Below, piece by piece: positions 1 through 52,310 of a stretch of 52,310 bases of DNA (position 1 is its first letter; each line of letters opens with the position of its first letter). Position numbers and translations under genes: made by a program. The DNA lies in the IMG/VR virus record IMGVR_UViG_3300027970_000039, positions 1-52,310 of that record; one strand, 5' to 3'. The notes under the pieces were generated by a model, which saw only the letters and a list, made by a program, of their open reading frames with translations, did not search any database and was not told where the DNA came from. This stretch comes from a virus.

Positions 1-261
1 AACTTACCAACCTCTTAGTACTAATCTAACTGGTATTGGACTAAGTGCTTCAAGCTTCTATCTAAACCGAACTAATCATACTGGAACTCAACCAACCTCT
101 ACTATTACTGGTTTGAGTACTTACTTAAGTGTCTCTATAGCCTCTACAACTTATCAACCTCTTAGTACTAATCTAACTGGTATTGGACTAAGTGCTTCAA
201 GCTTCTATCTAAACCGAACTAATCATACTGGAACTCAACCAACCTCTACTATTACTGGTTT
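1..261. repeat. 147-bp tandem duplication inside the tail fibre gene
   Basis: Bases 1-114 and 148-261 match at 113 of 114 positions (difference at 7 versus 154), giving a 147-bp (49-codon) period that keeps the reading frame. The remaining part of each unit has diverged, and a third partial copy starts near 265. The near identity points to recent duplication or ongoing length variation of the fibre shaft. Confidence 0.9.
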
Positions 262-481
262 AGGAACTTATCAACCTCTTACGTCTATAGCTTCTACGAC
301 TCAAAGTGGATTACTTTCTAATACGGATAAACTTAAAATTGATAATATTGTGACTTCCTCATCTCCAGTGTTTATTGGGCATACTGAGCCATCACCAGTT
401 CAACTGAATGGGGCTACTAAATATATTTGGTGGGATACTTCCACACCAGACACTGTACTTTGGATAGAGGATGGACTATAA
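2..481 (+). CDS. Tail fibre protein, C-terminal part (5' truncated by window edge)
   Basis: The frame is open from the first bases of the window to a stop at 479-481, so this is the end of a longer gene. It encodes at least 159 residues dominated by the phage fibre repeat with the core N-R-T-N-H-T-G-T-Q-P and S-T-I-T-G-L. Such repeats form intertwined beta structure in trimeric fibres that contact the host. Two nearly identical 49-residue units are followed by a degenerate third. The C-terminus changes to a non-repetitive tip with I-W-W-D-T-S-T-P and V-L-W-I-E-D-G-L, a common end of such fibres. A TTG at 113 exists inside the repeat, but there is no reason to start there. The next gene begins directly after the stop. 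Fibre identity is an inference from the repeat type; the host receptor cannot be told. Confidence 0.8.
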   Translation, partial: TYQPLSTNLTGIGLSASSFYLNRTNHTGTQPTSTITGLSTYLSVSIASTTYQPLSTNLTGIGLSASSFYLNRTNHTGTQPTSTITGLGTYQPLTSIASTTQSGLLSNTDKLKIDNIVTSSSPVFIGHTEPSPVQLNGATKYIWWDTSTPDTVLWIEDGL

Positions 482-751
482 ATGAGTGTTTCTGAGCAAT
501 TTTGGCCAGAAGACCCAAATTCATCTCCAAGATGGAAGTGGAGTATTACAACAAACAAATGGGAAATAATTCCTGAGTCTATAGCTTCTAGTCCTATTGG
601 TTATACGCATACTTATTCTAATATAAAACCATCAAACCCTCTAGCTGGAGATGAGTGGACAGATACCAGTACATCAAAATTAATCACGTATCGCTATGTA
701 AATGATGGAGATTCAGTACAATGGGTTCAACTTACACCAACATTTGGATAA
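482..751 (+). CDS. Small tail-fibre-associated protein
   Basis: This 89-residue protein starts at the base after the stop of the fibre gene, so the two are almost certainly co-transcribed and translationally coupled. It holds P-S-N-P-L-A-G-D-E-W-T-D-T-S-T followed by Y-V-N-D-G-D-S-x-Q-W-V-Q-L. This motif style is frequent in short C-terminal tips or accessory subunits of phage fibres. No signal peptide, membrane segment or enzyme motif is visible. The similarity of its W-T-D-T-S-T to the W-W-D-T-S-T of the preceding protein suggests related tip domains. Role is inferred from context and motif only. Confidence 0.65.
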   Translation: MSVSEQFWPEDPNSSPRWKWSITTNKWEIIPESIASSPIGYTHTYSNIKPSNPLAGDEWTDTSTSKLITYRYVNDGDSVQWVQLTPTFG

Positions 752-759
752 GATATTCA

Positions 760-767
760 AATAAATA
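760..767 (+). promoter_or_regulatory. Candidate T4-type late promoter (AATAAATA)
   Basis: The octamer AATAAATA lies 20 bases before the HNH gene start in a short intergenic space. It fits the T4 late -10 element TATAAATA at all but the first base and belongs to a series seen elsewhere in the window. Confidence 0.45.
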
Positions 768-787
768 GATGTAGTTCGTTTCATACT

Positions 788-1150
788 ATGAAACTCTACG
801 ATTGCCCTCAAGACTATCTCTTTAATTTGTATGCAACATCTTCATCTCAAGCAACGAAATTATGGAAACAGTTAATCAAAGACCATTGGGGCAATAAGTG
901 TGCGTATTGTGGAAGTGATATAAATTTGACTCTAGACCACATCACACCTAAAGTTAAAGGTGGAACTGATAGAGTTACGAACCTGATATGTGCGTGTGAG
1001 AGTTGTAATCTAGACAAAGGACACACTTATTGGTCAGAATGGTATCTTCAACAAGATTTCTTTACAACTGAACGACTATCCGCTATTATAGAATGGCAAA
1101 AATTCATTGCTGATGATGAATTGGTAGTCTATAGACCTAGAAAAATATAA
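788..1150 (+). CDS. HNH endonuclease
   Basis: This 120-residue protein carries a complete HNH nuclease core. A C-x2-C knuckle (C38, C41) precedes the D-H-I-T-P motif (D50-H51), then come N65 and a second C-x2-C (C70, C73). This is the zinc-bound beta-beta-alpha-metal fold that cuts DNA with one divalent metal. The size and lack of extra domains fit a free-standing phage HNH nuclease, which may act in homing or in DNA processing; the sequence does not decide which. The start has no clear Shine-Dalgarno site but follows a possible late promoter. Its stop overlaps the glutaredoxin start by one base (TAATG), so the two are coupled. Confidence 0.85.
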   Translation: MKLYDCPQDYLFNLYATSSSQATKLWKQLIKDHWGNKCAYCGSDINLTLDHITPKVKGGTDRVTNLICACESCNLDKGHTYWSEWYLQQDFFTTERLSAIIEWQKFIADDELVVYRPRKI

Positions 1151-1398
1151 TGAACTTTAAAATTTATAGCAAACGATTGTGCCCCTGGTGTGAAAAAGTT
1201 AAACAAGTACTAGAACAACTTTCAATTACGAAGGGATTTCCTGTGATAATTGAAGAATTAGAAACAAATTTTACTCGGGAAGAATTTATTTCCAAATTTG
1301 GGAAAGGTAGTACTTTCCCACAAGTAGTGGTTAATGATAAAAATATTGGGGGTTGTGTAGATACGATTAAGTATCTACAACAACATAACTTAATTTGA
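1150..1398 (+). CDS. grx: Glutaredoxin
   Basis: At 82 residues this is a typical monocistronic-size glutaredoxin. It has the dithiol active site C-P-W-C at residues 11-14, the cis-proline motif T-F-P (55-57) and the glycine pair G-G (67-68) that binds glutathione. Such proteins reduce disulphides with glutathione. Phage-encoded forms usually supply electrons to ribonucleotide reductase for dNTP synthesis, as T4 NrdC does. No reductase gene is in the window, so that partnership is an inference. It overlaps the HNH gene by one base. Confidence 0.92.
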   Translation: MNFKIYSKRLCPWCEKVKQVLEQLSITKGFPVIIEELETNFTREEFISKFGKGSTFPQVVVNDKNIGGCVDTIKYLQQHNLI

Positions 1399-1409
1399 GC
1401 AACCTAAAT

Positions 1410-1574
1410 ATGAATGAGAATACTCGTAATCTCGGAACCGAGGTTTTACTACATTCTCCGAATAGAGTTAATCCAAAATTATTTTCATATAATTTTGATA
1501 AAACATTGAAATTATTCCGAAAAGAATTTAATCTTAAGCTAAGTTTAAGTATTTTCCCCACAGCAAGGAGATAA
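1410..1574 (+). CDS. Small hypothetical protein (54 aa)
   Basis: A short frame begins with ATG and runs to TAA two bases before the next gene, filling an otherwise empty 177-base gap. The product is basic and rich in Leu, Phe, Asn and Lys, ending T-A-R-R. It has no recognisable domain. Against it: no clear ribosome-binding site precedes the start, and its last codons overlap the Shine-Dalgarno site of the next gene. For it: the gap is filled exactly and neighbouring genes are packed end to end. Confidence 0.4.
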   Translation: MNENTRNLGTEVLLHSPNRVNPKLFSYNFDKTLKLFRKEFNLKLSLSIFPTARR

Positions 1575-1575
1575 A

Positions 1576-1857
1576 ATGATAGCAATAGCACTTACAATCT
1601 TTAGTATATTGATGATATTATTTTTACTTGTGGGAGTGAGTTTAGGATGGACAATTAAATCATATTTAGACAATATGATGATACCCAAAGCTAAACCATT
1701 GCATCCAGAATTTTTTGATAGTAATGGAGACCTTGTTCCAGATGAAGTTCTTGCACTTACAATTCATCCTGGAATGTATGAAGATTTTAATGATGAGTAT
1801 AAATCTTTATTTGAAGATGATGATTCCGATGAAGATGGAACACCAGTTAATGAATGA
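1576..1857 (+). CDS. Small single-span membrane protein
   Basis: The 93-residue product begins with a strongly hydrophobic stretch (about residues 2-27) that can serve as one transmembrane helix. A soluble segment follows and ends in a very acidic tail rich in Asp and Glu. The start is well supported: AAGGAG at 1565-1570 is five bases before the ATG. I do not recognise the family. Membrane anchoring with an acidic cytoplasmic or periplasmic tail is all that can be read. Confidence 0.7.
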   Translation: MIAIALTIFSILMILFLLVGVSLGWTIKSYLDNMMIPKAKPLHPEFFDSNGDLVPDEVLALTIHPGMYEDFNDEYKSLFEDDDSDEDGTPVNE

Positions 1858-1891
1858 TAATTGCCTACATATATAAAACTTTTATTTTGAT

Positions 1892-2584
1892 ATGACAAAT
1901 TCAACAGATACTATTGTTAAAGCAACACCAGCTAAAAGAACTACTAAACCGAGAACAACTAAAGTTCCCACAAGAACTACAGCAACTAAACCAAAAGTTG
2001 TTCAGGTCGCTTCTTCTGAGCCGATTGATTTGAGTCTTCCAAGAAATCCTTTTGTTTTTGAGATTTTACAACTCATAAATCGCGTTCCAGATTCTGAAAC
2101 TAAGATTAAAATTCTGAAGGAAAATGAGCACGATTCACTGAAGACCATCTTTATTTGGAATTTTGATAATAATGTACTTTCTATGCTTCCTTCAGGTGAG
2201 GTTCCATATTCTACTGTGGGTGAGGATATGGTAAAAACTGGAACAGTTTCTCAAACGATTCAGAAAGAAGTTGAGAAGATGGAATTTTATGATAATAATT
2301 CCGTGGGCTATACTGAAAAAATCCGAACTGGGCATAGTACTTTAAGAAAGGAGTATGAAAAGTTTATTAATTTTGTGATGTCTTCTTCTGGTGTTCCTGG
2401 AAATTCAAATATAACTTCACTCAGAAGAGAAAGTATGTTTATTGAAATGCTTCAGGGAATTCATCCACTGGATGCTGAAATTATGTGCCTGGTTAAAGAT
2501 AAGAGGCTTACGGATAAGTATCATATTACGAAAGAATTAGTTTCAGAAGCATATCCAGATATTGTTTGGGAGGTGAATAGGTGA
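1892..2584 (+). CDS. Conserved T4-like cyanophage protein of unknown function
   Basis: This 230-residue protein has a Lys/Thr/Pro/Arg-rich disordered N-terminus (residues 1-40) and then a folded, mostly helical region. That region begins N-P-F-V-F-E-I-L with I-N-R-V-P-D-S-E-T-K-I-K-I-L. I recall this pattern from a DUF6433-type family in marine T4-like phages, but could not check it. The basic, threonine-rich N-terminus could contact nucleic acid. Its stop overlaps the GTG of the next gene by four bases, so the two are probably coupled. No catalytic motif is visible. Confidence 0.7.
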   Translation: MTNSTDTIVKATPAKRTTKPRTTKVPTRTTATKPKVVQVASSEPIDLSLPRNPFVFEILQLINRVPDSETKIKILKENEHDSLKTIFIWNFDNNVLSMLPSGEVPYSTVGEDMVKTGTVSQTIQKEVEKMEFYDNNSVGYTEKIRTGHSTLRKEYEKFINFVMSSSGVPGNSNITSLRRESMFIEMLQGIHPLDAEIMCLVKDKRLTDKYHITKELVSEAYPDIVWEVNR

Positions 2585-2832
2585 TTGTGTTGACTTGTGA
2601 TTGCGACCCCATAGCTGCAGAAAGTAAGGAATTACCTAGTGATAGTTATTTGGTCTCTTATAAAATAGATGATGAGTTGAAGTATGATATTGTTCAGGGA
2701 TTTCTAGTTGAGGTTTTTGACCATTATTATGATAAGTATAAGAATGTGAATGGAATAGATTGGACAAGTGGGAATATTTCTCCCAAGACATTTAATTATA
2801 TTCCAAAACTAGCAAATAAAAAAAGAAGATAA
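2581..2832 (+). CDS. Small hypothetical protein (83 aa)
   Basis: The frame begins with GTG overlapping the stop of the previous gene. The GTG is supported by GGGAGG at 2568-2573, seven bases upstream. The product starts with a Cys-x-Cys (M-I-V-L-T-C-D-C-D), is acidic through its middle and ends in a basic K-K-R-R tail. I do not recognise a family. It is the last gene before a strong hairpin terminator. Confidence 0.65.
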   Translation: MIVLTCDCDPIAAESKELPSDSYLVSYKIDDELKYDIVQGFLVEVFDHYYDKYKNVNGIDWTSGNISPKTFNYIPKLANKKRR

Positions 2833-2837
2833 TAATG

Positions 2838-2859
2838 AGGACCGAGAAGGTCCTTTTTT
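2838..2859 (+). terminator. Rho-independent terminator
   Basis: The inverted repeat AGGACC / GGTCCT (2838-2843 and 2849-2854) with loop GAGAA is followed by a run of six T. It lies just after the 83-aa gene and just before a new promoter, so it ends the first plus-strand unit. Confidence 0.9.
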
Positions 2860-2863
2860 AATG

Positions 2864-2892
2864 TTGACTTATGATTAGGTTCATTCTATACT
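2864..2892 (+). promoter_or_regulatory. Sigma70-type promoter for the thyX-phoH unit
   Basis: TTGACT (2864-2869) and TATACT (2887-2892) are separated by exactly 17 bases, close to the bacterial consensus. The promoter lies directly after the terminator and about 20 bases before the first gene of the next operon. Recognition by unmodified host RNA polymerase, hence early expression, is the likely reading. Confidence 0.85.
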
Positions 2893-2913
2893 TAAGATTG
2901 ATGAGCTAAAGGT

Positions 2914-3093
2914 ATGAAAAATAGAGAAACCATTCTTAATCTTGTTAGAGTTGCTGAACAAACTGTACACGAACTCAAATTACAGATTGAATTAGCAATT
3001 GAGCGCATTGAACTAGAGGAATCAATCGTACCTATACAACTTGTTCCGAGAGAACTGACGGATTATGATGAAGTATTTGAGGATGAGGAATGA
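2914..3093 (+). CDS. Small acidic hypothetical protein (59 aa)
   Basis: This is the first gene after the sigma70-type promoter. The 59-residue product is helical and acidic (E-L-K-L-Q-I-E-L-A-I-E-R-I-E-L-E-E), ending D-E-V-F-E-D-E-E. A weak purine-rich site, GCTAAAGG, lies just before the ATG. Its stop overlaps the next start as ATGA, which strongly supports it as a real, translated frame. Function is unknown; tiny early phage proteins like this often bind host factors. Confidence 0.65.
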   Translation: MKNRETILNLVRVAEQTVHELKLQIELAIERIELEESIVPIQLVPRELTDYDEVFEDEE

Positions 3094-3260
3094 TAACGAC
3101 TAGAGCGAAGAAGCTATTGAAGTTAATGAATAGACTAATGAAGAACCAACACTTATTTGCCGAAGAGAAGATTGATGAAATGAATTCTCAAATTAGAATT
3201 TTGAAATCACATATTTCACAAATTGAAGCCACACAATATAGAGGATTTGGAAAAAAATGA
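3090..3260 (+). CDS. Small basic hypothetical protein (56 aa)
   Basis: This 56-residue frame is joined to both neighbours by four-base ATGA overlaps (3090-3093 upstream, 3257-3260 downstream), a classic sign of a coupled operon. The N-terminal half is basic (T-R-A-K-K-L-L-K-L-M-N-R) and the second half looks like a short coiled coil. The charge is opposite to that of the preceding acidic protein, so the two could pair; that is a guess. No family is recognised. Confidence 0.65.
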   Translation: MITTRAKKLLKLMNRLMKNQHLFAEEKIDEMNSQIRILKSHISQIEATQYRGFGKK

Positions 3261-4009
3261 GACCCACCACAGCATCAGAATTATTGCAATTAGACCCAAG
3301 ACTTCAGGTAGTATTACTACAGTGTTATCCGATTCCAGAACAAGTAGTTTGGCAGGCAGCGAAAGGTGATTACTCAGAGATTCCAATTCACGAGGTTCAG
3401 CCTCCATCTCCTAGTGAATGTGGTAAATGGATAGTTGATAATCTGTTGGCCAATGACCGCCATCATTGGGGACCCCTAGAACATCCAGGACTTACTATAT
3501 CTACTTCTGGATTTGTTCATAATGTAATGGTTCAAGCAAGAACTCATCGCATTTCAGTTAGTTTCGATGTTCAAAGTCAACGATATACGGGCAGAAGAGT
3601 TCAAAGAGTAGTTACAGGAGAACTTACTCCCGAGGATGTATTTTATGTGCGCCCACCAGGCTTCTACGTCAACCGTAAGGGTGCTAAGTACGATTGGACA
3701 GAGGAAGACTATAAAAGAGAACTAGAACACATCTACGAGGCTTGTGTGCGCTATGACATTCTTCGTAAGAACGGAGTAGCAGAGGAACACGCTAGAGATT
3801 ATCTACCTCAAGCAATTCGTCAAAATTTTGTAGTCTCTTTTAATCTTCGTTCTGTTCTTCACTTTATGGACCTTCGTGCTAAATTAGACGCACAATTGGA
3901 GATTCAAGCCTTAGTTGAGGCAATTACTCCTCATATTCAACGTTGGGCTCCGAATGTTTGGGAGTATTATGCAACGAAGAGATTACATAGAGCTAAATTA
4001 TCTCCTTGA
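3257..4009 (+). CDS. thyX: Flavin-dependent thymidylate synthase ThyX
   Basis: The protein (250 aa) makes dTMP from dUMP using FAD, NADPH and methylene-tetrahydrofolate. The signature region is at residues 95-110: R-T-H-R-I-S-V-S-F-D-V-Q-S-Q-R-Y. It matches the ThyX motif R-H-R-x7-S with a threonine before the histidine, and S-x-R-Y follows for dUMP/FAD binding. The length is normal. ThyX is widespread in cyanobacteria and their T4-like phages, where it helps nucleotide supply during replication. It is translationally coupled to the 56-aa gene by ATGA. Confidence 0.93.
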   Translation: MRPTTASELLQLDPRLQVVLLQCYPIPEQVVWQAAKGDYSEIPIHEVQPPSPSECGKWIVDNLLANDRHHWGPLEHPGLTISTSGFVHNVMVQARTHRISVSFDVQSQRYTGRRVQRVVTGELTPEDVFYVRPPGFYVNRKGAKYDWTEEDYKRELEHIYEACVRYDILRKNGVAEEHARDYLPQAIRQNFVVSFNLRSVLHFMDLRAKLDAQLEIQALVEAITPHIQRWAPNVWEYYATKRLHRAKLSP

Positions 4010-4015
4010 AATATT

Positions 4016-4267
4016 ATGGATGATTCTGAACTAAATAAAAAAAATGAAATTGAAAAATTCATTTTTAGTGTTCCGAGTGGAAATGGTGACTTTTTAGATA
4101 TCGCATCTCAAAATAATCTTTCTATTTTTGCAACTCACGTAGGATATATTTCCGCACTTGCAAGTAATGGAAAAATGACTACGGAGGAAGCTTACACACA
4201 GGTCAAACAACTACATAAAACTTTAAGACAATCTTATAAAACCTTAAAAGGAAGTTGGTTTGACTGA
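4016..4267 (+). CDS. DUF7219-like small protein
   Basis: This 83-residue protein has the core F-A-T-H-V-G-Y-I-S-A-L, then N-G-K-M-T-T-E-E-A-Y-T-Q-V-K-Q-L-H-K-T-L-R. I recognise the pattern 'vsYI..Le..GKi.peEAY..iK.LwK.LK' of the cyanobacterial DUF7219 family, whose function is unknown. The family name is from memory and was not checked by search. It starts six bases after thyX and is probably in the same transcript. A cyanobacterial relative would indicate gene acquisition from the host. Confidence 0.65.
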   Translation: MDDSELNKKNEIEKFIFSVPSGNGDFLDIASQNNLSIFATHVGYISALASNGKMTTEEAYTQVKQLHKTLRQSYKTLKGSWFD

Positions 4268-4297
4268 ATACCATATTACAAATTAGGAGATAAGATT

Positions 4298-4546
4298 TTG
4301 CCGATATACCCAGTTATCAATAAAGCGACAGGAGAAACTCAGGAATTGGAGATGACCATTTCAGATTGGGAGAAATGGAAATCGGAAAATTTCAAGAATG
4401 GTTGGGATAGAGATTGGAGCCAAGGCTGCGCAAGCCCAGGAGAAGCAGGATTTTGGCAGGATAAGCTATCCTCCAATCATCCTTCCTGGAATGAGGTCCT
4501 AAAGAAAGCTGGAACTGTTCCAGGCTCAATCGTAAAACCACTCTAA
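4298..4546 (+). CDS. Conserved small phage protein (82 aa), TTG start
   Basis: The start is TTG, supported by AGGAG at 4285-4289, eight bases upstream. The product starts M-P-I-Y-P-V and contains W-D-R-D-W-S-Q-G-C-A-S-P-G-E-A-G-F-W, then H-P-S-W-N-E-V-L-K-K-A-G-T-V-P-G-S. I recall very similar short proteins in T4-like cyanophages, without known function. The beginning resembles FmdB-like proteins, but the zinc-ribbon cysteines are absent. The unusual Trp content is notable. Confidence 0.7.
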   Translation: MPIYPVINKATGETQELEMTISDWEKWKSENFKNGWDRDWSQGCASPGEAGFWQDKLSSNHPSWNEVLKKAGTVPGSIVKPL

Positions 4547-4552
4547 ACTCAT

Positions 4553-5314
4553 ATGGCTCGTAGAAAATCTTCTAGTTCTCAAGTACCATATGGTACGAAT
4601 ACTTTAGTTACAAAATCTGCAAAAAGAAAACCAGCAATTGGTAAAGACTTTTTGTTAGATATAGACCCAATGACGGAAAACCAGAGAAGATTCTTTGATA
4701 GTTATTCCAAAGGAAAACATCTTGTCGCACATGGAACACCAGGAACGGGTAAAACTTTTATAGCACTATACAACGCTATAAAAGAAATATTTGATGAGTT
4801 TAGTGAGAAGGATACGATATACATTATTCGTTCATTGGTTCAAACTCGTTCAATTGGCTTTATGCCTGGCCGTTCGGATGAAAAGAGTGGATATTTTGAA
4901 ACACCATATCGCAATATGGTTAAGTATATGTTTAAGCTCTCAAATGATGCAGACTTTGATATGCTTTATGATAATCTTAAAAATCAGAAGTCAATTAAAT
5001 TTTATAATACATCATTTTTACGTGGATTAACTTTTGATAATTGTGTGATAATTGTTGAAGAATTCTCCAACCTAAATTTTCACGAATTATGTTCCATCAT
5101 CACCAGAGTAGGTGAAAATTGTAGGATTGTATTTGCAGGAGATGCAGCTCAATCTGATTTAACTAATGTTACCGAAAGAATGGGTACGGTGGACTTTATG
5201 AGAATTTTGCAAATTATGCCTTCTTTTGATATTATTGAGTTCGGTATTGATGACATAGTAAGGTCTGGGCTAGTTAAAGAATTCCTAATTGCTAAAGAAA
5301 CTTTAAATCTTTAA
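4553..5314 (+). CDS. phoH: PhoH-like ATPase
   Basis: This 253-residue P-loop NTPase has a Walker A G-T-P-G-T-G-K-T at residues 61-68 and a Walker B region C-V-I-I-V-E-E near 164-170. Arg-rich segments in between are typical of the PhoH family. The N-terminus is basic and disordered. PhoH belongs to the phosphate-starvation regulon in bacteria and is among the commonest auxiliary genes in marine phages. Its biochemical role is uncertain, with RNA helicase or ATPase activity suggested. It sits within the early operon, and a homing-endonuclease remnant lies immediately downstream. Confidence 0.9.
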   Translation: MARRKSSSSQVPYGTNTLVTKSAKRKPAIGKDFLLDIDPMTENQRRFFDSYSKGKHLVAHGTPGTGKTFIALYNAIKEIFDEFSEKDTIYIIRSLVQTRSIGFMPGRSDEKSGYFETPYRNMVKYMFKLSNDADFDMLYDNLKNQKSIKFYNTSFLRGLTFDNCVIIVEEFSNLNFHELCSIITRVGENCRIVFAGDAAQSDLTNVTERMGTVDFMRILQIMPSFDIIEFGIDDIVRSGLVKEFLIAKETLNL

Positions 5315-5315
5315 C

Positions 5316-6003
5316 GTGTACAATATTTACTTAATTACTAATTTGAATAATAGAAAACATTATGTTGGGATGACAAAATTTGATATTGTCAAGAGATTTT
5401 GCCAACATACTTATAGGGGGATTTCTTTTAACTAAAGCAATTAAAAAATATGGTATGGGCAATTTTCATATTAATTTAATTGAAGATGTTAATGCTATAG
5501 AAAAGGCGTATGAGTTGGAACAGTATTATATTAAAAAATATAATAGTAAAGTTCCACATGGATACAATTTAACTGATGGTGGAGATATGGTTTTTGGGTG
5601 GGAAAGAACTAAGGAATACCGACAAAAATGTTCTATACGTTCCAAACAATTACATAAGGAACGTAGAACTGGAATGTACGGTAAATTACATAGTGATGAA
5701 ACAAAGAAGCGAATGAGTGAGGCAGTTAGGGGGAAGCCCAAACCTTGGTTAATTGGTAGAAGTATGTTGGATGAGACTAAAGAAAAAATAAGAGCTAAAC
5801 ATTTGGGGAAAAAACTTAGTTATGAGACTAGAAAACGGATAAGTAGAAACCACCACAATGTTAGTGGAAAAAATAATCCAATGTATGGGAAAAAACATTC
5901 ACCTGAAACTATTACAAAACTAAGTCAAAAAGCAAAACTTCGCCCTAAGAGAATTTGGGTCAATAATGGTATTATAGAAAACCTAATTGTCGTTGGCGAA
6001 TAG
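5316..6003 (+). pseudogene. GIY-YIG homing endonuclease with a frameshift in the catalytic domain
   Basis: From a GTG at 5316, one frame encodes Y-N-I-Y-L-I-T-N ... H-Y-V-G-M-T-K-F-D-I-V-K-R-F, the start of a GIY-YIG nuclease domain, and stops at 5433-5435. Its expected continuation L-T-K-A-I-K-K-Y-G-M-G-N-F is in the +1 frame and stays open to 6003. That second frame holds NUMOD-type DNA-binding repeats (G-M-Y-G-K-L-H-S-D-E-T-K and N-P-M-Y-G-K-K-H-S-P-E-T) and ends near W-V-N-N-G-I-I. The break lies between about 5415 and 5430, near G and T runs. A real mutation, an assembly error or +1 recoding are all possible. It is a free-standing invader between phoH and the exonuclease gene. Confidence 0.85.
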
Positions 6004-6038
6004 ATACGGTGTGGATATACTAAAGGAAGATTAAAATT

Positions 6039-6707
6039 ATGAAATTTGATTATTGTCCATTAGAGTTACCTAAGCTTGAGAGAAAGCATATTGGAGAGAA
6101 AAGATTATACTTCAAACCTGATGATGAGAATAAAACTTATATTTCCGTCACTACGGTCACAAGTTTTTTCAATCGTGATATTTTTGTAAACTGGAGAAAG
6201 AAAGTTGGAAATGTGGAGGCGGATAGAGTTATCAAAGCCTCTACTACAAGAGGTACAAATTTACACACATTAAATGAGTGTTATCTTCAAGGAATAGAAT
6301 TTCCAGAAACGACAGAACTAGCACTTAAATTATTTAAACTCAATAAGCCAGCTCTAGACCGAATTGGAAGAATACTCGGCATTGAGTTAACAATGTATAG
6401 CGATTATCTCGGTATCGCTGGAACTTGTGATTTGGTTGCAGAATATGATGGAGATTTAGCAATCATCGATTATAAAACTTCGGTGAAACCCAAGCCTAGA
6501 GCTTGGTTAGAGCATTATTTTGTTCAGTGTTGTGCTTATGCCTTTATGTTGAAGGAAATGACGGGAATAGAGGTTAAGAGATTGGTCATCATTATGTCTT
6601 GTGAAAATGGAGAATTGATTATTTACGAGGAAAAAGACCTTGCAAAATACATTAAGCTTCTGGTAAAATATATCAAAACCTACGTGAATGAAAATGTAAA
6701 TGACTGA
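6039..6707 (+). CDS. PD-(D/E)XK exonuclease (RecB/Cas4-like)
   Basis: The protein (222 aa) has the nuclease core G-T-C-D-L-V (D131) followed by A-I-I-D-Y-K-T-S (D144, K146). Upstream are R-G-T-N-L-H (71-76), the helix residues usual in RecB-type exonucleases, and a C-terminal Q-C-C-A-Y-A. T4-like cyanophages commonly carry such a nuclease near gp33/gp59, presumably for DNA degradation, repair or recombination. AAGGAAG precedes the ATG. It overlaps the gp33 start by eight bases, so the two are coupled. Confidence 0.85.
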   Translation: MKFDYCPLELPKLERKHIGEKRLYFKPDDENKTYISVTTVTSFFNRDIFVNWRKKVGNVEADRVIKASTTRGTNLHTLNECYLQGIEFPETTELALKLFKLNKPALDRIGRILGIELTMYSDYLGIAGTCDLVAEYDGDLAIIDYKTSVKPKPRAWLEHYFVQCCAYAFMLKEMTGIEVKRLVIIMSCENGELIIYEEKDLAKYIKLLVKYIKTYVNENVND

Positions 6708-6969
6708 TACTACCACGGCGATAGAAAATGTACTTGAATCTAAATTCTTATCCTCAGAAAAATTTTCTTTAGATATTGAAACTTATGTGAGAGATAATCA
6801 TTGTGATTATATTGAAGCTATCATCGCTTATTGTGATGATAATAGTATTGAATTGGAGACAGTTCCAAAGTTAATCTCTAAACCACTCAAAGAACGAATC
6901 AAGTTTAATGCTGATAAACTGAACTATCTGAAGAAAACTACAAAGACAAAGACAAAATCTGTTCTATGA
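6700..6969 (+). CDS. gp33: Late-transcription coactivator gp33
   Basis: This 89-residue protein matches the cyanophage gp33 pattern: F-S-L-D-I-E-T-Y-V, Y-I-E-A-I-I-A-Y-C, then I-E-L-E-T-V-P-K-L-I-S and a basic Lys/Thr-rich tail. In T4, gp33 links RNA polymerase to the gp45 sliding clamp and activates late promoters together with the sigma factor gp55. The position directly before gp59 agrees with the T4-like order 33-59-32. Neither gp45 nor gp55 is in the window. The stop overlaps the gp59 start (ATGA). Confidence 0.85.
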   Translation: MTDTTTAIENVLESKFLSSEKFSLDIETYVRDNHCDYIEAIIAYCDDNSIELETVPKLISKPLKERIKFNADKLNYLKKTTKTKTKSVL

Positions 6970-7559
6970 CTCCATTTGAGGTTTTTTGTGCCTTTTTATG
7001 TGTGAAGCAGCACTTTACTAAACCCAGTTATGATATTTTTAAATATAATTGGAAAACTCGGGCATCTATCAAATCCTATAATGTCAGAAAAGACAGATAT
7101 TTTTTCGAGAAGCTCTCCCGACAGAAAAATGAACAGGAAATAAAGGATTTCTTTGTATCAAATTTTGCATATTCGCAAAATGCGAGGGGTGTTTATATTC
7201 CAGACTTGATTCGGGAAGGTGAGGAAACATATTTAAAATGGAAAAGGAATATTCAGAGTTTATCCTATTTGTTTAAAACTGAATTAGAGGTTTTTATCTC
7301 TCATAGAAATCTAAACGAATTTATGAAATGCGAACCTGGCCAACATTCTCCATTGCTCAGAAAATATATTTCCTCTGCAATATCACTTGAAACTTTAGTT
7401 ATTATTGATAAGCTATTAAATTTTGTGAGTTCCTATGATAAAATATTAACTGACCCAATTTGGGAGATAGTAAGTCTAAAAGTTAAAAAATACTCTCCAT
7501 TTTTGAGTATAAATAGAGATATATACCTAGAAATTATGAGGGAAATTGTTTGTGAATAA
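6966..7559 (+). CDS. gp59: gp59 loader of the replicative helicase
   Basis: The 197-residue product fits T4 gp59 in length and landmarks: M-T-P-F-E-V-F at the start, then K-D-R-Y-F-F-E-K-L-S-R-Q-K, and W-E-I-V-S-L-K-V-K-K-Y-S-P-F-L near the end. gp59 binds forked DNA and gp32 and loads the gp41 helicase, coupling recombination to replication. It starts with a four-base overlap with gp33 and ends overlapping the next start, in a compact replication block that finishes with gp32. Confidence 0.92.
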   Translation: MTPFEVFCAFLCVKQHFTKPSYDIFKYNWKTRASIKSYNVRKDRYFFEKLSRQKNEQEIKDFFVSNFAYSQNARGVYIPDLIREGEETYLKWKRNIQSLSYLFKTELEVFISHRNLNEFMKCEPGQHSPLLRKYISSAISLETLVIIDKLLNFVSSYDKILTDPIWEIVSLKVKKYSPFLSINRDIYLEIMREIVCE

Positions 7560-7887
7560 GTTTTTTGACTCTGAAGTAGTCGCGGCTGCAATGGTAGAAT
7601 TGGCGGATATGCAGGAAGAATTGTTAGTGAAGATGTTCACGTCTCCGATGGAGACAAAAGAAACTAGAGTAGCATATATAAATTTAATGAAAGAATTTTT
7701 AGAGAAGCAGAAATTGTTCTTCTTTAGGCTCACACTATCTGATGACGAGGAAGCTAAAGAAGTGAAGGAGTTGATTATTAAACAAGCTAAAATTCTTGGA
7801 ATTATTGAAGAAGATAATACTGAAGATTTATTTAAATCTCTTGAGAAGACTATAACAGAACTTGCTAAATTGATAACCTTAGACTAA
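7552..7887 (+). CDS. DUF1825-like protein
   Basis: I place the start at GTG 7552 (GAGGG lies about nine bases upstream) rather than the in-frame TTG at 7546. This gives M-N-K-F-F-D-S-E-V-V and a protein of 111 residues. F-F-D-S-E-V-V, the later Y-I-N-L-M-K-E-F-L-E, and F-F-F-R-L-T-L-S-D-D match the cyanobacterial DUF1825 family, whose function is unknown. The family assignment is from memory. The gene sits between gp59 and gp32 and overlaps gp59 by eight bases. A host-derived protein in a replication operon suggests a role in genome or transcription control, but this is inference. Confidence 0.75.
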   Translation: MNKFFDSEVVAAAMVELADMQEELLVKMFTSPMETKETRVAYINLMKEFLEKQKLFFFRLTLSDDEEAKEVKELIIKQAKILGIIEEDNTEDLFKSLEKTITELAKLITLD

Positions 7888-7963
7888 AATAATATCGTGG
7901 CTAGGAAATCCACTTAAAGCTAATCCAACAGGCCATATACAATTTATACGAACATTAAACACA
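7888..7963 (+). promoter_or_regulatory. gp32 leader with a small hairpin
   Basis: This is the only sizeable gap in the replication block. It contains GTGG (7897-7900) pairing with CCAC (7910-7913), about 67 to 51 bases before the gp32 start, in otherwise AT-rich sequence. T4 gp32 represses its own translation through a pseudoknot at a similar distance. Only the hairpin is visible; a second pseudoknot stem is weak. The rest shows no clear promoter. Confidence 0.3.
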
Positions 7964-8881
7964 ATGAACTTTCAAGAACTTAAAAAGAAATCAAAAATGG
8001 GCTCACTGACTGAGAAGCTCATTAAACAAGTTGAAAAACTAAATAGTGGCTCGGGAGAAATTAGGGATGACGAGAGATTCTGGAAACCTACTCTAAGCAA
8101 GAAAACCGAAACTGGCTATGCCGTGATTCGTTTTCTTCCAGCAGGAGCTGATTGGGAAGATGAATACGTGCAAATGTTTAGTCACGCATTTCAGGGTCCT
8201 GGTGGCCAATGGTTAATTGAAAATTGTCCCACAAGCATTGGTCGCAAATGTGCGATTTGTGCGAACAATTCCGTAGATTGGGCAACAGGGGACAAGCAAA
8301 AACAGAATATCGTGAGAGAACGTAAGCGTAAACTCTCCTATTATGCAAATATTCTAGTTCTTAAGGACTCGGATTCTCCAGAAAATGAAGGAACAGTTAA
8401 AATCTATAAGTTTGGTAAAAAAATCTTTGAAAAGATTGATGCTGCACTTCGTCCTAAATTTCAAGACGAAACTCCATTAAATCCATTTGATTTTTGGACT
8501 GGTGCAGACTTCAAGCTTAAAGTTTTGAAGAAGGATGGTTATTGGAATTATGATAGTTCTGAATTTGCACCCTCCACTGAACTTCTAGGTGGAGATGAGG
8601 CAGAATTGAAGAAAATTTATTCTCAGCTTCATAATATTACTGAGTTGGTTGCAGAAACTAACTTCAAGGACTATGATACACTTCAACAAAGATTGGACCT
8701 AGTATTAGGTAATACCTCTGCTCCTGCTTCTAGAAAGAAAGTTGATTCTGAACTTCAAGAAGAAATTCAACAGGAATATGATTCTGTAAACAAGTCCGCT
8801 TCAGCTAAAGTTTCTGATGATGAGGATGACGAGGATGCTGATTCAGCACTGGATTATTTCTCAAAGTTAGCTGCAATGTAA
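7964..8881 (+). CDS. gp32: Single-stranded DNA-binding protein gp32
   Basis: The 305-residue protein has the three T4 gp32 regions. The first is a short basic cooperativity segment (F-Q-E-L-K-K-K-S, residues 3-10). The second is an OB-fold core with the zinc ligands H74, C88, C96 and C99 (C-P-T-S-I-G-R-K-C-A-I-C). The third is an acidic C-terminal tail rich in Asp and Glu that ends S-A-L-D-Y-F-S-K-L-A-A-M. It coats single-stranded DNA in replication, repair and recombination and recruits gp59 and other partners through the tail. It ends one base from a convergent minus-strand gene. Confidence 0.96.
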   Translation: MNFQELKKKSKMGSLTEKLIKQVEKLNSGSGEIRDDERFWKPTLSKKTETGYAVIRFLPAGADWEDEYVQMFSHAFQGPGGQWLIENCPTSIGRKCAICANNSVDWATGDKQKQNIVRERKRKLSYYANILVLKDSDSPENEGTVKIYKFGKKIFEKIDAALRPKFQDETPLNPFDFWTGADFKLKVLKKDGYWNYDSSEFAPSTELLGGDEAELKKIYSQLHNITELVAETNFKDYDTLQQRLDLVLGNTSAPASRKKVDSELQEEIQQEYDSVNKSASAKVSDDEDDEDADSALDYFSKLAAM

Positions 8882-8882
8882 G

Positions 8883-9146
8883 TTAAACTTTCTTTGTTGT
8901 GCTATCTTCAAATTGAGAAGATTTATCGTACTTCATTACATTTTTTAAATCAGATATGAATACTCCGAGAAATTCGGGCTTAAGAATGAGGATAGTTCTC
9001 TTACCCTCATTTTTTTGTACTTCATAGTCATAATTTGTTACTGAAGTTAATCCAGAATATCTGCTTGCACCTCCAGACCCAGAGATGTTTACTCCAAAAT
9101 CTTCAACGGTAAAATCAATTTGAATGTTTGGTAATGGTCCAATCAT
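8883..9146 (-). CDS. Small conserved hypothetical protein (87 aa)
   Basis: This is the last gene of the minus-strand cluster, one base after gp53. The product begins M-I-G-P-L-P-N-I-Q-I-D-F and contains a Gly/Ser-rich stretch (S-G-S-G-G-A-S-R-Y-S-G). It looks like a small beta-rich domain. Nothing is recognised beyond its place next to baseplate genes. It faces gp32 head-on with almost no spacer and no visible terminator. Confidence 0.6.
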   Translation of the reverse strand: MIGPLPNIQIDFTVEDFGVNISGSGGASRYSGLTSVTNYDYEVQKNEGKRTILILKPEFLGVFISDLKNVMKYDKSSQFEDSTTKKV

Positions 9147-9147
9147 A

Positions 9148-10008
9148 TTAGCTAGGTGGTAGGTATCTGAATCGGAATGTAGGAATCATTTTTTGAGTAA
9201 TGGGGTCTAATACTTCAACAATTTCATATAGCCTATTCGTTAATGTAATTTTGTATATGGTATTGATGGAGTCCTCCACAATAATTAGTTTGTTTTCATC
9301 TCTACCATATACCTCAAAGGACCCTCCCCAACCAGATGGCCAGAATGTTGCTAAATCATTATCTATATTCACATCAATAATTGGATTTATTCTAGGATAT
9401 ACTTTAAGTTTTGATGTTTCTATATTTATATCAGGAATGGGATAAAGAACAATACCTTCTTCTCTCTGAAGAACGGGCAGAACTTGAATTAAATTAATTT
9501 CAATTGTCGTTAAATTGTCTTGTGGTGGATATGCATCTAATTCATAACTAGTCTTACCATCTTCTGTAGTTACGGATGTAGGAATGTTTTGTGCTGGGTC
9601 TACTTGAAGACCTTTTGGTAATACAATTCGGTTAAAGTTATCTCGGAGTTCATTAGTTTCTACGTGATGAGTAGCTAGAAGTGCAGATTCACTTCCATAT
9701 TTTTCCAACAAATACTCATATAGAGTGTTATTATCTAATGGCCATTCATTGTTTAAATTTATAATATTATTGGTGGTTAGAATTACCCAATCTAATTCCG
9801 AATCTCCATAGAACTTCTCCGCAATTTGGTCTGGGCGTTCGTTTTCACTAATTTGATAAGGCGCAAAAATATCACTAAAATTTCCAATATCTTCACGAAG
9901 TTTAGCTCTTCTCCAGAAGTTTTTAATTGTAGCATATTCTTCTGACGAAGTTTTATCTATAACTTGAGATTTAATTTTTATAGCTGGAAGCTCTTTAAAA
10001 TAAGCCAT
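9148..10008 (-). CDS. gp53: Baseplate wedge protein gp53
   Basis: The N-terminal half (286 aa total) contains the gp53 hallmark, a LysM-like segment: Y-Q-I-S-E-N-E-R-P-D-Q-I-A-E-K-F-Y-G-D, then D-W-V-I-L-T-T-N-N-I (about residues 50-83). In T4, gp53 clamps neighbouring baseplate wedges together in the final hexagonal assembly. The C-terminal half is beta-rich with many Pro and Ile. It sits one base after gp48. Confidence 0.9.
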   Translation of the reverse strand: MAYFKELPAIKIKSQVIDKTSSEEYATIKNFWRRAKLREDIGNFSDIFAPYQISENERPDQIAEKFYGDSELDWVILTTNNIINLNNEWPLDNNTLYEYLLEKYGSESALLATHHVETNELRDNFNRIVLPKGLQVDPAQNIPTSVTTEDGKTSYELDAYPPQDNLTTIEINLIQVLPVLQREEGIVLYPIPDINIETSKLKVYPRINPIIDVNIDNDLATFWPSGWGGSFEVYGRDENKLIIVEDSINTIYKITLTNRLYEIVEVLDPITQKMIPTFRFRYLPPS

Positions 10009-10009
10009 A

Positions 10010-11515
10010 TCAATATCCTATATGGTCGTCTGGTACAGAAGCCAAATCTTTTAGTTCAGGATTTTCTTGATAATCATTATCAAAGATGGGCTCAATTTCT
10101 TTGAAGGTTAATTCCATAATTACGGAAGCTGGTTGTCCTTCATTATATGCTAACCATTCATTTGTTGGAGTATAATTTACATTAAATGAAGTTAACGCAC
10201 ATATTTTAAATTTATTTATTCCTTTGATTGAGCTTCCTCCTGTTGTCAAATATTCCAATTTGTATACATTGGGTGTTCCTAGAAATAATGAAGGCCCTCC
10301 AGCTTGAGCTATTCTCTTTTTTGCGGCCATTCCTTGCTTAAATACTCTTAGAATTTTATTCACTTTTATGGATTCGTCTTTAGTTCTTGGACTCATAATA
10401 TATGGAAAAGTAAATGACCTGAGAGTTACATTATTAAATAGTAGTTGTAAATTAGTATTGGGCACTACTCCAAATCCTCTGGCGAGTATGCTTTCTGGAG
10501 AAACATCAAATCCATATTTACTCAAAATTAATGACTGTAGAGAGGTTTTGAGTAGATTTAAGCCATCATTACTTCCTACTGCATTACTTGCTAACATACC
10601 AAGCATTGCTGCCTGTGGAATTCTTCCCGCTAATTCTGCTAATCCACCAAGTCCAGCTTGATTTAATATTGATTGAAGTCCTTCTGCTCCTACGAGTCCT
10701 GCTGTGAAGTCTGCGGGTTTTTGAGATACCAATGAAGCAGCAGCAGCGGTCGTAGAATTCATATTATCATCTCCCCAACTCACATTATTACTATCTCTAG
10801 CATTATTTGGAATAGGTAGATAAATTGTGGCTCCAGTATCTGCAATTGTAGTTCCACGAGTTAATCCTTTACTGAGTAAATCTTTAATATTTGTAGTCGT
10901 CCCAGTGAATAGATTTTCATTGGGTGGCTTATAAATTATTTCTTGAATTTTGAGTGTATCTTGATTATTTTTAAGCAATCCATCTGGATATGATATTATT
11001 TCTTGTTTTCTTGACGATGGGCTTTGTGCATAGTTGAATGGTTTGAGAGGCTCTAGTGGAGATATTATGTCAACTAAATTTCCTTGTCCTGGTGGATTTG
11101 ATAATCCTGGAGCATTTCCCGCAATTCCAGGAGAAGTGCCTACTGCAGCATTTGTAACTTTTGGTGTACCTGATTGATTGGGTGGCTTTGTACTATCATC
11201 TGTTACATTACCTTTAGTCTGCCCACCTAAAGTTGTATATGTGGAATATACTGTTGTTCGTATTTTATCACTTAGCTCCTGTCCTGCTGGAGTCAGTTTA
11301 GTAGGGTCTTTATTTGTGAATAGATTTGGGTCTTGAACTGCATCTGAATAATATGTTCCATTTTGATAAAACACTGCAGGGCCTATACCAAATGCATTTT
11401 TTTCAATAAGCCTATGCACTCCCGTTGTTGGGTCATATTGCAATGCAAGCTTCAATCCTCCAGGACCACAAGTTTCGCACCTATAAAAATTTTCGTTTAT
11501 CGTGATATATGACAT
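10010..11515 (-). CDS. gp48: Baseplate tail-tube cap protein gp48
   Basis: The 501-residue protein is recognised by its C-terminal region (about 350-480): F-N-N-V-T-L-R-S-F-T-F-P-Y-I-M-S-P-R, and then F-K-I-C-A-L-T-S-F-N-V-N-Y-T-P. That is the tube-like fold of T4 gp48, which sits on the baseplate hub and starts the tail tube with gp54. The N-terminal 250 residues are Pro/Thr/Gly-rich and less ordered, with a Cys pair (Y-R-C-E-T-C). The protein is longer than T4 gp48, as is common in cyanophages. Confidence 0.85.
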   Translation of the reverse strand: MSYITINENFYRCETCGPGGLKLALQYDPTTGVHRLIEKNAFGIGPAVFYQNGTYYSDAVQDPNLFTNKDPTKLTPAGQELSDKIRTTVYSTYTTLGGQTKGNVTDDSTKPPNQSGTPKVTNAAVGTSPGIAGNAPGLSNPPGQGNLVDIISPLEPLKPFNYAQSPSSRKQEIISYPDGLLKNNQDTLKIQEIIYKPPNENLFTGTTTNIKDLLSKGLTRGTTIADTGATIYLPIPNNARDSNNVSWGDDNMNSTTAAAASLVSQKPADFTAGLVGAEGLQSILNQAGLGGLAELAGRIPQAAMLGMLASNAVGSNDGLNLLKTSLQSLILSKYGFDVSPESILARGFGVVPNTNLQLLFNNVTLRSFTFPYIMSPRTKDESIKVNKILRVFKQGMAAKKRIAQAGGPSLFLGTPNVYKLEYLTTGGSSIKGINKFKICALTSFNVNYTPTNEWLAYNEGQPASVIMELTFKEIEPIFDNDYQENPELKDLASVPDDHIGY

Positions 11516-12037
11516 TTATGGTGAGGATAGGCTATCTGGGTAATCCCATACTTTATATTTTGGAACAGATTGTCCTAAAGAATTTACAAATTTTTCAGTT
11601 GGTAGTAGTGAAATATCTCCCCATTGATTGTCTGGAACTTTGAAGAAATCAGTAATTACATTTCCGAAGAGATAATTCTTCAAAGTTTTTCTTGGAGCAT
11701 TAACTTGGCCTTTCTTATTTAGGTATGATTCAGCTACTCCCTTGCGATAGCTTGGATTTAAATAGTGAACATTGGACCCTAGGAATATTCCTTGTCTTGG
11801 ATTAATTTCTATAATATAGACCAATGGATGTTGGTCCCAAAATTTATATTTTTGTGGGTATTTTGCTGAGTATAGAAAAAATACGAAGTCTCCTGGGTCA
11901 ATAAAGAAGGTGTCTGCTTGATTGATATTCTTTTTCTGATAGTCTTTTAGAGAATTCATTAGAGAATTGGTATACCAATCCGACGACTTATACCCAGATT
12001 TCCCTGCACTTTTTCGTATTTCTTCGTAGATGTTCAT
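11516..12037 (-). CDS. Conserved T4-like phage protein of unknown function (173 aa)
   Basis: The gene starts four bases inside gp4 (ATGA-type overlap) and abuts gp48. The product has D-P-G-D-F-V-F-F-L-Y-S-A-K and then F-W-D-Q-H-P-L-V-Y-I-I-E-I. This pattern occurs in a family of T4-like phage proteins with no agreed role. Its position between a head-completion and a tail-tube-cap gene suggests a structural or assembly function. No enzyme motif is visible. Confidence 0.7.
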   Translation of the reverse strand: MNIYEEIRKSAGKSGYKSSDWYTNSLMNSLKDYQKKNINQADTFFIDPGDFVFFLYSAKYPQKYKFWDQHPLVYIIEINPRQGIFLGSNVHYLNPSYRKGVAESYLNKKGQVNAPRKTLKNYLFGNVITDFFKVPDNQWGDISLLPTEKFVNSLGQSVPKYKVWDYPDSLSSP

Positions 12038-12480
12038 TTTATTCCCAACTGATATTCGCTGAAAATTCTGAATTCGTGGTCATTATGTTTACACCATTCT
12101 TTTGCCGCAGACCATTTTGCCTGATTTCTTGCCCACATTTGAACTTGATATACCCAAGATTTAGTTTTTCGTTTTGGATTTTTTTCTGGCTCAATCAAAT
12201 CTTTTTTTGGCTTAATTTCTACTACCAATTTCTTTAGTTTTCCTTCTGCGTCTATATATTTCATAAAAATGTCGGGAAAGTATCTCTTATATTTTCCAGA
12301 TACTGGGTCAAGATAGACTATAAATTTTTCTTCACTTCCCCAAGATTTAACACTTTCTGTTAAATCACAGTATTCAAACATCTTAAGTTCATATGAACTT
12401 CTAAAAACTATATTTGTTGGGTCTCCACCATACTTATCTGGATTCTTGGGTTTAAATTTACCCTGACGATAAGACACCAT
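12034..12480 (-). CDS. gp4: Head-completion nuclease gp4
   Basis: At 148 residues this matches T4 gp4 (gp50): K-P-K-N-P-D-K-Y-G-G, then I-V-F-R-S-S-Y-E-L-K, a D-x10-E-x-K nuclease core (Y-F-P-D-I-F followed by V-V-E-I-K-P-K), and Q-V-Q-M-W-A-R-N-Q-A-K-W. The fold is TnsA-like. gp4 acts at head completion so that filled capsids can join tails. It is the first gene of the minus-strand unit and diverges from gp54. Confidence 0.92.
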   Translation of the reverse strand: MVSYRQGKFKPKNPDKYGGDPTNIVFRSSYELKMFEYCDLTESVKSWGSEEKFIVYLDPVSGKYKRYFPDIFMKYIDAEGKLKKLVVEIKPKKDLIEPEKNPKRKTKSWVYQVQMWARNQAKWSAAKEWCKHNDHEFRIFSEYQLGIK

Positions 12481-12485
12481 AAATA
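12478..12485 (+). promoter_or_regulatory. Candidate late promoter for gp54
   Basis: CATAAATA matches the T4 late element in seven of eight bases and ends 23 bases before the gp54 ATG. It overlaps the gp4 start codon and is interleaved with the opposing minus-strand motif. Confidence 0.5.
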
Positions 12486-12500
12486 TAAAGAAGCTTCATA

Positions 12501-12508
12501 GTATTTAG
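12501..12508 (-). promoter_or_regulatory. Candidate late promoter for the gp4-gp53 unit
   Basis: On the minus strand these bases read CTAAATAC, ending 20 bases before the gp4 start. The motif fits the NNTAAATA series and is the only candidate for the minus-strand structural genes. Confidence 0.5.
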
Positions 12509-13300
12509 ATGCCCGCTCAAAAAGACCAGTTGGTAAGTTCAGGACAACCTTCAGTTGGATTATTTTATACACCAATTTCTGGGAAGGTTAGGTCTGACCG
12601 TGCTCTGTTGAAATCGGCATTGGATATGATTGGTGAAATTTCCGTCACCAGTCAATTTAAAGTTTCTCTACATTTATCTCCAAATGGAATCTCCGATTTG
12701 GAGAGTTGGTTAGCGAAAGATGGATTATTAGATAATTCGGATAAAGTTACATCATATGACTTTATGTGCTCGGATACCAGTCTTCCTGGAGCAGCATTTA
12801 ATACATTTGATGAAATTGGAAGTCGTCAGGGAGTTAAGGAGACGTTTCCAGCAAGAAGAGAGTTTCCTCCATTTAGTATGGAGTTTTATGTAGATAGTGA
12901 ATATCGTATGATTCGGCTATTTGAAGAGTGGATGAATTTTATCAATCCAATTTATACTTCTGCTGGCGAGGCAACTCCTAATTCTATTGGGTCTGGATAT
13001 GGGGGTGCTAAGAATAGGTCAGATTTTTTCAGATTAAGATACCCAAATGAATATAAAAGAATCATTTCGGTAACTAAGTTTGAACGAGATTTTTTCATAG
13101 ATAAGTCTAAGTCTCTGGGTATATTAGGAACGGGCGCAAATAGGCAAACTTCCATTACATATCGTATGATTGATGCATTTCCATCAAATATTGCATCTAT
13201 ACCTGTTACATATCAAGGTAGTATAGTAACAAAATCTATTATTGAATTTAAATATTCTAGATATGTGATTGAGAGAAATCGACGGGAGCTACCACCTTAA
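12509..13300 (+). CDS. gp54: Baseplate tail-tube initiator gp54
   Basis: The 263-residue protein has tube-protein features: C-S-D-T-S-L-P-G-A-A-F-N-T-F early, M-E-F-Y-V-D-S-E-Y in the middle, and Y-R-M-I-D-A-F-P-S-N near the end. This is the pattern shared by T4 gp54 and the tail-tube protein gp19. gp54 polymerises on gp48 and starts tube growth. The divergent neighbour gp48 and the following gp26 support gp54 over gp19. No good Shine-Dalgarno site precedes the ATG. Confidence 0.8.
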   Translation: MPAQKDQLVSSGQPSVGLFYTPISGKVRSDRALLKSALDMIGEISVTSQFKVSLHLSPNGISDLESWLAKDGLLDNSDKVTSYDFMCSDTSLPGAAFNTFDEIGSRQGVKETFPARREFPPFSMEFYVDSEYRMIRLFEEWMNFINPIYTSAGEATPNSIGSGYGGAKNRSDFFRLRYPNEYKRIISVTKFERDFFIDKSKSLGILGTGANRQTSITYRMIDAFPSNIASIPVTYQGSIVTKSIIEFKYSRYVIERNRRELPP

Positions 13301-13306
13301 TAAATA
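13299..13306 (+). promoter_or_regulatory. Candidate late promoter before gp26
   Basis: AATAAATA overlaps the gp54 stop codon and ends 24 bases before the GTG start of gp26. Confidence 0.5.
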
Positions 13307-13330
13307 ACGTAAGTGTATTAGATTATTAAA

Positions 13331-14059
13331 GTGCCTTTACCAAAAATTGTGACTCAAGAGTTTTCATTAGAGCTTCCGTCTACTGGAAAAAGTATAAAAT
13401 ATCGTCCATTTCTAGTGAAAGAAGAGAAAATTCTTTTAATTGCATTAGAGAGTAAGGATGTGAAGCAAATTACTTCTGCTATTAAGCAAATTCTGAAAGC
13501 TTGTATTCTAACTCGGAATATAAAAGTTGAAGAACTTCCAACATTTGATATTGAATATATTTTTCTAAATGTGAGAGGTAAGTCTGTTGGTGAAAGTATT
13601 GATTTGATTGTAACTTGTGCAGATGATGGTGAAACTCAAGTTCCAGTCACAATTTTTATCGACCAAATTCAGGTTGTAAAAAATCCTAATCATACTCAAG
13701 ATATATCTTTGGGTTCGGATTTAATATTGAGAATGAAATATCCCTCATTAGAAGAATTTATAAACAACAATTTTGAATTTACTCAGGAAAATTCAGTTGC
13801 AAATATTGATAGGTCTCTTGAAATTATATCCTCTTGTATGGACGTAGTTTTCAGTGAAGATGAGAGCTGGAGCGCCAAGGATTGTTCAAAGAAGGAACTG
13901 ATGGATTACATTGAAACTATGACGAATAGTCAGTTTTCAGCCATTGAAAACTTTTTTCAAACAATGCCTGTTCTTTCCTATGAGTTTGAGGTAGTGAATC
14001 CCAAAACTAAAGTTAAAAATGCAGTTCAGTTAAAGGGACTGACCAGTTTTTTTACTTGA
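13331..14059 (+). CDS. gp26: Baseplate hub assembly protein gp26
   Basis: This 242-residue protein begins at GTG with M-P-L-P-K-I-V-T-Q-E-F-S-L-E-L-P and K-Y-R-P-F-L-V-K-E-E-K-I-L-L-I-A. That is the T4 gp26 family (baseplate hub assembly). In T4 it is needed to build the hub and is not abundant in the finished virion. The last codons are A-G-T T-T-T T-T-T A-C-T then TGA, which contain a perfect -1 slippery heptamer (see separate entry). This suggests that a minor, longer product is also made. Confidence 0.82.
   Translation: MPLPKIVTQEFSLELPSTGKSIKYRPFLVKEEKILLIALESKDVKQITSAIKQILKACILTRNIKVEELPTFDIEYIFLNVRGKSVGESIDLIVTCADDGETQVPVTIFIDQIQVVKNPNHTQDISLGSDLILRMKYPSLEEFINNNFEFTQENSVANIDRSLEIISSCMDVVFSEDESWSAKDCSKKELMDYIETMTNSQFSAIENFFQTMPVLSYEFEVVNPKTKVKNAVQLKGLTSFFT
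14047..14053 (+). other. Candidate -1 programmed ribosomal frameshift site (T TTT TTT)
   Basis: In the gp26 frame the seven T read as agT TTT TTT, fitting the X XXY YYZ slippery rule exactly. The site is one codon (ACT) before the gp26 stop at 14057. A slip back by one base leads through Y-L-S into the 53-aa frame that begins at 14062. No strong downstream stem was found by eye. Confidence 0.6.
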
Positions 14060-14061
14060 GT

Positions 14062-14223
14062 ATGAGTTATATTGACCTTGAAAGTGTGTTTAAGATTAAT
14101 TTTGCTGTGAGACAGTTTCACAAATGGCCAATTAGTGAACTTGATGATATTGTTCCCTGGGAAAGAGAGATATATTTAGGACTTCTAGAGCAACATATAG
14201 AAGATGAATCCAACAAAAAGTAA
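14062..14223 (+). CDS. Small frame after gp26; probable frameshift extension (53 aa)
   Basis: The frame starts at ATG 14062, two bases after the gp26 stop, and lies in the -1 frame relative to gp26. The product has W-P-I-S-E-L-D-D-I-V-P-W-E-R-E-I-Y-L, then L-L-E-Q-H-I-E-D-E. Acidic helical ends with a W-E-x-E-x-Y-L core are typical of the second part of frameshifted tail-assembly chaperones in other long-tailed phages. It has no Shine-Dalgarno site. It is either translated by re-initiation or mainly made as a gp26 extension. The family link is inference. Confidence 0.65.
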   Translation: MSYIDLESVFKINFAVRQFHKWPISELDDIVPWEREIYLGLLEQHIEDESNKK

Positions 14224-14229
14224 ATTCAA

Positions 14230-16131
14230 ATGCTTACAAGCACATTAAATCCGAATAATATTATCAATAAGAAGTCATCTTCTGGTGACTTTGGTAGATT
14301 TATGTTGGGTCAAAATTCTTCATCTAGTGTTGAAGATGCGGCAAATAAGATAGTTAATTTTTCTAGGTCAGGAGTATCCGCTTCTTCCAGTAATCTTAGT
14401 CAATTAATATCAAATATTTCTAAGAATATACTCAGTCAAGTAGATAGTACTTTGCAGACTGCAGTAAATTTTACAAAAAATGATTATGACGGGCAAATTC
14501 AAAATCTAAGAAAAGAACTTGAGTCTAGACTAGCTACACTTGAATCTGGAGCGTCTTCTGGTAAATCTCTCAATTCTGTTGTAAGTTCAAATTCACCAGT
14601 TTCTCAGATACAGAGCACAAGCTTAAGAAAATCTTTAGATTCGTATAAAACTAATATTGAATTTATCAATTATTTTGGTAATAAGAAAAATATTGAAGTA
14701 GTTCGTAATAGTTTACGCTCTTTGAGAGAAATTTTTACTGAAACTTTTGATATCGCCAAAGTTTTACGTGAAACTATTGTAAAGATTGTAAAGCAGTTAT
14801 CCAATCTTCCTAGTGCTTCTCCAAATTCTGGAGGATTGAATCTTGATGTAAATATTCCAGGAGCAAATCTAAAAAAAGCTGGTGGTTCTGCTGTTCGTAA
14901 TGTTTCCAGAGGAGCAAATTATGGGGCAATGGCTGGACTTGGGTTATTAGGCGCAGGAACAACAGCGGCAGGTATGATGTCTTCTGGAGCAGCTAAAGCT
15001 CAACAATATCAGGATGAATTGTTGAGTTCAAGAGTTGATGCTGCTCCATCAGAGCAAAGTATACCAGAAGGATTTGTAAATTCTATGATGAGTATTATTG
15101 ATAAATTCTCATCTGCAATTGAAGGACTGATAAAAGGTTCTAAATCTTCTTCTAATAGTAGAGGTGGAGGTGGTTCTGGGAGTAGAAGCAAGGGTAGAGG
15201 TCCTAGTCCTAGTGGTGAAGGTGAGTTAACCGCAGTAAGTTCTGCTCCAAGAGATGAAAAACTAGCAGCATTTGTCGCATCTATGGAGGCGTCTTCTCCA
15301 GAAAATGCTGCCGATGCGTTGCAAGTAATGCTAAATCGTTCAGCATCTGGAAAATATGGTAAAGGGTTAGCAGGAGTTTTATCTGGATTTGACCAATTTT
15401 CTCCAATTTCTGCTGCAATTTTTGGAAACAGCAAAGACCCAGATGCTAGAGCAAAATATGGTCCAATTGCATCAAAAATACCTGGAAACACTCCGAATGA
15501 AAAATTTAAATATCTGCAGCAAGAGGCAGAAAAACCAGATGGATTCAATAGACTTCAGAAAATTCTTGGTGGAGGTTCACCTAATGTTGCCGGAACAATA
15601 TTGAATGACCCTAAGTATTTGGAAGCCTCAAGAAAAAATGTTAAGGGTGCTTTAAATTTTGGAGCCAAATCTATTGCAAAACCAGGAGACGTTAATATCA
15701 GAGCTGGTGGAAATTATTTTTATAACTTTACTGGTCCAGTAGGAACCTTAGGTTCACAACCAACTGGAAAAGTTACTCAAACTTCAACAATACCAACTCC
15801 AACTCAAACTTCAACAATAACCACTCCAAAATCAACAGCAACTCAAACTTCAGCAATAACCACTCCAAAATCAACAGCAACTAGACAAGCCGCAAGAGCC
15901 CAAACTATCTCTAAGCCAGCTCAGCAGACACCTACAACCATTACACTACCCCCTAATGTGGTCAACATTGGTGGAGGTCAAGAACAGTCTCAGGCCAGTC
16001 CTGGAGGAATTGTCAGTCCTCCTTCAAATGATGATGGTGGAACTCTAGACTTACCAGCATTACCAACTGGAAATCCAGATAATTTTCTAACAATGTATTC
16101 TCGCATTGTGTATAATATAGTTGACGGATAA
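14230..16131 (+). CDS. Baseplate hub/tape-measure candidate with SleB-like cell-wall hydrolase domain
   Basis: The protein has 633 residues. Residues 1-210 are Ser/Asn-rich and helical, with a coiled-coil stretch near 95-115. About 210-260 is Gly/Ala-rich and hydrophobic. Residues 330-500 resemble the SleB-type (Hydrolase_2) domain: A-A-F-V-A-S-M-E-A-S-S-P (putative catalytic E353), then A-L-Q-V-M-L-N-R-S-A-S-G-K-Y and F-D-Q-F-S-P. The C-terminus is a Pro/Thr/Ser linker with tandem repeats. The length is close to T4 gp29 (590 aa), the tape measure that resides in the hub, so this or the next gene may take that role. The enzyme would open peptidoglycan at infection. The hydrolase call is from motif likeness only. 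Confidence 0.65.
   Translation: MLTSTLNPNNIINKKSSSGDFGRFMLGQNSSSSVEDAANKIVNFSRSGVSASSSNLSQLISNISKNILSQVDSTLQTAVNFTKNDYDGQIQNLRKELESRLATLESGASSGKSLNSVVSSNSPVSQIQSTSLRKSLDSYKTNIEFINYFGNKKNIEVVRNSLRSLREIFTETFDIAKVLRETIVKIVKQLSNLPSASPNSGGLNLDVNIPGANLKKAGGSAVRNVSRGANYGAMAGLGLLGAGTTAAGMMSSGAAKAQQYQDELLSSRVDAAPSEQSIPEGFVNSMMSIIDKFSSAIEGLIKGSKSSSNSRGGGGSGSRSKGRGPSPSGEGELTAVSSAPRDEKLAAFVASMEASSPENAADALQVMLNRSASGKYGKGLAGVLSGFDQFSPISAAIFGNSKDPDARAKYGPIASKIPGNTPNEKFKYLQQEAEKPDGFNRLQKILGGGSPNVAGTILNDPKYLEASRKNVKGALNFGAKSIAKPGDVNIRAGGNYFYNFTGPVGTLGSQPTGKVTQTSTIPTPTQTSTITTPKSTATQTSAITTPKSTATRQAARAQTISKPAQQTPTTITLPPNVVNIGGGQEQSQASPGGIVSPPSNDDGGTLDLPALPTGNPDNFLTMYSRIVYNIVDG
15802..15879. repeat. 39-bp tandem repeat in a Thr/Pro linker
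   Basis: Two adjacent 39-bp units (15802-15840 and 15841-15879) differ at one base and encode T-Q-T-S-T-I-T-T-P-K-S-T-A and T-Q-T-S-A-I-T-T-P-K-S-T-A. A degenerate earlier copy begins near 15777. The frame is kept, so linker length probably varies among relatives. Confidence 0.85.
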
Positions 16132-17954
16132 TGGCTATTACTTCTTCTCTTTTAGGTTCTGCTGCAAATAATATTGTAAACTTCGGTGTAAGTTCTAAGG
16201 GAGTCTTACCTAAAATGCAGAAGGATTTTGATGATTTCTCTTCATTTTTGAGTATTCGTAAGATTGAGTTAGAGCAAGTTAAACTTCCAAGTAAGAGGAA
16301 GGTGAAAGAGCTTGGTAATTTGAATATTGTGAATACCTTTGGGTCTATTGGAGGATTATTATCCAGTTTATTTAATGGTGCATTAGATATTGGTGGACTT
16401 ATTTCTGGATTTTTCCCAGGTAAAGGTGAGAAAATAGGAAAGCCACCAAAATCTGGCGGGGCGCAACCTAAACCAAAATTAACTGGAAACAAACTTAAGC
16501 TTGGTGGAATTCGCGGCTTAGGAATCATTAATACATTATTTGCGGGCATTGATTTTGCCCAGGGAATTTCTTCAGGAGAAAGTGTTGGAAAAGCTGGTTC
16601 TGGTGCTGCTGGGTCATTAGTAGGGGGAGTTGCGGGTGGACTTGCAGGAACTCTACTTGCGGGTGCTATTGGACAGGCGTTAGTTCCAGTTCCAGGCTTA
16701 GGCTTTGTATTAGGTGCCGCATTAGGAACTGCGGGAGGGTTTCTAGGAGGATGGACTGGTGATAGAATCTATGATTCTATATCTGGAGCTGGAAGAGTAG
16801 AACAGAAGCAGAAAGAAAAACTTCAGAATGCAAGTAGATCTAAACTCAATAGAACTTCGTCCACAAGTATCATGGACAATTCATTTGATATGATACTGAA
16901 AAATTTTGAGCAATCTGTTTCTAAATTTGTGGATTTTGTCGAAAATATTGGCTCACTTATGGGAGTAGATGAGAATAATCCATATGATGAGCCTGCAGAA
17001 TACCCAGAAGACCCAGAAATTTCTCCTGAAGAGGGTTATGGTGGTCCAGTTGATGGAACTACATTTTTTCCTCTTCCTGGGGGAGATGTTGGAACTAATG
17101 GAATAGTAGGTAAGGGGCAGGCTTTTGGTGCTCCTAGATGGCACGGGCCACATCAAGGTTTGGATATGACGAATCAGAAAGGTGCTCTAGATGCTCCTGT
17201 TGTTGCATATAAAACAGGAAAAGTTATTTATATTACAGGAAAAGGTCATGACACAGGAATGGCAATAGATCACGGAGATGGAACAAGAACTAGATATTTT
17301 CATATAACTCCTCTTGTAGGAGTTGGTGATATAGTATATGGTGGCCAACAAATAGCTAAGTTAGTTCCTGCAGGACGTGCCACACATTTACACTTTGAAG
17401 TGATTAAGGGTAACTCTGCTATAAATCCGCTAAACGCAGGGATTGGTCCTGGAGGAAGTGCAATAAGATTACCTTCTCCTTTAGCTAAGGATAAGGCGAA
17501 GCAAAATAGTGATAAGAATAATAAGGAAAATAAAACTCAAGGAGCAGGAGTTGATATTCATCTTCCCAAAATGAATGAATCACAGAAACCTCCAACTGTT
17601 GCTTCATCACAGCCAGCTTCAAGAAGTCAACCTGTTAGGTCAACACCTATCAAATCAACTTCAAATCAGCTACAATCTTCAATATTACCACAAAATGTGA
17701 TGGCTTCTGCGCCTAGACCACTTCCTAAAATAGAAAAGTATCCGATATACTCGGAAGGAAAGACTTACATTATAGAGAAACAGTCTATCATATCTGCTAC
17801 AAGTGGTGGTGGAGGTAGGTCTGCTCCTGCTATTGTTCCAGTAGGTGGGGGTGGTGGTTCTGGAGATTCTGTAGTTGTAGTAGCGGACGGTGGTGCTCAG
17901 GTGTTAAATAGTGTGATGAAAAGTATTTTGCTCACAAGCCTATCTTCCACATAA
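16131..17954 (+). CDS. Baseplate hub/tape-measure candidate with M23 (LytM-type) peptidase domain
   Basis: The start overlaps the previous stop by one base. The 607-residue protein has a basic helical N-terminus. A long Gly/Ala-zipper hydrophobic region follows (about 155-220; G-S-L-V-G-G-V-A-G-G-L-A-G), able to cross or disturb a membrane. Then comes an M23 zinc endopeptidase domain (about 315-440). The metal ligands H341-x3-D345 (H-Q-G-L-D) and H419-x-H421 (H-L-H-F-E) are all present, so it should be active. The C-terminus is Pro/Ser/Gly-rich. M23 enzymes cut peptidoglycan cross-bridges. In the tail hub this would help the tube cross the cell wall. Confidence 0.82.
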   Translation: MAITSSLLGSAANNIVNFGVSSKGVLPKMQKDFDDFSSFLSIRKIELEQVKLPSKRKVKELGNLNIVNTFGSIGGLLSSLFNGALDIGGLISGFFPGKGEKIGKPPKSGGAQPKPKLTGNKLKLGGIRGLGIINTLFAGIDFAQGISSGESVGKAGSGAAGSLVGGVAGGLAGTLLAGAIGQALVPVPGLGFVLGAALGTAGGFLGGWTGDRIYDSISGAGRVEQKQKEKLQNASRSKLNRTSSTSIMDNSFDMILKNFEQSVSKFVDFVENIGSLMGVDENNPYDEPAEYPEDPEISPEEGYGGPVDGTTFFPLPGGDVGTNGIVGKGQAFGAPRWHGPHQGLDMTNQKGALDAPVVAYKTGKVIYITGKGHDTGMAIDHGDGTRTRYFHITPLVGVGDIVYGGQQIAKLVPAGRATHLHFEVIKGNSAINPLNAGIGPGGSAIRLPSPLAKDKAKQNSDKNNKENKTQGAGVDIHLPKMNESQKPPTVASSQPASRSQPVRSTPIKSTSNQLQSSILPQNVMASAPRPLPKIEKYPIYSEGKTYIIEKQSIISATSGGGGRSAPAIVPVGGGGGSGDSVVVVADGGAQVLNSVMKSILLTSLSST

Positions 17955-19292
17955 ATGTCTGATTCAGTAACCTCATTTGAACCGAAGTTATTTACAATAA
18001 CCACATTAGACGGTGGCATTACTGTAGATTTAATGGGGTCGTCTTCACTCCTATTTTTAGATTATTATGAGGATTTACTGTCTCCAGCAATTACCATAAC
18101 TGCTAGAATACTATGTTCAACTTCAATGTTGAACACTCTTCCTATTCGTGGAGGAGAATCGGTGGAATTATTGATAGAAACTCCATTTGGTGAGTTTGAT
18201 TGTCAAGGAGACCGTTCGTTGTATGTATATAAGGTTTCCAATATCTCACAAGATACCAATGCAGAAACATTTGCACTCAATCTCATTTCAAGAGAGGGAA
18301 TTACGAATGAAACTATTAGATGTAGACGAAGATATGATGGAACTATAGACCAATCTGTAACGTCAATACTTAAAGATGTATTGAAAACTTCTCGTTATTT
18401 AGAAGAGAATATTGAAAAGACTGCAAATAGCTATTCGTTCATTAGTAATCAGAAGAAACCATTTCATATTTTAACTTGGTTAGGCCCAAAGTCTATTCCT
18501 CAAGGAACTTCGGCTACAAATACTAGTGGTGACAGTTTATCTGGAGCAGCAAAGGGTGTTGCTGGATTTTTATTTTATGAAAATAAAGATGGATTTAATT
18601 TTAAGAGTGTAGAAGGATTAGTTAAAAACACTCAACCAGGAACGTCAAATTCAAAGATTATCTACAAATATTACTATTCTCAGATTACAACTGCAAATTC
18701 TCCACTAAATGAATATAGAATTCTGAGCTATGGATTTGATAAAAATACAGACTTGCTTAAAAATTTACGAGTGGGTATGTATTCTAATGCTACATATTTC
18801 TACAATCTATACTCAAATCAATTTTCAATATATAAGTATAATTTGAAAACCGAATTGAAAAATTCTTCAATTTTAGGTCAGGATGCAAATGTTGCATTAT
18901 CCGATGGTCTTGGAGATTCAATTTCAAGAATTATGGTTCGGACTTCTGATATTGGAGTGATGGATAATTCTAGTACAACTGATGGAATTACTGATACCAC
19001 TCCTATGAGAGACATTGCAGATATGTCCAAATCCATATCTAGATATAATTTATTATTTACTCAATCACTAAATATGACAGTTCCAATGAATATAAATTTG
19101 ACTGTTGGTAATATAATTTATGCCGAATTTCCACGAATCCAAATTGGAGATAAATTCGAGGCTGACGACCAACAAAGTGGAAATTATCTCATTAAGGAAC
19201 TTAGACATCACATTGAACCTGCTATGTGCCTAACTAGTTTAAAACTAATACGAGATAGCTATGGTCTATATGGCTCATCTAACACTAATTAA
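17955..19292 (+). CDS. gp27-like baseplate hub protein
   Basis: The 445-residue protein starts directly after the previous stop. It has the hub pattern of the gp27/gpD family: a beta-rich N-terminal half (G-E-S-V-E-L-L-I-E-T-P-F-G), then R-R-Y-D-G-T-I-D-Q-S-V-T-S-I-L, and G-F-L-F-Y-E-N-K-D-G-F-N-F-K-S-V at about 200-215. In T4, a gp27 trimer forms the torus that adapts the six-fold tube to the trimeric gp5 spike. Proximity to gp5 supports the call. The direct match to T4 gp27 is weak by eye. Confidence 0.72.
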   Translation: MSDSVTSFEPKLFTITTLDGGITVDLMGSSSLLFLDYYEDLLSPAITITARILCSTSMLNTLPIRGGESVELLIETPFGEFDCQGDRSLYVYKVSNISQDTNAETFALNLISREGITNETIRCRRRYDGTIDQSVTSILKDVLKTSRYLEENIEKTANSYSFISNQKKPFHILTWLGPKSIPQGTSATNTSGDSLSGAAKGVAGFLFYENKDGFNFKSVEGLVKNTQPGTSNSKIIYKYYYSQITTANSPLNEYRILSYGFDKNTDLLKNLRVGMYSNATYFYNLYSNQFSIYKYNLKTELKNSSILGQDANVALSDGLGDSISRIMVRTSDIGVMDNSSTTDGITDTTPMRDIADMSKSISRYNLLFTQSLNMTVPMNINLTVGNIIYAEFPRIQIGDKFEADDQQSGNYLIKELRHHIEPAMCLTSLKLIRDSYGLYGSSNTN

Positions 19293-19294
19293 CT

Positions 19295-19504
19295 ATGAAA
19301 ATTCAACACGCAATTTCCGAAATTACAATTACCTTAGAATCATCCAATCTAGGTAGTCAAAGACGAAGATATTTAGAAAACTATTTGGATGAACTGGTAA
19401 CGTATCAAACTCATCATCCAGATGCTGTTGATGTGCCGAGTTCACTTGAAATTTACTGCGATAGTAATCCAGAAGCTCCAGAATGCAGACAATATGATGT
19501 GTAA
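19295..19504 (+). CDS. cp12: CP12-like Calvin-cycle inhibitor
   Basis: The 69-residue product has a helical N-terminal half (R-R-R-Y-L-E-N-Y-L-D-E-L-V-T-Y-Q-T-H-H-P) and a C-terminus L-E-I-Y-C-D-S-N-P-E-A-P-E-C-R-Q-Y-D. The last part is the hallmark of CP12: the redox pair C55 and C64 with eight residues between, in C-x2-N-P-E-x2-E-C-R-x-Y-D. CP12 locks GAPDH and phosphoribulokinase into an inactive complex. Cyanophage versions are thought to slow carbon fixation and favour the pentose phosphate route. The N-terminal Cys pair of plant CP12 is absent, as I recall for marine forms. It sits two bases after the hub gene and two bases before gp5, so it is expressed with late structural genes. Confidence 0.82.
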   Translation: MKIQHAISEITITLESSNLGSQRRRYLENYLDELVTYQTHHPDAVDVPSSLEIYCDSNPEAPECRQYDV

Positions 19505-19506
19505 TT

Positions 19507-21957
19507 ATGATTGAAGAGACTTTATTTAAATCAAACTTTCTAGGTAAGGATGGATTTATTTGGTGGTTAGGACAAGTAGCACCACCAGAAGTTTGGGATA
19601 TTCCAAGTAAAGTTAGTATCAATTTCGTAGAGAATGAGAAAGCCTGGGCTGCTAGATGTAAAGTGAGAATCATTGGATATCATACTTATGATAGAAATGA
19701 GCTTTCAGATAATGATTTGCCTTGGGCACATATTATGATGGGACCAACTGATGGGAATGCTCAGGGTGGATATGGAAAGACACATAAGTTAGTTGGAGGA
19801 GAAACAGTATTTGGATTTTTTCTAGATGGTGACGATGCTCAACAACCCGTAATTTCTGGAGTTTTATATCGTAATTCAAATGTTCAAAATTTTCCAATAG
19901 ATGATATTGCGTTTAAACCATTCCCTGGAACTGGAGCGAATTCCCGAATTACTCAAGGTCCTACTAAACAACTCAATGTAAGTACACAACTTTCTCCGCC
20001 CAATCCAGCTTCTGGTATTAGTTCAAATACCAATTCTCCCATTTCATCAACTGTATCAAATGTTAAGAATGCCTCAGATAAATTCTTTCCAAATGATAAG
20101 GCTCTACAGGTAGCATATGCTACTGTGGGGTCAAAAAAGATACTCTCGGAGAATGGCTGCAATGATAATATCATTGGAAAAATTACATCTGCAATTCAAA
20201 ATTTTATTGCAACAGTTACAGGGCTTCAGAGTTATTTGAATACTTATATTGACCCAGTTTTGAATGTTTTTGTAGATATTCAAAATGAAATTCGGAATAC
20301 TACCAGAATTATTGTTGGAGCAATGAAGTTTCTTATCAATAATATGAGAAATGTTTTGATGAAAATTGTGGGAAATCTATTTTCACAATTTGTTGGACTA
20401 GTAGTTCCCATTCCTCAACAACCAATTGTTGGTGAGGCGGCAAAAAATATTATCAATATTATCTTCTGTTTATTTGAGAATATTCTAGATATTGCTTCAC
20501 CGTTTATTGAAGATTTACTCAGCAGATTGGTTGGAAATGTTATAAATGCTCCATTATGTGCAATTGAAGAATTTATTGCAGCAATTTTAAGTCAAGTCTT
20601 AAGTATCATTGATGAACTGTTAGGTCCTGTTGTGAGTGGATTGGATTGGTTAATGAGTGGAGCATCTCAGATTTCTAGTATATTATCTCAAGCGAGTTCA
20701 ATTGCAACTCAGATTTTTAACTTAATTGGATGTGATAATTTAAAGTGCGAAGCTCCATCTGAATGGTCCTTGAATTCTGGGCCTAGTGCAGGTCAATATG
20801 ATAATTGGAACCGAGTAGTGAGTAAGATGAACATTATTGATGGATTCGGTGAAAATCTGAATGTATCTATAAATTCACTATCCATATATGGGTATGGTTC
20901 TGATGCGGGACTTTTCAACGAATGTTATCAGAGAGTAAATTCTCCACAATCTCAGTCAGATTTAGTAAGCAATAATACTCTATACGTAAATTGTTTGCCT
21001 CCTGAGGTAGAAATTTATGGAGATGGATTTGGTGCCTATGCAATTCCTGTAGTGGGAACAAATGGGTCAATTTTATCTATAGAGCTTATCAATTCTGGTT
21101 ACGGATATTCAGTCCTACCAAATATTAACATTATTGATAACACTAATTATGGTTCAGGTGCAAAGGCAAATGCTATTCTTGAAAATGGAAAAATATCTCA
21201 AATTTACCTTACTTCTGCGGGTTCAGGGTATTGTGAGACCAATTTAAACAATATTATTCGGATTCCGTACTATGTAATTATTCCAAATCGGTATTCTTTA
21301 TATGAAGGAGAAACTTGTGAATTTTCAATATTTACAGAAAATGTTTTAGATGGAACTATATTAACATATTCATTGGGAGGAGATATTTCAAGTGATGATG
21401 TAGTTAATGATTTAGTTGGGAATGTTTTAATTTTTAATAATCAAGCAATTGTTCCCATAACAATTTCACAAGATACTCTAAATGAGCAGTTGGAGGAACT
21501 TGTATTTGACCTATTGGATTCTGACCAAAATATTGTTGCAAGAGCGAAAATCTTAATTAACGATAAACTTTCTCCAATAGTACAACCTACTTTAACTAAG
21601 CCTCCACTATTGGGAGTCTCTACGTATTTTCCTCCAAATTCAGCAGAATTTTCATCTCCTGTTGGAATTATAACTTCAGTTGTGATTATATCTCCTGGAA
21701 TTGGATATACTTCTGGAGACGTAATTGATATTGGTGGTGTTTCAGTTACTCCAATTGTAAGTCCAATTGGTGCAATTGTTGGAGTAACTTCTATACCTAA
21801 TACCAAAGAATTTACGGAGATTCCTAATTATGGTATAGATAGTAAGACTGGAGAAGGACTTGAATTCTATCCTGTCTTACAATATATTCCAAAAACTAAT
21901 ACTCCTGGAATTATATTAAATCAACTCGGAGTTATAGATGTGGTGGATTGTGTATGA
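19507..21957 (+). CDS. gp5: Baseplate hub spike protein gp5 (no lysozyme domain seen)
   Basis: The N-terminal 140 residues are the gp5 OB-fold: F-L-G-K-D-G-F-I-W-W-L-G-Q-V, then L-P-W-A-H-I-M-M-G-P and F-F-L-D-G-D-D-A-Q-Q-P-V-I-S-G-V-L. This fold begins the membrane-piercing spike. Unlike T4 gp5, residues 150-420 form a hydrophobic helical region with no lysozyme motif. Two G-x-G-Y beta repeats follow (about 515-585), then a Calx-beta-like segment (Y-E-G-E-T-C-E-F-S) and a Pro/Gly-rich end. At 816 residues it is longer than T4 gp5 (575). Its stop overlaps the start of a separate spike gene. Confidence 0.88.
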   Translation: MIEETLFKSNFLGKDGFIWWLGQVAPPEVWDIPSKVSINFVENEKAWAARCKVRIIGYHTYDRNELSDNDLPWAHIMMGPTDGNAQGGYGKTHKLVGGETVFGFFLDGDDAQQPVISGVLYRNSNVQNFPIDDIAFKPFPGTGANSRITQGPTKQLNVSTQLSPPNPASGISSNTNSPISSTVSNVKNASDKFFPNDKALQVAYATVGSKKILSENGCNDNIIGKITSAIQNFIATVTGLQSYLNTYIDPVLNVFVDIQNEIRNTTRIIVGAMKFLINNMRNVLMKIVGNLFSQFVGLVVPIPQQPIVGEAAKNIINIIFCLFENILDIASPFIEDLLSRLVGNVINAPLCAIEEFIAAILSQVLSIIDELLGPVVSGLDWLMSGASQISSILSQASSIATQIFNLIGCDNLKCEAPSEWSLNSGPSAGQYDNWNRVVSKMNIIDGFGENLNVSINSLSIYGYGSDAGLFNECYQRVNSPQSQSDLVSNNTLYVNCLPPEVEIYGDGFGAYAIPVVGTNGSILSIELINSGYGYSVLPNINIIDNTNYGSGAKANAILENGKISQIYLTSAGSGYCETNLNNIIRIPYYVIIPNRYSLYEGETCEFSIFTENVLDGTILTYSLGGDISSDDVVNDLVGNVLIFNNQAIVPITISQDTLNEQLEELVFDLLDSDQNIVARAKILINDKLSPIVQPTLTKPPLLGVSTYFPPNSAEFSSPVGIITSVVIISPGIGYTSGDVIDIGGVSVTPIVSPIGAIVGVTSIPNTKEFTEIPNYGIDSKTGEGLEFYPVLQYIPKTNTPGIILNQLGVIDVVDCV

Positions 21958-22517
21958 CGCAGAATAATGAAGGTTATGATATTGAAACTCTAGCTGCAGC
22001 TAAAGTTTATAGTAATGTTTCACAAGATGGAAATGTTATAGAATATGGCTTGACCACTGATGGTGGGAATGTTCAATTGATGCAGAAAGATGGGAAGAGA
22101 ATTGAAGTTGTTCCAAGTACTTCGTGTGAATATGTAGGCAAACAATGTAATGTGGGAGAGCCTGGTAAGGTGATTCTTGTAGAGAATGGAAATCTTCATC
22201 TAGAAGCTCAAAATGGTGATATTATACTGAAAGCTAGAAATATTCGTATTGTTGCTGAAGATGGAAGTGGTGAAATTACCATTAATTCTGGAAAAATTAT
22301 TGATATTCGTGCTCCATACATTAAAGAAAATGGTACAAATATTACAGTAACTGCTACTGGAAATCTAGAAACTTTGGCTGGAACCAAATCTTCATCTGCA
22401 CAAATTCTAAATGCAGATTCTAGTGCGACGGATTTATTGCAGGGTAGTTTTTTTGGTCAAATCTTAAGTGGATTGCAATCTCTTAAGAAATTCTTTCAGA
22501 ATGGTACATTGAGTTAA
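21954..22517 (+). CDS. Baseplate spike beta-helix protein (gp5 C-terminal-domain-like)
   Basis: I start the gene at ATG 21954, which overlaps the gp5 stop as ATGA, rather than the in-frame TTG at 21948. The 187-residue product has alternating short strands: G-N-L-H-L-E-A-Q-N-G-D-I-I-L-K-A-R-N-I, then G-E-I-T-I-N-S-G-K-I-I-D-I-R-A. This is the pattern of the triple-stranded beta-helix needle at the end of gp5 and VgrG proteins. It would form the spike tip as a trimer. Having it as a separate gene means the gp5 spike is encoded in two pieces here. Confidence 0.75.
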   Translation: MTQNNEGYDIETLAAAKVYSNVSQDGNVIEYGLTTDGGNVQLMQKDGKRIEVVPSTSCEYVGKQCNVGEPGKVILVENGNLHLEAQNGDIILKARNIRIVAEDGSGEITINSGKIIDIRAPYIKENGTNITVTATGNLETLAGTKSSSAQILNADSSATDLLQGSFFGQILSGLQSLKKFFQNGTLS

Positions 22518-23351
22518 ATGGCCCATATTGCTTCAATCGCCAATGTTGGTGACAAATTAGTTGTTGGTCAAGTTGATACCTCATTTTTAACTGGAACTTC
22601 TAGAGTGACTCCTGGAACTGTGGTTTTAAATGGACCAGTTTATATTGGAGCAACACCGCAAATTGGAGTTGCTAGAGCTACTTGTATGATTGGGCCACCA
22701 CTTCCTGGATTGGCTCTTCCTGCATCTTTAGAAGTATTAGGAATCTCAAATATAAATGGAGTAACAAATGTTCTGGGAAATCTAAATGTTGCAGCAGTGA
22801 GTAATTTTACTGGAACGATTACAGTAAATGCAATTGCAATTAAGAATGGATTGGATTTGAAGAATTCACAAAATATCTCAAATTCAAATTCAATCGCTAA
22901 TGGCCCAGTTAATATAAATGGACCATTGAATGTCACACAAATTATAACTACTCCAAAAATTATTGCAGCATATGGAGCATTTTCCTCTGTTGCTGCCCCA
23001 TTTAAAAAATTTGATATTCCGCATCCAAATAAGTCGGGAATGAGATTAAGACACGCCTGTTTGGAAGGACCAGAAATTGGGGTATATTGTAGAGGAAGAT
23101 TATTGGGAAATGATGTAATTGACCTTCCTGAGTATTGGCGAGGATTGGTAAATTATGATACTATAACCGTTCATCTAACATCACACAATAAATTTCAAAA
23201 ATTATATGTTTTGGGTATGGAACGCAATAATAATTCTATAGTTATTTCAAATCATTCATTTAATTCAATAGATTGTAGTTACATAGTGTATGCTGAGAGA
23301 ATTGATGTAAATAAGTTAGAAGTTGAATACACAAGTGAGGAAATGATATAA
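22518..23351 (+). CDS. Virion protein with conserved fibre C-terminal domain
   Basis: The 277-residue protein begins immediately after the spike gene. Its first 180 residues are beta-rich fibre-like sequence with G-N-L-N-V and G-P-L-N-V units. The C-terminal 100 residues carry F-D-I-P-H-P-N-K-S-G-M-R-L-R-H, C-L-E-G-P-E-I-G-V-Y-C-R-G-R and L-P-E-Y-W-R-G-L-V, a domain frequent at the end of phage fibre and spike-associated proteins. By position it could cap or surround the spike. Its exact place in the virion is not known. The stop overlaps the next start by one base. Confidence 0.65.
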   Translation: MAHIASIANVGDKLVVGQVDTSFLTGTSRVTPGTVVLNGPVYIGATPQIGVARATCMIGPPLPGLALPASLEVLGISNINGVTNVLGNLNVAAVSNFTGTITVNAIAIKNGLDLKNSQNISNSNSIANGPVNINGPLNVTQIITTPKIIAAYGAFSSVAAPFKKFDIPHPNKSGMRLRHACLEGPEIGVYCRGRLLGNDVIDLPEYWRGLVNYDTITVHLTSHNKFQKLYVLGMERNNNSIVISNHSFNSIDCSYIVYAERIDVNKLEVEYTSEEMI

Positions 23352-24982
23352 TGTCTTCATCTAAGGAAATTATAGCTAATTTACAGCAGGAGCTACTAAA
23401 CAAGAGAAATCAAAGAGATTCTCTTATTAGTAGGTTAACTCTGTTGGATATAGACTTAGATAAGTATACAAATTTAGTCAGTAAAATTGATGAAGATGCT
23501 AAGAAGACAATAAAAATTATTAACGATTACATTGTGCAAGTAAAGCTTGCATACGATGCACGAATTTCTGCGGGCTGTAGAAGTGATTTAGTTTGGGTTT
23601 TTATTGAATCTTGGGCACCGAATTCTGAGTTTTCGGTTAGTCCAACAGAGAGTTTAACATATTATAAGTATGAGGTTAAAAAGAATATCAATACCTATTC
23701 TTATATTCCATATAGAGGAATCAAATATTATAAAAAACCATTGGACAGAGAATACGGGTCAAATATTGTAGCTGGATTTTCTGGAGCAATTGATACTAAT
23801 AGCAATGTAATTGCCGTAACTTTCAATGAAAATCTGATTAATAATATCTCTACTGGAGATTTAATTGTAGATACCTTAGGAACTCCTAGTGCTATTCCAA
23901 TAATACCCTTGCCTACTGTTATTGGTTTTGGAGTAACCGAACGAGTGGGTCTCGTGACCACTTTAGTTGGTGGAATTTCTTCTGGCTCAACCATTTTTCA
24001 ACATTATGGTTCTGGAGTCTCGTCCGTGGGCATTATTACAGGTATGAGATTTCAATACCAAAATTTAATTAATTCTTCAATTGTTGGATTTGGAACAACT
24101 TCGGTTAACATCACTTATTTAAACACCATTGGTGGATATTCCACGAGTTCATTACAATGCAATAGTTTAATTTTAGATTCTCCAGCTTCACAGAATATTA
24201 GTGAGGCAGAGTTTACTGTTGGAATTGTTGCGAAGTATCCCGCAATTTTTATTTCTACGGTGGCCAATACCTCTACCGAAAATACAAATTTTTCCGCAAT
24301 ACGACAAAATACGGTTCAACTTGATTTTGATTATACTCAAAATCCGTTTGAACCACTATCAATTGGAGTGGTTTCTTCGGAAACTTTAGGTGTAGGATAT
24401 AGCGCATATTTAGATTCTTCTGGAAGTCCAACTCCAACTCAAACTTGGAGTCCAAGTCAGTCTTATTTTGACGAATCAATTTCGGCTATAGTAAATCCAG
24501 AACCTTCCGTTGGAGCAGGTAGAGCTGAATTTTATTTTGGTACATTTTCCTGGCCAATATTTAGAGATTGTTCTGATATATTGTTAATTGGATGTGCATC
24601 GTCCATTGCTCCTGAAGGAACAGTAGCTATCACTACTAGTATCATTACAACAGGAATTGGTTCTACTACTCAATATTCTGCTGTTGGATTGGCTTATACG
24701 AGTAATATAGGTATTGCTACTGATGGAGTTTCTTGTAATCAATTGCAACAAAATATTGATGATGCATTATCAACTCTAACTGTTATTTTGGCTCAAAATT
24801 CTCCAATTTTGGAACCATTAATTGGGTCTACGAATGCACTTCGTAGAGATAGAGACAGAAAACAACTGGAAGCTTGGTCAGTTCTTCAAGGAATTGGTGG
24901 ATTAACTGAAAATATTTCAACTTTAGAACAAGATATTGATGAGTTGGAGAGAATTGACTTTACTTCATATGAAACGGAATAA
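23351..24982 (+). CDS. Virion structural protein, coiled-coil N-terminus (543 aa)
   Basis: The first 65 residues form a probable coiled coil (E-I-I-A-N-L-Q-Q-E-L-L-N-K-R-N). A beta-rich middle with repeated S-x-G-I/V-G-x-T units (I-G-F-G-V-T-E-R-V-G) follows, and the C-terminal 90 residues are again helical (L-E-Q-D-I-D-E-L-E-R). Such a helix-beta-helix layout suits a trimeric baseplate or fibre-attachment protein. It is the last gene of the hub operon and shares the Ile/Gly/Thr style of the fibre proteins downstream. No specific family is recognised. Confidence 0.6.
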   Translation: MSSSKEIIANLQQELLNKRNQRDSLISRLTLLDIDLDKYTNLVSKIDEDAKKTIKIINDYIVQVKLAYDARISAGCRSDLVWVFIESWAPNSEFSVSPTESLTYYKYEVKKNINTYSYIPYRGIKYYKKPLDREYGSNIVAGFSGAIDTNSNVIAVTFNENLINNISTGDLIVDTLGTPSAIPIIPLPTVIGFGVTERVGLVTTLVGGISSGSTIFQHYGSGVSSVGIITGMRFQYQNLINSSIVGFGTTSVNITYLNTIGGYSTSSLQCNSLILDSPASQNISEAEFTVGIVAKYPAIFISTVANTSTENTNFSAIRQNTVQLDFDYTQNPFEPLSIGVVSSETLGVGYSAYLDSSGSPTPTQTWSPSQSYFDESISAIVNPEPSVGAGRAEFYFGTFSWPIFRDCSDILLIGCASSIAPEGTVAITTSIITTGIGSTTQYSAVGLAYTSNIGIATDGVSCNQLQQNIDDALSTLTVILAQNSPILEPLIGSTNALRRDRDRKQLEAWSVLQGIGGLTENISTLEQDIDELERIDFTSYETE

Positions 24983-25000
24983 TATTGGGTTTATAAAGTT

Positions 25001-25008
25001 GATAAATA
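25001..25008 (+). promoter_or_regulatory. Candidate late promoter before the 1725-aa structural gene
   Basis: GATAAATA matches seven of eight bases of the T4 late element and ends 31 bases before the start of the giant gene, in a 57-base intergenic space. Confidence 0.5.
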
Positions 25009-25039
25009 TCTTAAGAACATAAATCAATTCATATACATA

Positions 25040-28000
25040 ATGTCTGATAGATATCCACTTATAGCTAATTCTACTACAAGTAGGATTGAAGAATTAGCAA
25101 CTGGTGATAATTTAAACTTAGAAAATAGTGGTATTGTTGGAGCGACTACGATTACCTCGGAATTATTCGTTGGTGATTTGGAAGGAACAGCAGGATATGC
25201 AATCACCTTAACGGATGCGAAGAATATATTAACAGGAACAATAAGTACAGAAAGACTTTCTGGTAGATATTATATTGGCGTTACAACAGCCGAAAATTTA
25301 CAAAATGCGGAAAATATATTAGATGGTATTATATCTCCAGATAGACTTTCTGGAAATTATGATATCAATATTCTTGGTATTGCTCAGACTGCAATCTATT
25401 TACCATTTGCAGAAAATATAGTAGGTGGTACAGTAGATGCAGCCAGATTATCTGGACTGTATAATATTGATATCTCTGGAATTTCTTCATTCGCATTAGA
25501 CATACCTTCAAGAACATATGATATTTCGGTAGCGGGAACGTCAAATTATTCTAATGTTTCTGGCGCATCAACTACAACTCGGGATGTTACAATTGTTAAT
25601 ACTAACTCAGCATCAACATTTTATCCAGCTCTTGCTCCAGGAATTGGAACGGTTCAATTAAATGCGAGTTCATCAAAATTTTCAGCTATACCAAGTACTG
25701 GAAGACTTGGAATCAACACTAGTTTACCTGAATATAATTTAGATGTTCGTGGTGATATTGCATTTGATGGGTATCTATATGCTCCAGTCCTACCTGGCTT
25801 AGTAAAGTTTGCAACTGGAACTCTATCTGGAGCTACTCCCAATATTATAAGTATAGACACAAGTTCACTATTACCTGGAGATTTTGTTGTTGATTCTCCT
25901 CAACTGAGAATCCCTAACGATACATATATTCAATCTATTGGAGGTGGGTTTGTTGTTCTTACTAAAAATCATTTAGTTGGTGGTTCGGAAAGTAGAACAA
26001 TACGATTTGATAGAGGACCTAGAGTTGGAACGGGAGCCACAACTCAAGTCCTAACTTCTAGAGGAGACACACTACCTCCTGTTTGGGCAGATGCTGTAGC
26101 CTCAATCACGGTAGAAGTTTCAGAAGCGAATAATAATGTAGAGTATAAATTAGTATTAGCGGAGAACCCATCTTCTCAAGTACAGTTGAAAACTGATACA
26201 GCAGACTTAACCTTCAATTCTACTAGTAATAGATTAGCCGTTTCGGGTTCTGTTGAATCTCCAAGATTTATTGGAAATTTAACTGGTATTGCCTCAACAG
26301 CTATTGATGTGATTGGTGGGATTGCAGATGTTCAGACATTGGAAGTTTCTGGAGATTCTCTATTAAATGATGTAAATGCCGATATTCTTGTCGCAACTAC
26401 TCTATTTGGAGATGGTGTTAATCTAACTGGAATTGTAACACACATTACTTCTGGAATTGGAGTTGTACTTGACCCAGCTAATGGTAAAGGTAGAGTTAGA
26501 GTAGATGCATATAAGCCTAATGGCAAGACTATATTTGTTACTCAAGCTGGAGATGATAATAATACTGGATTGGCGGAGAATCACGCAAAGAAAACAATTA
26601 AAGCAGCGGCTGCTATAGCAGTTTTTGGTGATACTATTAAGGTATTTCCTGGATTTTACGTTGAAGAAAACCCAATTGTATTGAAGCCTACAGTCTCAGT
26701 TGAGGGGGGAGAACTTAGAAACGTTGTAGTTGCGCCAAAATATCCAAATCTTGATTTATATCAAGTTAATAACGGTTGTCATATTGCAGATATGAGCTTT
26801 AGAGAGAATCAGGCTCAGAGTATGACTGATGGTGCTGCAGTAGTCGCATTTCAGCCACTTCTAGGAGTTGCGGTAAATAGATTTTTTGATGCTGCAAATC
26901 TAATTCGCACAAATTTAGATTATATTGCAAAAGAATCTGTTGGATTTCTAACTAGTGGATTTAGTGGATTTGCGGGAAATCACAGAGAACAAGATGCGGC
27001 TAGGCTTTTAGAGAATAATTTAAGCTATATCGCAGCAGAAACAGTTGGGTTCTTAACCTCCGTATCTGGATTGAATTTTAGTGTTCCTGGACCAGGAACA
27101 ACTTTAGATTGCTTTGATGATATTCGGGATATTTATAATTCTGTATTGTATGATTTGAAGGCTAATAGTAATAGAAAAACTATTGGTGCTGCATCAACTT
27201 ATTTTAATTCATCTGGTGCGCTTCAATATATTACTGGAATTGGAGTAAGTCAGGCTACAGTTAACGCAGTACAATACTCTATAGGAATTGCTCAGTCTGT
27301 AATTAATAATGTTTCTCCTCCAATTTCATATCAATCTGGAATTGGAAGTATTCGCCAAACTTTAATTCCTTCAGTTGTACCTGTTGTGGGAGGATGTGTG
27401 GCGGTTGCGACAACTATCAGACAGTTAGTTGGAATAGTTACCACTTCAATTGGAATTGGAAATACCAATAGCGTTCCAGCTTTAAGATTTGGAGTAATGT
27501 TAGAGAGTGATAAATGTGTGAGTGATGTTAAAGATATTTGGAAATGTATTATTCACGATATTACTCGGGGTGGAAATTCAAGGTCTATAGATTCTGGTAG
27601 AATATATTATGATTCTAATTGGAATTTAAAGCCAGGAATACTAAAAAACCCACAAGAAAGAGCCCAGACAGTTTCTGCTGTGGATTATTCCTTCAATGTA
27701 GCCAGAGCAATTGTTAATAATGTAACCTGGGGTGGATTTCCAGTTGGACTTGGAATTAATGTATCAGATGCCGTATATGATGCAACTTCTGGAATTGTTA
27801 CAATTACTGCAACAAATCACGGATTAGTTAAAGATAGTTCCGTGAGAATAGTCGGACTCGGATTTACTTGTCCTTCTGGTATTGGAACATTAGTTTATCC
27901 TACTGGAAGTCAGGGAAGTATTTTCAATGTTCATAATGTGATTGGTGTAAATACTTTCTCTTCCGTGGTTGGACAATCTACTTTACCTCATACTTATGTT

Positions 28001-30217
28001 TCAGGTGGAACGGTTCAAAGATATACCAATATTCAGAATGATTTCTATCAAGTTAAAGATTTACAGCTACCAAACGACCCATTGACTGGATTTAATAATG
28101 GTATTACTGGTTGTTCAAATGTAATTTCTGCAATTCGCTCCTGTGTGGGAATTGTGACCAATATAGTGGGTCTTGGGTCTTCTGCATTTACTGTAGTTGG
28201 TATTCGTACTACGTATCCAGGAAATAGTGGAATTGGATTTACCTCACACGTAAGAGTTACTTCTGCAACCTATGATAATACTAGTGGAATTACCACAGTT
28301 CTGGCTCCAGGATTAAGAGCTATTGTTGGAGAAACGATTGAATTGAGAGATTTGACTTTTAGTTGTAATTCTGGAAGTGGTAGTACGACACAAATCTTTC
28401 CTTCTGGAGTTTATGGATACGATTTTCCAATTATTAAGACTAACTCAAATGGAGCAATTCAAGTTTATGTAGGAGCGTCCACACTTCCTCATACTTACGT
28501 GGGTGGAGGAGTTGTTGTGGAGAGAACAGTTTCGGTTTCTACGGCATCTTATCAAAATACTACTGGAATTGTAACAATAACCGCAAGCGGATTATCTATA
28601 AAAACTGGAGACCTAGTTACAATTCGTAATCTAAACTTCTCCTGCAGTAGTGGTGGTGGAACGACTACAATTTATCCTACTGGTAGTCAGGGATATAGAT
28701 TTAAAGTATTGGATATAGTTTCGGATAAGCCTAGAGCGGTAACTCAAGCAACATATAATAATACTACTGGAATTGCAAATATTACAGCTCCTGGAATTGG
28801 AATTACGGTTAATGATTTAGTAGAACTTCAGAATTTAGAATTTAGTTGCCCAGGAAGTCCTCCAAATCTACTCTTCCCATCAGGAAAAAATGGAACTAGA
28901 TTTAGAGTATTAACTTCAGTTGGGTCTACATTTACTGTAAACGTAGGGCCATCTACAATTAGTCATACTTATGTGTCTGGTGGAGTAGCCATTGGTAGAA
29001 CTCAAACTGCAGGTAATACTTTTACTATTCAAGTTGGTCCATCTACAATAACTCATAGTTATGTTTCAGGAGGAGTTGCTATTCCTCCATTCTCTCGTGG
29101 AGTTGGAATTACTCCACAAGGTCCATATGTAAAGAACTGTACTAACTTTATTTCTGGCTCAATCGGAATGAAAGTGAATGGATTTGATGCCGAACCTGGA
29201 GATAAGGATGATATTGGCGTGACGGGAACAATGAGTGTAGATAGTTATACACAATTTAATCAAGGAGGTATTGGAGTTTCTATTACAAATGGTGCCTATG
29301 CTCAGCTAGTTTCAATCTTCACCATTTGTGATGATATTGCAATTTTTACGGGTTCAGGCGGACAATGTGATATTGTTAACTCTAACTCTTCATTTGGACG
29401 ACTTGGTTTGTATGCGAATGGTATTGGTGATGCTACTACTGGGTCTACCTATCATTCTACAGGAGTTGTAGAAGTTGAAGCATTGGCGAGAACAAATGTT
29501 TTGACTGTCTCTGGAATTGGAAATTATCGTCCATATGATGGTCAAGTTTGCTATTTTGGTGAGAAATTCTTCTTTGTTGAGACAATTAGTGTTACAAATG
29601 GTGGGTCTAATTATACTACGGCACCAAGAGTTACGGTTTCTGCACCAGAAGGTCAAAATGGAATCACGGTTCAAGCTACAACCACAATACAAAATGGAAG
29701 TGTTATTTCCGTAAATATTCTAAATTCTGGTTCTCAATATAGAACTCCACCCATCATTACTATTGCACCACCATTTGTTGGTGGAACACAGGCCACGGCT
29801 ACAGTGAGTAGTATGCAGCCAATTTACTATAAAGTAGATAGTGCAACACTTCCATCTTCTGGAATTTCTACAGTATCCTTTTTACAATCCTTTAACAATA
29901 CAATTAGTGTTGGAACTACTGTGTATTTTTCAAGAGTAAGTCAGCAAATTGTTTGTTCTCACTCTTTTGAATGGGTGGGCTCTGGAAATGATATAAATAG
30001 AGCAAAGCCAGCTCTTGGAGGAGTCACTGTTCCCGAAAATGAAACCGTTCAAAAAGACGGAGGCATAGTCATATACACTTCAACCAATCAAGCTGGTAAC
30101 TTTAAAATTGGTGATGGTATTATTATCAATCAAGCTACAGGTCAAATTACTGGAAGAGATTTCACTAAAGCATTGTTCACCACAATGACTCCACTCATTC
30201 TTGCATTATCCGATTAA
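25040..30217 (+). CDS. Giant virion structural protein with beta-helix domain (1725 aa)
   Basis: The N-terminus (1-160) has repeated L-S-G-R-Y / L-S-G-N-Y / L-S-G-L-Y units ending in strand-turn motifs, typical of fibre shafts. Residues 490-620 begin a pectin-lyase-like beta-helix (F-V-T-Q-A-G-D-D-N-N-T-G, K-T-I-K-A-A-A, I-K-V-F-P-G-F-Y). A helical insertion follows, then four imperfect repeats of about 85 residues (910-1350) with T-Y-V-S-G-G-V ends. The beta-helix resumes near 1360-1460. The C-terminus has G-x-N-Y/G-x-Q-Y repeats and ends M-T-P-L-I-L-A-L-S-D. It is probably a fibre or large tail appendage that contacts or degrades surface glycan; no catalytic residues can be assigned. Confidence 0.75.
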   Translation: MSDRYPLIANSTTSRIEELATGDNLNLENSGIVGATTITSELFVGDLEGTAGYAITLTDAKNILTGTISTERLSGRYYIGVTTAENLQNAENILDGIISPDRLSGNYDINILGIAQTAIYLPFAENIVGGTVDAARLSGLYNIDISGISSFALDIPSRTYDISVAGTSNYSNVSGASTTTRDVTIVNTNSASTFYPALAPGIGTVQLNASSSKFSAIPSTGRLGINTSLPEYNLDVRGDIAFDGYLYAPVLPGLVKFATGTLSGATPNIISIDTSSLLPGDFVVDSPQLRIPNDTYIQSIGGGFVVLTKNHLVGGSESRTIRFDRGPRVGTGATTQVLTSRGDTLPPVWADAVASITVEVSEANNNVEYKLVLAENPSSQVQLKTDTADLTFNSTSNRLAVSGSVESPRFIGNLTGIASTAIDVIGGIADVQTLEVSGDSLLNDVNADILVATTLFGDGVNLTGIVTHITSGIGVVLDPANGKGRVRVDAYKPNGKTIFVTQAGDDNNTGLAENHAKKTIKAAAAIAVFGDTIKVFPGFYVEENPIVLKPTVSVEGGELRNVVVAPKYPNLDLYQVNNGCHIADMSFRENQAQSMTDGAAVVAFQPLLGVAVNRFFDAANLIRTNLDYIAKESVGFLTSGFSGFAGNHREQDAARLLENNLSYIAAETVGFLTSVSGLNFSVPGPGTTLDCFDDIRDIYNSVLYDLKANSNRKTIGAASTYFNSSGALQYITGIGVSQATVNAVQYSIGIAQSVINNVSPPISYQSGIGSIRQTLIPSVVPVVGGCVAVATTIRQLVGIVTTSIGIGNTNSVPALRFGVMLESDKCVSDVKDIWKCIIHDITRGGNSRSIDSGRIYYDSNWNLKPGILKNPQERAQTVSAVDYSFNVARAIVNNVTWGGFPVGLGINVSDAVYDATSGIVTITATNHGLVKDSSVRIVGLGFTCPSGIGTLVYPTGSQGSIFNVHNVIGVNTFSSVVGQSTLPHTYVSGGTVQRYTNIQNDFYQVKDLQLPNDPLTGFNNGITGCSNVISAIRSCVGIVTNIVGLGSSAFTVVGIRTTYPGNSGIGFTSHVRVTSATYDNTSGITTVLAPGLRAIVGETIELRDLTFSCNSGSGSTTQIFPSGVYGYDFPIIKTNSNGAIQVYVGASTLPHTYVGGGVVVERTVSVSTASYQNTTGIVTITASGLSIKTGDLVTIRNLNFSCSSGGGTTTIYPTGSQGYRFKVLDIVSDKPRAVTQATYNNTTGIANITAPGIGITVNDLVELQNLEFSCPGSPPNLLFPSGKNGTRFRVLTSVGSTFTVNVGPSTISHTYVSGGVAIGRTQTAGNTFTIQVGPSTITHSYVSGGVAIPPFSRGVGITPQGPYVKNCTNFISGSIGMKVNGFDAEPGDKDDIGVTGTMSVDSYTQFNQGGIGVSITNGAYAQLVSIFTICDDIAIFTGSGGQCDIVNSNSSFGRLGLYANGIGDATTGSTYHSTGVVEVEALARTNVLTVSGIGNYRPYDGQVCYFGEKFFFVETISVTNGGSNYTTAPRVTVSAPEGQNGITVQATTTIQNGSVISVNILNSGSQYRTPPIITIAPPFVGGTQATATVSSMQPIYYKVDSATLPSSGISTVSFLQSFNNTISVGTTVYFSRVSQQIVCSHSFEWVGSGNDINRAKPALGGVTVPENETVQKDGGIVIYTSTNQAGNFKIGDGIIINQATGQITGRDFTKALFTTMTPLILALSD

Positions 30218-30231
30218 GGAGGTTTAATTAA

Positions 30232-30585
30232 ATGGCTATTGCCGCAGCCGCAGTTAATAATTTTAGAACAGTTTCTAAGGTAGTTACCACTACTGTAGAT
30301 GAGGTCTATCGTGCTCCTATTGGATACGTTGGAGTATTTTTAATGGCTCAATGTGTAAATATTAGTGCAGATACACAACAAGTTAGCTTTTATCATAATA
30401 GAGTTGTCTCTGGAATTGGAACTATAACTACTGAAATTGTAAAGGATTTTGATATTCCAACTAAAGATACTGCAAATCTGCTATCTGGAAAATTGGTTCT
30501 AGAAACTGATGATTTCGTTACTATAAATGCGAATACAAACTCAACTTTGAAGTTTTTGTGTTCCGTCATTGAAACTTCAAACTAA
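30232..30585 (+). CDS. Small virion structural protein (117 aa)
   Basis: It has the best ribosome-binding site of the region (AAGGAGG at 30217-30223, eight bases before ATG), suggesting high expression. The product starts A-I-A-A-A-A-V-N-N-F-R-T and is a single beta-rich domain with V-S-F-Y-H-N-R-V-V-S-G and L-V-L-E-T-D-D-F-V. It looks like a small decoration or connector subunit between the two giant fibre proteins flanking it. No family is recognised with certainty. Confidence 0.65.
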   Translation: MAIAAAAVNNFRTVSKVVTTTVDEVYRAPIGYVGVFLMAQCVNISADTQQVSFYHNRVVSGIGTITTEIVKDFDIPTKDTANLLSGKLVLETDDFVTINANTNSTLKFLCSVIETSN

Positions 30586-30612
30586 TACTACATAAAATAT
30601 AGATAGCCAGAT

Positions 30613-33600
30613 ATGAGCAATTCACCCTCAAGATATTCTAGTAAAAGAGTTAAGAGAATACCACAATCTGGAATACGTTCAGATAGATACCAATTTTTGG
30701 GGTTGGACCAAGCTGAACCAGATTTGGGAGACCCGAATGTAGGTCCTTCTTCTGTTGGTGCAAATCCATATACTGGCCTAATTCAAGATGCATATATTTT
30801 AGTATCTGATGATAGCAATAATGGAAAAAGATACTGGTTAAATCAACAAAATATTATTAGTGGAGGAGTAGTTAGTCCTGGTTCTGTTACCATACGAGAT
30901 ACTGGAGTTATTAAAGGACTGGCTAATCAAATTACGGATTTAAACTTTATTGGTTCTGGAGTAACCATTGTAAGTCCAGGGTCTTTTTCTGGAGCTGGAC
31001 TCAGTTCTGTTGATATTAGTATTTCTGTTAGTGATGTTTCGGTCAATTCTGGAAATACAAATTCAGTCATTTATAGAGACAATACTAAATTAGCTCAAGC
31101 AGCACCTAATTTTTATTATAATCCATCTACAAGTAGAGTTGGAATTGGAACATCTCTTCCAACTCAATTACTGGATGTAAGTGGTGATGCTACGGTTTCT
31201 GGAATATTAACGACTAATCGGTTATTTTCAAAAGAATTTAGAGTCGGTAAATTAACTATTGATGAAACTGCATTTTCATCATTTTCATCCGATACTATTG
31301 GTATCGGAACTACTTTAGCTAGGTCCAATCTAGATGTAATCGGTAGTGCTATAATTAGTGGAGACGTTTCAATTGGTGGAATTTCTACAATACCTAGATT
31401 ATTTTCGCAAAATATTGTAGTATCCTCTGCCTCTAGCTTTGGTTCCATAAGTATTGGAAATACTCAAGTATTCAGTTCAGATAGACAGCTTCAAAATATC
31501 ACATCTATAGATTCAGTCACAAAAAATACAATCGATTTAGCAATTCGTACTACTCCGAATTCATTTGACGATTTAGCTGTAGTCGGGTTAACCACATTAT
31601 CTACCGTTCTGATTACTGGAATTGCTACAACCAAAGATTTTAATGTTACGGGAATTGCTACGATTAGTTCTCTACAGGTTTCAAACCTAAGAGTTGTTGG
31701 ATTTGCTACCATTAGTTCTCTGGGTGTTTCTGGATTAACAACCACTCAGAATTTGAATGTATTGGGTATTGCTACAGTAAATACTTTAGGAGTTTCTGGA
31801 TTAACTACAACTCGGAATTTGAACGTAGTTGGAATGGCTACGATTGCTAATATAAGTGTTGGCGCATCTATCGGAATTGGAACTACTGTTGCTAGGTATA
31901 ATTTAGATGTAAATGGAACCACCAGACTACTTAATGGTTTAATTTTATATGATACTGATCTTCAAGAGTATAATCCTGGAGCAGTAGGTGAGGTTCTACT
32001 TTCACAAGGAGCTGCACTACCTCCAAGATGGGGAAGTTCCGATCAAGTAAATACAGGTTCTGCAACTGCTGTTTCTACTGTGGACCGAAATGGAATTGAT
32101 AGAGATTATTATGTAACTTTCGTTCAAAATACTTCAGGAAATCAGAGTATTTTCTTAGATAGTTCTGGTGCAATTTTATATAATCCATTTAAAGACCAAT
32201 TGAGTGTGAATTCGCTCGTGGTGAACGACATTCAATTAACTGGATTAAATAGACAAACCGTTGGTGTCGTCACGACCACAAATAAAAATGAAGTTATTTT
32301 GGATATCTTAGATACTTCTCAATTTCGTAGTGCTAGGTATACGGTTCAAGTCAATAGTATTGGTCAACTTGTGCTCAATAGTGATGTTTCTGTAGGTATT
32401 TCTTCTTCTGGTAGAAATTATTATCCAGGAGTATATTCAAATATTCCATTGAATAGGTTAACTGGAATAGGTTCAGATGCTGTTGCACAAGTTACAGTTT
32501 CTCCAGAAGTCACGACTGAGATTGTAAGGTCTAATGTCGGAATACTAAGCACAAGTGCAAATATAACAGGAATAGTGTCCTCGCAATTTATAGTATTTGA
32601 TAGGACAATTTCTCCAAGTCAATTTGAAAATAGTAAAGTTACAACTATTAATATCATAGATCCTGGAATTGGATATACGCAATTTCCTTCGTTAACTTTA
32701 AGTAGTCCAATCATTTCAGGTAATTCGATTGAGGGAGTTGGAGTAGGCTCTACTGCTATTGTAAGTGTTCTTACTGGAAATGTCTCCAATATTAACTTGA
32801 ATAGTATTGGAGTTATAACTTCTAGTATTCCAACAATAACTGTAAGTTCTTCTAGTGGAATCGGAACTACTGCAATTGCTACAGTTTCATTTGGAGTATC
32901 TTCAATATTAGTTACAAATCCTGGGTCGGGATATCGGGGTATTCCTGTTGTTACTCCCACTGTTCAATTCCCACAAACTCCTCTTGTGGTGGGAGTATCA
33001 AGTGTAATTATAACTAAAATATTTACTACAAGCTCAGGATTTGGATATACTGTTGGAGAGTTGAATAAAGTAGTGGTATTTAGCTCTGGTAATGCAGCAG
33101 CGGCAAATACAAACTTCAGTTTACCATCCTCACCTCTTGGATATACTATTGTGACTCCAGGATTTAATTATACAACTCCTCCAAATTTTACGGTAAGTTC
33201 TCCAAATGTTGGGTCTGAGGTTGGAATATTAACCTCAACTTTAGGTATATCTTCAGTAATTATCACAAGTCCAGGATTTGGATATTCTGTTTCTCCTAAT
33301 ATATCTCTTGGTCCTAATATTAACCCATCATTAATTGGATTTGCTGGTTATGTTGCGATGGGAGTGAGTAGTTTTGGTTTACGTATTTTTGGTGGAGTTG
33401 GATATGTGAGTCCTCCATCAGTAAGTTTTACTGCAGTCGGAGGAATTGGAACTGGAGCTGCTGCAAACGCAAATATTAATGTTGGAGGTCAGGTAGACAC
33501 TATCACCATTACAAATGTTGGGTCTGGATATAGCACTCCTCCAATAATCAATTTCAGTGGTGGTGGACCTAGTGTTTCTGCTGCCGCAACTATTCGTTCT

Positions 33601-35568
33601 ATGCTCGGATTGTCCTATGTGGTCACAAATCCTGGATATGGAGTGTCCACTGTTGTTCCTATTTCTTTTCCTGGAACAACTGCAGAATTTATTGATTTCA
33701 ATTCAACAAAAACTGGAACTGTTGGATTTGCTACCACCTCCGTTGTAAATTCAGTAATATTTTCATCTCAGGGAACTTTATCTATCGCTTCTACTACAAT
33801 TATTAGTGGAATATCCACATTCGCAACCATAATTCTACAAAGAAATGGAGACTTGTCCGCAATTAATGCTACATCCATTTCTGGAATAGATACTACTTCA
33901 ATTATAGTTGGATTTGGAATTACAGGAACAAATGTTCAATCAAATACTCTAATTAACTCTATATCATCTAGTGGAGGAGGAACAGTTGGATTATCTAGGT
34001 CTATGACGAACTCTGAAGTTGGATTTGGCCTAACATTCTTTATCTCCGATACTCTATCTTCTCGTATTATTGTTGGCCAGGGTGTTTCTGGAACTAACAT
34101 CAATCCGACAATAAATGGAACAATAGTTACTGCTATTGGAAATAGTCAAGTATTCATTTCAACATCAACTTTAAATTCTGGAATTCAAACTTCAGTATTT
34201 AGTTTTGGAACAAATCAAACCACTCCAGGAAGCATCACAGCTAACTTCATCTCTGGTATTACTACCAGTGGAGTTGTAGTTGGACAACGAGTTACAAATA
34301 TTGGAGTTTTAACTACAAATACAAATGTAAGCTCTATATCTAACGGAAGAGTGAATTTAGATAAATTTTCTATAAACTCTTCAATTTCTACTTCCTCGTT
34401 TACATTCTCAGATATTACAGCAATATCGGGATTTGGATTAGACGGCACGGCATTGATGGGAGTGGGTCAGGTTTCTGTTTGGAATAATGCTTCTGGAGCT
34501 GGATATACTGCGATTCCTACCATAACAATTAGTGGTGCAGGTGTTGGAGCTTCGGTTGTCGTAAATTCTTTGGGAATTTCTACAAACTGTTTCTCTATCA
34601 CAAATCCAGGAATATATACTGCTACAATTCCTAATATATTGATTACTCCTCCAAATGTTGGAGGACAAGCTCCAACTGCTGTCGTTGGAATTGGAGTTTC
34701 TAGATTGTCCATTACTTCTCCTGGAACGTATTCTGGAAGTAATCCAACATTTACATTTTCAGATGGTGGAAATATTCCATCAATTCCAGCTCAGGCACAA
34801 GTTGATACTATATGTTTAACTGGAATATTTGTTGCAAATTCTGGTTCAGGATATACTGTTGGTAATTTACCTATTGCTGCTACATTTAGTAATAATACAC
34901 TAAGTGCTAATGTTGGTATGAGATTGGAGTCATTTAATATTTCAAATCCTGGTCTTGGATATAGTTTTGCCCCGACAGTAACTGTAGGAATTTCGTCATT
35001 ATTGATTGGTGGAGTTGGAGCGGCACTAAGTTCTAGTTTAGCACAATTTGGACCAGAATCTAGTCTTTATGCTGGTCCTGGTTATGGCTCAACTTTTGTA
35101 TATTATATTTCTCCAGTTAATTCAAATTCATTCAGATTATATCGTGATGCGGCACTAACTTCTCCTATTGTTATTGGAATTTCAACTCTGGGCAATCCGA
35201 TTGGATATATTGGTGGTAGAGTAACTGGCGTTACCGTGACTTCTGATGGGTCTGGATATTCAGTTGGAAATATTTTGGGTATAACTTCTGCTGGAATAGG
35301 AAATACTTTCGTTTCTTATGTAGGAACAGGATTTAGTGGTACTGTATCTAGAGTAATTCAAAATTATCAAACCAGTGATATTATGATGTTACAATCTGTA
35401 GGCTCGGCAAATACAAGTGTGGATATTGCAGAAAGTATAGGGATTTCAAATTTGAACGATTTACTGGAATTTGATTCTGATTTATCTGGTACAACTGCGA
35501 GATTAAAGGCAACGCCTAAATACAACAATAATACAGTTAAATTGTCTAGAACTACAATAACTATCTAA
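30613..35568 (+). CDS. Giant repetitive virion structural protein (1651 aa)
   Basis: A basic N-terminus (S-S-K-R-V-K-R) is followed by fibre units V-G-I-G-T-S-L-P-T-Q-L-L-D-V-S-G and I-G-I-G-T-T-L-A-R-S-N-L-D-V-I-G, the trimeric fibre shaft type. At 330-425 are four near-tandem units of about 20 residues (F-A-T-I-S-S-L-G-V-S-G-L-T-T-T). From about 680 to 1590 the protein is almost wholly G-x-G-Y-x3-P-x-V repeats (N-P-G-S-G-Y-R-G-I-P, S-P-G-F-G-Y-S-V-S-P, N-V-G-S-G-Y-S-T-P-P). It ends in a non-repetitive segment. Composition is Ile/Gly/Ser/Thr with almost no Lys. It is probably a long rod. No enzyme motif is seen. Confidence 0.72.
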   Translation: MSNSPSRYSSKRVKRIPQSGIRSDRYQFLGLDQAEPDLGDPNVGPSSVGANPYTGLIQDAYILVSDDSNNGKRYWLNQQNIISGGVVSPGSVTIRDTGVIKGLANQITDLNFIGSGVTIVSPGSFSGAGLSSVDISISVSDVSVNSGNTNSVIYRDNTKLAQAAPNFYYNPSTSRVGIGTSLPTQLLDVSGDATVSGILTTNRLFSKEFRVGKLTIDETAFSSFSSDTIGIGTTLARSNLDVIGSAIISGDVSIGGISTIPRLFSQNIVVSSASSFGSISIGNTQVFSSDRQLQNITSIDSVTKNTIDLAIRTTPNSFDDLAVVGLTTLSTVLITGIATTKDFNVTGIATISSLQVSNLRVVGFATISSLGVSGLTTTQNLNVLGIATVNTLGVSGLTTTRNLNVVGMATIANISVGASIGIGTTVARYNLDVNGTTRLLNGLILYDTDLQEYNPGAVGEVLLSQGAALPPRWGSSDQVNTGSATAVSTVDRNGIDRDYYVTFVQNTSGNQSIFLDSSGAILYNPFKDQLSVNSLVVNDIQLTGLNRQTVGVVTTTNKNEVILDILDTSQFRSARYTVQVNSIGQLVLNSDVSVGISSSGRNYYPGVYSNIPLNRLTGIGSDAVAQVTVSPEVTTEIVRSNVGILSTSANITGIVSSQFIVFDRTISPSQFENSKVTTINIIDPGIGYTQFPSLTLSSPIISGNSIEGVGVGSTAIVSVLTGNVSNINLNSIGVITSSIPTITVSSSSGIGTTAIATVSFGVSSILVTNPGSGYRGIPVVTPTVQFPQTPLVVGVSSVIITKIFTTSSGFGYTVGELNKVVVFSSGNAAAANTNFSLPSSPLGYTIVTPGFNYTTPPNFTVSSPNVGSEVGILTSTLGISSVIITSPGFGYSVSPNISLGPNINPSLIGFAGYVAMGVSSFGLRIFGGVGYVSPPSVSFTAVGGIGTGAAANANINVGGQVDTITITNVGSGYSTPPIINFSGGGPSVSAAATIRSMLGLSYVVTNPGYGVSTVVPISFPGTTAEFIDFNSTKTGTVGFATTSVVNSVIFSSQGTLSIASTTIISGISTFATIILQRNGDLSAINATSISGIDTTSIIVGFGITGTNVQSNTLINSISSSGGGTVGLSRSMTNSEVGFGLTFFISDTLSSRIIVGQGVSGTNINPTINGTIVTAIGNSQVFISTSTLNSGIQTSVFSFGTNQTTPGSITANFISGITTSGVVVGQRVTNIGVLTTNTNVSSISNGRVNLDKFSINSSISTSSFTFSDITAISGFGLDGTALMGVGQVSVWNNASGAGYTAIPTITISGAGVGASVVVNSLGISTNCFSITNPGIYTATIPNILITPPNVGGQAPTAVVGIGVSRLSITSPGTYSGSNPTFTFSDGGNIPSIPAQAQVDTICLTGIFVANSGSGYTVGNLPIAATFSNNTLSANVGMRLESFNISNPGLGYSFAPTVTVGISSLLIGGVGAALSSSLAQFGPESSLYAGPGYGSTFVYYISPVNSNSFRLYRDAALTSPIVIGISTLGNPIGYIGGRVTGVTVTSDGSGYSVGNILGITSAGIGNTFVSYVGTGFSGTVSRVIQNYQTSDIMMLQSVGSANTSVDIAESIGISNLNDLLEFDSDLSGTTARLKATPKYNNNTVKLSRTTITI

Positions 35569-35572
35569 ATAA
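35565..35572 (+). promoter_or_regulatory. Candidate late promoter (CTAAATAA)
   Basis: The motif spans the stop codon of the 1651-aa gene and ends 23 bases before the next ATG. CGGAG at 35577-35581 then serves as a distant ribosome-binding site. Confidence 0.5.
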
Positions 35573-35594
35573 TATACGGAGTTTATTTTATAAT

Positions 35595-37103
35595 ATGGCT
35601 AAATATCGGATTGGGTTTAGTTCACAATTTACATTAACCGATGGTAAAGTTGGAATTGGAACAACAAATCCAATATCAAAGCTTTCTGTACTTGGTGATG
35701 TAAACGTTGTTGGTGTAATCACATCTTCAGCATTCTCTGGCGACAACTATAATGCATATCCATTTTATTCTGGAGTCACGAGTTCTACCTATGCCTCTCC
35801 ATCTGGAATTATGACTCCAGTATTGCAATTCTCACCTACTCCGAATAGAAGATATATTATACACTCAATTAATGTAGCAAATAAGGCAAGATTTCAACCT
35901 CAAGGAGCTGGAGCTACGGTATCCATTTCTACCGCAACGGGAGCAGTTACGTTCTTAACTCTTACTGGTGCAGGAACTGGATATACTTCTGCAGATACAT
36001 TTGTTGGATTTGGTACAACGAATGCTCAGAATTTAGTTCCAGGATTGATTTCTTTTGCGACGACTACATTTATTGGACTAGGAACTGTAGGAGACCCAGA
36101 ATATATCGGAGTTACGAGTGCAATCGGTATTATTACTGCGGTTTCTGGAGGAGCTATTACAGGAGTTGCAATTACTTATGGTGGATTTGGGTATACGAAT
36201 ATTCCAATCGTAACTATTCGTCCTCCTGTGGGAGGTGGTACACAGGCTACAGGAGTGGCGACAGTTACATACGGTGAAGTAGTGTCGGCATTTCTTACTA
36301 CTCCAGGAACAGGCTATGTAGAGCCTCCTGTGGTTTCAATTCTTTCTGGAACAGGAACCTTTGCGACTATCATTCCACAAGTAGATTCTGATGGAAAGCT
36401 TTTAAATTTAGCCGTGACTGAGAGAGGATATGGATATTCTAGATTGAATGTTTTAGGAAATAATGAAGAGAATGAGGTTTATATTTCTCTTCCAGGATTG
36501 GCTAAGACTGAAGTAGGAGTAGATGTAAGAATTGATAGATTTCCAGTTGGAGGAGGAACTACGGTTGAGAGTTATCTAGCTTTTGACGTTCCTATTCCCA
36601 TTGGTGGGTCTGTGGAGATTCTCAAGAAGCCAGCAGTCTTAAATCCAAATGATATTATTCAACTTCGGGGAATTGATTTTGATGGTTCTGGATTGTCTAA
36701 TGCAATTGATGTGTGTATCTCTTATGAAGAAACTACAAATCTTAATTTTATTGGATTTGGAACCATTACTGGAGTTAATTCTGGTCTGGGAACGGCAATT
36801 CTAAATGTGGGAATTATTTCTGCTACAACTCGTCCAATTTTGGTAGAATCATTGAGATTTACAAATACTGAGTTTGTGGGAGATTATGATATTTCAGTAA
36901 AAGTTGTGACTGGAGTTGGACAGACATTTTATCTAGTGAGAAATTTGATGCTTCCAGCATTTTCTTCGGTTGAATTGTGTGAAACTCCAAGAAGATTGCA
37001 AATTGGAGACCAGCTATTGTTAGATAACGAAACTGTTGGAGTTGACGACAATCTACCACAAACCATAGATATTCAATTATCTGGTAGAACAATTACATTC
37101 TGA
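35595..37103 (+). CDS. Virion structural protein with fibre and G-x-G-Y repeats (502 aa)
   Basis: The N-terminus has the fibre unit V-G-I-G-T-T-N-P-I-S-K-L-S-V-L-G. Residues 120-290 hold three or four G-x-G-Y repeats (G-A-G-T-G-Y-T, Y-G-G-F-G-Y-T-N-I-P, T-P-G-T-G-Y-V-E-P-P), the same type as in the preceding giant protein. The C-terminal 200 residues are a non-repetitive beta domain ending I-D-I-Q-L-S-G-R-T-I-T-F. It looks like a shorter partner or tip of the same appendage. Confidence 0.7.
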   Translation: MAKYRIGFSSQFTLTDGKVGIGTTNPISKLSVLGDVNVVGVITSSAFSGDNYNAYPFYSGVTSSTYASPSGIMTPVLQFSPTPNRRYIIHSINVANKARFQPQGAGATVSISTATGAVTFLTLTGAGTGYTSADTFVGFGTTNAQNLVPGLISFATTTFIGLGTVGDPEYIGVTSAIGIITAVSGGAITGVAITYGGFGYTNIPIVTIRPPVGGGTQATGVATVTYGEVVSAFLTTPGTGYVEPPVVSILSGTGTFATIIPQVDSDGKLLNLAVTERGYGYSRLNVLGNNEENEVYISLPGLAKTEVGVDVRIDRFPVGGGTTVESYLAFDVPIPIGGSVEILKKPAVLNPNDIIQLRGIDFDGSGLSNAIDVCISYEETTNLNFIGFGTITGVNSGLGTAILNVGIISATTRPILVESLRFTNTEFVGDYDISVKVVTGVGQTFYLVRNLMLPAFSSVELCETPRRLQIGDQLLLDNETVGVDDNLPQTIDIQLSGRTITF

Positions 37104-37112
37104 GGAATTATT

Positions 37113-37766
37113 ATGAGTATTTTTATTGCTTTACCTTGCTACGGTGGATTAGTTTGTGAAAAGACTACAATGAGTCTGTTTAATCTGGGAAAATTATTAG
37201 TAAGAGAAGGTGTGCCTCACGGACTATTCACAGTTGCAAATTCATCTTTGATTTCTCAGGGAAGAAGTAAAATTGCAAATTTCTTTTTAAATAATACTGA
37301 GCACGAATATCTATTCTTTCTAGATAGTGATATTGGATTTGACCCAACATCTGTTCTTCAACTCTTAAGGCACGATAAAGATGTTATTGCCGCTCCATAT
37401 CCAATGAAGTCTATACCTCTAAGATATAATTATAAAATTTTAGAGCCAGAAGAAACTCAAGGAGATTTAATTAAAATTGAGCATAATGGAATGGGATTCG
37501 TGATGATTCATCGCAGAGTATTTTATACAATTGCGAGTGCTTATCCAGAATTAAAATATTATCCATCTCTTGAAGATAGTAATGTGAGGCCCACTGAAGC
37601 CGAATATCATAATTCATATCACTACTTTCTAGAATATAAATATGGACCAAATTATATGGCCGAAGATATTAGTTTCTTCTTTCGGGCTCGTAGTTTAGGT
37701 TATGATTGTTGGTTAGACAAGAGTATTTCTCTTTCACATACTGGTTCACATATTTTTGGAGAATAA
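37113..37766 (+). CDS. GT-A fold glycosyltransferase
   Basis: The 217-residue protein starts F-I-A-L-P-C-Y-G-G and has A-N-S-S-L-I-S-Q-G-R-S-K-I-A. The metal/nucleotide-binding D-x-D is in Y-L-F-F-L-D-S-D-I-G-F (D71, D73). A-E-D-I-S-F-F-F-R-A near 193-202 is the usual acceptor-side region. It transfers a sugar from a nucleotide sugar. GAGGA overlaps the stop of the previous gene, nine bases before the ATG. It directly precedes the first six-repeat adhesin (three-base gap), so that protein is the most likely acceptor, although host lipopolysaccharide or phage DNA cannot be excluded. Confidence 0.8.
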   Translation: MSIFIALPCYGGLVCEKTTMSLFNLGKLLVREGVPHGLFTVANSSLISQGRSKIANFFLNNTEHEYLFFLDSDIGFDPTSVLQLLRHDKDVIAAPYPMKSIPLRYNYKILEPEETQGDLIKIEHNGMGFVMIHRRVFYTIASAYPELKYYPSLEDSNVRPTEAEYHNSYHYFLEYKYGPNYMAEDISFFFRARSLGYDCWLDKSISLSHTGSHIFGE

Positions 37767-37769
37767 TGA

Positions 37770-40679
37770 ATGTCTGACCTAAGAACTAATATTTTTAGTT
37801 TAAGTGAGGTTTATGAACTTCAGAAGGAAGGATTTTGGGTGAATACTAGCAGAGAAGCATATAGAAACTATCAATATCTTGTGGGAGGAGCCATCAATGG
37901 TGTTCCTACTATTGGCGTGTCTTTATCATTTCGAATTGACTTTTCAAATGATACCCGAACAATTAGGAGAGGTACACTTGCTTGGCGGCTTGGCGCAATC
38001 AGTTCAAATTTAAATTTTGCATATTTAGATATAAACCCTGAAACTACATTCCAAAGAATATCTTATTCAAATGATTTAATTGCTTCACAATTTAGGTCTG
38101 TTTCTTTGATTCCAACTTTTCTTCGCAGAGGTAGATCAGGTTTTGGAAATATAAATTTCGGATATTTTTCTGGAGGATGGAATGAAAATCCGCAATTAAT
38201 ATCAAATGTTGAGAGACTCAATTACGCAAATGATGTAGTTTCTCCAACAATGAGAGGACCATTAGAGCAAGCTATAGCACTTCAAGGTTCATATAGTACT
38301 TCAGATTTCGGTTGGGTAACAGGAGGAGGAGGAATTTCATCTCCTATCAGCATCTCAAAAATATCTAGAATTACATATGCGAATGATATGAATGTTGCTA
38401 GAGTCCGAAGTTTTCTACCTACGATACATCGGTTTGCACAAGGAGCTGGGAACTCAAATTTTGGTTGGATAATTAGTGGTCAACAAGTGAGTTATTCATC
38501 CTTGTCCACAGTCGCTCGTTTAAATTACTCCAATGATTTAGTTACTCCACAAATTCGTGGGCCATTACCATATGCTGCTGGTGGAGTGGTAGCTTCTAGT
38601 GGAAATTCAAATTATGCTTTATCTCATAATTCAGTATATCAATCTAATAATAATACGCAATCAAATAGAATAGATTATTCAAATGATACAAATACTCCCG
38701 TATATCGAGATATTAATAAGGTTTCTTCTTCTTGGGGTAGATTTGCTGCTGTTGGAGCATACTCATTTGGTGGTGCTCCCCAATCATATCTTGGAAAATC
38801 TTGGATTTCTACCGCTCCATATGGATATTTTGGTGGAGGTATAGATGGCTCTATTTCTACTATTTATTCTCATATGGGTAGAATTGATTATGCAAATGAT
38901 ACTGAAAATGCTGCTCTACGTGGAACGCTATTCTCAGCATTAAATTCAATGGCTTCCACTGGAAATTCAAGTTTTGGTTGGTTTGCGGGAGGAGGTTCTC
39001 CAACTGTTTCAAGTATCTCTCGTTTAGATTATCTCACAGATACCAATACTACAAGTTTAAGAGGACCACTCTCTATTGTCCGAACAAGATTTGCTGCGAC
39101 TGGAACTTCAAACTTTGGGTATTTTGCTGGGTCTAATGGAATCTCCTCTATTGATAGAGTCTCATACTCCAGTGATTTAGTTGCTGCAATTACTCGTGGT
39201 CCATTGAATGTGGGAAGACAGGATTTGATTGGATTGAGTAATATAAATTATGGATACTTTACTGGTGGAGCTTCGGCATCTACTACGATTTTAAGTAGAT
39301 TAGATTACTCAAATGATACCAGTGTAAATCAAGTCCGAAATGTTTCTACTCAAAGATTTTCATCCAGTGCTACTGGAAATGAAAACTTTGGCTATGTTGT
39401 AAATGGTACAACCACAAGTCCCACAAATATTTTACTCACTGAAAAAATAAATTATGCAAATGATACTGCAAGTTTATTGAGAGTAGGCACAATTTCTAAT
39501 GATAGGTCCGCAATGGGAGCTACTGGAAATTCAAATTCTGGATATTTTGCTGGAGGATTTAATTCTATTGGAAGATATAGTACGATAGATAAGATTGACT
39601 ACTCTTCTGATACTCAGATTTCTACAATACGTGGGCCTCTTACTGTAACTCGGGAATATATTGCATCTACATCGTCTCAATCTTATGGAGGTGCCCCGAG
39701 TACCACTACCAGTCCTATTCCGACATATATTAATTCTATGTTGAATAGAGACCCGAATAATGCATTAATCGTTCCTCAAAAAAGAGTTTTAGGTAGTTTT
39801 GGATACTTTGTTGGTACTACATCAAATTCTGGGCAACAAAGATTGGATTTCTCAAATGATTTGGTTGCTGCATCACCCAGAAGTTTCTTATCGTTGGTTA
39901 GACAGAATATTAGTGCAATTGGAAATAGAAATTATGGCTACTTTGGTGGTGGGTATCTTTCAGACACATCGGGAGTATCTACTGTAGAGAGATTAAATTA
40001 CACTAATGACAATATAGTTAATACTAGGGGTCCATTGGAGTCTTCTTTTAGATTTAGGTCTGGATTATGTGGAACTAACTTTGGGTATTTTGCTGGAGGT
40101 ATTGCTCTTGGAACTACTAGAACAAATATAGCTAGACTAACTTTTTCTAATGATACTTCTATCGGCACTCTCCGCACAAATTTAATACAAAGTAAATGTG
40201 TAATGAGCCCTGTTGGAAATATAAATTTTGGGTATTATGGGGGAGGGGTTTTAAATGTCAGCAACGTTAGAACTACGATGATAGAAAGATTGAGTTATTC
40301 TAATGATGGGGTTGTCCCAAATATAAGAGCAAATTTATTGTCTGTAAGAAATCTTAACTTTATTACAACATTTGGGGCCGCAGGAAACTCCAATTTTGGG
40401 TATTTTGGTGGTGGAAATAATGGAGTAAGTACGCTATCTTCATTGGAACGTATAGATTATTCCAATGACCTACAAATATTATTACCAAGAGGTCCATTAA
40501 CACAAAGTATTAATGCATTGGTAGCGACTGGAAATTCCAATTTTGGATGGTTTGCTTCAGTTAGTACAAGAACCGACCGTATAAATTATTCTAATGATAC
40601 TTTATTGGCATCAATTAGAGGCCCAATACTATTATCTGGTTCTGATTTTGTTGCAACCACAAATGCAAGAAATTCCTAA
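37770..40679 (+). CDS. Adhesin-like protein with three six-repeat (propeller-like) modules, 969 aa
   Basis: After a short N-terminal segment (N-I-F-S-L-S-E-V-Y), the protein is built of 18 imperfect repeats of 43-55 residues. The unit reads G-N-S-N-F-G-Y-F-x-G-G, a variable loop, then R-I-D-Y-S-N-D-T, x5-7, R-G-P-L and a variable end. By hand count they form three groups of six, separated by linkers near residues 332 and 637 with F/Y-G-G-A-P. The second linker ends V-P-Q-K-R-V-L-G-S-F-G-Y. The unit resembles kelch-type blades, so each group may be a six-bladed beta-propeller. It ends A-R-N-S. Long variable loops suggest receptor binding. The fold is a prediction. Confidence 0.75.
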   Translation: MSDLRTNIFSLSEVYELQKEGFWVNTSREAYRNYQYLVGGAINGVPTIGVSLSFRIDFSNDTRTIRRGTLAWRLGAISSNLNFAYLDINPETTFQRISYSNDLIASQFRSVSLIPTFLRRGRSGFGNINFGYFSGGWNENPQLISNVERLNYANDVVSPTMRGPLEQAIALQGSYSTSDFGWVTGGGGISSPISISKISRITYANDMNVARVRSFLPTIHRFAQGAGNSNFGWIISGQQVSYSSLSTVARLNYSNDLVTPQIRGPLPYAAGGVVASSGNSNYALSHNSVYQSNNNTQSNRIDYSNDTNTPVYRDINKVSSSWGRFAAVGAYSFGGAPQSYLGKSWISTAPYGYFGGGIDGSISTIYSHMGRIDYANDTENAALRGTLFSALNSMASTGNSSFGWFAGGGSPTVSSISRLDYLTDTNTTSLRGPLSIVRTRFAATGTSNFGYFAGSNGISSIDRVSYSSDLVAAITRGPLNVGRQDLIGLSNINYGYFTGGASASTTILSRLDYSNDTSVNQVRNVSTQRFSSSATGNENFGYVVNGTTTSPTNILLTEKINYANDTASLLRVGTISNDRSAMGATGNSNSGYFAGGFNSIGRYSTIDKIDYSSDTQISTIRGPLTVTREYIASTSSQSYGGAPSTTTSPIPTYINSMLNRDPNNALIVPQKRVLGSFGYFVGTTSNSGQQRLDFSNDLVAASPRSFLSLVRQNISAIGNRNYGYFGGGYLSDTSGVSTVERLNYTNDNIVNTRGPLESSFRFRSGLCGTNFGYFAGGIALGTTRTNIARLTFSNDTSIGTLRTNLIQSKCVMSPVGNINFGYYGGGVLNVSNVRTTMIERLSYSNDGVVPNIRANLLSVRNLNFITTFGAAGNSNFGYFGGGNNGVSTLSSLERIDYSNDLQILLPRGPLTQSINALVATGNSNFGWFASVSTRTDRINYSNDTLLASIRGPILLSGSDFVATTNARNS

Positions 40680-40685
40680 TATATA
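40668..40685 (+). repeat. 18-bp repeat around the stop codon of two adhesin genes (copy 1)
   Basis: AGAAATTCCTAATATATA is identical at 47627-47644. It contains the last codons (R-N-S in frame) and stop of the 969-aa gene and continues past the stop. Confidence 0.8.
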
Positions 40686-40708
40686 CTATACTTATATTAT
40701 AATTCACA

Positions 40709-41761
40709 ATGATTTCTGGTGCTACTGAGACTGCGTATACGTATCTTTCACAATATTATCAATTTCCAGAGAATGTTTTAGTTTCACATTTACCACAGAA
40801 ACTTAAAAGTAAATCCTCTTCAATTAAAATTCTCTGGGCTCATCACGCATATGACCAGCAGGTTTATCATAATTTTACTCACGATGATATAACTCATATT
40901 GTTACTCCATCATATTGGGCAAAGGAAACTCTTCAAAAATATCATAAAGTTCCAGAAAATAAAATTACAGTCATTCCAAATGGAGTGGATTCAATTTACA
41001 CATATTCAAATCAGAAACAAAAGCAACTCATATATACCTCTATTCCTTATAAAGCACTTCCCATTCTTGCTCAGATTATTCCATTAGTTCATCAAAGACA
41101 TCCAGACGCAATCTTTAGAATATTTTCATCTATGTCTTTATATGGTCCACAAATTGATTCATATATTGAATTATACGAAAAACTCAAAGCACTTCCAAAT
41201 GTGAAATATTCCCGAGCAATAGATAGAGAATTATTGATTTTTCATTATCAAGAGTCTGCATTTTTTATAAGTCCTTGTATTTGGGAAGAAACTTTTGGAG
41301 TTTCAATGTGTGAAGCAATGAGATGTGGAGCATATCCCATTATTACTGATATTGGAGCTTTAGAGGAAATTGCAGGTCCAAATTTAGCGACAGTAGTTCC
41401 AATTGAAGGAACCCGAACACCAAAAGGTTATGAAGTTACAGAGAAGTTTATCTCCAACTTTGTAGAGGCAACTTGTATGGCTTTGGATTATTTTGATAAT
41501 GAAAAAGAAATCTATAATCAAGTATCTCAGTCTTGTAGTGATTGGATTGAAAAATCTTATGATTGGAAGAATATCGCAAAAACTTGGGAAAACTTAATTC
41601 ATAAATTGCAAAATAAATCCTCTGGCGTAGGATTTGGAAATAAAATATTAAAGTCATCAAGTAGATTGAGTCAGACTTATACAGAAGATGTAGTATTTAC
41701 ATCACCAAGTGTGACTAAACCCAGTATAAGTTATTTTAACTTTGCTAAATACGGTAGTTAA
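40709..41761 (+). CDS. GT4-family (GT-B) glycosyltransferase
   Basis: The 350-residue protein carries V-T-P-S-Y-W-A-K and V-I-P-N-G-V-D in the N-terminal half. Near residues 190-210 it has the E-x7-E nucleotide-sugar motif in E-E-T-F-G-V-S-M-C-E-A-M-R-C-G, then I-T-D-I-G-A-L-E-E. These are standard retaining GT4 marks. It lies directly after the first six-repeat protein. The last 60 residues are a non-catalytic tail. The likely job is adding a sugar to a virion protein or extending a sugar placed by the upstream GT-A enzyme. The acceptor is not shown by the sequence. Confidence 0.85.
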   Translation: MISGATETAYTYLSQYYQFPENVLVSHLPQKLKSKSSSIKILWAHHAYDQQVYHNFTHDDITHIVTPSYWAKETLQKYHKVPENKITVIPNGVDSIYTYSNQKQKQLIYTSIPYKALPILAQIIPLVHQRHPDAIFRIFSSMSLYGPQIDSYIELYEKLKALPNVKYSRAIDRELLIFHYQESAFFISPCIWEETFGVSMCEAMRCGAYPIITDIGALEEIAGPNLATVVPIEGTRTPKGYEVTEKFISNFVEATCMALDYFDNEKEIYNQVSQSCSDWIEKSYDWKNIAKTWENLIHKLQNKSSGVGFGNKILKSSSRLSQTYTEDVVFTSPSVTKPSISYFNFAKYGS

Positions 41762-41792
41762 ATCGTTTGAATTTTATTGGAGTTGAATTTTT

Positions 41793-42725
41793 ATGTCCAT
41801 ATTACCTGAAAATAGTTTAGGATTTAGAACAGTTGAAGAAGCAGTTGGAGATAAATCTGGTGAATATCTCAAAAAAGCATTTGAAAATGTTTATAGATAC
41901 CACGAGATTGATAAGGAGCTTGCTCAAGGTAGAACTAATTTCCAATTAGAAAAGTTTGCACTTCTAGAAACCTACACTTTAGAAAGTGCATATGAAAGTG
42001 TTCTCAAATCTCGTCGTCAGATGGCGGAAGGATTGATGAGTAAACTTCTTGAAATGCAAGAAAAGGTCAGAGAATTTGAATATAAGTGGAAAGACCAGAG
42101 CCATTCTGAACCTATTCAATGGGAATATAGCGCAATGGGAGGCGGTGGAAAGAAGTTGTGTTGGTATGATTTGGACCAAATGCAATTGGAACATTTTCTA
42201 CGCTCTAGTGAACTAGAAGTGAGAGATAGGCTTTATCAAATTGAACATTTGGATAAAATGCTTGCGGAACTTACTGAACGTAATGGAGGAAATCCCGTAT
42301 CTAGAGAACAATTCCTTGCGAATGAAGAGAATTACTGGAAGGGTAGATTTAGTGAACAGATGTTAGACGAAATTCTTGGTTCTCAACTTGGATGTAGTAT
42401 TGGTAACATTCACAGTGTTCGTAGGTCTACTGCTCCTGCTTTGGTGGATAAGAGAAATCAATTCAACAATGGATTCCCATCTCTAGGAGAAGCATTAACT
42501 TCCACAGAAGGTCGTATGAAGTTCGTAAGTGAACTAGAGAAGAATGTAATTCAAGGTTATGAAGATGTAATGGGAGTAAATCTGGGTGCGGGTAATTTTC
42601 TACCTACTGAGGAAAGAGCGCAACTTATTCAAGAACGAATGAAAGCATTTCGTGAACTTTCACTCTCGGGTTCCGTTGAAGAAGTTCCACAACTAGAAGA
42701 TTCCACTGAGGTTGTGAAAGAATGA
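41793..42725 (+). CDS. Coiled-coil protein of unknown function (310 aa)
   Basis: The protein is highly charged and helical, unlike its beta-rich neighbours. Several coiled-coil stretches (about 55-105 and 150-180; Q-L-E-K-F-A-L-L-E-T, M-S-K-L-L-E-M-Q-E-K-V-R-E) flank a Gly-rich turn (S-A-M-G-G-G-G-K-K). A G-S-Q-L-G-C-S-I-G-N motif is near 205. No signal peptide or enzyme motif is seen, and I recognise no family. Its place inside the adhesin/modification cassette suggests a chaperone, assembly factor or scaffold for the modified fibres. Confidence 0.65.
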   Translation: MSILPENSLGFRTVEEAVGDKSGEYLKKAFENVYRYHEIDKELAQGRTNFQLEKFALLETYTLESAYESVLKSRRQMAEGLMSKLLEMQEKVREFEYKWKDQSHSEPIQWEYSAMGGGGKKLCWYDLDQMQLEHFLRSSELEVRDRLYQIEHLDKMLAELTERNGGNPVSREQFLANEENYWKGRFSEQMLDEILGSQLGCSIGNIHSVRRSTAPALVDKRNQFNNGFPSLGEALTSTEGRMKFVSELEKNVIQGYEDVMGVNLGAGNFLPTEERAQLIQERMKAFRELSLSGSVEEVPQLEDSTEVVKE

Positions 42726-42731
42726 TAAGGA

Positions 42732-42739
42732 AATAAATA
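42732..42739 (+). promoter_or_regulatory. Candidate late promoter before the second adhesin
   Basis: AATAAATA ends 25 bases before the ATG of the 667-aa repeat gene in a 39-base intergenic space. Confidence 0.5.
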
Positions 42740-42764
42740 CTTATTATAGTTCTTATGGGGAATA

Positions 42765-44768
42765 ATGCCTAATAATGCTGGGATTTTCTCCCTAAGTACT
42801 CATTATAATAAAAATTTAAGTTTAGATATTTCATCTAGAACTAGAGAATCTTATAGTGAGTATGGGTATTTATTTTCTGGTCGGAATCGGCTGGCGAATT
42901 TCTTTCCAACCAATATTGAAAGAAAGGATTATAGTACTGATACAACAACTAATTCTAACAGGGGATTTATACTTGCACCTTCTATATATACCTCTGTGGT
43001 TGGAAATTCCAATTTTGCATATCATTCGGATGATTATGGGTTCAGTAGAATATATAGATTAAATTATTTAAACGATACTGCTTCGGTTCAATTCAGATGT
43101 GTGGATTCTATTTTAAACAGGCGTGGTGGAAACGTAGGAGGAACTAAAGATTATGGGTGGTTTATTGCTGGAGCTACATCAAAAATCAGTCGTATTAATT
43201 ATTCAGATGACACTGTTCCTACTCTCATTCGTGGAAATGATTTAGTCTGGGGAATTCGTGGTACTAGTGGGCAAAATATAAACTATGCTTGGAGTATTGG
43301 TGGAGATACTGCAAGCCTTAGTGGTGGTGGTGGATTCGCAACCAGTACTATAAGAAGATTCAATTATAGCAATGATTTAGCTACAGTTAGTTCACGTGGT
43401 TCATTCTTATTTGCCTGTAGATTGAATGCAACTACAGGAAATGAGAATTTTGGATACGTTTCGGGTGGACAGTATATTCCCCCATTTGCTATAATATCAA
43501 CCACGGGTAGAATTACATATGTAAATGATTTAGTGTTTCCAGTTATAAGAGGTTCGTTGAGTGCTGCTCGTGGATATTTGTCTGCTTCAGGTACTTCTAG
43601 TTTTGGATATTATTCTGGTGGGGTTCAAATTAATGGTGGTGTAGACAATTCAATCGTAGAGAGATTGGATTACTCAAATGATACTAATATTATGAGTATT
43701 CGTGGGCCATTATTTCAAAATAGAAATTCCACTCAAGCTAATATAACTAAAGGTTCATTTGGTGGTGCGTCAGTCTCACAATATTCTGGAGCAGGAAGGC
43801 AAAGTTTCTTTGATAATCAGAGAATGAAGTCGCCTTCAGATACCACATCATATAGCGTCAGAAAAAATGCTTTACTTTCTTATGGATACTTTGGAGGAGG
43901 ACTTACGGCATATACTCCAAGTGTTACAAACACTAGTTGTATATCAAGATTACAATACTCCACAGATACATTAAACATACCCATTCGGTCGTCAATTGCA
44001 CTTGCGCGAAGAAATTTAACTTCTTCTTCAAATAAAAATTTTGGGTATCATTATGGTGGATTCGCGGAGCCAGCTACACTAATATCAAATATCGACAGAA
44101 TTCAATATTCAAATGATACTTTAGGTTCGGTAGATAGAGCTAAGTTAGTGACTATTCGTCATAATTGTATTGCAACTGGTTCTAATCAGTTTTCGTATAT
44201 AATGAGTGGAACTAATACTACAACTATAGAAAGATATAATTACTCTAATGATAATTTAAACTCTACTCAAAGAGGAAATGGCTCGATTTTGCGTAATAGT
44301 GCGTGTGGATTAGGAATTTTAAATTTTGGATACACTGTTGGAGGAAACTCTGCTTCGTATTATTCTATAGTTGATAGAATCAATTATTCAAATGATTTAG
44401 CAACGGCATCAGTTCGTGGAAATATAACTTTAGCGAGAAGATTGTCTGGAGCTTCTGGGAATTTAAATTTTGGTTATGTTGCAGGTGGTACTTCTGGGAG
44501 TAATCATTCAACTATTGACCGTATAGATTATTCAAATGATACTACAATTTCTATCACTAGAGGAACATTGAGTGGAAGTACATATGCGTCAGCTGCAACA
44601 GGAACTTCTAATTTCGGATATTTTTCTGGAGGAAGAGGAGTTCTTGATGGACTTTTGACTAGAGTTGAAAGAATTGATTATGCGAATGATACAAATTCAC
44701 CATCCATAAGAGGACCATTGAGTTTTGGTGTAAATAGTCACGCTGCAACTACCAATTCTATGCTATAA
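42765..44768 (+). CDS. Adhesin-like protein with two six-repeat modules, 667 aa
   Basis: This is a paralogue of the 969-aa protein. It has the same N-terminal G-I-F-S-L motif and the same repeat unit (F-G-Y-x-x-G-G, loop, R-I-D-Y-S-N-D-T, R-G). By hand count there are twelve repeats in two groups of six. The linker near residues 329-367 starts S-F-G-G-A-S and contains a basic stretch. Several blades are degenerate in group one. The 5' region shares 38 identical bases with the third paralogue. Predicted role: a receptor-binding propeller fibre, possibly an alternative to the other two. Confidence 0.75.
   Translation: MPNNAGIFSLSTHYNKNLSLDISSRTRESYSEYGYLFSGRNRLANFFPTNIERKDYSTDTTTNSNRGFILAPSIYTSVVGNSNFAYHSDDYGFSRIYRLNYLNDTASVQFRCVDSILNRRGGNVGGTKDYGWFIAGATSKISRINYSDDTVPTLIRGNDLVWGIRGTSGQNINYAWSIGGDTASLSGGGGFATSTIRRFNYSNDLATVSSRGSFLFACRLNATTGNENFGYVSGGQYIPPFAIISTTGRITYVNDLVFPVIRGSLSAARGYLSASGTSSFGYYSGGVQINGGVDNSIVERLDYSNDTNIMSIRGPLFQNRNSTQANITKGSFGGASVSQYSGAGRQSFFDNQRMKSPSDTTSYSVRKNALLSYGYFGGGLTAYTPSVTNTSCISRLQYSTDTLNIPIRSSIALARRNLTSSSNKNFGYHYGGFAEPATLISNIDRIQYSNDTLGSVDRAKLVTIRHNCIATGSNQFSYIMSGTNTTTIERYNYSNDNLNSTQRGNGSILRNSACGLGILNFGYTVGGNSASYYSIVDRINYSNDLATASVRGNITLARRLSGASGNLNFGYVAGGTSGSNHSTIDRIDYSNDTTISITRGTLSGSTYASAATGTSNFGYFSGGRGVLDGLLTRVERIDYANDTNSPSIRGPLSFGVNSHAATTNSML
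42828..42865 (+). repeat. 38-bp repeat shared by two adhesin genes (copy 1)
   Basis: These 38 bases are identical to 45731-45768 and encode the first-repeat segment S-S-R-T-R-E-S-Y-S-E-Y of both proteins. The flanking sequence has diverged strongly, which suggests recent exchange or strong conservation of this attachment region. Confidence 0.85.
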
Positions 44769-44787
44769 TAATTGAAAATTTTAAATT

Positions 44788-45636
44788 ATGAAATATACTT
44801 ATAGATTTATGGCTGGACTTCCAAGAAGTGGGTCCACATTAACCAGAACAATTTTAAATACTCATTCAGAAATTTACGCAGGACCAATTTCACCATCAGT
44901 TGAATTACTCTATTACACTCAGAGTTATTTTGATAATCATAGTGAAATGATGAAGTCTTATCCAAGACCAGAAAGTTGTTATAATGTTCTTTCTCAAATT
45001 GTGAATAATTTTTATGAGCCTATAATGAATCAAAATGGTAAGTCTATTATTTTGGACCATAATCGGGCAATTCCAAATAATATTGAAAGATTTCGTCAAT
45101 ATGTAACTGAAGATATTAAAATCATTTGCCCAGTGAGAGGAGTCTTGGATATTCTTACCAGTTTTATTACTCTGATTCATAAAAATTCAGATTCAGTCTC
45201 TTTTATAGACCAGTATTTAAAAGAAAAAAATCTTGAATTAACGGATGATAATCGGTGTGATTACTTAATGAGTCCTGGAATTGGAATTGTAGATGAATCT
45301 CTATGGGCTCTCTCTAGAGCATATAAGACTGGTGAGCAGAATTGCTTATATGTCTATGAGTATGATGACTTGGTGAAAACTCCAGTTGAAATTTTAAATG
45401 AAATTCATGATTTTTTAAATCTTGAAAGATATGAGTATTCATTGAATAATTTAGAGAATGAATTTCCTGAGGATGATATCTTTTATTATAATCTTGCGGG
45501 AATGCACTCTGTTAGAAGAAAAATTGAAAAAATAAGTAACGCTCCAGAAGAGGTATTGAGTGATTATGTTTTGAATAAGTATAATAATTTGGAATTCTGG
45601 AGAGATATAAAGTTCAATCATTACTTAAAGGCCTAA
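44788..45636 (+). CDS. Sulfotransferase
   Basis: The 282-residue protein has the PAPS-binding 5'-phosphosulphate loop L-P-R-S-G-S-T-L-T at residues 11-19. The 3'-phosphate motif is in C-P-V-R-G-V-L-D-I-L-T-S-F at 114-126 (R117, S125). G-L-P-R-S-G-S-T-L resembles the loop of tyrosylprotein and cytosolic sulfotransferases. The enzyme moves sulphate from PAPS to a hydroxyl on protein, sugar or lipid. It is placed between two adhesin genes whose repeats contain Tyr flanked by Asp (D-Y-S-N-D), the local context favoured by tyrosine sulfotransferases. The acceptor is a hypothesis; sulphation of added sugars is an equal alternative. Confidence 0.85.
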   Translation: MKYTYRFMAGLPRSGSTLTRTILNTHSEIYAGPISPSVELLYYTQSYFDNHSEMMKSYPRPESCYNVLSQIVNNFYEPIMNQNGKSIILDHNRAIPNNIERFRQYVTEDIKIICPVRGVLDILTSFITLIHKNSDSVSFIDQYLKEKNLELTDDNRCDYLMSPGIGIVDESLWALSRAYKTGEQNCLYVYEYDDLVKTPVEILNEIHDFLNLERYEYSLNNLENEFPEDDIFYYNLAGMHSVRRKIEKISNAPEEVLSDYVLNKYNNLEFWRDIKFNHYLKA

Positions 45637-45639
45637 ATA
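45632..45639 (+). promoter_or_regulatory. Candidate late promoter before the third adhesin
   Basis: CCTAAATA overlaps the end of the sulfotransferase gene and ends 22 bases before the ATG of the 658-aa repeat gene. Confidence 0.5.
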
Positions 45640-45661
45640 CTAAAAAAGTATCAATAATTTT

Positions 45662-47638
45662 ATGGCGGAAATTAATACACAAGGAATATTTTCGCTAGGG
45701 CAACATAGAAGTCGTTCCTTAGATAATAGAATTTCATCTAGAACTAGAGAATCTTATAGTGAGTATGGATATTTTTCTGGTGGATATGTACTTCGAACTT
45801 TTTCGAGAATATCTACAATATTTAGATTTGACCACTCTAATGATACTCGAGGAGTTTCCCAACGTTCAGGAATTCCTGCTAATGTTAGAGATGGAACTGC
45901 GTGTAGCAATTTAAATTTTGGATACTATTGTGCTGGTAAACTAATTTCAAGTGTATATCGTATAGACTACAAGTCAGATATAACCATAGCTACAATTCGT
46001 GGTTCACTTGCTCATAGTATTGGTAGATGGGCTACTTCCGCTGGAAATTCGAATTTTGGATATGTTTTGGGTGGATCTGACATACCAGCTGCAATGGCAT
46101 CTTCATCAATCTCTAGAATTAATTATGCTAATGATAGCAATGCAGCAATATCTAGAGGAAATTTAAATATACCCTCGTATCAAGGACTTTCTTGTGGAGA
46201 TATCAATTATTGTCGTAATTATGGTAAATTTACTGCAACTTCCTTGGGGACTACCACTTTTAATAGAAGTTCCTATGCAAATGACACCAATTTAGTATCT
46301 TTTAGAGGAACTCTATCTCGTACTGATGTTGGTGGAGGTGTGGGGAATTCTATATATGGTTGGATTACTTATATTAGTTTTACTCAAATTTCTCGTAATG
46401 ATTTTTCAAATGATACTTCTGGATTTTCATCAAGAGGATTTATATCTAAACTTTTCGCACAATATAGTGGAGAAGGAAATTCAAATTTCGGTTGGCTTGG
46501 TGATGTTAGCTTTCAAAGTATTAGTACTAGTAACATATTAAGAATAGATTATTCAAATGATACTATTGTAACGCCCACACGCTCAGTTTTTCCTACTTCA
46601 TCTACGAGTGGGAGAGTTGCACATTCATCTTCATACTTTGGTGGTGCTCCAAACACTTCCAATATCACAACTCTACCTACACAAATTCAAAATAATATAA
46701 ACTATAATTTATCTAATGCTTCAACCGTTCCACAAAAAAGAGCTTTAGGAAGTTTTGGATATTTTGTGGGCGGAACGAATGGACCTACTATATTTTCTAC
46801 AAATACTCGTATACAATTTTCAAATGATTCAGTAGTTTCTACTAATAGAGGACCTCTTTCTCAGAATAGATGGCAGCATCAAACAACAGGAAATTCAAAT
46901 TTTGGATATATTGCGGGAGGAAGAGTTGACATACCTTCCGCAATTATTACTACCGTAGACAGAGTAGATTATGCAAATGACATTTCAGGTTCAATAGATA
47001 GAGGGCCATTAAGTTCTGCTTCGTACTATACAAGAGGTTGCACATCAAGTTCTTTTGCATATTTTAATCAGTATACGAGTATTAGTAGATTAAGCTATTC
47101 TGATGATAGTGTAACCACTGTAGTTCGGGGAAACCGAGTTGTAGGCTCAAATCATTATGCAATTTCTCAAAACTCAAACTTTGCATATTATTCTGGCGGT
47201 GGTGATATTGGTGGAGGAAATGCTCGTTCAAATATTGATAGATTCCAATTTTCAAATGATACTTCAACTACTTTAAATAAGGGTAAGTTAATTTTTGCTA
47301 AATCTGAGTCTACTGCTGTCGGGAACAATAATTTTGGATATATCGGAGCCGCTAGAGGAGTATCTCCAATACAAATAACATTTATCGAAAGAATTGATTA
47401 CTCTAATGATACCAATGTAGCCAGTGTTCGGATTAATTTAGATACATTTCGAGTTGCAAATACTGGAAATTCTAACTTTGGATACTTCTCTATGGGAGGA
47501 AGAACGGCGGGAGATAATATCATCAGTTCTACAGATAGATTAGATTATTCAAATGACGTAGCCACTACAAGTAGAAGAGGAAATAGTACCGTAAATTATT
47601 GGTTTTCTAGAGGTTTAACAAATGGTAGAAATTCCTAA
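45662..47638 (+). CDS. Adhesin-like protein with two six-repeat modules, 658 aa
   Basis: This is the third paralogue: G-I-F-S-L-G at the N-terminus, S-S-R-T-R-E-S-Y-S-E-Y-G-Y-F at the first repeat, and twelve repeats in two groups of six by hand count. The linker near residues 323-360 begins Y-F-G-G-A-P and ends V-P-Q-K-R-A-L-G-S-F-G-Y-F-V-G. That is nearly the same junction as in the 969-aa protein. It ends N-G-R-N-S, like the A-R-N-S end of that protein, and 18 bases around the stop are identical. The cassette therefore grew by duplication and exchange of modules. Expected to be a virion surface protein. Confidence 0.75.
   Translation: MAEINTQGIFSLGQHRSRSLDNRISSRTRESYSEYGYFSGGYVLRTFSRISTIFRFDHSNDTRGVSQRSGIPANVRDGTACSNLNFGYYCAGKLISSVYRIDYKSDITIATIRGSLAHSIGRWATSAGNSNFGYVLGGSDIPAAMASSSISRINYANDSNAAISRGNLNIPSYQGLSCGDINYCRNYGKFTATSLGTTTFNRSSYANDTNLVSFRGTLSRTDVGGGVGNSIYGWITYISFTQISRNDFSNDTSGFSSRGFISKLFAQYSGEGNSNFGWLGDVSFQSISTSNILRIDYSNDTIVTPTRSVFPTSSTSGRVAHSSSYFGGAPNTSNITTLPTQIQNNINYNLSNASTVPQKRALGSFGYFVGGTNGPTIFSTNTRIQFSNDSVVSTNRGPLSQNRWQHQTTGNSNFGYIAGGRVDIPSAIITTVDRVDYANDISGSIDRGPLSSASYYTRGCTSSSFAYFNQYTSISRLSYSDDSVTTVVRGNRVVGSNHYAISQNSNFAYYSGGGDIGGGNARSNIDRFQFSNDTSTTLNKGKLIFAKSESTAVGNNNFGYIGAARGVSPIQITFIERIDYSNDTNVASVRINLDTFRVANTGNSNFGYFSMGGRTAGDNIISSTDRLDYSNDVATTSRRGNSTVNYWFSRGLTNGRNS
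45731..45768 (+). repeat. 38-bp repeat shared by two adhesin genes (copy 2)
   Basis: Exact second copy of 42828-42865, in the same reading frame and at the same place near the start of the paralogous gene. Confidence 0.85.
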
Positions 47639-47644
47639 TATATA
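47627..47644 (+). repeat. 18-bp repeat around the stop codon of two adhesin genes (copy 2)
   Basis: Second copy of the 18-bp segment, spanning the stop of the 658-aa gene. Together with the shared 5' segment it marks the ends of the duplicated cassette. Confidence 0.8.
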
Positions 47645-47665
47645 ACTTAGTATTTATTTCATACT

Positions 47666-48316
47666 ATGAATTTATTGTCTAATATTTTAATTGAATCAGA
47701 TGTATTAACTTCAGAAGCAATTGATGAATTGTTAACTCATTGTAAAACTTCTACGTATGAGGATTTATCAGTCTTTGACCCGGAGAAGACGAATACTACT
47801 GGGAAAACTTCTTGGGAGGTAGATAAGAAAGTTAGAGATACTCAAATGATTCCATTTGATGATTTGGTTCCCAAAATTGAAGATTTATTTAAAAATATTG
47901 TTTCTCATATTGTTAATCCATTTTATGATGTTAAATTAAGAGACAGTGAATTTCCACAATGTTTGAGATATGGCGTGGGTGGTCATTATAGCCCTCATAT
48001 CGATGGAAGGTCTCTCTGGCTTTCTCCTACTGGAGATAAGATTTGGAGAAAATCTACCGATAGAGATTTAACGTTTGTATTATATTTGAATGACGATTTT
48101 GAAGGTGGAGAACTTATATTTCCTGACTTACATATTCAAGTTAAACCTAAGCCTGGATTATTAGTAGCATTTCCATCCGACCAAAATTATGTTCACGGAG
48201 TAAATCCTGTTAAATCTGGAGAAAGATTTTCAATTGTAACTTGGGCAAGGATTTCTGGATTTCTCACAAAAGAAGAGGAAGACCAAGAACTCATTAAAAA
48301 ATATGGTGTATGCTAA
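47666..48316 (+). CDS. 2OG-Fe(II) oxygenase, prolyl 4-hydroxylase-like
   Basis: The 216-residue protein has the full facial triad and 2-oxoglutarate-binding residue: H111-x-D113 (Y-S-P-H-I-D-G), H177 (Y-V-H-G-V) and R187 (G-E-R-F-S-I-V-T-W). Between them is F-V-L-Y-L-N-D-D-F-E-G-G-E-L, standard in P4H-type enzymes. It hydroxylates a C-H bond, most often of proline, using O2 and 2-oxoglutarate. It directly follows the third adhesin gene. The R-G-P-L in most adhesin repeats offers a recurrent proline, but the true substrate is unknown. Phage P4H-like genes are common in T4-like cyanophages, usually of unknown role. Confidence 0.88.
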   Translation: MNLLSNILIESDVLTSEAIDELLTHCKTSTYEDLSVFDPEKTNTTGKTSWEVDKKVRDTQMIPFDDLVPKIEDLFKNIVSHIVNPFYDVKLRDSEFPQCLRYGVGGHYSPHIDGRSLWLSPTGDKIWRKSTDRDLTFVLYLNDDFEGGELIFPDLHIQVKPKPGLLVAFPSDQNYVHGVNPVKSGERFSIVTWARISGFLTKEEEDQELIKKYGVC

Positions 48317-48320
48317 ATAT

Positions 48321-48349
48321 TTGACATTGGATTTGAACTGTGATAACAT
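48321..48349 (+). promoter_or_regulatory. Sigma70-type promoter with extended -10
   Basis: TTGACA (48321-48326) is a perfect -35. Seventeen bases later TAACAT (48344-48349) is preceded by TG one base upstream, an extended -10. It lies between two late-gene blocks and about 25 bases before the 53-aa gene. Confidence 0.75.
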
Positions 48350-48374
48350 AGATATGTACCCTGTATGAACACTT

Positions 48375-48536
48375 ATGCACCTAGACCCAGATTTATTTGT
48401 TGACCTAACAGAACTTCAAGAAGATACTGCTGAATACTTTACTGATGAAAACCGAGTAAGTGGAGAAACGTATTGGACTATAGTTGAAAGTTTAGCAACC
48501 GCAAAATTAGCTGAACTACGAGGAGCATTTCACTAA
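48375..48536 (+). CDS. Small acidic hypothetical protein (53 aa) with its own promoter
   Basis: The ATG frame encodes M-H-L-D-P-D-L-F-V-D-L and is acidic and helical, ending K-L-A-E-L-R-G-A-F-H. No strong Shine-Dalgarno site is visible. The host-like promoter just upstream and the lack of any other frame in this 296-base gap support it. Its early-type promoter sets it apart from the surrounding late genes, which fits an early host-interaction protein. No family is recognised. Confidence 0.6.
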   Translation: MHLDPDLFVDLTELQEDTAEYFTDENRVSGETYWTIVESLATAKLAELRGAFH

Positions 48537-48548
48537 TTTTAGTTAATC

Positions 48549-48606
48549 ATATAACTATATTACACTTCTTTCGTTTTCCTAAATAAGGAGTATAGTATAG
48601 TTATAT
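48549..48606. repeat. 11-bp inverted repeat flanking a late-promoter motif
   Basis: ATATAACTATA (48549-48559) and TATAGTTATAT (48596-48606) are perfect inverted copies 36 bases apart. The CCTAAATA motif at 48578-48585 lies in the loop. It is AT-only but for one pair, so chance is possible. There is no T-tract suggesting a terminator. Confidence 0.55.
48578..48585 (+). promoter_or_regulatory. Candidate late promoter before the last giant gene
   Basis: CCTAAATA ends 26 bases before the ATG at 48612. AAGGAG (48585-48590) follows but is about 21 bases from the ATG, unusually far for a ribosome-binding site. Confidence 0.5.
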
Positions 48607-48611
48607 TGTAG

Positions 48612-51600
48612 ATGGCTCTTTCTAGATTAGCAAATCTGAATAATGACCCAACTGGAGCCAAGCTCTATGTAGACCCAAATAATTTTGATGCTACTGATGG
48701 TGTAGAAAATAGAGGAACGTCTCCAAACCGACCATTTATTTCAATTGCTAGAGCAGTTTTAGAAAGTGCCGTCTTTAGTTATCAACCAGGAAGAAATAAC
48801 GATAGAAACGATAGAACAACAATTCTCCTAGCTCCTGCGGTTCATTATATAGACAATAGACCAGGATTTAGTGTTGAAAATATAAATGGAGCCGCAGTAT
48901 TTAAGAAAAGAACTGGGCCTGATACTTGGACAGTTGTTACCTTAGACCCGTTTGGAGAAAATACAAATTTCGATAGTTTTGATTCAAACAATGATTTATA
49001 CAAGTATAACTCAGTCAATGGTGGATTAATTCTACCCAAAGGAACTTCTATTAAAGCAATAGACCCACGTAAAACAAAAATTAGACCACTGTATGTTCCT
49101 GACCCAACAGATTCCACTGTAGAAAGTTCAAGTATATTTAATCTTACTGGTGGATGTTATCTGAATAAGGTTACATTTTTTGATGCGGATATAAGTAAGT
49201 TCTCATATAAAAATTATTCTGACAGTAGAAGTGTTCCTACATATTCACATCACAAGTTAGTTACTGCTGTATTTGCAGATGGAGTAAATCCAGTTAGATT
49301 GGGAGCAACTCAAACTAATCTCACAGATTTACAAATGTACTATTATAAGCTGACTAGAGCTTATAATAGTCTATCAGGTAGAAATATTGAAGATTATCCT
49401 TCTAATTTAGATTTTGAGCCCAGTGTAGAAGAATATCGTATTGTTGGACCTCTTCAGGACAATCTAATAGGTATTTCTAGTATCCGAGCAGGTAATGGAA
49501 ATGGTACTGGAGACAATAGTATTATTACCGTTACGACTGCAGATTTACAATCCAAATCTGAAATTCCTCATAATTTTTCAGTAGATACTCAGATTACGAT
49601 TCGTGGAATTACTGAATCTACAACTGCATATAATGGAACATTTACTGTAAGAGAAGTTGTTGGAATTAACACCTTCACTTACGTCACAACCATATTACCT
49701 GCAGAAGTATTACCAGCACCAAGTTCATTTGATATAGCTACAGTATCGGTAGAAAGTGATACTGTTTCGTCCTCATCTCCATATGTTGCTGAGTGTTCTC
49801 TAAAATCCACAAAAGGAATGTGTGGTATGATTGCCGATGGCTCTAAGGCCACTGGATTTAGGTCTATGGTGGTAAAGGAATATACTGGAATTTCATTACA
49901 AAATGACGACAATGCATATCTCATATATGATAATGGTGTGTATTACGACAATATAACTCTTCCTAGTTCCAGTAAATTGAGGCCATTATATCAAAACTCA
50001 AGAGCGATATACAAGCCAGAATACGAAAACTTTCATATTAAAGTCACGAATAATGCATTCGTTCAGGCAGTTTCAGTTTTTGCTATTGGATATGCAGAGC
50101 AATTTGTATCTGAAAGTGGTGGAGATATTCGAATTACTAATGCTAATTCCAACTTTGGTGCAAACGCATTAAGTAGCCTTGGATTTAAAGCTGAAGCATT
50201 TAGTAGAGATGATACTGGATATATCACTCACATCATTCCTCCAAAAGAACTCTCTTCAGTTGAGAATCAAATCTCCTGGGTATCTTTGGATATTCCTAAA
50301 ACTCAATCAGTTGCAGACGCTAAAAAATTATATCTCTACTCATATAATGATATTAATGTTCTTCCGAATTATAAACTGGAAGGATATAAAATTGGTGCCC
50401 GAGTTTCAGCTAAATTATTTTTAACCGAATCTCAGATTACATACTCATCTCCAATCTATATGGCCACACCAAATGGTCAAGAAGGACTGGTTGCAAGAAA
50501 AGAATATACAATCTCTAGAAGTGGGAATTTAAATAATATTTCCACAAGCAATATTATCACACTAACTCAAAATCATAATCTATTTTCTGGAGAAAATCTT
50601 AGATTGTTCAGTGATACTGGACAAGTTTTTGATGGAGTTGCTTCCGATACTTTATATTATGCAATTACAAATACAGTAGACAATACATTATCTTCAAATC
50701 AGATTAAATTAGCACTGTCTTTGTCTGATGCGCAATCTAATATTCCAATTCTTGGATTAACCAGAAGTGGTGGAGTTATTACAATAGTAAGTTCAGTTAC
50801 GGATAAAATTCCTGGAGATTTTGGACACCCAATTCAATGGGATTCTGTAAATCTACAGTGGTATCTGAACACTGCTTCTACATCAATAAATGAAATATAC
50901 ACTAAGATTTTAACCTATGATGTAAGTACATTTGGAAATGAGACTCCTGTAACATACATTAATAGAATTTCTGAGCTTCGTTCAATTGACGATAGTATCT
51001 ATAAACTTCGTTATGTGATTCCAAAGGAATTCATTTCTGCAAGACCACCACAACTTGGATATATCATACAAGAAAGTGATAATGTAGCAATCACAACGGC
51101 AAGCGTATCTGAAGCAAGTCCAATTTTAAACTCTACTGAACTTAGAAATGATAGAGTTATTGTGGGAGTAAGTGCTGCAGGCACTGTGAGCGGTTCTCAG
51201 TTGGTTACGGTTACTACAGAATTACCACACAGATTTGTTCCCGGAGATATAGTTAAATTAAATAATATTAGAAGTACCAACAACTCATCTGGAATTGGAA
51301 TTGTAAGTACTTACAATGGTTCTTATTCTGTTCTAGACACTCCATCTTCTAGAATTTTCACATATAGACTAGACGGACTGAAAATAAATCCAGGTTCGTT
51401 TACAAATTTAGTAGATTCTAGAACCACAAGACAACAAAGAGATGGTATACCTTCAGTTTCTCGTCAATCATATAAAGAAAAATTCTATATTTATGATATA
51501 GATGAAATTAAATCATACATTCCTGGAACTCAAGGACAGGACGGAGTATATCATTTAACCATTATCAAATCCTCAGTTGGAATTTCTCCCAATGTAGGAT

Positions 51601-52310
51601 ATGGATTATCTAATAAGTATTTCTCTCAAGATATTCGCAATTTATATCCACAAATAGATAGAGACAATGCAGTATCTGACCCAAATCCTGCAGTGAGTTT
51701 TGCGGATTTATCCATTATTGGTAAAGTTGCAACAGATAATAAAAAGAATTCTATTACATTAGAATCTCTTATTGATTATCTTCAAAATACTAAAGTTGGA
51801 TTTGGAATTACCAATATTACCTTAAGTGGTTTGGGTAATACCACTCTCACACTTTTTACTGATGTAGAACACAAGTTAAACTCCATTAAGAGTGTGAACT
51901 TTCTTACAGTTGGTGCGGGATATGGAATAAACAGTACATTCTATTCTAGAGAACTGTTAGACTTGAAGTTTAGCGAAGAAAATCCTACTTGTAAAGTTTC
52001 AACTGACGGAAGTGGTCAAATTATTCCAAGTTCATTTAGACTTGTAGATGCAGGAACTGGTCATACTGTAGGAGAACAACTTGGAGTTCTTGGTGGTATT
52101 CCTTCAAATGCTGTGCTAGAAATTACGGACATCAATAATAATATCGGGGATTCTCTACAAATCTTAGGTGCAACTCCAGCAAGTATTAATGACGTATACG
52201 AAATTCTAAGTGTTCCTAGTAAGAAGTCTATTGTACTATATTCTCCAAGTGGTATTTCTACATATTCAAGAAATACTAATGGAAAGCTTCCCATAGGTGT
52301 TATTGGTGGT
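48612..52310 (+). CDS. Giant virion structural protein with beta-helix N-terminus (3' truncated by window edge)
   Basis: The frame from ATG 48612 appears open to the window end (about 1233 residues; spot-checked, not read codon by codon). The N-terminus L-Y-V-D-P-N-N-F-D-A-T-D-G-V-E-N-R-G-T-S and P-F-I-S-I-A-R-A-V-L-E is the start pattern of pectin-lyase-like repeats. T-I-L-L-A-P-A-V-H-Y and G-G-L-I-L-P-K-G-T-S-I-K continue it. Later parts are mixed beta with V-S-T-Y-N-G-S-Y-S-V-L and G-A-G-Y-G-I. The start echoes the beta-helix of the 1725-aa protein, so both may form tail or baseplate appendages. An in-frame TAG three bases upstream fixes the start. Confidence 0.75.
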   Translation, partial: MALSRLANLNNDPTGAKLYVDPNNFDATDGVENRGTSPNRPFISIARAVLESAVFSYQPGRNNDRNDRTTILLAPAVHYIDNRPGFSVENINGAAVFKKRTGPDTWTVVTLDPFGENTNFDSFDSNNDLYKYNSVNGGLILPKGTSIKAIDPRKTKIRPLYVPDPTDSTVESSSIFNLTGGCYLNKVTFFDADISKFSYKNYSDSRSVPTYSHHKLVTAVFADGVNPVRLGATQTNLTDLQMYYYKLTRAYNSLSGRNIEDYPSNLDFEPSVEEYRIVGPLQDNLIGISSIRAGNGNGTGDNSIITVTTADLQSKSEIPHNFSVDTQITIRGITESTTAYNGTFTVREVVGINTFTYVTTILPAEVLPAPSSFDIATVSVESDTVSSSSPYVAECSLKSTKGMCGMIADGSKATGFRSMVVKEYTGISLQNDDNAYLIYDNGVYYDNITLPSSSKLRPLYQNSRAIYKPEYENFHIKVTNNAFVQAVSVFAIGYAEQFVSESGGDIRITNANSNFGANALSSLGFKAEAFSRDDTGYITHIIPPKELSSVENQISWVSLDIPKTQSVADAKKLYLYSYNDINVLPNYKLEGYKIGARVSAKLFLTESQITYSSPIYMATPNGQEGLVARKEYTISRSGNLNNISTSNIITLTQNHNLFSGENLRLFSDTGQVFDGVASDTLYYAITNTVDNTLSSNQIKLALSLSDAQSNIPILGLTRSGGVITIVSSVTDKIPGDFGHPIQWDSVNLQWYLNTASTSINEIYTKILTYDVSTFGNETPVTYINRISELRSIDDSIYKLRYVIPKEFISARPPQLGYIIQESDNVAITTASVSEASPILNSTELRNDRVIVGVSAAGTVSGSQLVTVTTELPHRFVPGDIVKLNNIRSTNNSSGIGIVSTYNGSYSVLDTPSSRIFTYRLDGLKINPGSFTNLVDSRTTRQQRDGIPSVSRQSYKEKFYIYDIDEIKSYIPGTQGQDGVYHLTIIKSSVGISPNVGYGLSNKYFSQDIRNLYPQIDRDNAVSDPNPAVSFADLSIIGKVATDNKKNSITLESLIDYLQNTKVGFGITNITLSGLGNTTLTLFTDVEHKLNSIKSVNFLTVGAGYGINSTFYSRELLDLKFSEENPTCKVSTDGSGQIIPSSFRLVDAGTGHTVGEQLGVLGGIPSNAVLEITDINNNIGDSLQILGATPASINDVYEILSVPSKKSIVLYSPSGISTYSRNTNGKLPIGVIGG

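Follow-up and report, generated by a model that had tools for sequence, protein, structure and literature searches.

The window analysed here is a stretch of 52,310 nucleotides from a tailed phage related to viruses that infect cyanobacteria; its baseplate hub most resembles the hubs of Synechococcus phages. Between positions 37770 and 47638 lie the genes for three related proteins made of short repeats (proteins A, B and C). The question they raise is whether these repeats close into rings and, if so, what such rings might do for the virus. The same interval also contains three other genes, encoding a glycosyltransferase, a protein of unknown function and a sulfotransferase. No Rfam family or tRNA was detected in the window.

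Three proteins composed of six-repeat modules

The repeat proteins and their modules are as follows.

37770..40679, + strand: protein A, 969 amino acids; N-terminal segment and three six-repeat modules (18 repeats); gene slot 1
37851..38783, + strand: module A1, six repeats
38805..39701, + strand: module A2, six repeats; closed six-bladed propeller predicted (38787-39719 folded alone)
39786..40676, + strand: module A3, six repeats
42765..44768, + strand: protein B, 667 amino acids; N-terminal segment and two modules (12 repeats); gene slot 2
42849..43775, + strand: module B1, six repeats
43869..44765, + strand: module B2, six repeats
45662..47638, + strand: protein C, 658 amino acids; N-terminal segment and two modules (12 repeats); gene slot 3
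45752..46654, + strand: module C1, six repeats
46742..47635, + strand: module C2, six repeats

The original prediction counted 18, 12 and 12 repeats in A, B and C, always in modules of six. Our first regular expression for the core motif found 18, 11 and 12; widening one of its classes recovered the missing core of B, giving 18, 12 and 12. On shuffled versions of the three proteins (1000 shuffles each) the expression matched 0.010-0.013 times on average, with a maximum of 1. A profile HMM of the repeat, seeded with 38 of the 42 repeats, returned 18 core-containing matches in A plus two weak partial matches at ring starts, and a later HMM applied to copies of A, B and C in the loci compared gave 18, 12 and 12, split 6+6+6, 6+6 and 6+6. 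The widened expression and the HMM thus both confirmed the predicted totals, all multiples of six, and the HMM grouping confirmed six repeats in each of the seven modules. Modules range from 297 to 311 amino acids in length, and the six others share 30-37% identity with A2.

A linker carrying FGGAP or FGGAS had been expected after every sixth repeat. Linkers do separate the modules, but none follows the final repeat of a protein, where A, B and C end in ATTNARNS, ATTNSML and GLTNGRNS, respectively. The motif itself is present in three of the four linkers (FGGAPQ in A, FGGASV in B and FGGAPN in C), but the fourth, also in A, has YGGAP (YGGAPS). The IFSL motif noted at the N-termini occurs in all three proteins. 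PHROG 19111, a family of unknown function, was matched by A (E 1e-78 to 9.7e-78) and by B (1.9e-40); C matched no PHROG, this one included, at E 0.1. No NCBIfam family was found for A, B, C or one relative (L069).

A module is predicted to form a closed six-bladed kelch-type propeller

Module A2, the only one of the seven predicted alone, was modelled as a closed ring of six four-stranded blades with a blade-like strand order (pLDDT 88.7, pTM 0.89). The model aligned to the designed propeller SAKe6BE (7onc) with a VIA-align Z of 36.6 (rmsd 1.9 over 272 residues) and, among the matches listed, to Keap1 chains with Z of 35.0-35.6; KLHL12 and designed six-bladed kelch proteins were also matched. 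Its alignment to kelch structures begins at model residue 11 and ends at residue 297 (first and last residue only). A search with the module's sequence profile, which had been suggested as a check against kelch families, reached SAKe6FR (7e-10) and the kelch domain of human KLHL12 (E 5e-7). The proposal of six-bladed kelch-like rings is supported by these results, on the strength of one predicted module. Full-length A was modelled too poorly (pLDDT 54.6, pTM 0.36) for the arrangement of its rings to be read.

Judging by the strand order of the A2 model, the N-terminal end of a ring supplies strands B, C and D of the first blade and the C-terminal end supplies its strand A, so that the last repeat closes the ring. 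Keap1 closes its ring in the same way, with B-C-D from the N-terminal end and strand A from the C-terminal end. Kelch repeats have a double glycine after strand B and a conserved aromatic residue in strand C. Among 996 repeats, model position 37 is glycine in 871 and position 38 in 883, this GG ending strand B, and position 4 is tyrosine in 871 and phenylalanine in 112. The window module thus resembles Keap1, KLHL12 and SAKe6 in its six four-stranded blades and in the GG that ends strand B. Unlike them, the window proteins carry several rings per chain and fall below the Pfam kelch cut-offs.

Canonical kelch repeats have a tryptophan in strand D. Unlike these, the window repeats lack a conserved tryptophan there and have a conserved YSND turn and a (K/R)G(P)L motif: across the 996 repeats, positions 9-18 most often read A T A S P K G P L S, and tryptophan is absent from the four most frequent residues at each of them. 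No Pfam family was found in A, B or C at E 0.1. A search of 61 modules gave a few kelch matches (Kelch_1 in one, Kelch_3 in two, Kelch_4 in two and Kelch_KLHDC2_KLHL20_DRC7 in one; best E 1.3e-4 to 2.3e-3); A, B and C did not reach the curated kelch cut-offs, and the modules are taken not to reach them either, their E-values being listed without cut-offs. Other weak Pfam matches of the modules, such as SNARE (3 of 61, at 3e-4), were taken as chance. We regard the fold and the repeat count as well supported.

The number six is conserved among relatives

The related proteins in contigs of uncultivated viruses have 6, 12, 18, 24, 30 or 36 repeats (one to six rings). Within a first set of 63 complete ORFs, 55 had counts divisible by six, ranging from 6 to 36; the other eight were one spurious match, one missed core and six pieces of frame-broken genes. 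For a second set the figure was 86 of 97 with a re-estimated model and 61 of 97 before re-estimation. Of 141 long spacings, 134 occurred at a repeat number divisible by six (137 once one missed core was corrected). We found one clear exception, a five-repeat module in L134:6316-9015.

The index of a blade within its ring had almost no effect on similarity (0.560 versus 0.544). We do not favour the view that the number merely reflects recent duplication of whole rings, since blades from different rings resemble each other scarcely more when their indices agree than when they differ. Since the blades keep almost no memory of position, the number seems to be held by ring closure. Host genomes yielded no confirmed relative: a scan of genome contigs gave 19 stretches that fit the pattern, none of which passed tblastn.

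Rings are exchanged at linkers and N-terminal segments tend to follow gene slots

Close relatives have rings replaced by very different rings, and in all five pairs of relatives examined the breakpoints lie at or adjoining linkers. Comparison of these sequences indicates that whole rings have been exchanged between related viruses at the linkers. Within the repeat, the core motifs are the most conserved positions. Loops DA and BC are the most variable (996 repeats) and contain no invariant position; the predicted variability between the GG and DY motifs was borne out, the BC loop being the most variable in length. Such variation could reflect drift instead of binding.

An 18-amino-acid segment at the N-terminus behaves differently. 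The nearest neighbour of a protein came from the same gene slot in 86% of cases when judged by this segment versus 54% by the first ring (chance, 34%). The comparison was made without regular expressions because those written for one clade fail to type most N-termini from other clades, and one of them marks slots 1 and 2 alike. Slots show a slight difference in their first rings too (matched or exceeded by 7 of 500 shuffles, all pairs). From sequence comparison alone, the short segment tends to remain with its gene slot, and the suggestion that the N-terminus anchors these proteins to the virion gains support. Among named phages the segment was matched only in S-SKS1, at E 7.

A conserved set of enzyme genes is interleaved with the repeat genes

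The genes around the three repeat genes are listed below.

25040..30217, + strand: upstream flank, tail fibre gene (phrog_17885, 2.2e-272)
35595..37103, + strand: upstream flank, weakly similar to tail fibres (phrog_5342, 4.6e-9); its relatives lie ahead of slot 1
37113..37766, + strand: possible glycosyltransferase, matching phrog_1574 (1.3e-30), whose function is unknown, and the glycosyltransferase family phrog_34859 (4e-4); Anp1 stayed under its cut-off
40709..41761, + strand: group 1 glycosyltransferase (PF00534)
41793..42725, + strand: cassette gene, function unknown; its relatives are again found next to repeat genes
44788..45636, + strand: sulfotransferase (PF13469); the profile's best solved-structure match is protein-tyrosine sulfotransferase 1
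47666..48316, + strand: 2OG-Fe(II) oxygenase (PF13640); the profile's best solved-structure matches are prolyl hydroxylases
48612..52310, + strand: downstream flank, tail fibre gene (phrog_529, 6.1e-290); continues past the window's end

Because tail-fibre genes flank the array on both sides, we infer that A, B and C are associated with the tail; their location in the virion is likewise inferred from this position. Two relatives are fused to other domains: one (L048) to LamG, the other (L051) to a Gly-rich domain similar to a tail fibre assembly family.

The set interleaved with the repeat genes (two glycosyltransferase-like genes, the sulfotransferase and the 2OG oxygenase) is conserved, with DUF6445 proteins added in relatives; relatives of both glycosyltransferase-like genes recur beside repeat genes. 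The linkage does not seem to be an artefact of repeat-based searching: it held when the sulfotransferase and oxygenase alone were the queries, although the seeds were themselves drawn from repeat-flanked genes. The PRxGST motif, which binds 5'-phosphosulfate, is intact in the sulfotransferase, with P12, R13, G15, S16 and T17 invariant in eight of eight aligned rows. TPST1 was its profile's best match (1.5e-5 over 72 positions), with a polyketide sulfotransferase (3.4e-5) and that of CurM (3.9e-5) close. HxD...H is the iron triad of 2OG oxygenases, and H111, D113 and H177 are invariant in all seven aligned rows of the oxygenase, whose profile has prolyl 3- and 4-hydroxylases as its best solved-structure matches.

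Related systems

Of 50,697 named phage records, four matched A at 1e-5: Synechococcus phage S-SKS1 twice and two single-cell marine virus records. S-SKS1 has related repeats with an annotated sulfotransferase between them, and two of its ORFs match the window's 2OG oxygenase; unlike the window's repeats, its own are divided among several ORFs. Kelch-like proteins of jumbo phages (CBB_550, CBB_552 and CBB_554; BcepSaruman) are propellers that match module A2 structurally. The available text of PMC5259590 places CBB_552, a kelch protein of phage CBB, in the mature phage and describes neither arrays of two to six rings nor counts in steps of six nor the exchange of rings. Beta-propeller lectins also occur in the eBAP3 fibres of eCIS, which are phage-tail-derived particles; unlike the window's propellers, they are joined with collagen-like shafts, and they are not termed 'kelch' in the accessible portion of that report (PMC12923769). 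In the titles and abstract openings examined, multi-ring kelch strings in phages are not named. Kelch propellers in phages have already been reported.

What the rings may do

The repeat count, the predicted fold of one module, the conservation of six, ring swapping, the slot-bound N-termini and the gene linkage are shown by the analysis. We consider it probable that A, B and C are tail adhesins, strings of three, two and two closed six-bladed kelch-type propellers that are exchangeable, with ligand binding inferred. The N-terminal segment would dock each protein at a slot-specific site on the virion, each ring would present its variable DA/BC loop face to a ligand on the host surface, and the linkers would serve as crossover joints at which whole rings are swapped, added or lost. 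The glycosyltransferase-like, sulfotransferase and 2OG oxygenase genes probably act on the same assembly. Ligand binding and enzymatic modification of the rings are hypotheses; there is no proteomics and no ligand.

Closed propellers could also sit on the virion as spacers or coat rather than receptor binders, with drift accounting for their loops. Length does change by whole rings, from one to six, as a spacer's might, and loop variability alone is no proof of binding; however, the variation is concentrated in DA and BC, and the substitution of very different rings between close relatives is expected of specificity modules, making this reading unlikely. We think it quite improbable that the proteins are kelch scaffolds acting inside the infected cell, for example as adaptors. 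Poxvirus kelch proteins act intracellularly, and several appear among the BFVD structural matches. The flanking tail-fibre genes and the LamG and Gly-rich fusions argue otherwise, as does the presence of CBB_552 in mature phage, reported in the available part of PMC5259590.

Still less credible is that the rings are enzymes, galactose-oxidase-like or glycan-cleaving, rather than binders. Galactose oxidase is a kelch fold, and a phage protein bearing that name is among the BFVD matches, yet conservation peaks at the core motifs and not at any DA or BC loop position; there are no activity data. Short repeats in a row could in principle form an open solenoid or a fibrous repeat without closure, but we reject this as very improbable given the confident closed model of A2 and the restriction of repeat counts to multiples of six.

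The reading of these proteins as tail adhesins can be extended, tentatively and with considerable doubt, to tailed phages of a large family that includes cyanophage-like members. Their host-binding organs might be strings of interchangeable six-bladed rings, with an N-terminal tag for each tail site and rings modified by the adjoining enzymes (tyrosine or glycan sulfation, prolyl hydroxylation, glycosylation), specificity then lying in the choice of ring plus its modification. For cyanophage 2OG oxygenases, roles in nitrogen signalling and in DNA repair have been considered, as the available text of PMC3037559 has it; modification of the rings would add a further possible role for some of the many such enzymes. 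The recurrent linkage to sulfotransferase- and hydroxylase-like genes raises a testable question: do phages modify their own tail proteins? If our interpretation is true, the strings of one to six rings, with their strict count of six blades, exchange at linkers and slot-bound N-termini, would make up a modular adhesin system widespread in uncultivated tailed phages, and the swapping of whole rings suggests a set of exchangeable tools with which these viruses grip host cells.

Repeat proteins of the window are organized in modules of six

Three long ORFs of repeats occupy gene slots 1, 2 and 3 of the window:

37770-40679, + strand: protein A, long ORF of repeats
42765-44768, + strand: protein B, long ORF of repeats
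45662-47638, + strand: protein C, long ORF of repeats

The proteins share a repeat unit of ~48 aa with the core R-I/L-x-Y-S-N-D, present 18 times in A and 12 times each in B and C, the counts given by the original prediction. A first core regular expression returned 18, 11 and 12 matches, and a wider residue class recovered the B core R-Y-N-Y-S-N-D; shuffled A, B and C sequences gave a mean of 0.010-0.013 matches (maximum 1). A repeat HMM yielded 18 core-containing matches in A, plus two weak partial ones at ring starts, and a later HMM grouped the repeats of copies of these proteins in fetched loci as 6+6+6 (A), 6+6 (B) and 6+6 (C). Long spacings fall after repeats 6 and 12 in A and after repeat 6 in B and C. 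All seven modules (A1-A3, B1-B2, C1-C2) are 297-311 aa long and alignable over their length.

Repeat counts in related loci

A two-repeat alignment searched against viral contigs gave 51 loci (the 80 best of 147 confirmed stretches). Together with loci fetched earlier, this first set held 77 ORFs with at least three repeats, 63 of them complete; near-duplicates were counted, including two copies each of A and B. The repeat count was 6, 12, 18, 24, 30 or 36 in 55 of the 63. Other counts came from L069 (37 repeats, one a spurious N-terminal match), L077 (29, one core with K as its first residue having been missed), L070:7828-10428 (16, the third module ending early with a frame break within the repeats near the ORF end) and Synechococcus phage S-SKS1, whose repeats are split across several ORFs (five pieces with 8, 9, 5, 3 and 3 repeats). 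In uninterrupted stretches of S-SKS1 repeats, a linker (the inter-module segment, which bears FGGAP, FGGAS or YGGAP in A, B and C) comes after six cores. The frame breaks in these ORFs (L001, HQ633071.1 201-208 kb; L014, 1-1.2 kb) could be a sequencing problem or real decay, which is not decided; the linear record carries repeats at both ends. Among 5'-complete non-redundant ORFs, S-SKS1 excluded, long spacings (≥57 aa) numbered 141, of which 134 lay at multiples of six. Of the other seven, three belong to L077, where the core that escaped detection displaces them, and the remaining four, of 57-70 aa, lie within a ring.

A second set of 97 complete new ORFs was located via neighbouring genes. 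Multiples of six were found in 61 with the first model and in 86 after re-estimation, a comparison that is not blind because the model was re-estimated on those same ORFs. In ten of the 11 remaining ORFs, spacings were doubled, spurious or divided by a linker, or a long tail followed the last match; these features point to multiples of six (two of the ten were inspected by eye). The only clear departure is L134:6316-9015, whose second module has five near-identical repeats. This five-repeat module looks real; assembly collapse is possible since its repeats are so nearly identical.

Variant architectures were also seen: a single ring fused to a LamG domain (L048:884-2521) and another fused to a Gly-rich domain (L051:8087-11206). 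The six repeats counted by eye in L162:2331-3587 are of a diverged type (GVFGGG ... TIDYITI ... GDL) and follow a region with weak similarity to a family of virion structural proteins (phrog_6005, 3.5e-5). This ORF matches phrog_19111 (6e-22), a family without assigned function, and perhaps indicates a wider superfamily.

Predicted fold of the module

Structure prediction for module A2 (window 38787-39719) used 60 other module sequences, drawn from the window and from related loci, and gave a model with pLDDT 88.7 and pTM 0.89 (five models span pLDDT 84.8-88.7). Its strands run in the order B1-C1-D1, A2-B2-C2-D2 and so on, and the final, C-terminal strand (residues 293-296) occupies the place of blade 1 strand A. 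Foldseek matched the model to designed SAKe6 kelch proteins (2.7e-15) and Keap1 (2.0e-14) in the PDB. VIA-align gave Z 36.6 and rmsd 1.9 over 272 residues against 7onc, and Z 35.0-35.6 against Keap1 among the chains listed; in most top matches, the alignment extended from model residue 11 to 297. A 61-module sequence profile matched SAKe6FR (7e-10) and KLHL12 (5e-7), and the protein A sequence alone matched SAKe6FR at 0.0018. Because a Pfam scan of A, B and C returned no kelch family, Pfam kelch matches were weak and confined to a few modules, and no strand-D tryptophan is conserved in the repeats, we regard the modules as kelch-type by predicted fold, as originally proposed, and do not file them as canonical kelch repeats; the fold rests on the individual prediction of one module out of seven. 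Modelling protein A at full length gave a poor result (pLDDT 54.6, pTM 0.36), so how the rings are arranged along the chain is not given by that model.

Jumbo phages have been reported to carry kelch domains, with CBB_552 present in mature phage (PMC5259590), and the function of these domains was described as not yet elucidated (PMC7760394). A kelch-repeat protein is mentioned for cyanophage P-HM2 (PMC3037559), and marine long reads were reported to contain kelch repeats nine times as often as assemblies do (PMC9238414). Among the titles and abstract openings listed in the literature searches, none describes strings of several rings, counts in steps of six or the swapping of rings.

Variable loops and apparent blade turnover

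A partition regular expression fitted 878 of 996 repeats, with mean loop lengths (sd) of 9.0 (0.33) for CD, 2.8 (0.40) for AB, 7.9 (0.87) for DA and 14.4 (2.27) for BC. The AB and CD spreads are partly by construction, as the expression permits 2-3 residues in AB and at most 10 in CD; in an HMM alignment of all 996 repeats, which has no such limit, gaps and insertions concentrate in BC. In that alignment, residue entropy is greatest in the DA loop, at 2.4-3.7 bits, and in BC, where it rises to 3.9; one position near CD and one in AB reach about 2.9-3.0. The ligand face of Keap1 is formed by the DA and BC loops. From this correspondence we infer, without binding data, that each ring has one variable, binding face.

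Blades were compared in proteins whose repeat count is a multiple of six (1086 blades, 51 proteins). Across rings of one protein, identity was 0.560 for blades of the same index versus 0.544 for different indices; adjacent blades within a ring were 0.572 identical, and blade 1 was less similar to all others (about 0.50). These values have an sd of about 0.14, and the differences carry no statistical test. Blades thus seem, at the sequence level, to turn over with little positional memory while their number stays six, from which we infer that ring closure selects for six.

Gene neighbourhood

The repeat genes lie between tail genes:

Upstream of repeat genes: baseplate hub gene (phrog_1922, 2.8e-121)
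Upstream of repeat genes: tail fibre gene (phrog_17885, 2.2e-272)
Downstream of repeat genes: tail fibre gene (phrog_529, 6.1e-290)

The closest relatives of the hub come from Synechococcus phages, at no more than 37%, so the virus may infect a cyanobacterium. An endolysin- and tail-lysin-like gene (window 16131-17954; phrog_3084, phrog_1047) lies near the baseplate genes.

Among and around the repeat genes are two glycosyltransferase-like genes, an unknown gene, a sulfotransferase and a 2OG oxygenase. The ORF directly upstream of 60 distinct repeat ORFs was a sulfotransferase in 20 and DUF6445-like in 16; directly downstream of 66 were a 2OG oxygenase (25), a DUF6445-like ORF (16) or a glycosyltransferase-like ORF (15). 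Conversely, 80 loci taken from a sulfotransferase profile search (best of 347) contained 51 distinct sulfotransferase genes that have another ORF after them; in 44 cases the immediately following ORF was a repeat ORF. An oxygenase profile search gave 80 loci (best of 577), of which the 44 whose full matches scored best were used; in these, a repeat ORF directly preceded 30 of 38 distinct oxygenase genes with a preceding ORF. Both profiles were seeded with genes lying next to repeat ORFs, so these fractions are skewed upward. The best solved-structure match of the sulfotransferase was protein-tyrosine sulfotransferase 1 (1.5e-5), closely followed by polyketide sulfotransferases; the oxygenase best matched prolyl 3-hydroxylases (2.2e-11) and 4-hydroxylases (3.6e-10). 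We hypothesize that the neighbouring enzymes modify the rings; they could equally build a virion glycan or act on host sugars.

A carbamoyltransferase (L037:7927-9333; PF16861, 1e-65) follows a 2OG oxygenase, and ORFs of comparable size occupy that position in other loci, a resemblance judged by length alone. The conserved protein of unknown function at window 41793-42725 has a counterpart fused in one ORF to the preceding glycosyltransferase (L043:27-1355); ~586-aa ORFs elsewhere may be the same fusion.

Whole-ring exchange and the N-terminal segment

Best BLASTP comparisons revealed mosaic relationships between rings. Proteins of L058 and L056 are 100% identical in rings 1 and 2 and 37% in ring 3, and those of L053 and L058 are 98% identical in ring 3, 40% in ring 1 and 53% in ring 2; L077 and L083 share rings 2-5 at 78-98% and ring 1 at 44%. 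The slot 2 proteins of L053 and L058 match at 98% in ring 2, 50% in ring 1 and 41% in ring 3, and the L053 slot 2 and L029 slot 3 proteins have ring 1 in common (92%), the others being at 51% and 37%. DNA identity shifted at or adjoining linkers in all five pairs examined. Judged from these alignments, rings are exchanged whole. Between L060 (six rings) and L068 (five), the first rings, the fifth of L060 and the fourth of L068, and the last rings match at 82-89%, a pattern resembling the gain or loss of one ring.

Slots were defined by upstream neighbour: a tail-fibre-like, 35595-like or 37113-like gene for slot 1, a DUF6445, 41793-like or 40709-like gene for slot 2, and a sulfotransferase for slot 3 (numbered relatives are named after window gene starts). 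The analysis covered 99 ORFs, after exclusion of 61 without a match resembling IFSL, the motif common to the A, B and C N-termini, and of ORFs with other neighbours. The nearest neighbour belonged to the same slot for 86% by the 18-aa N-terminal segment and 54% by the first ring (chance, 34%), and for 85% versus 44% once pairs with similar first rings were removed. The N-terminal slot difference was reached by 0 of 500 label shuffles, and the much smaller first-ring difference (0.407 vs 0.399) by 7 of 500; shuffles ignore relatedness. In two ring-swap pairs, the first 40 aa keep 91-100% DNA identity where the adjoining first ring has been replaced; a third pair has values of 93% and 71%. The pattern is consistent with the N-terminal segment acting as a docking tag that is retained when rings are exchanged.
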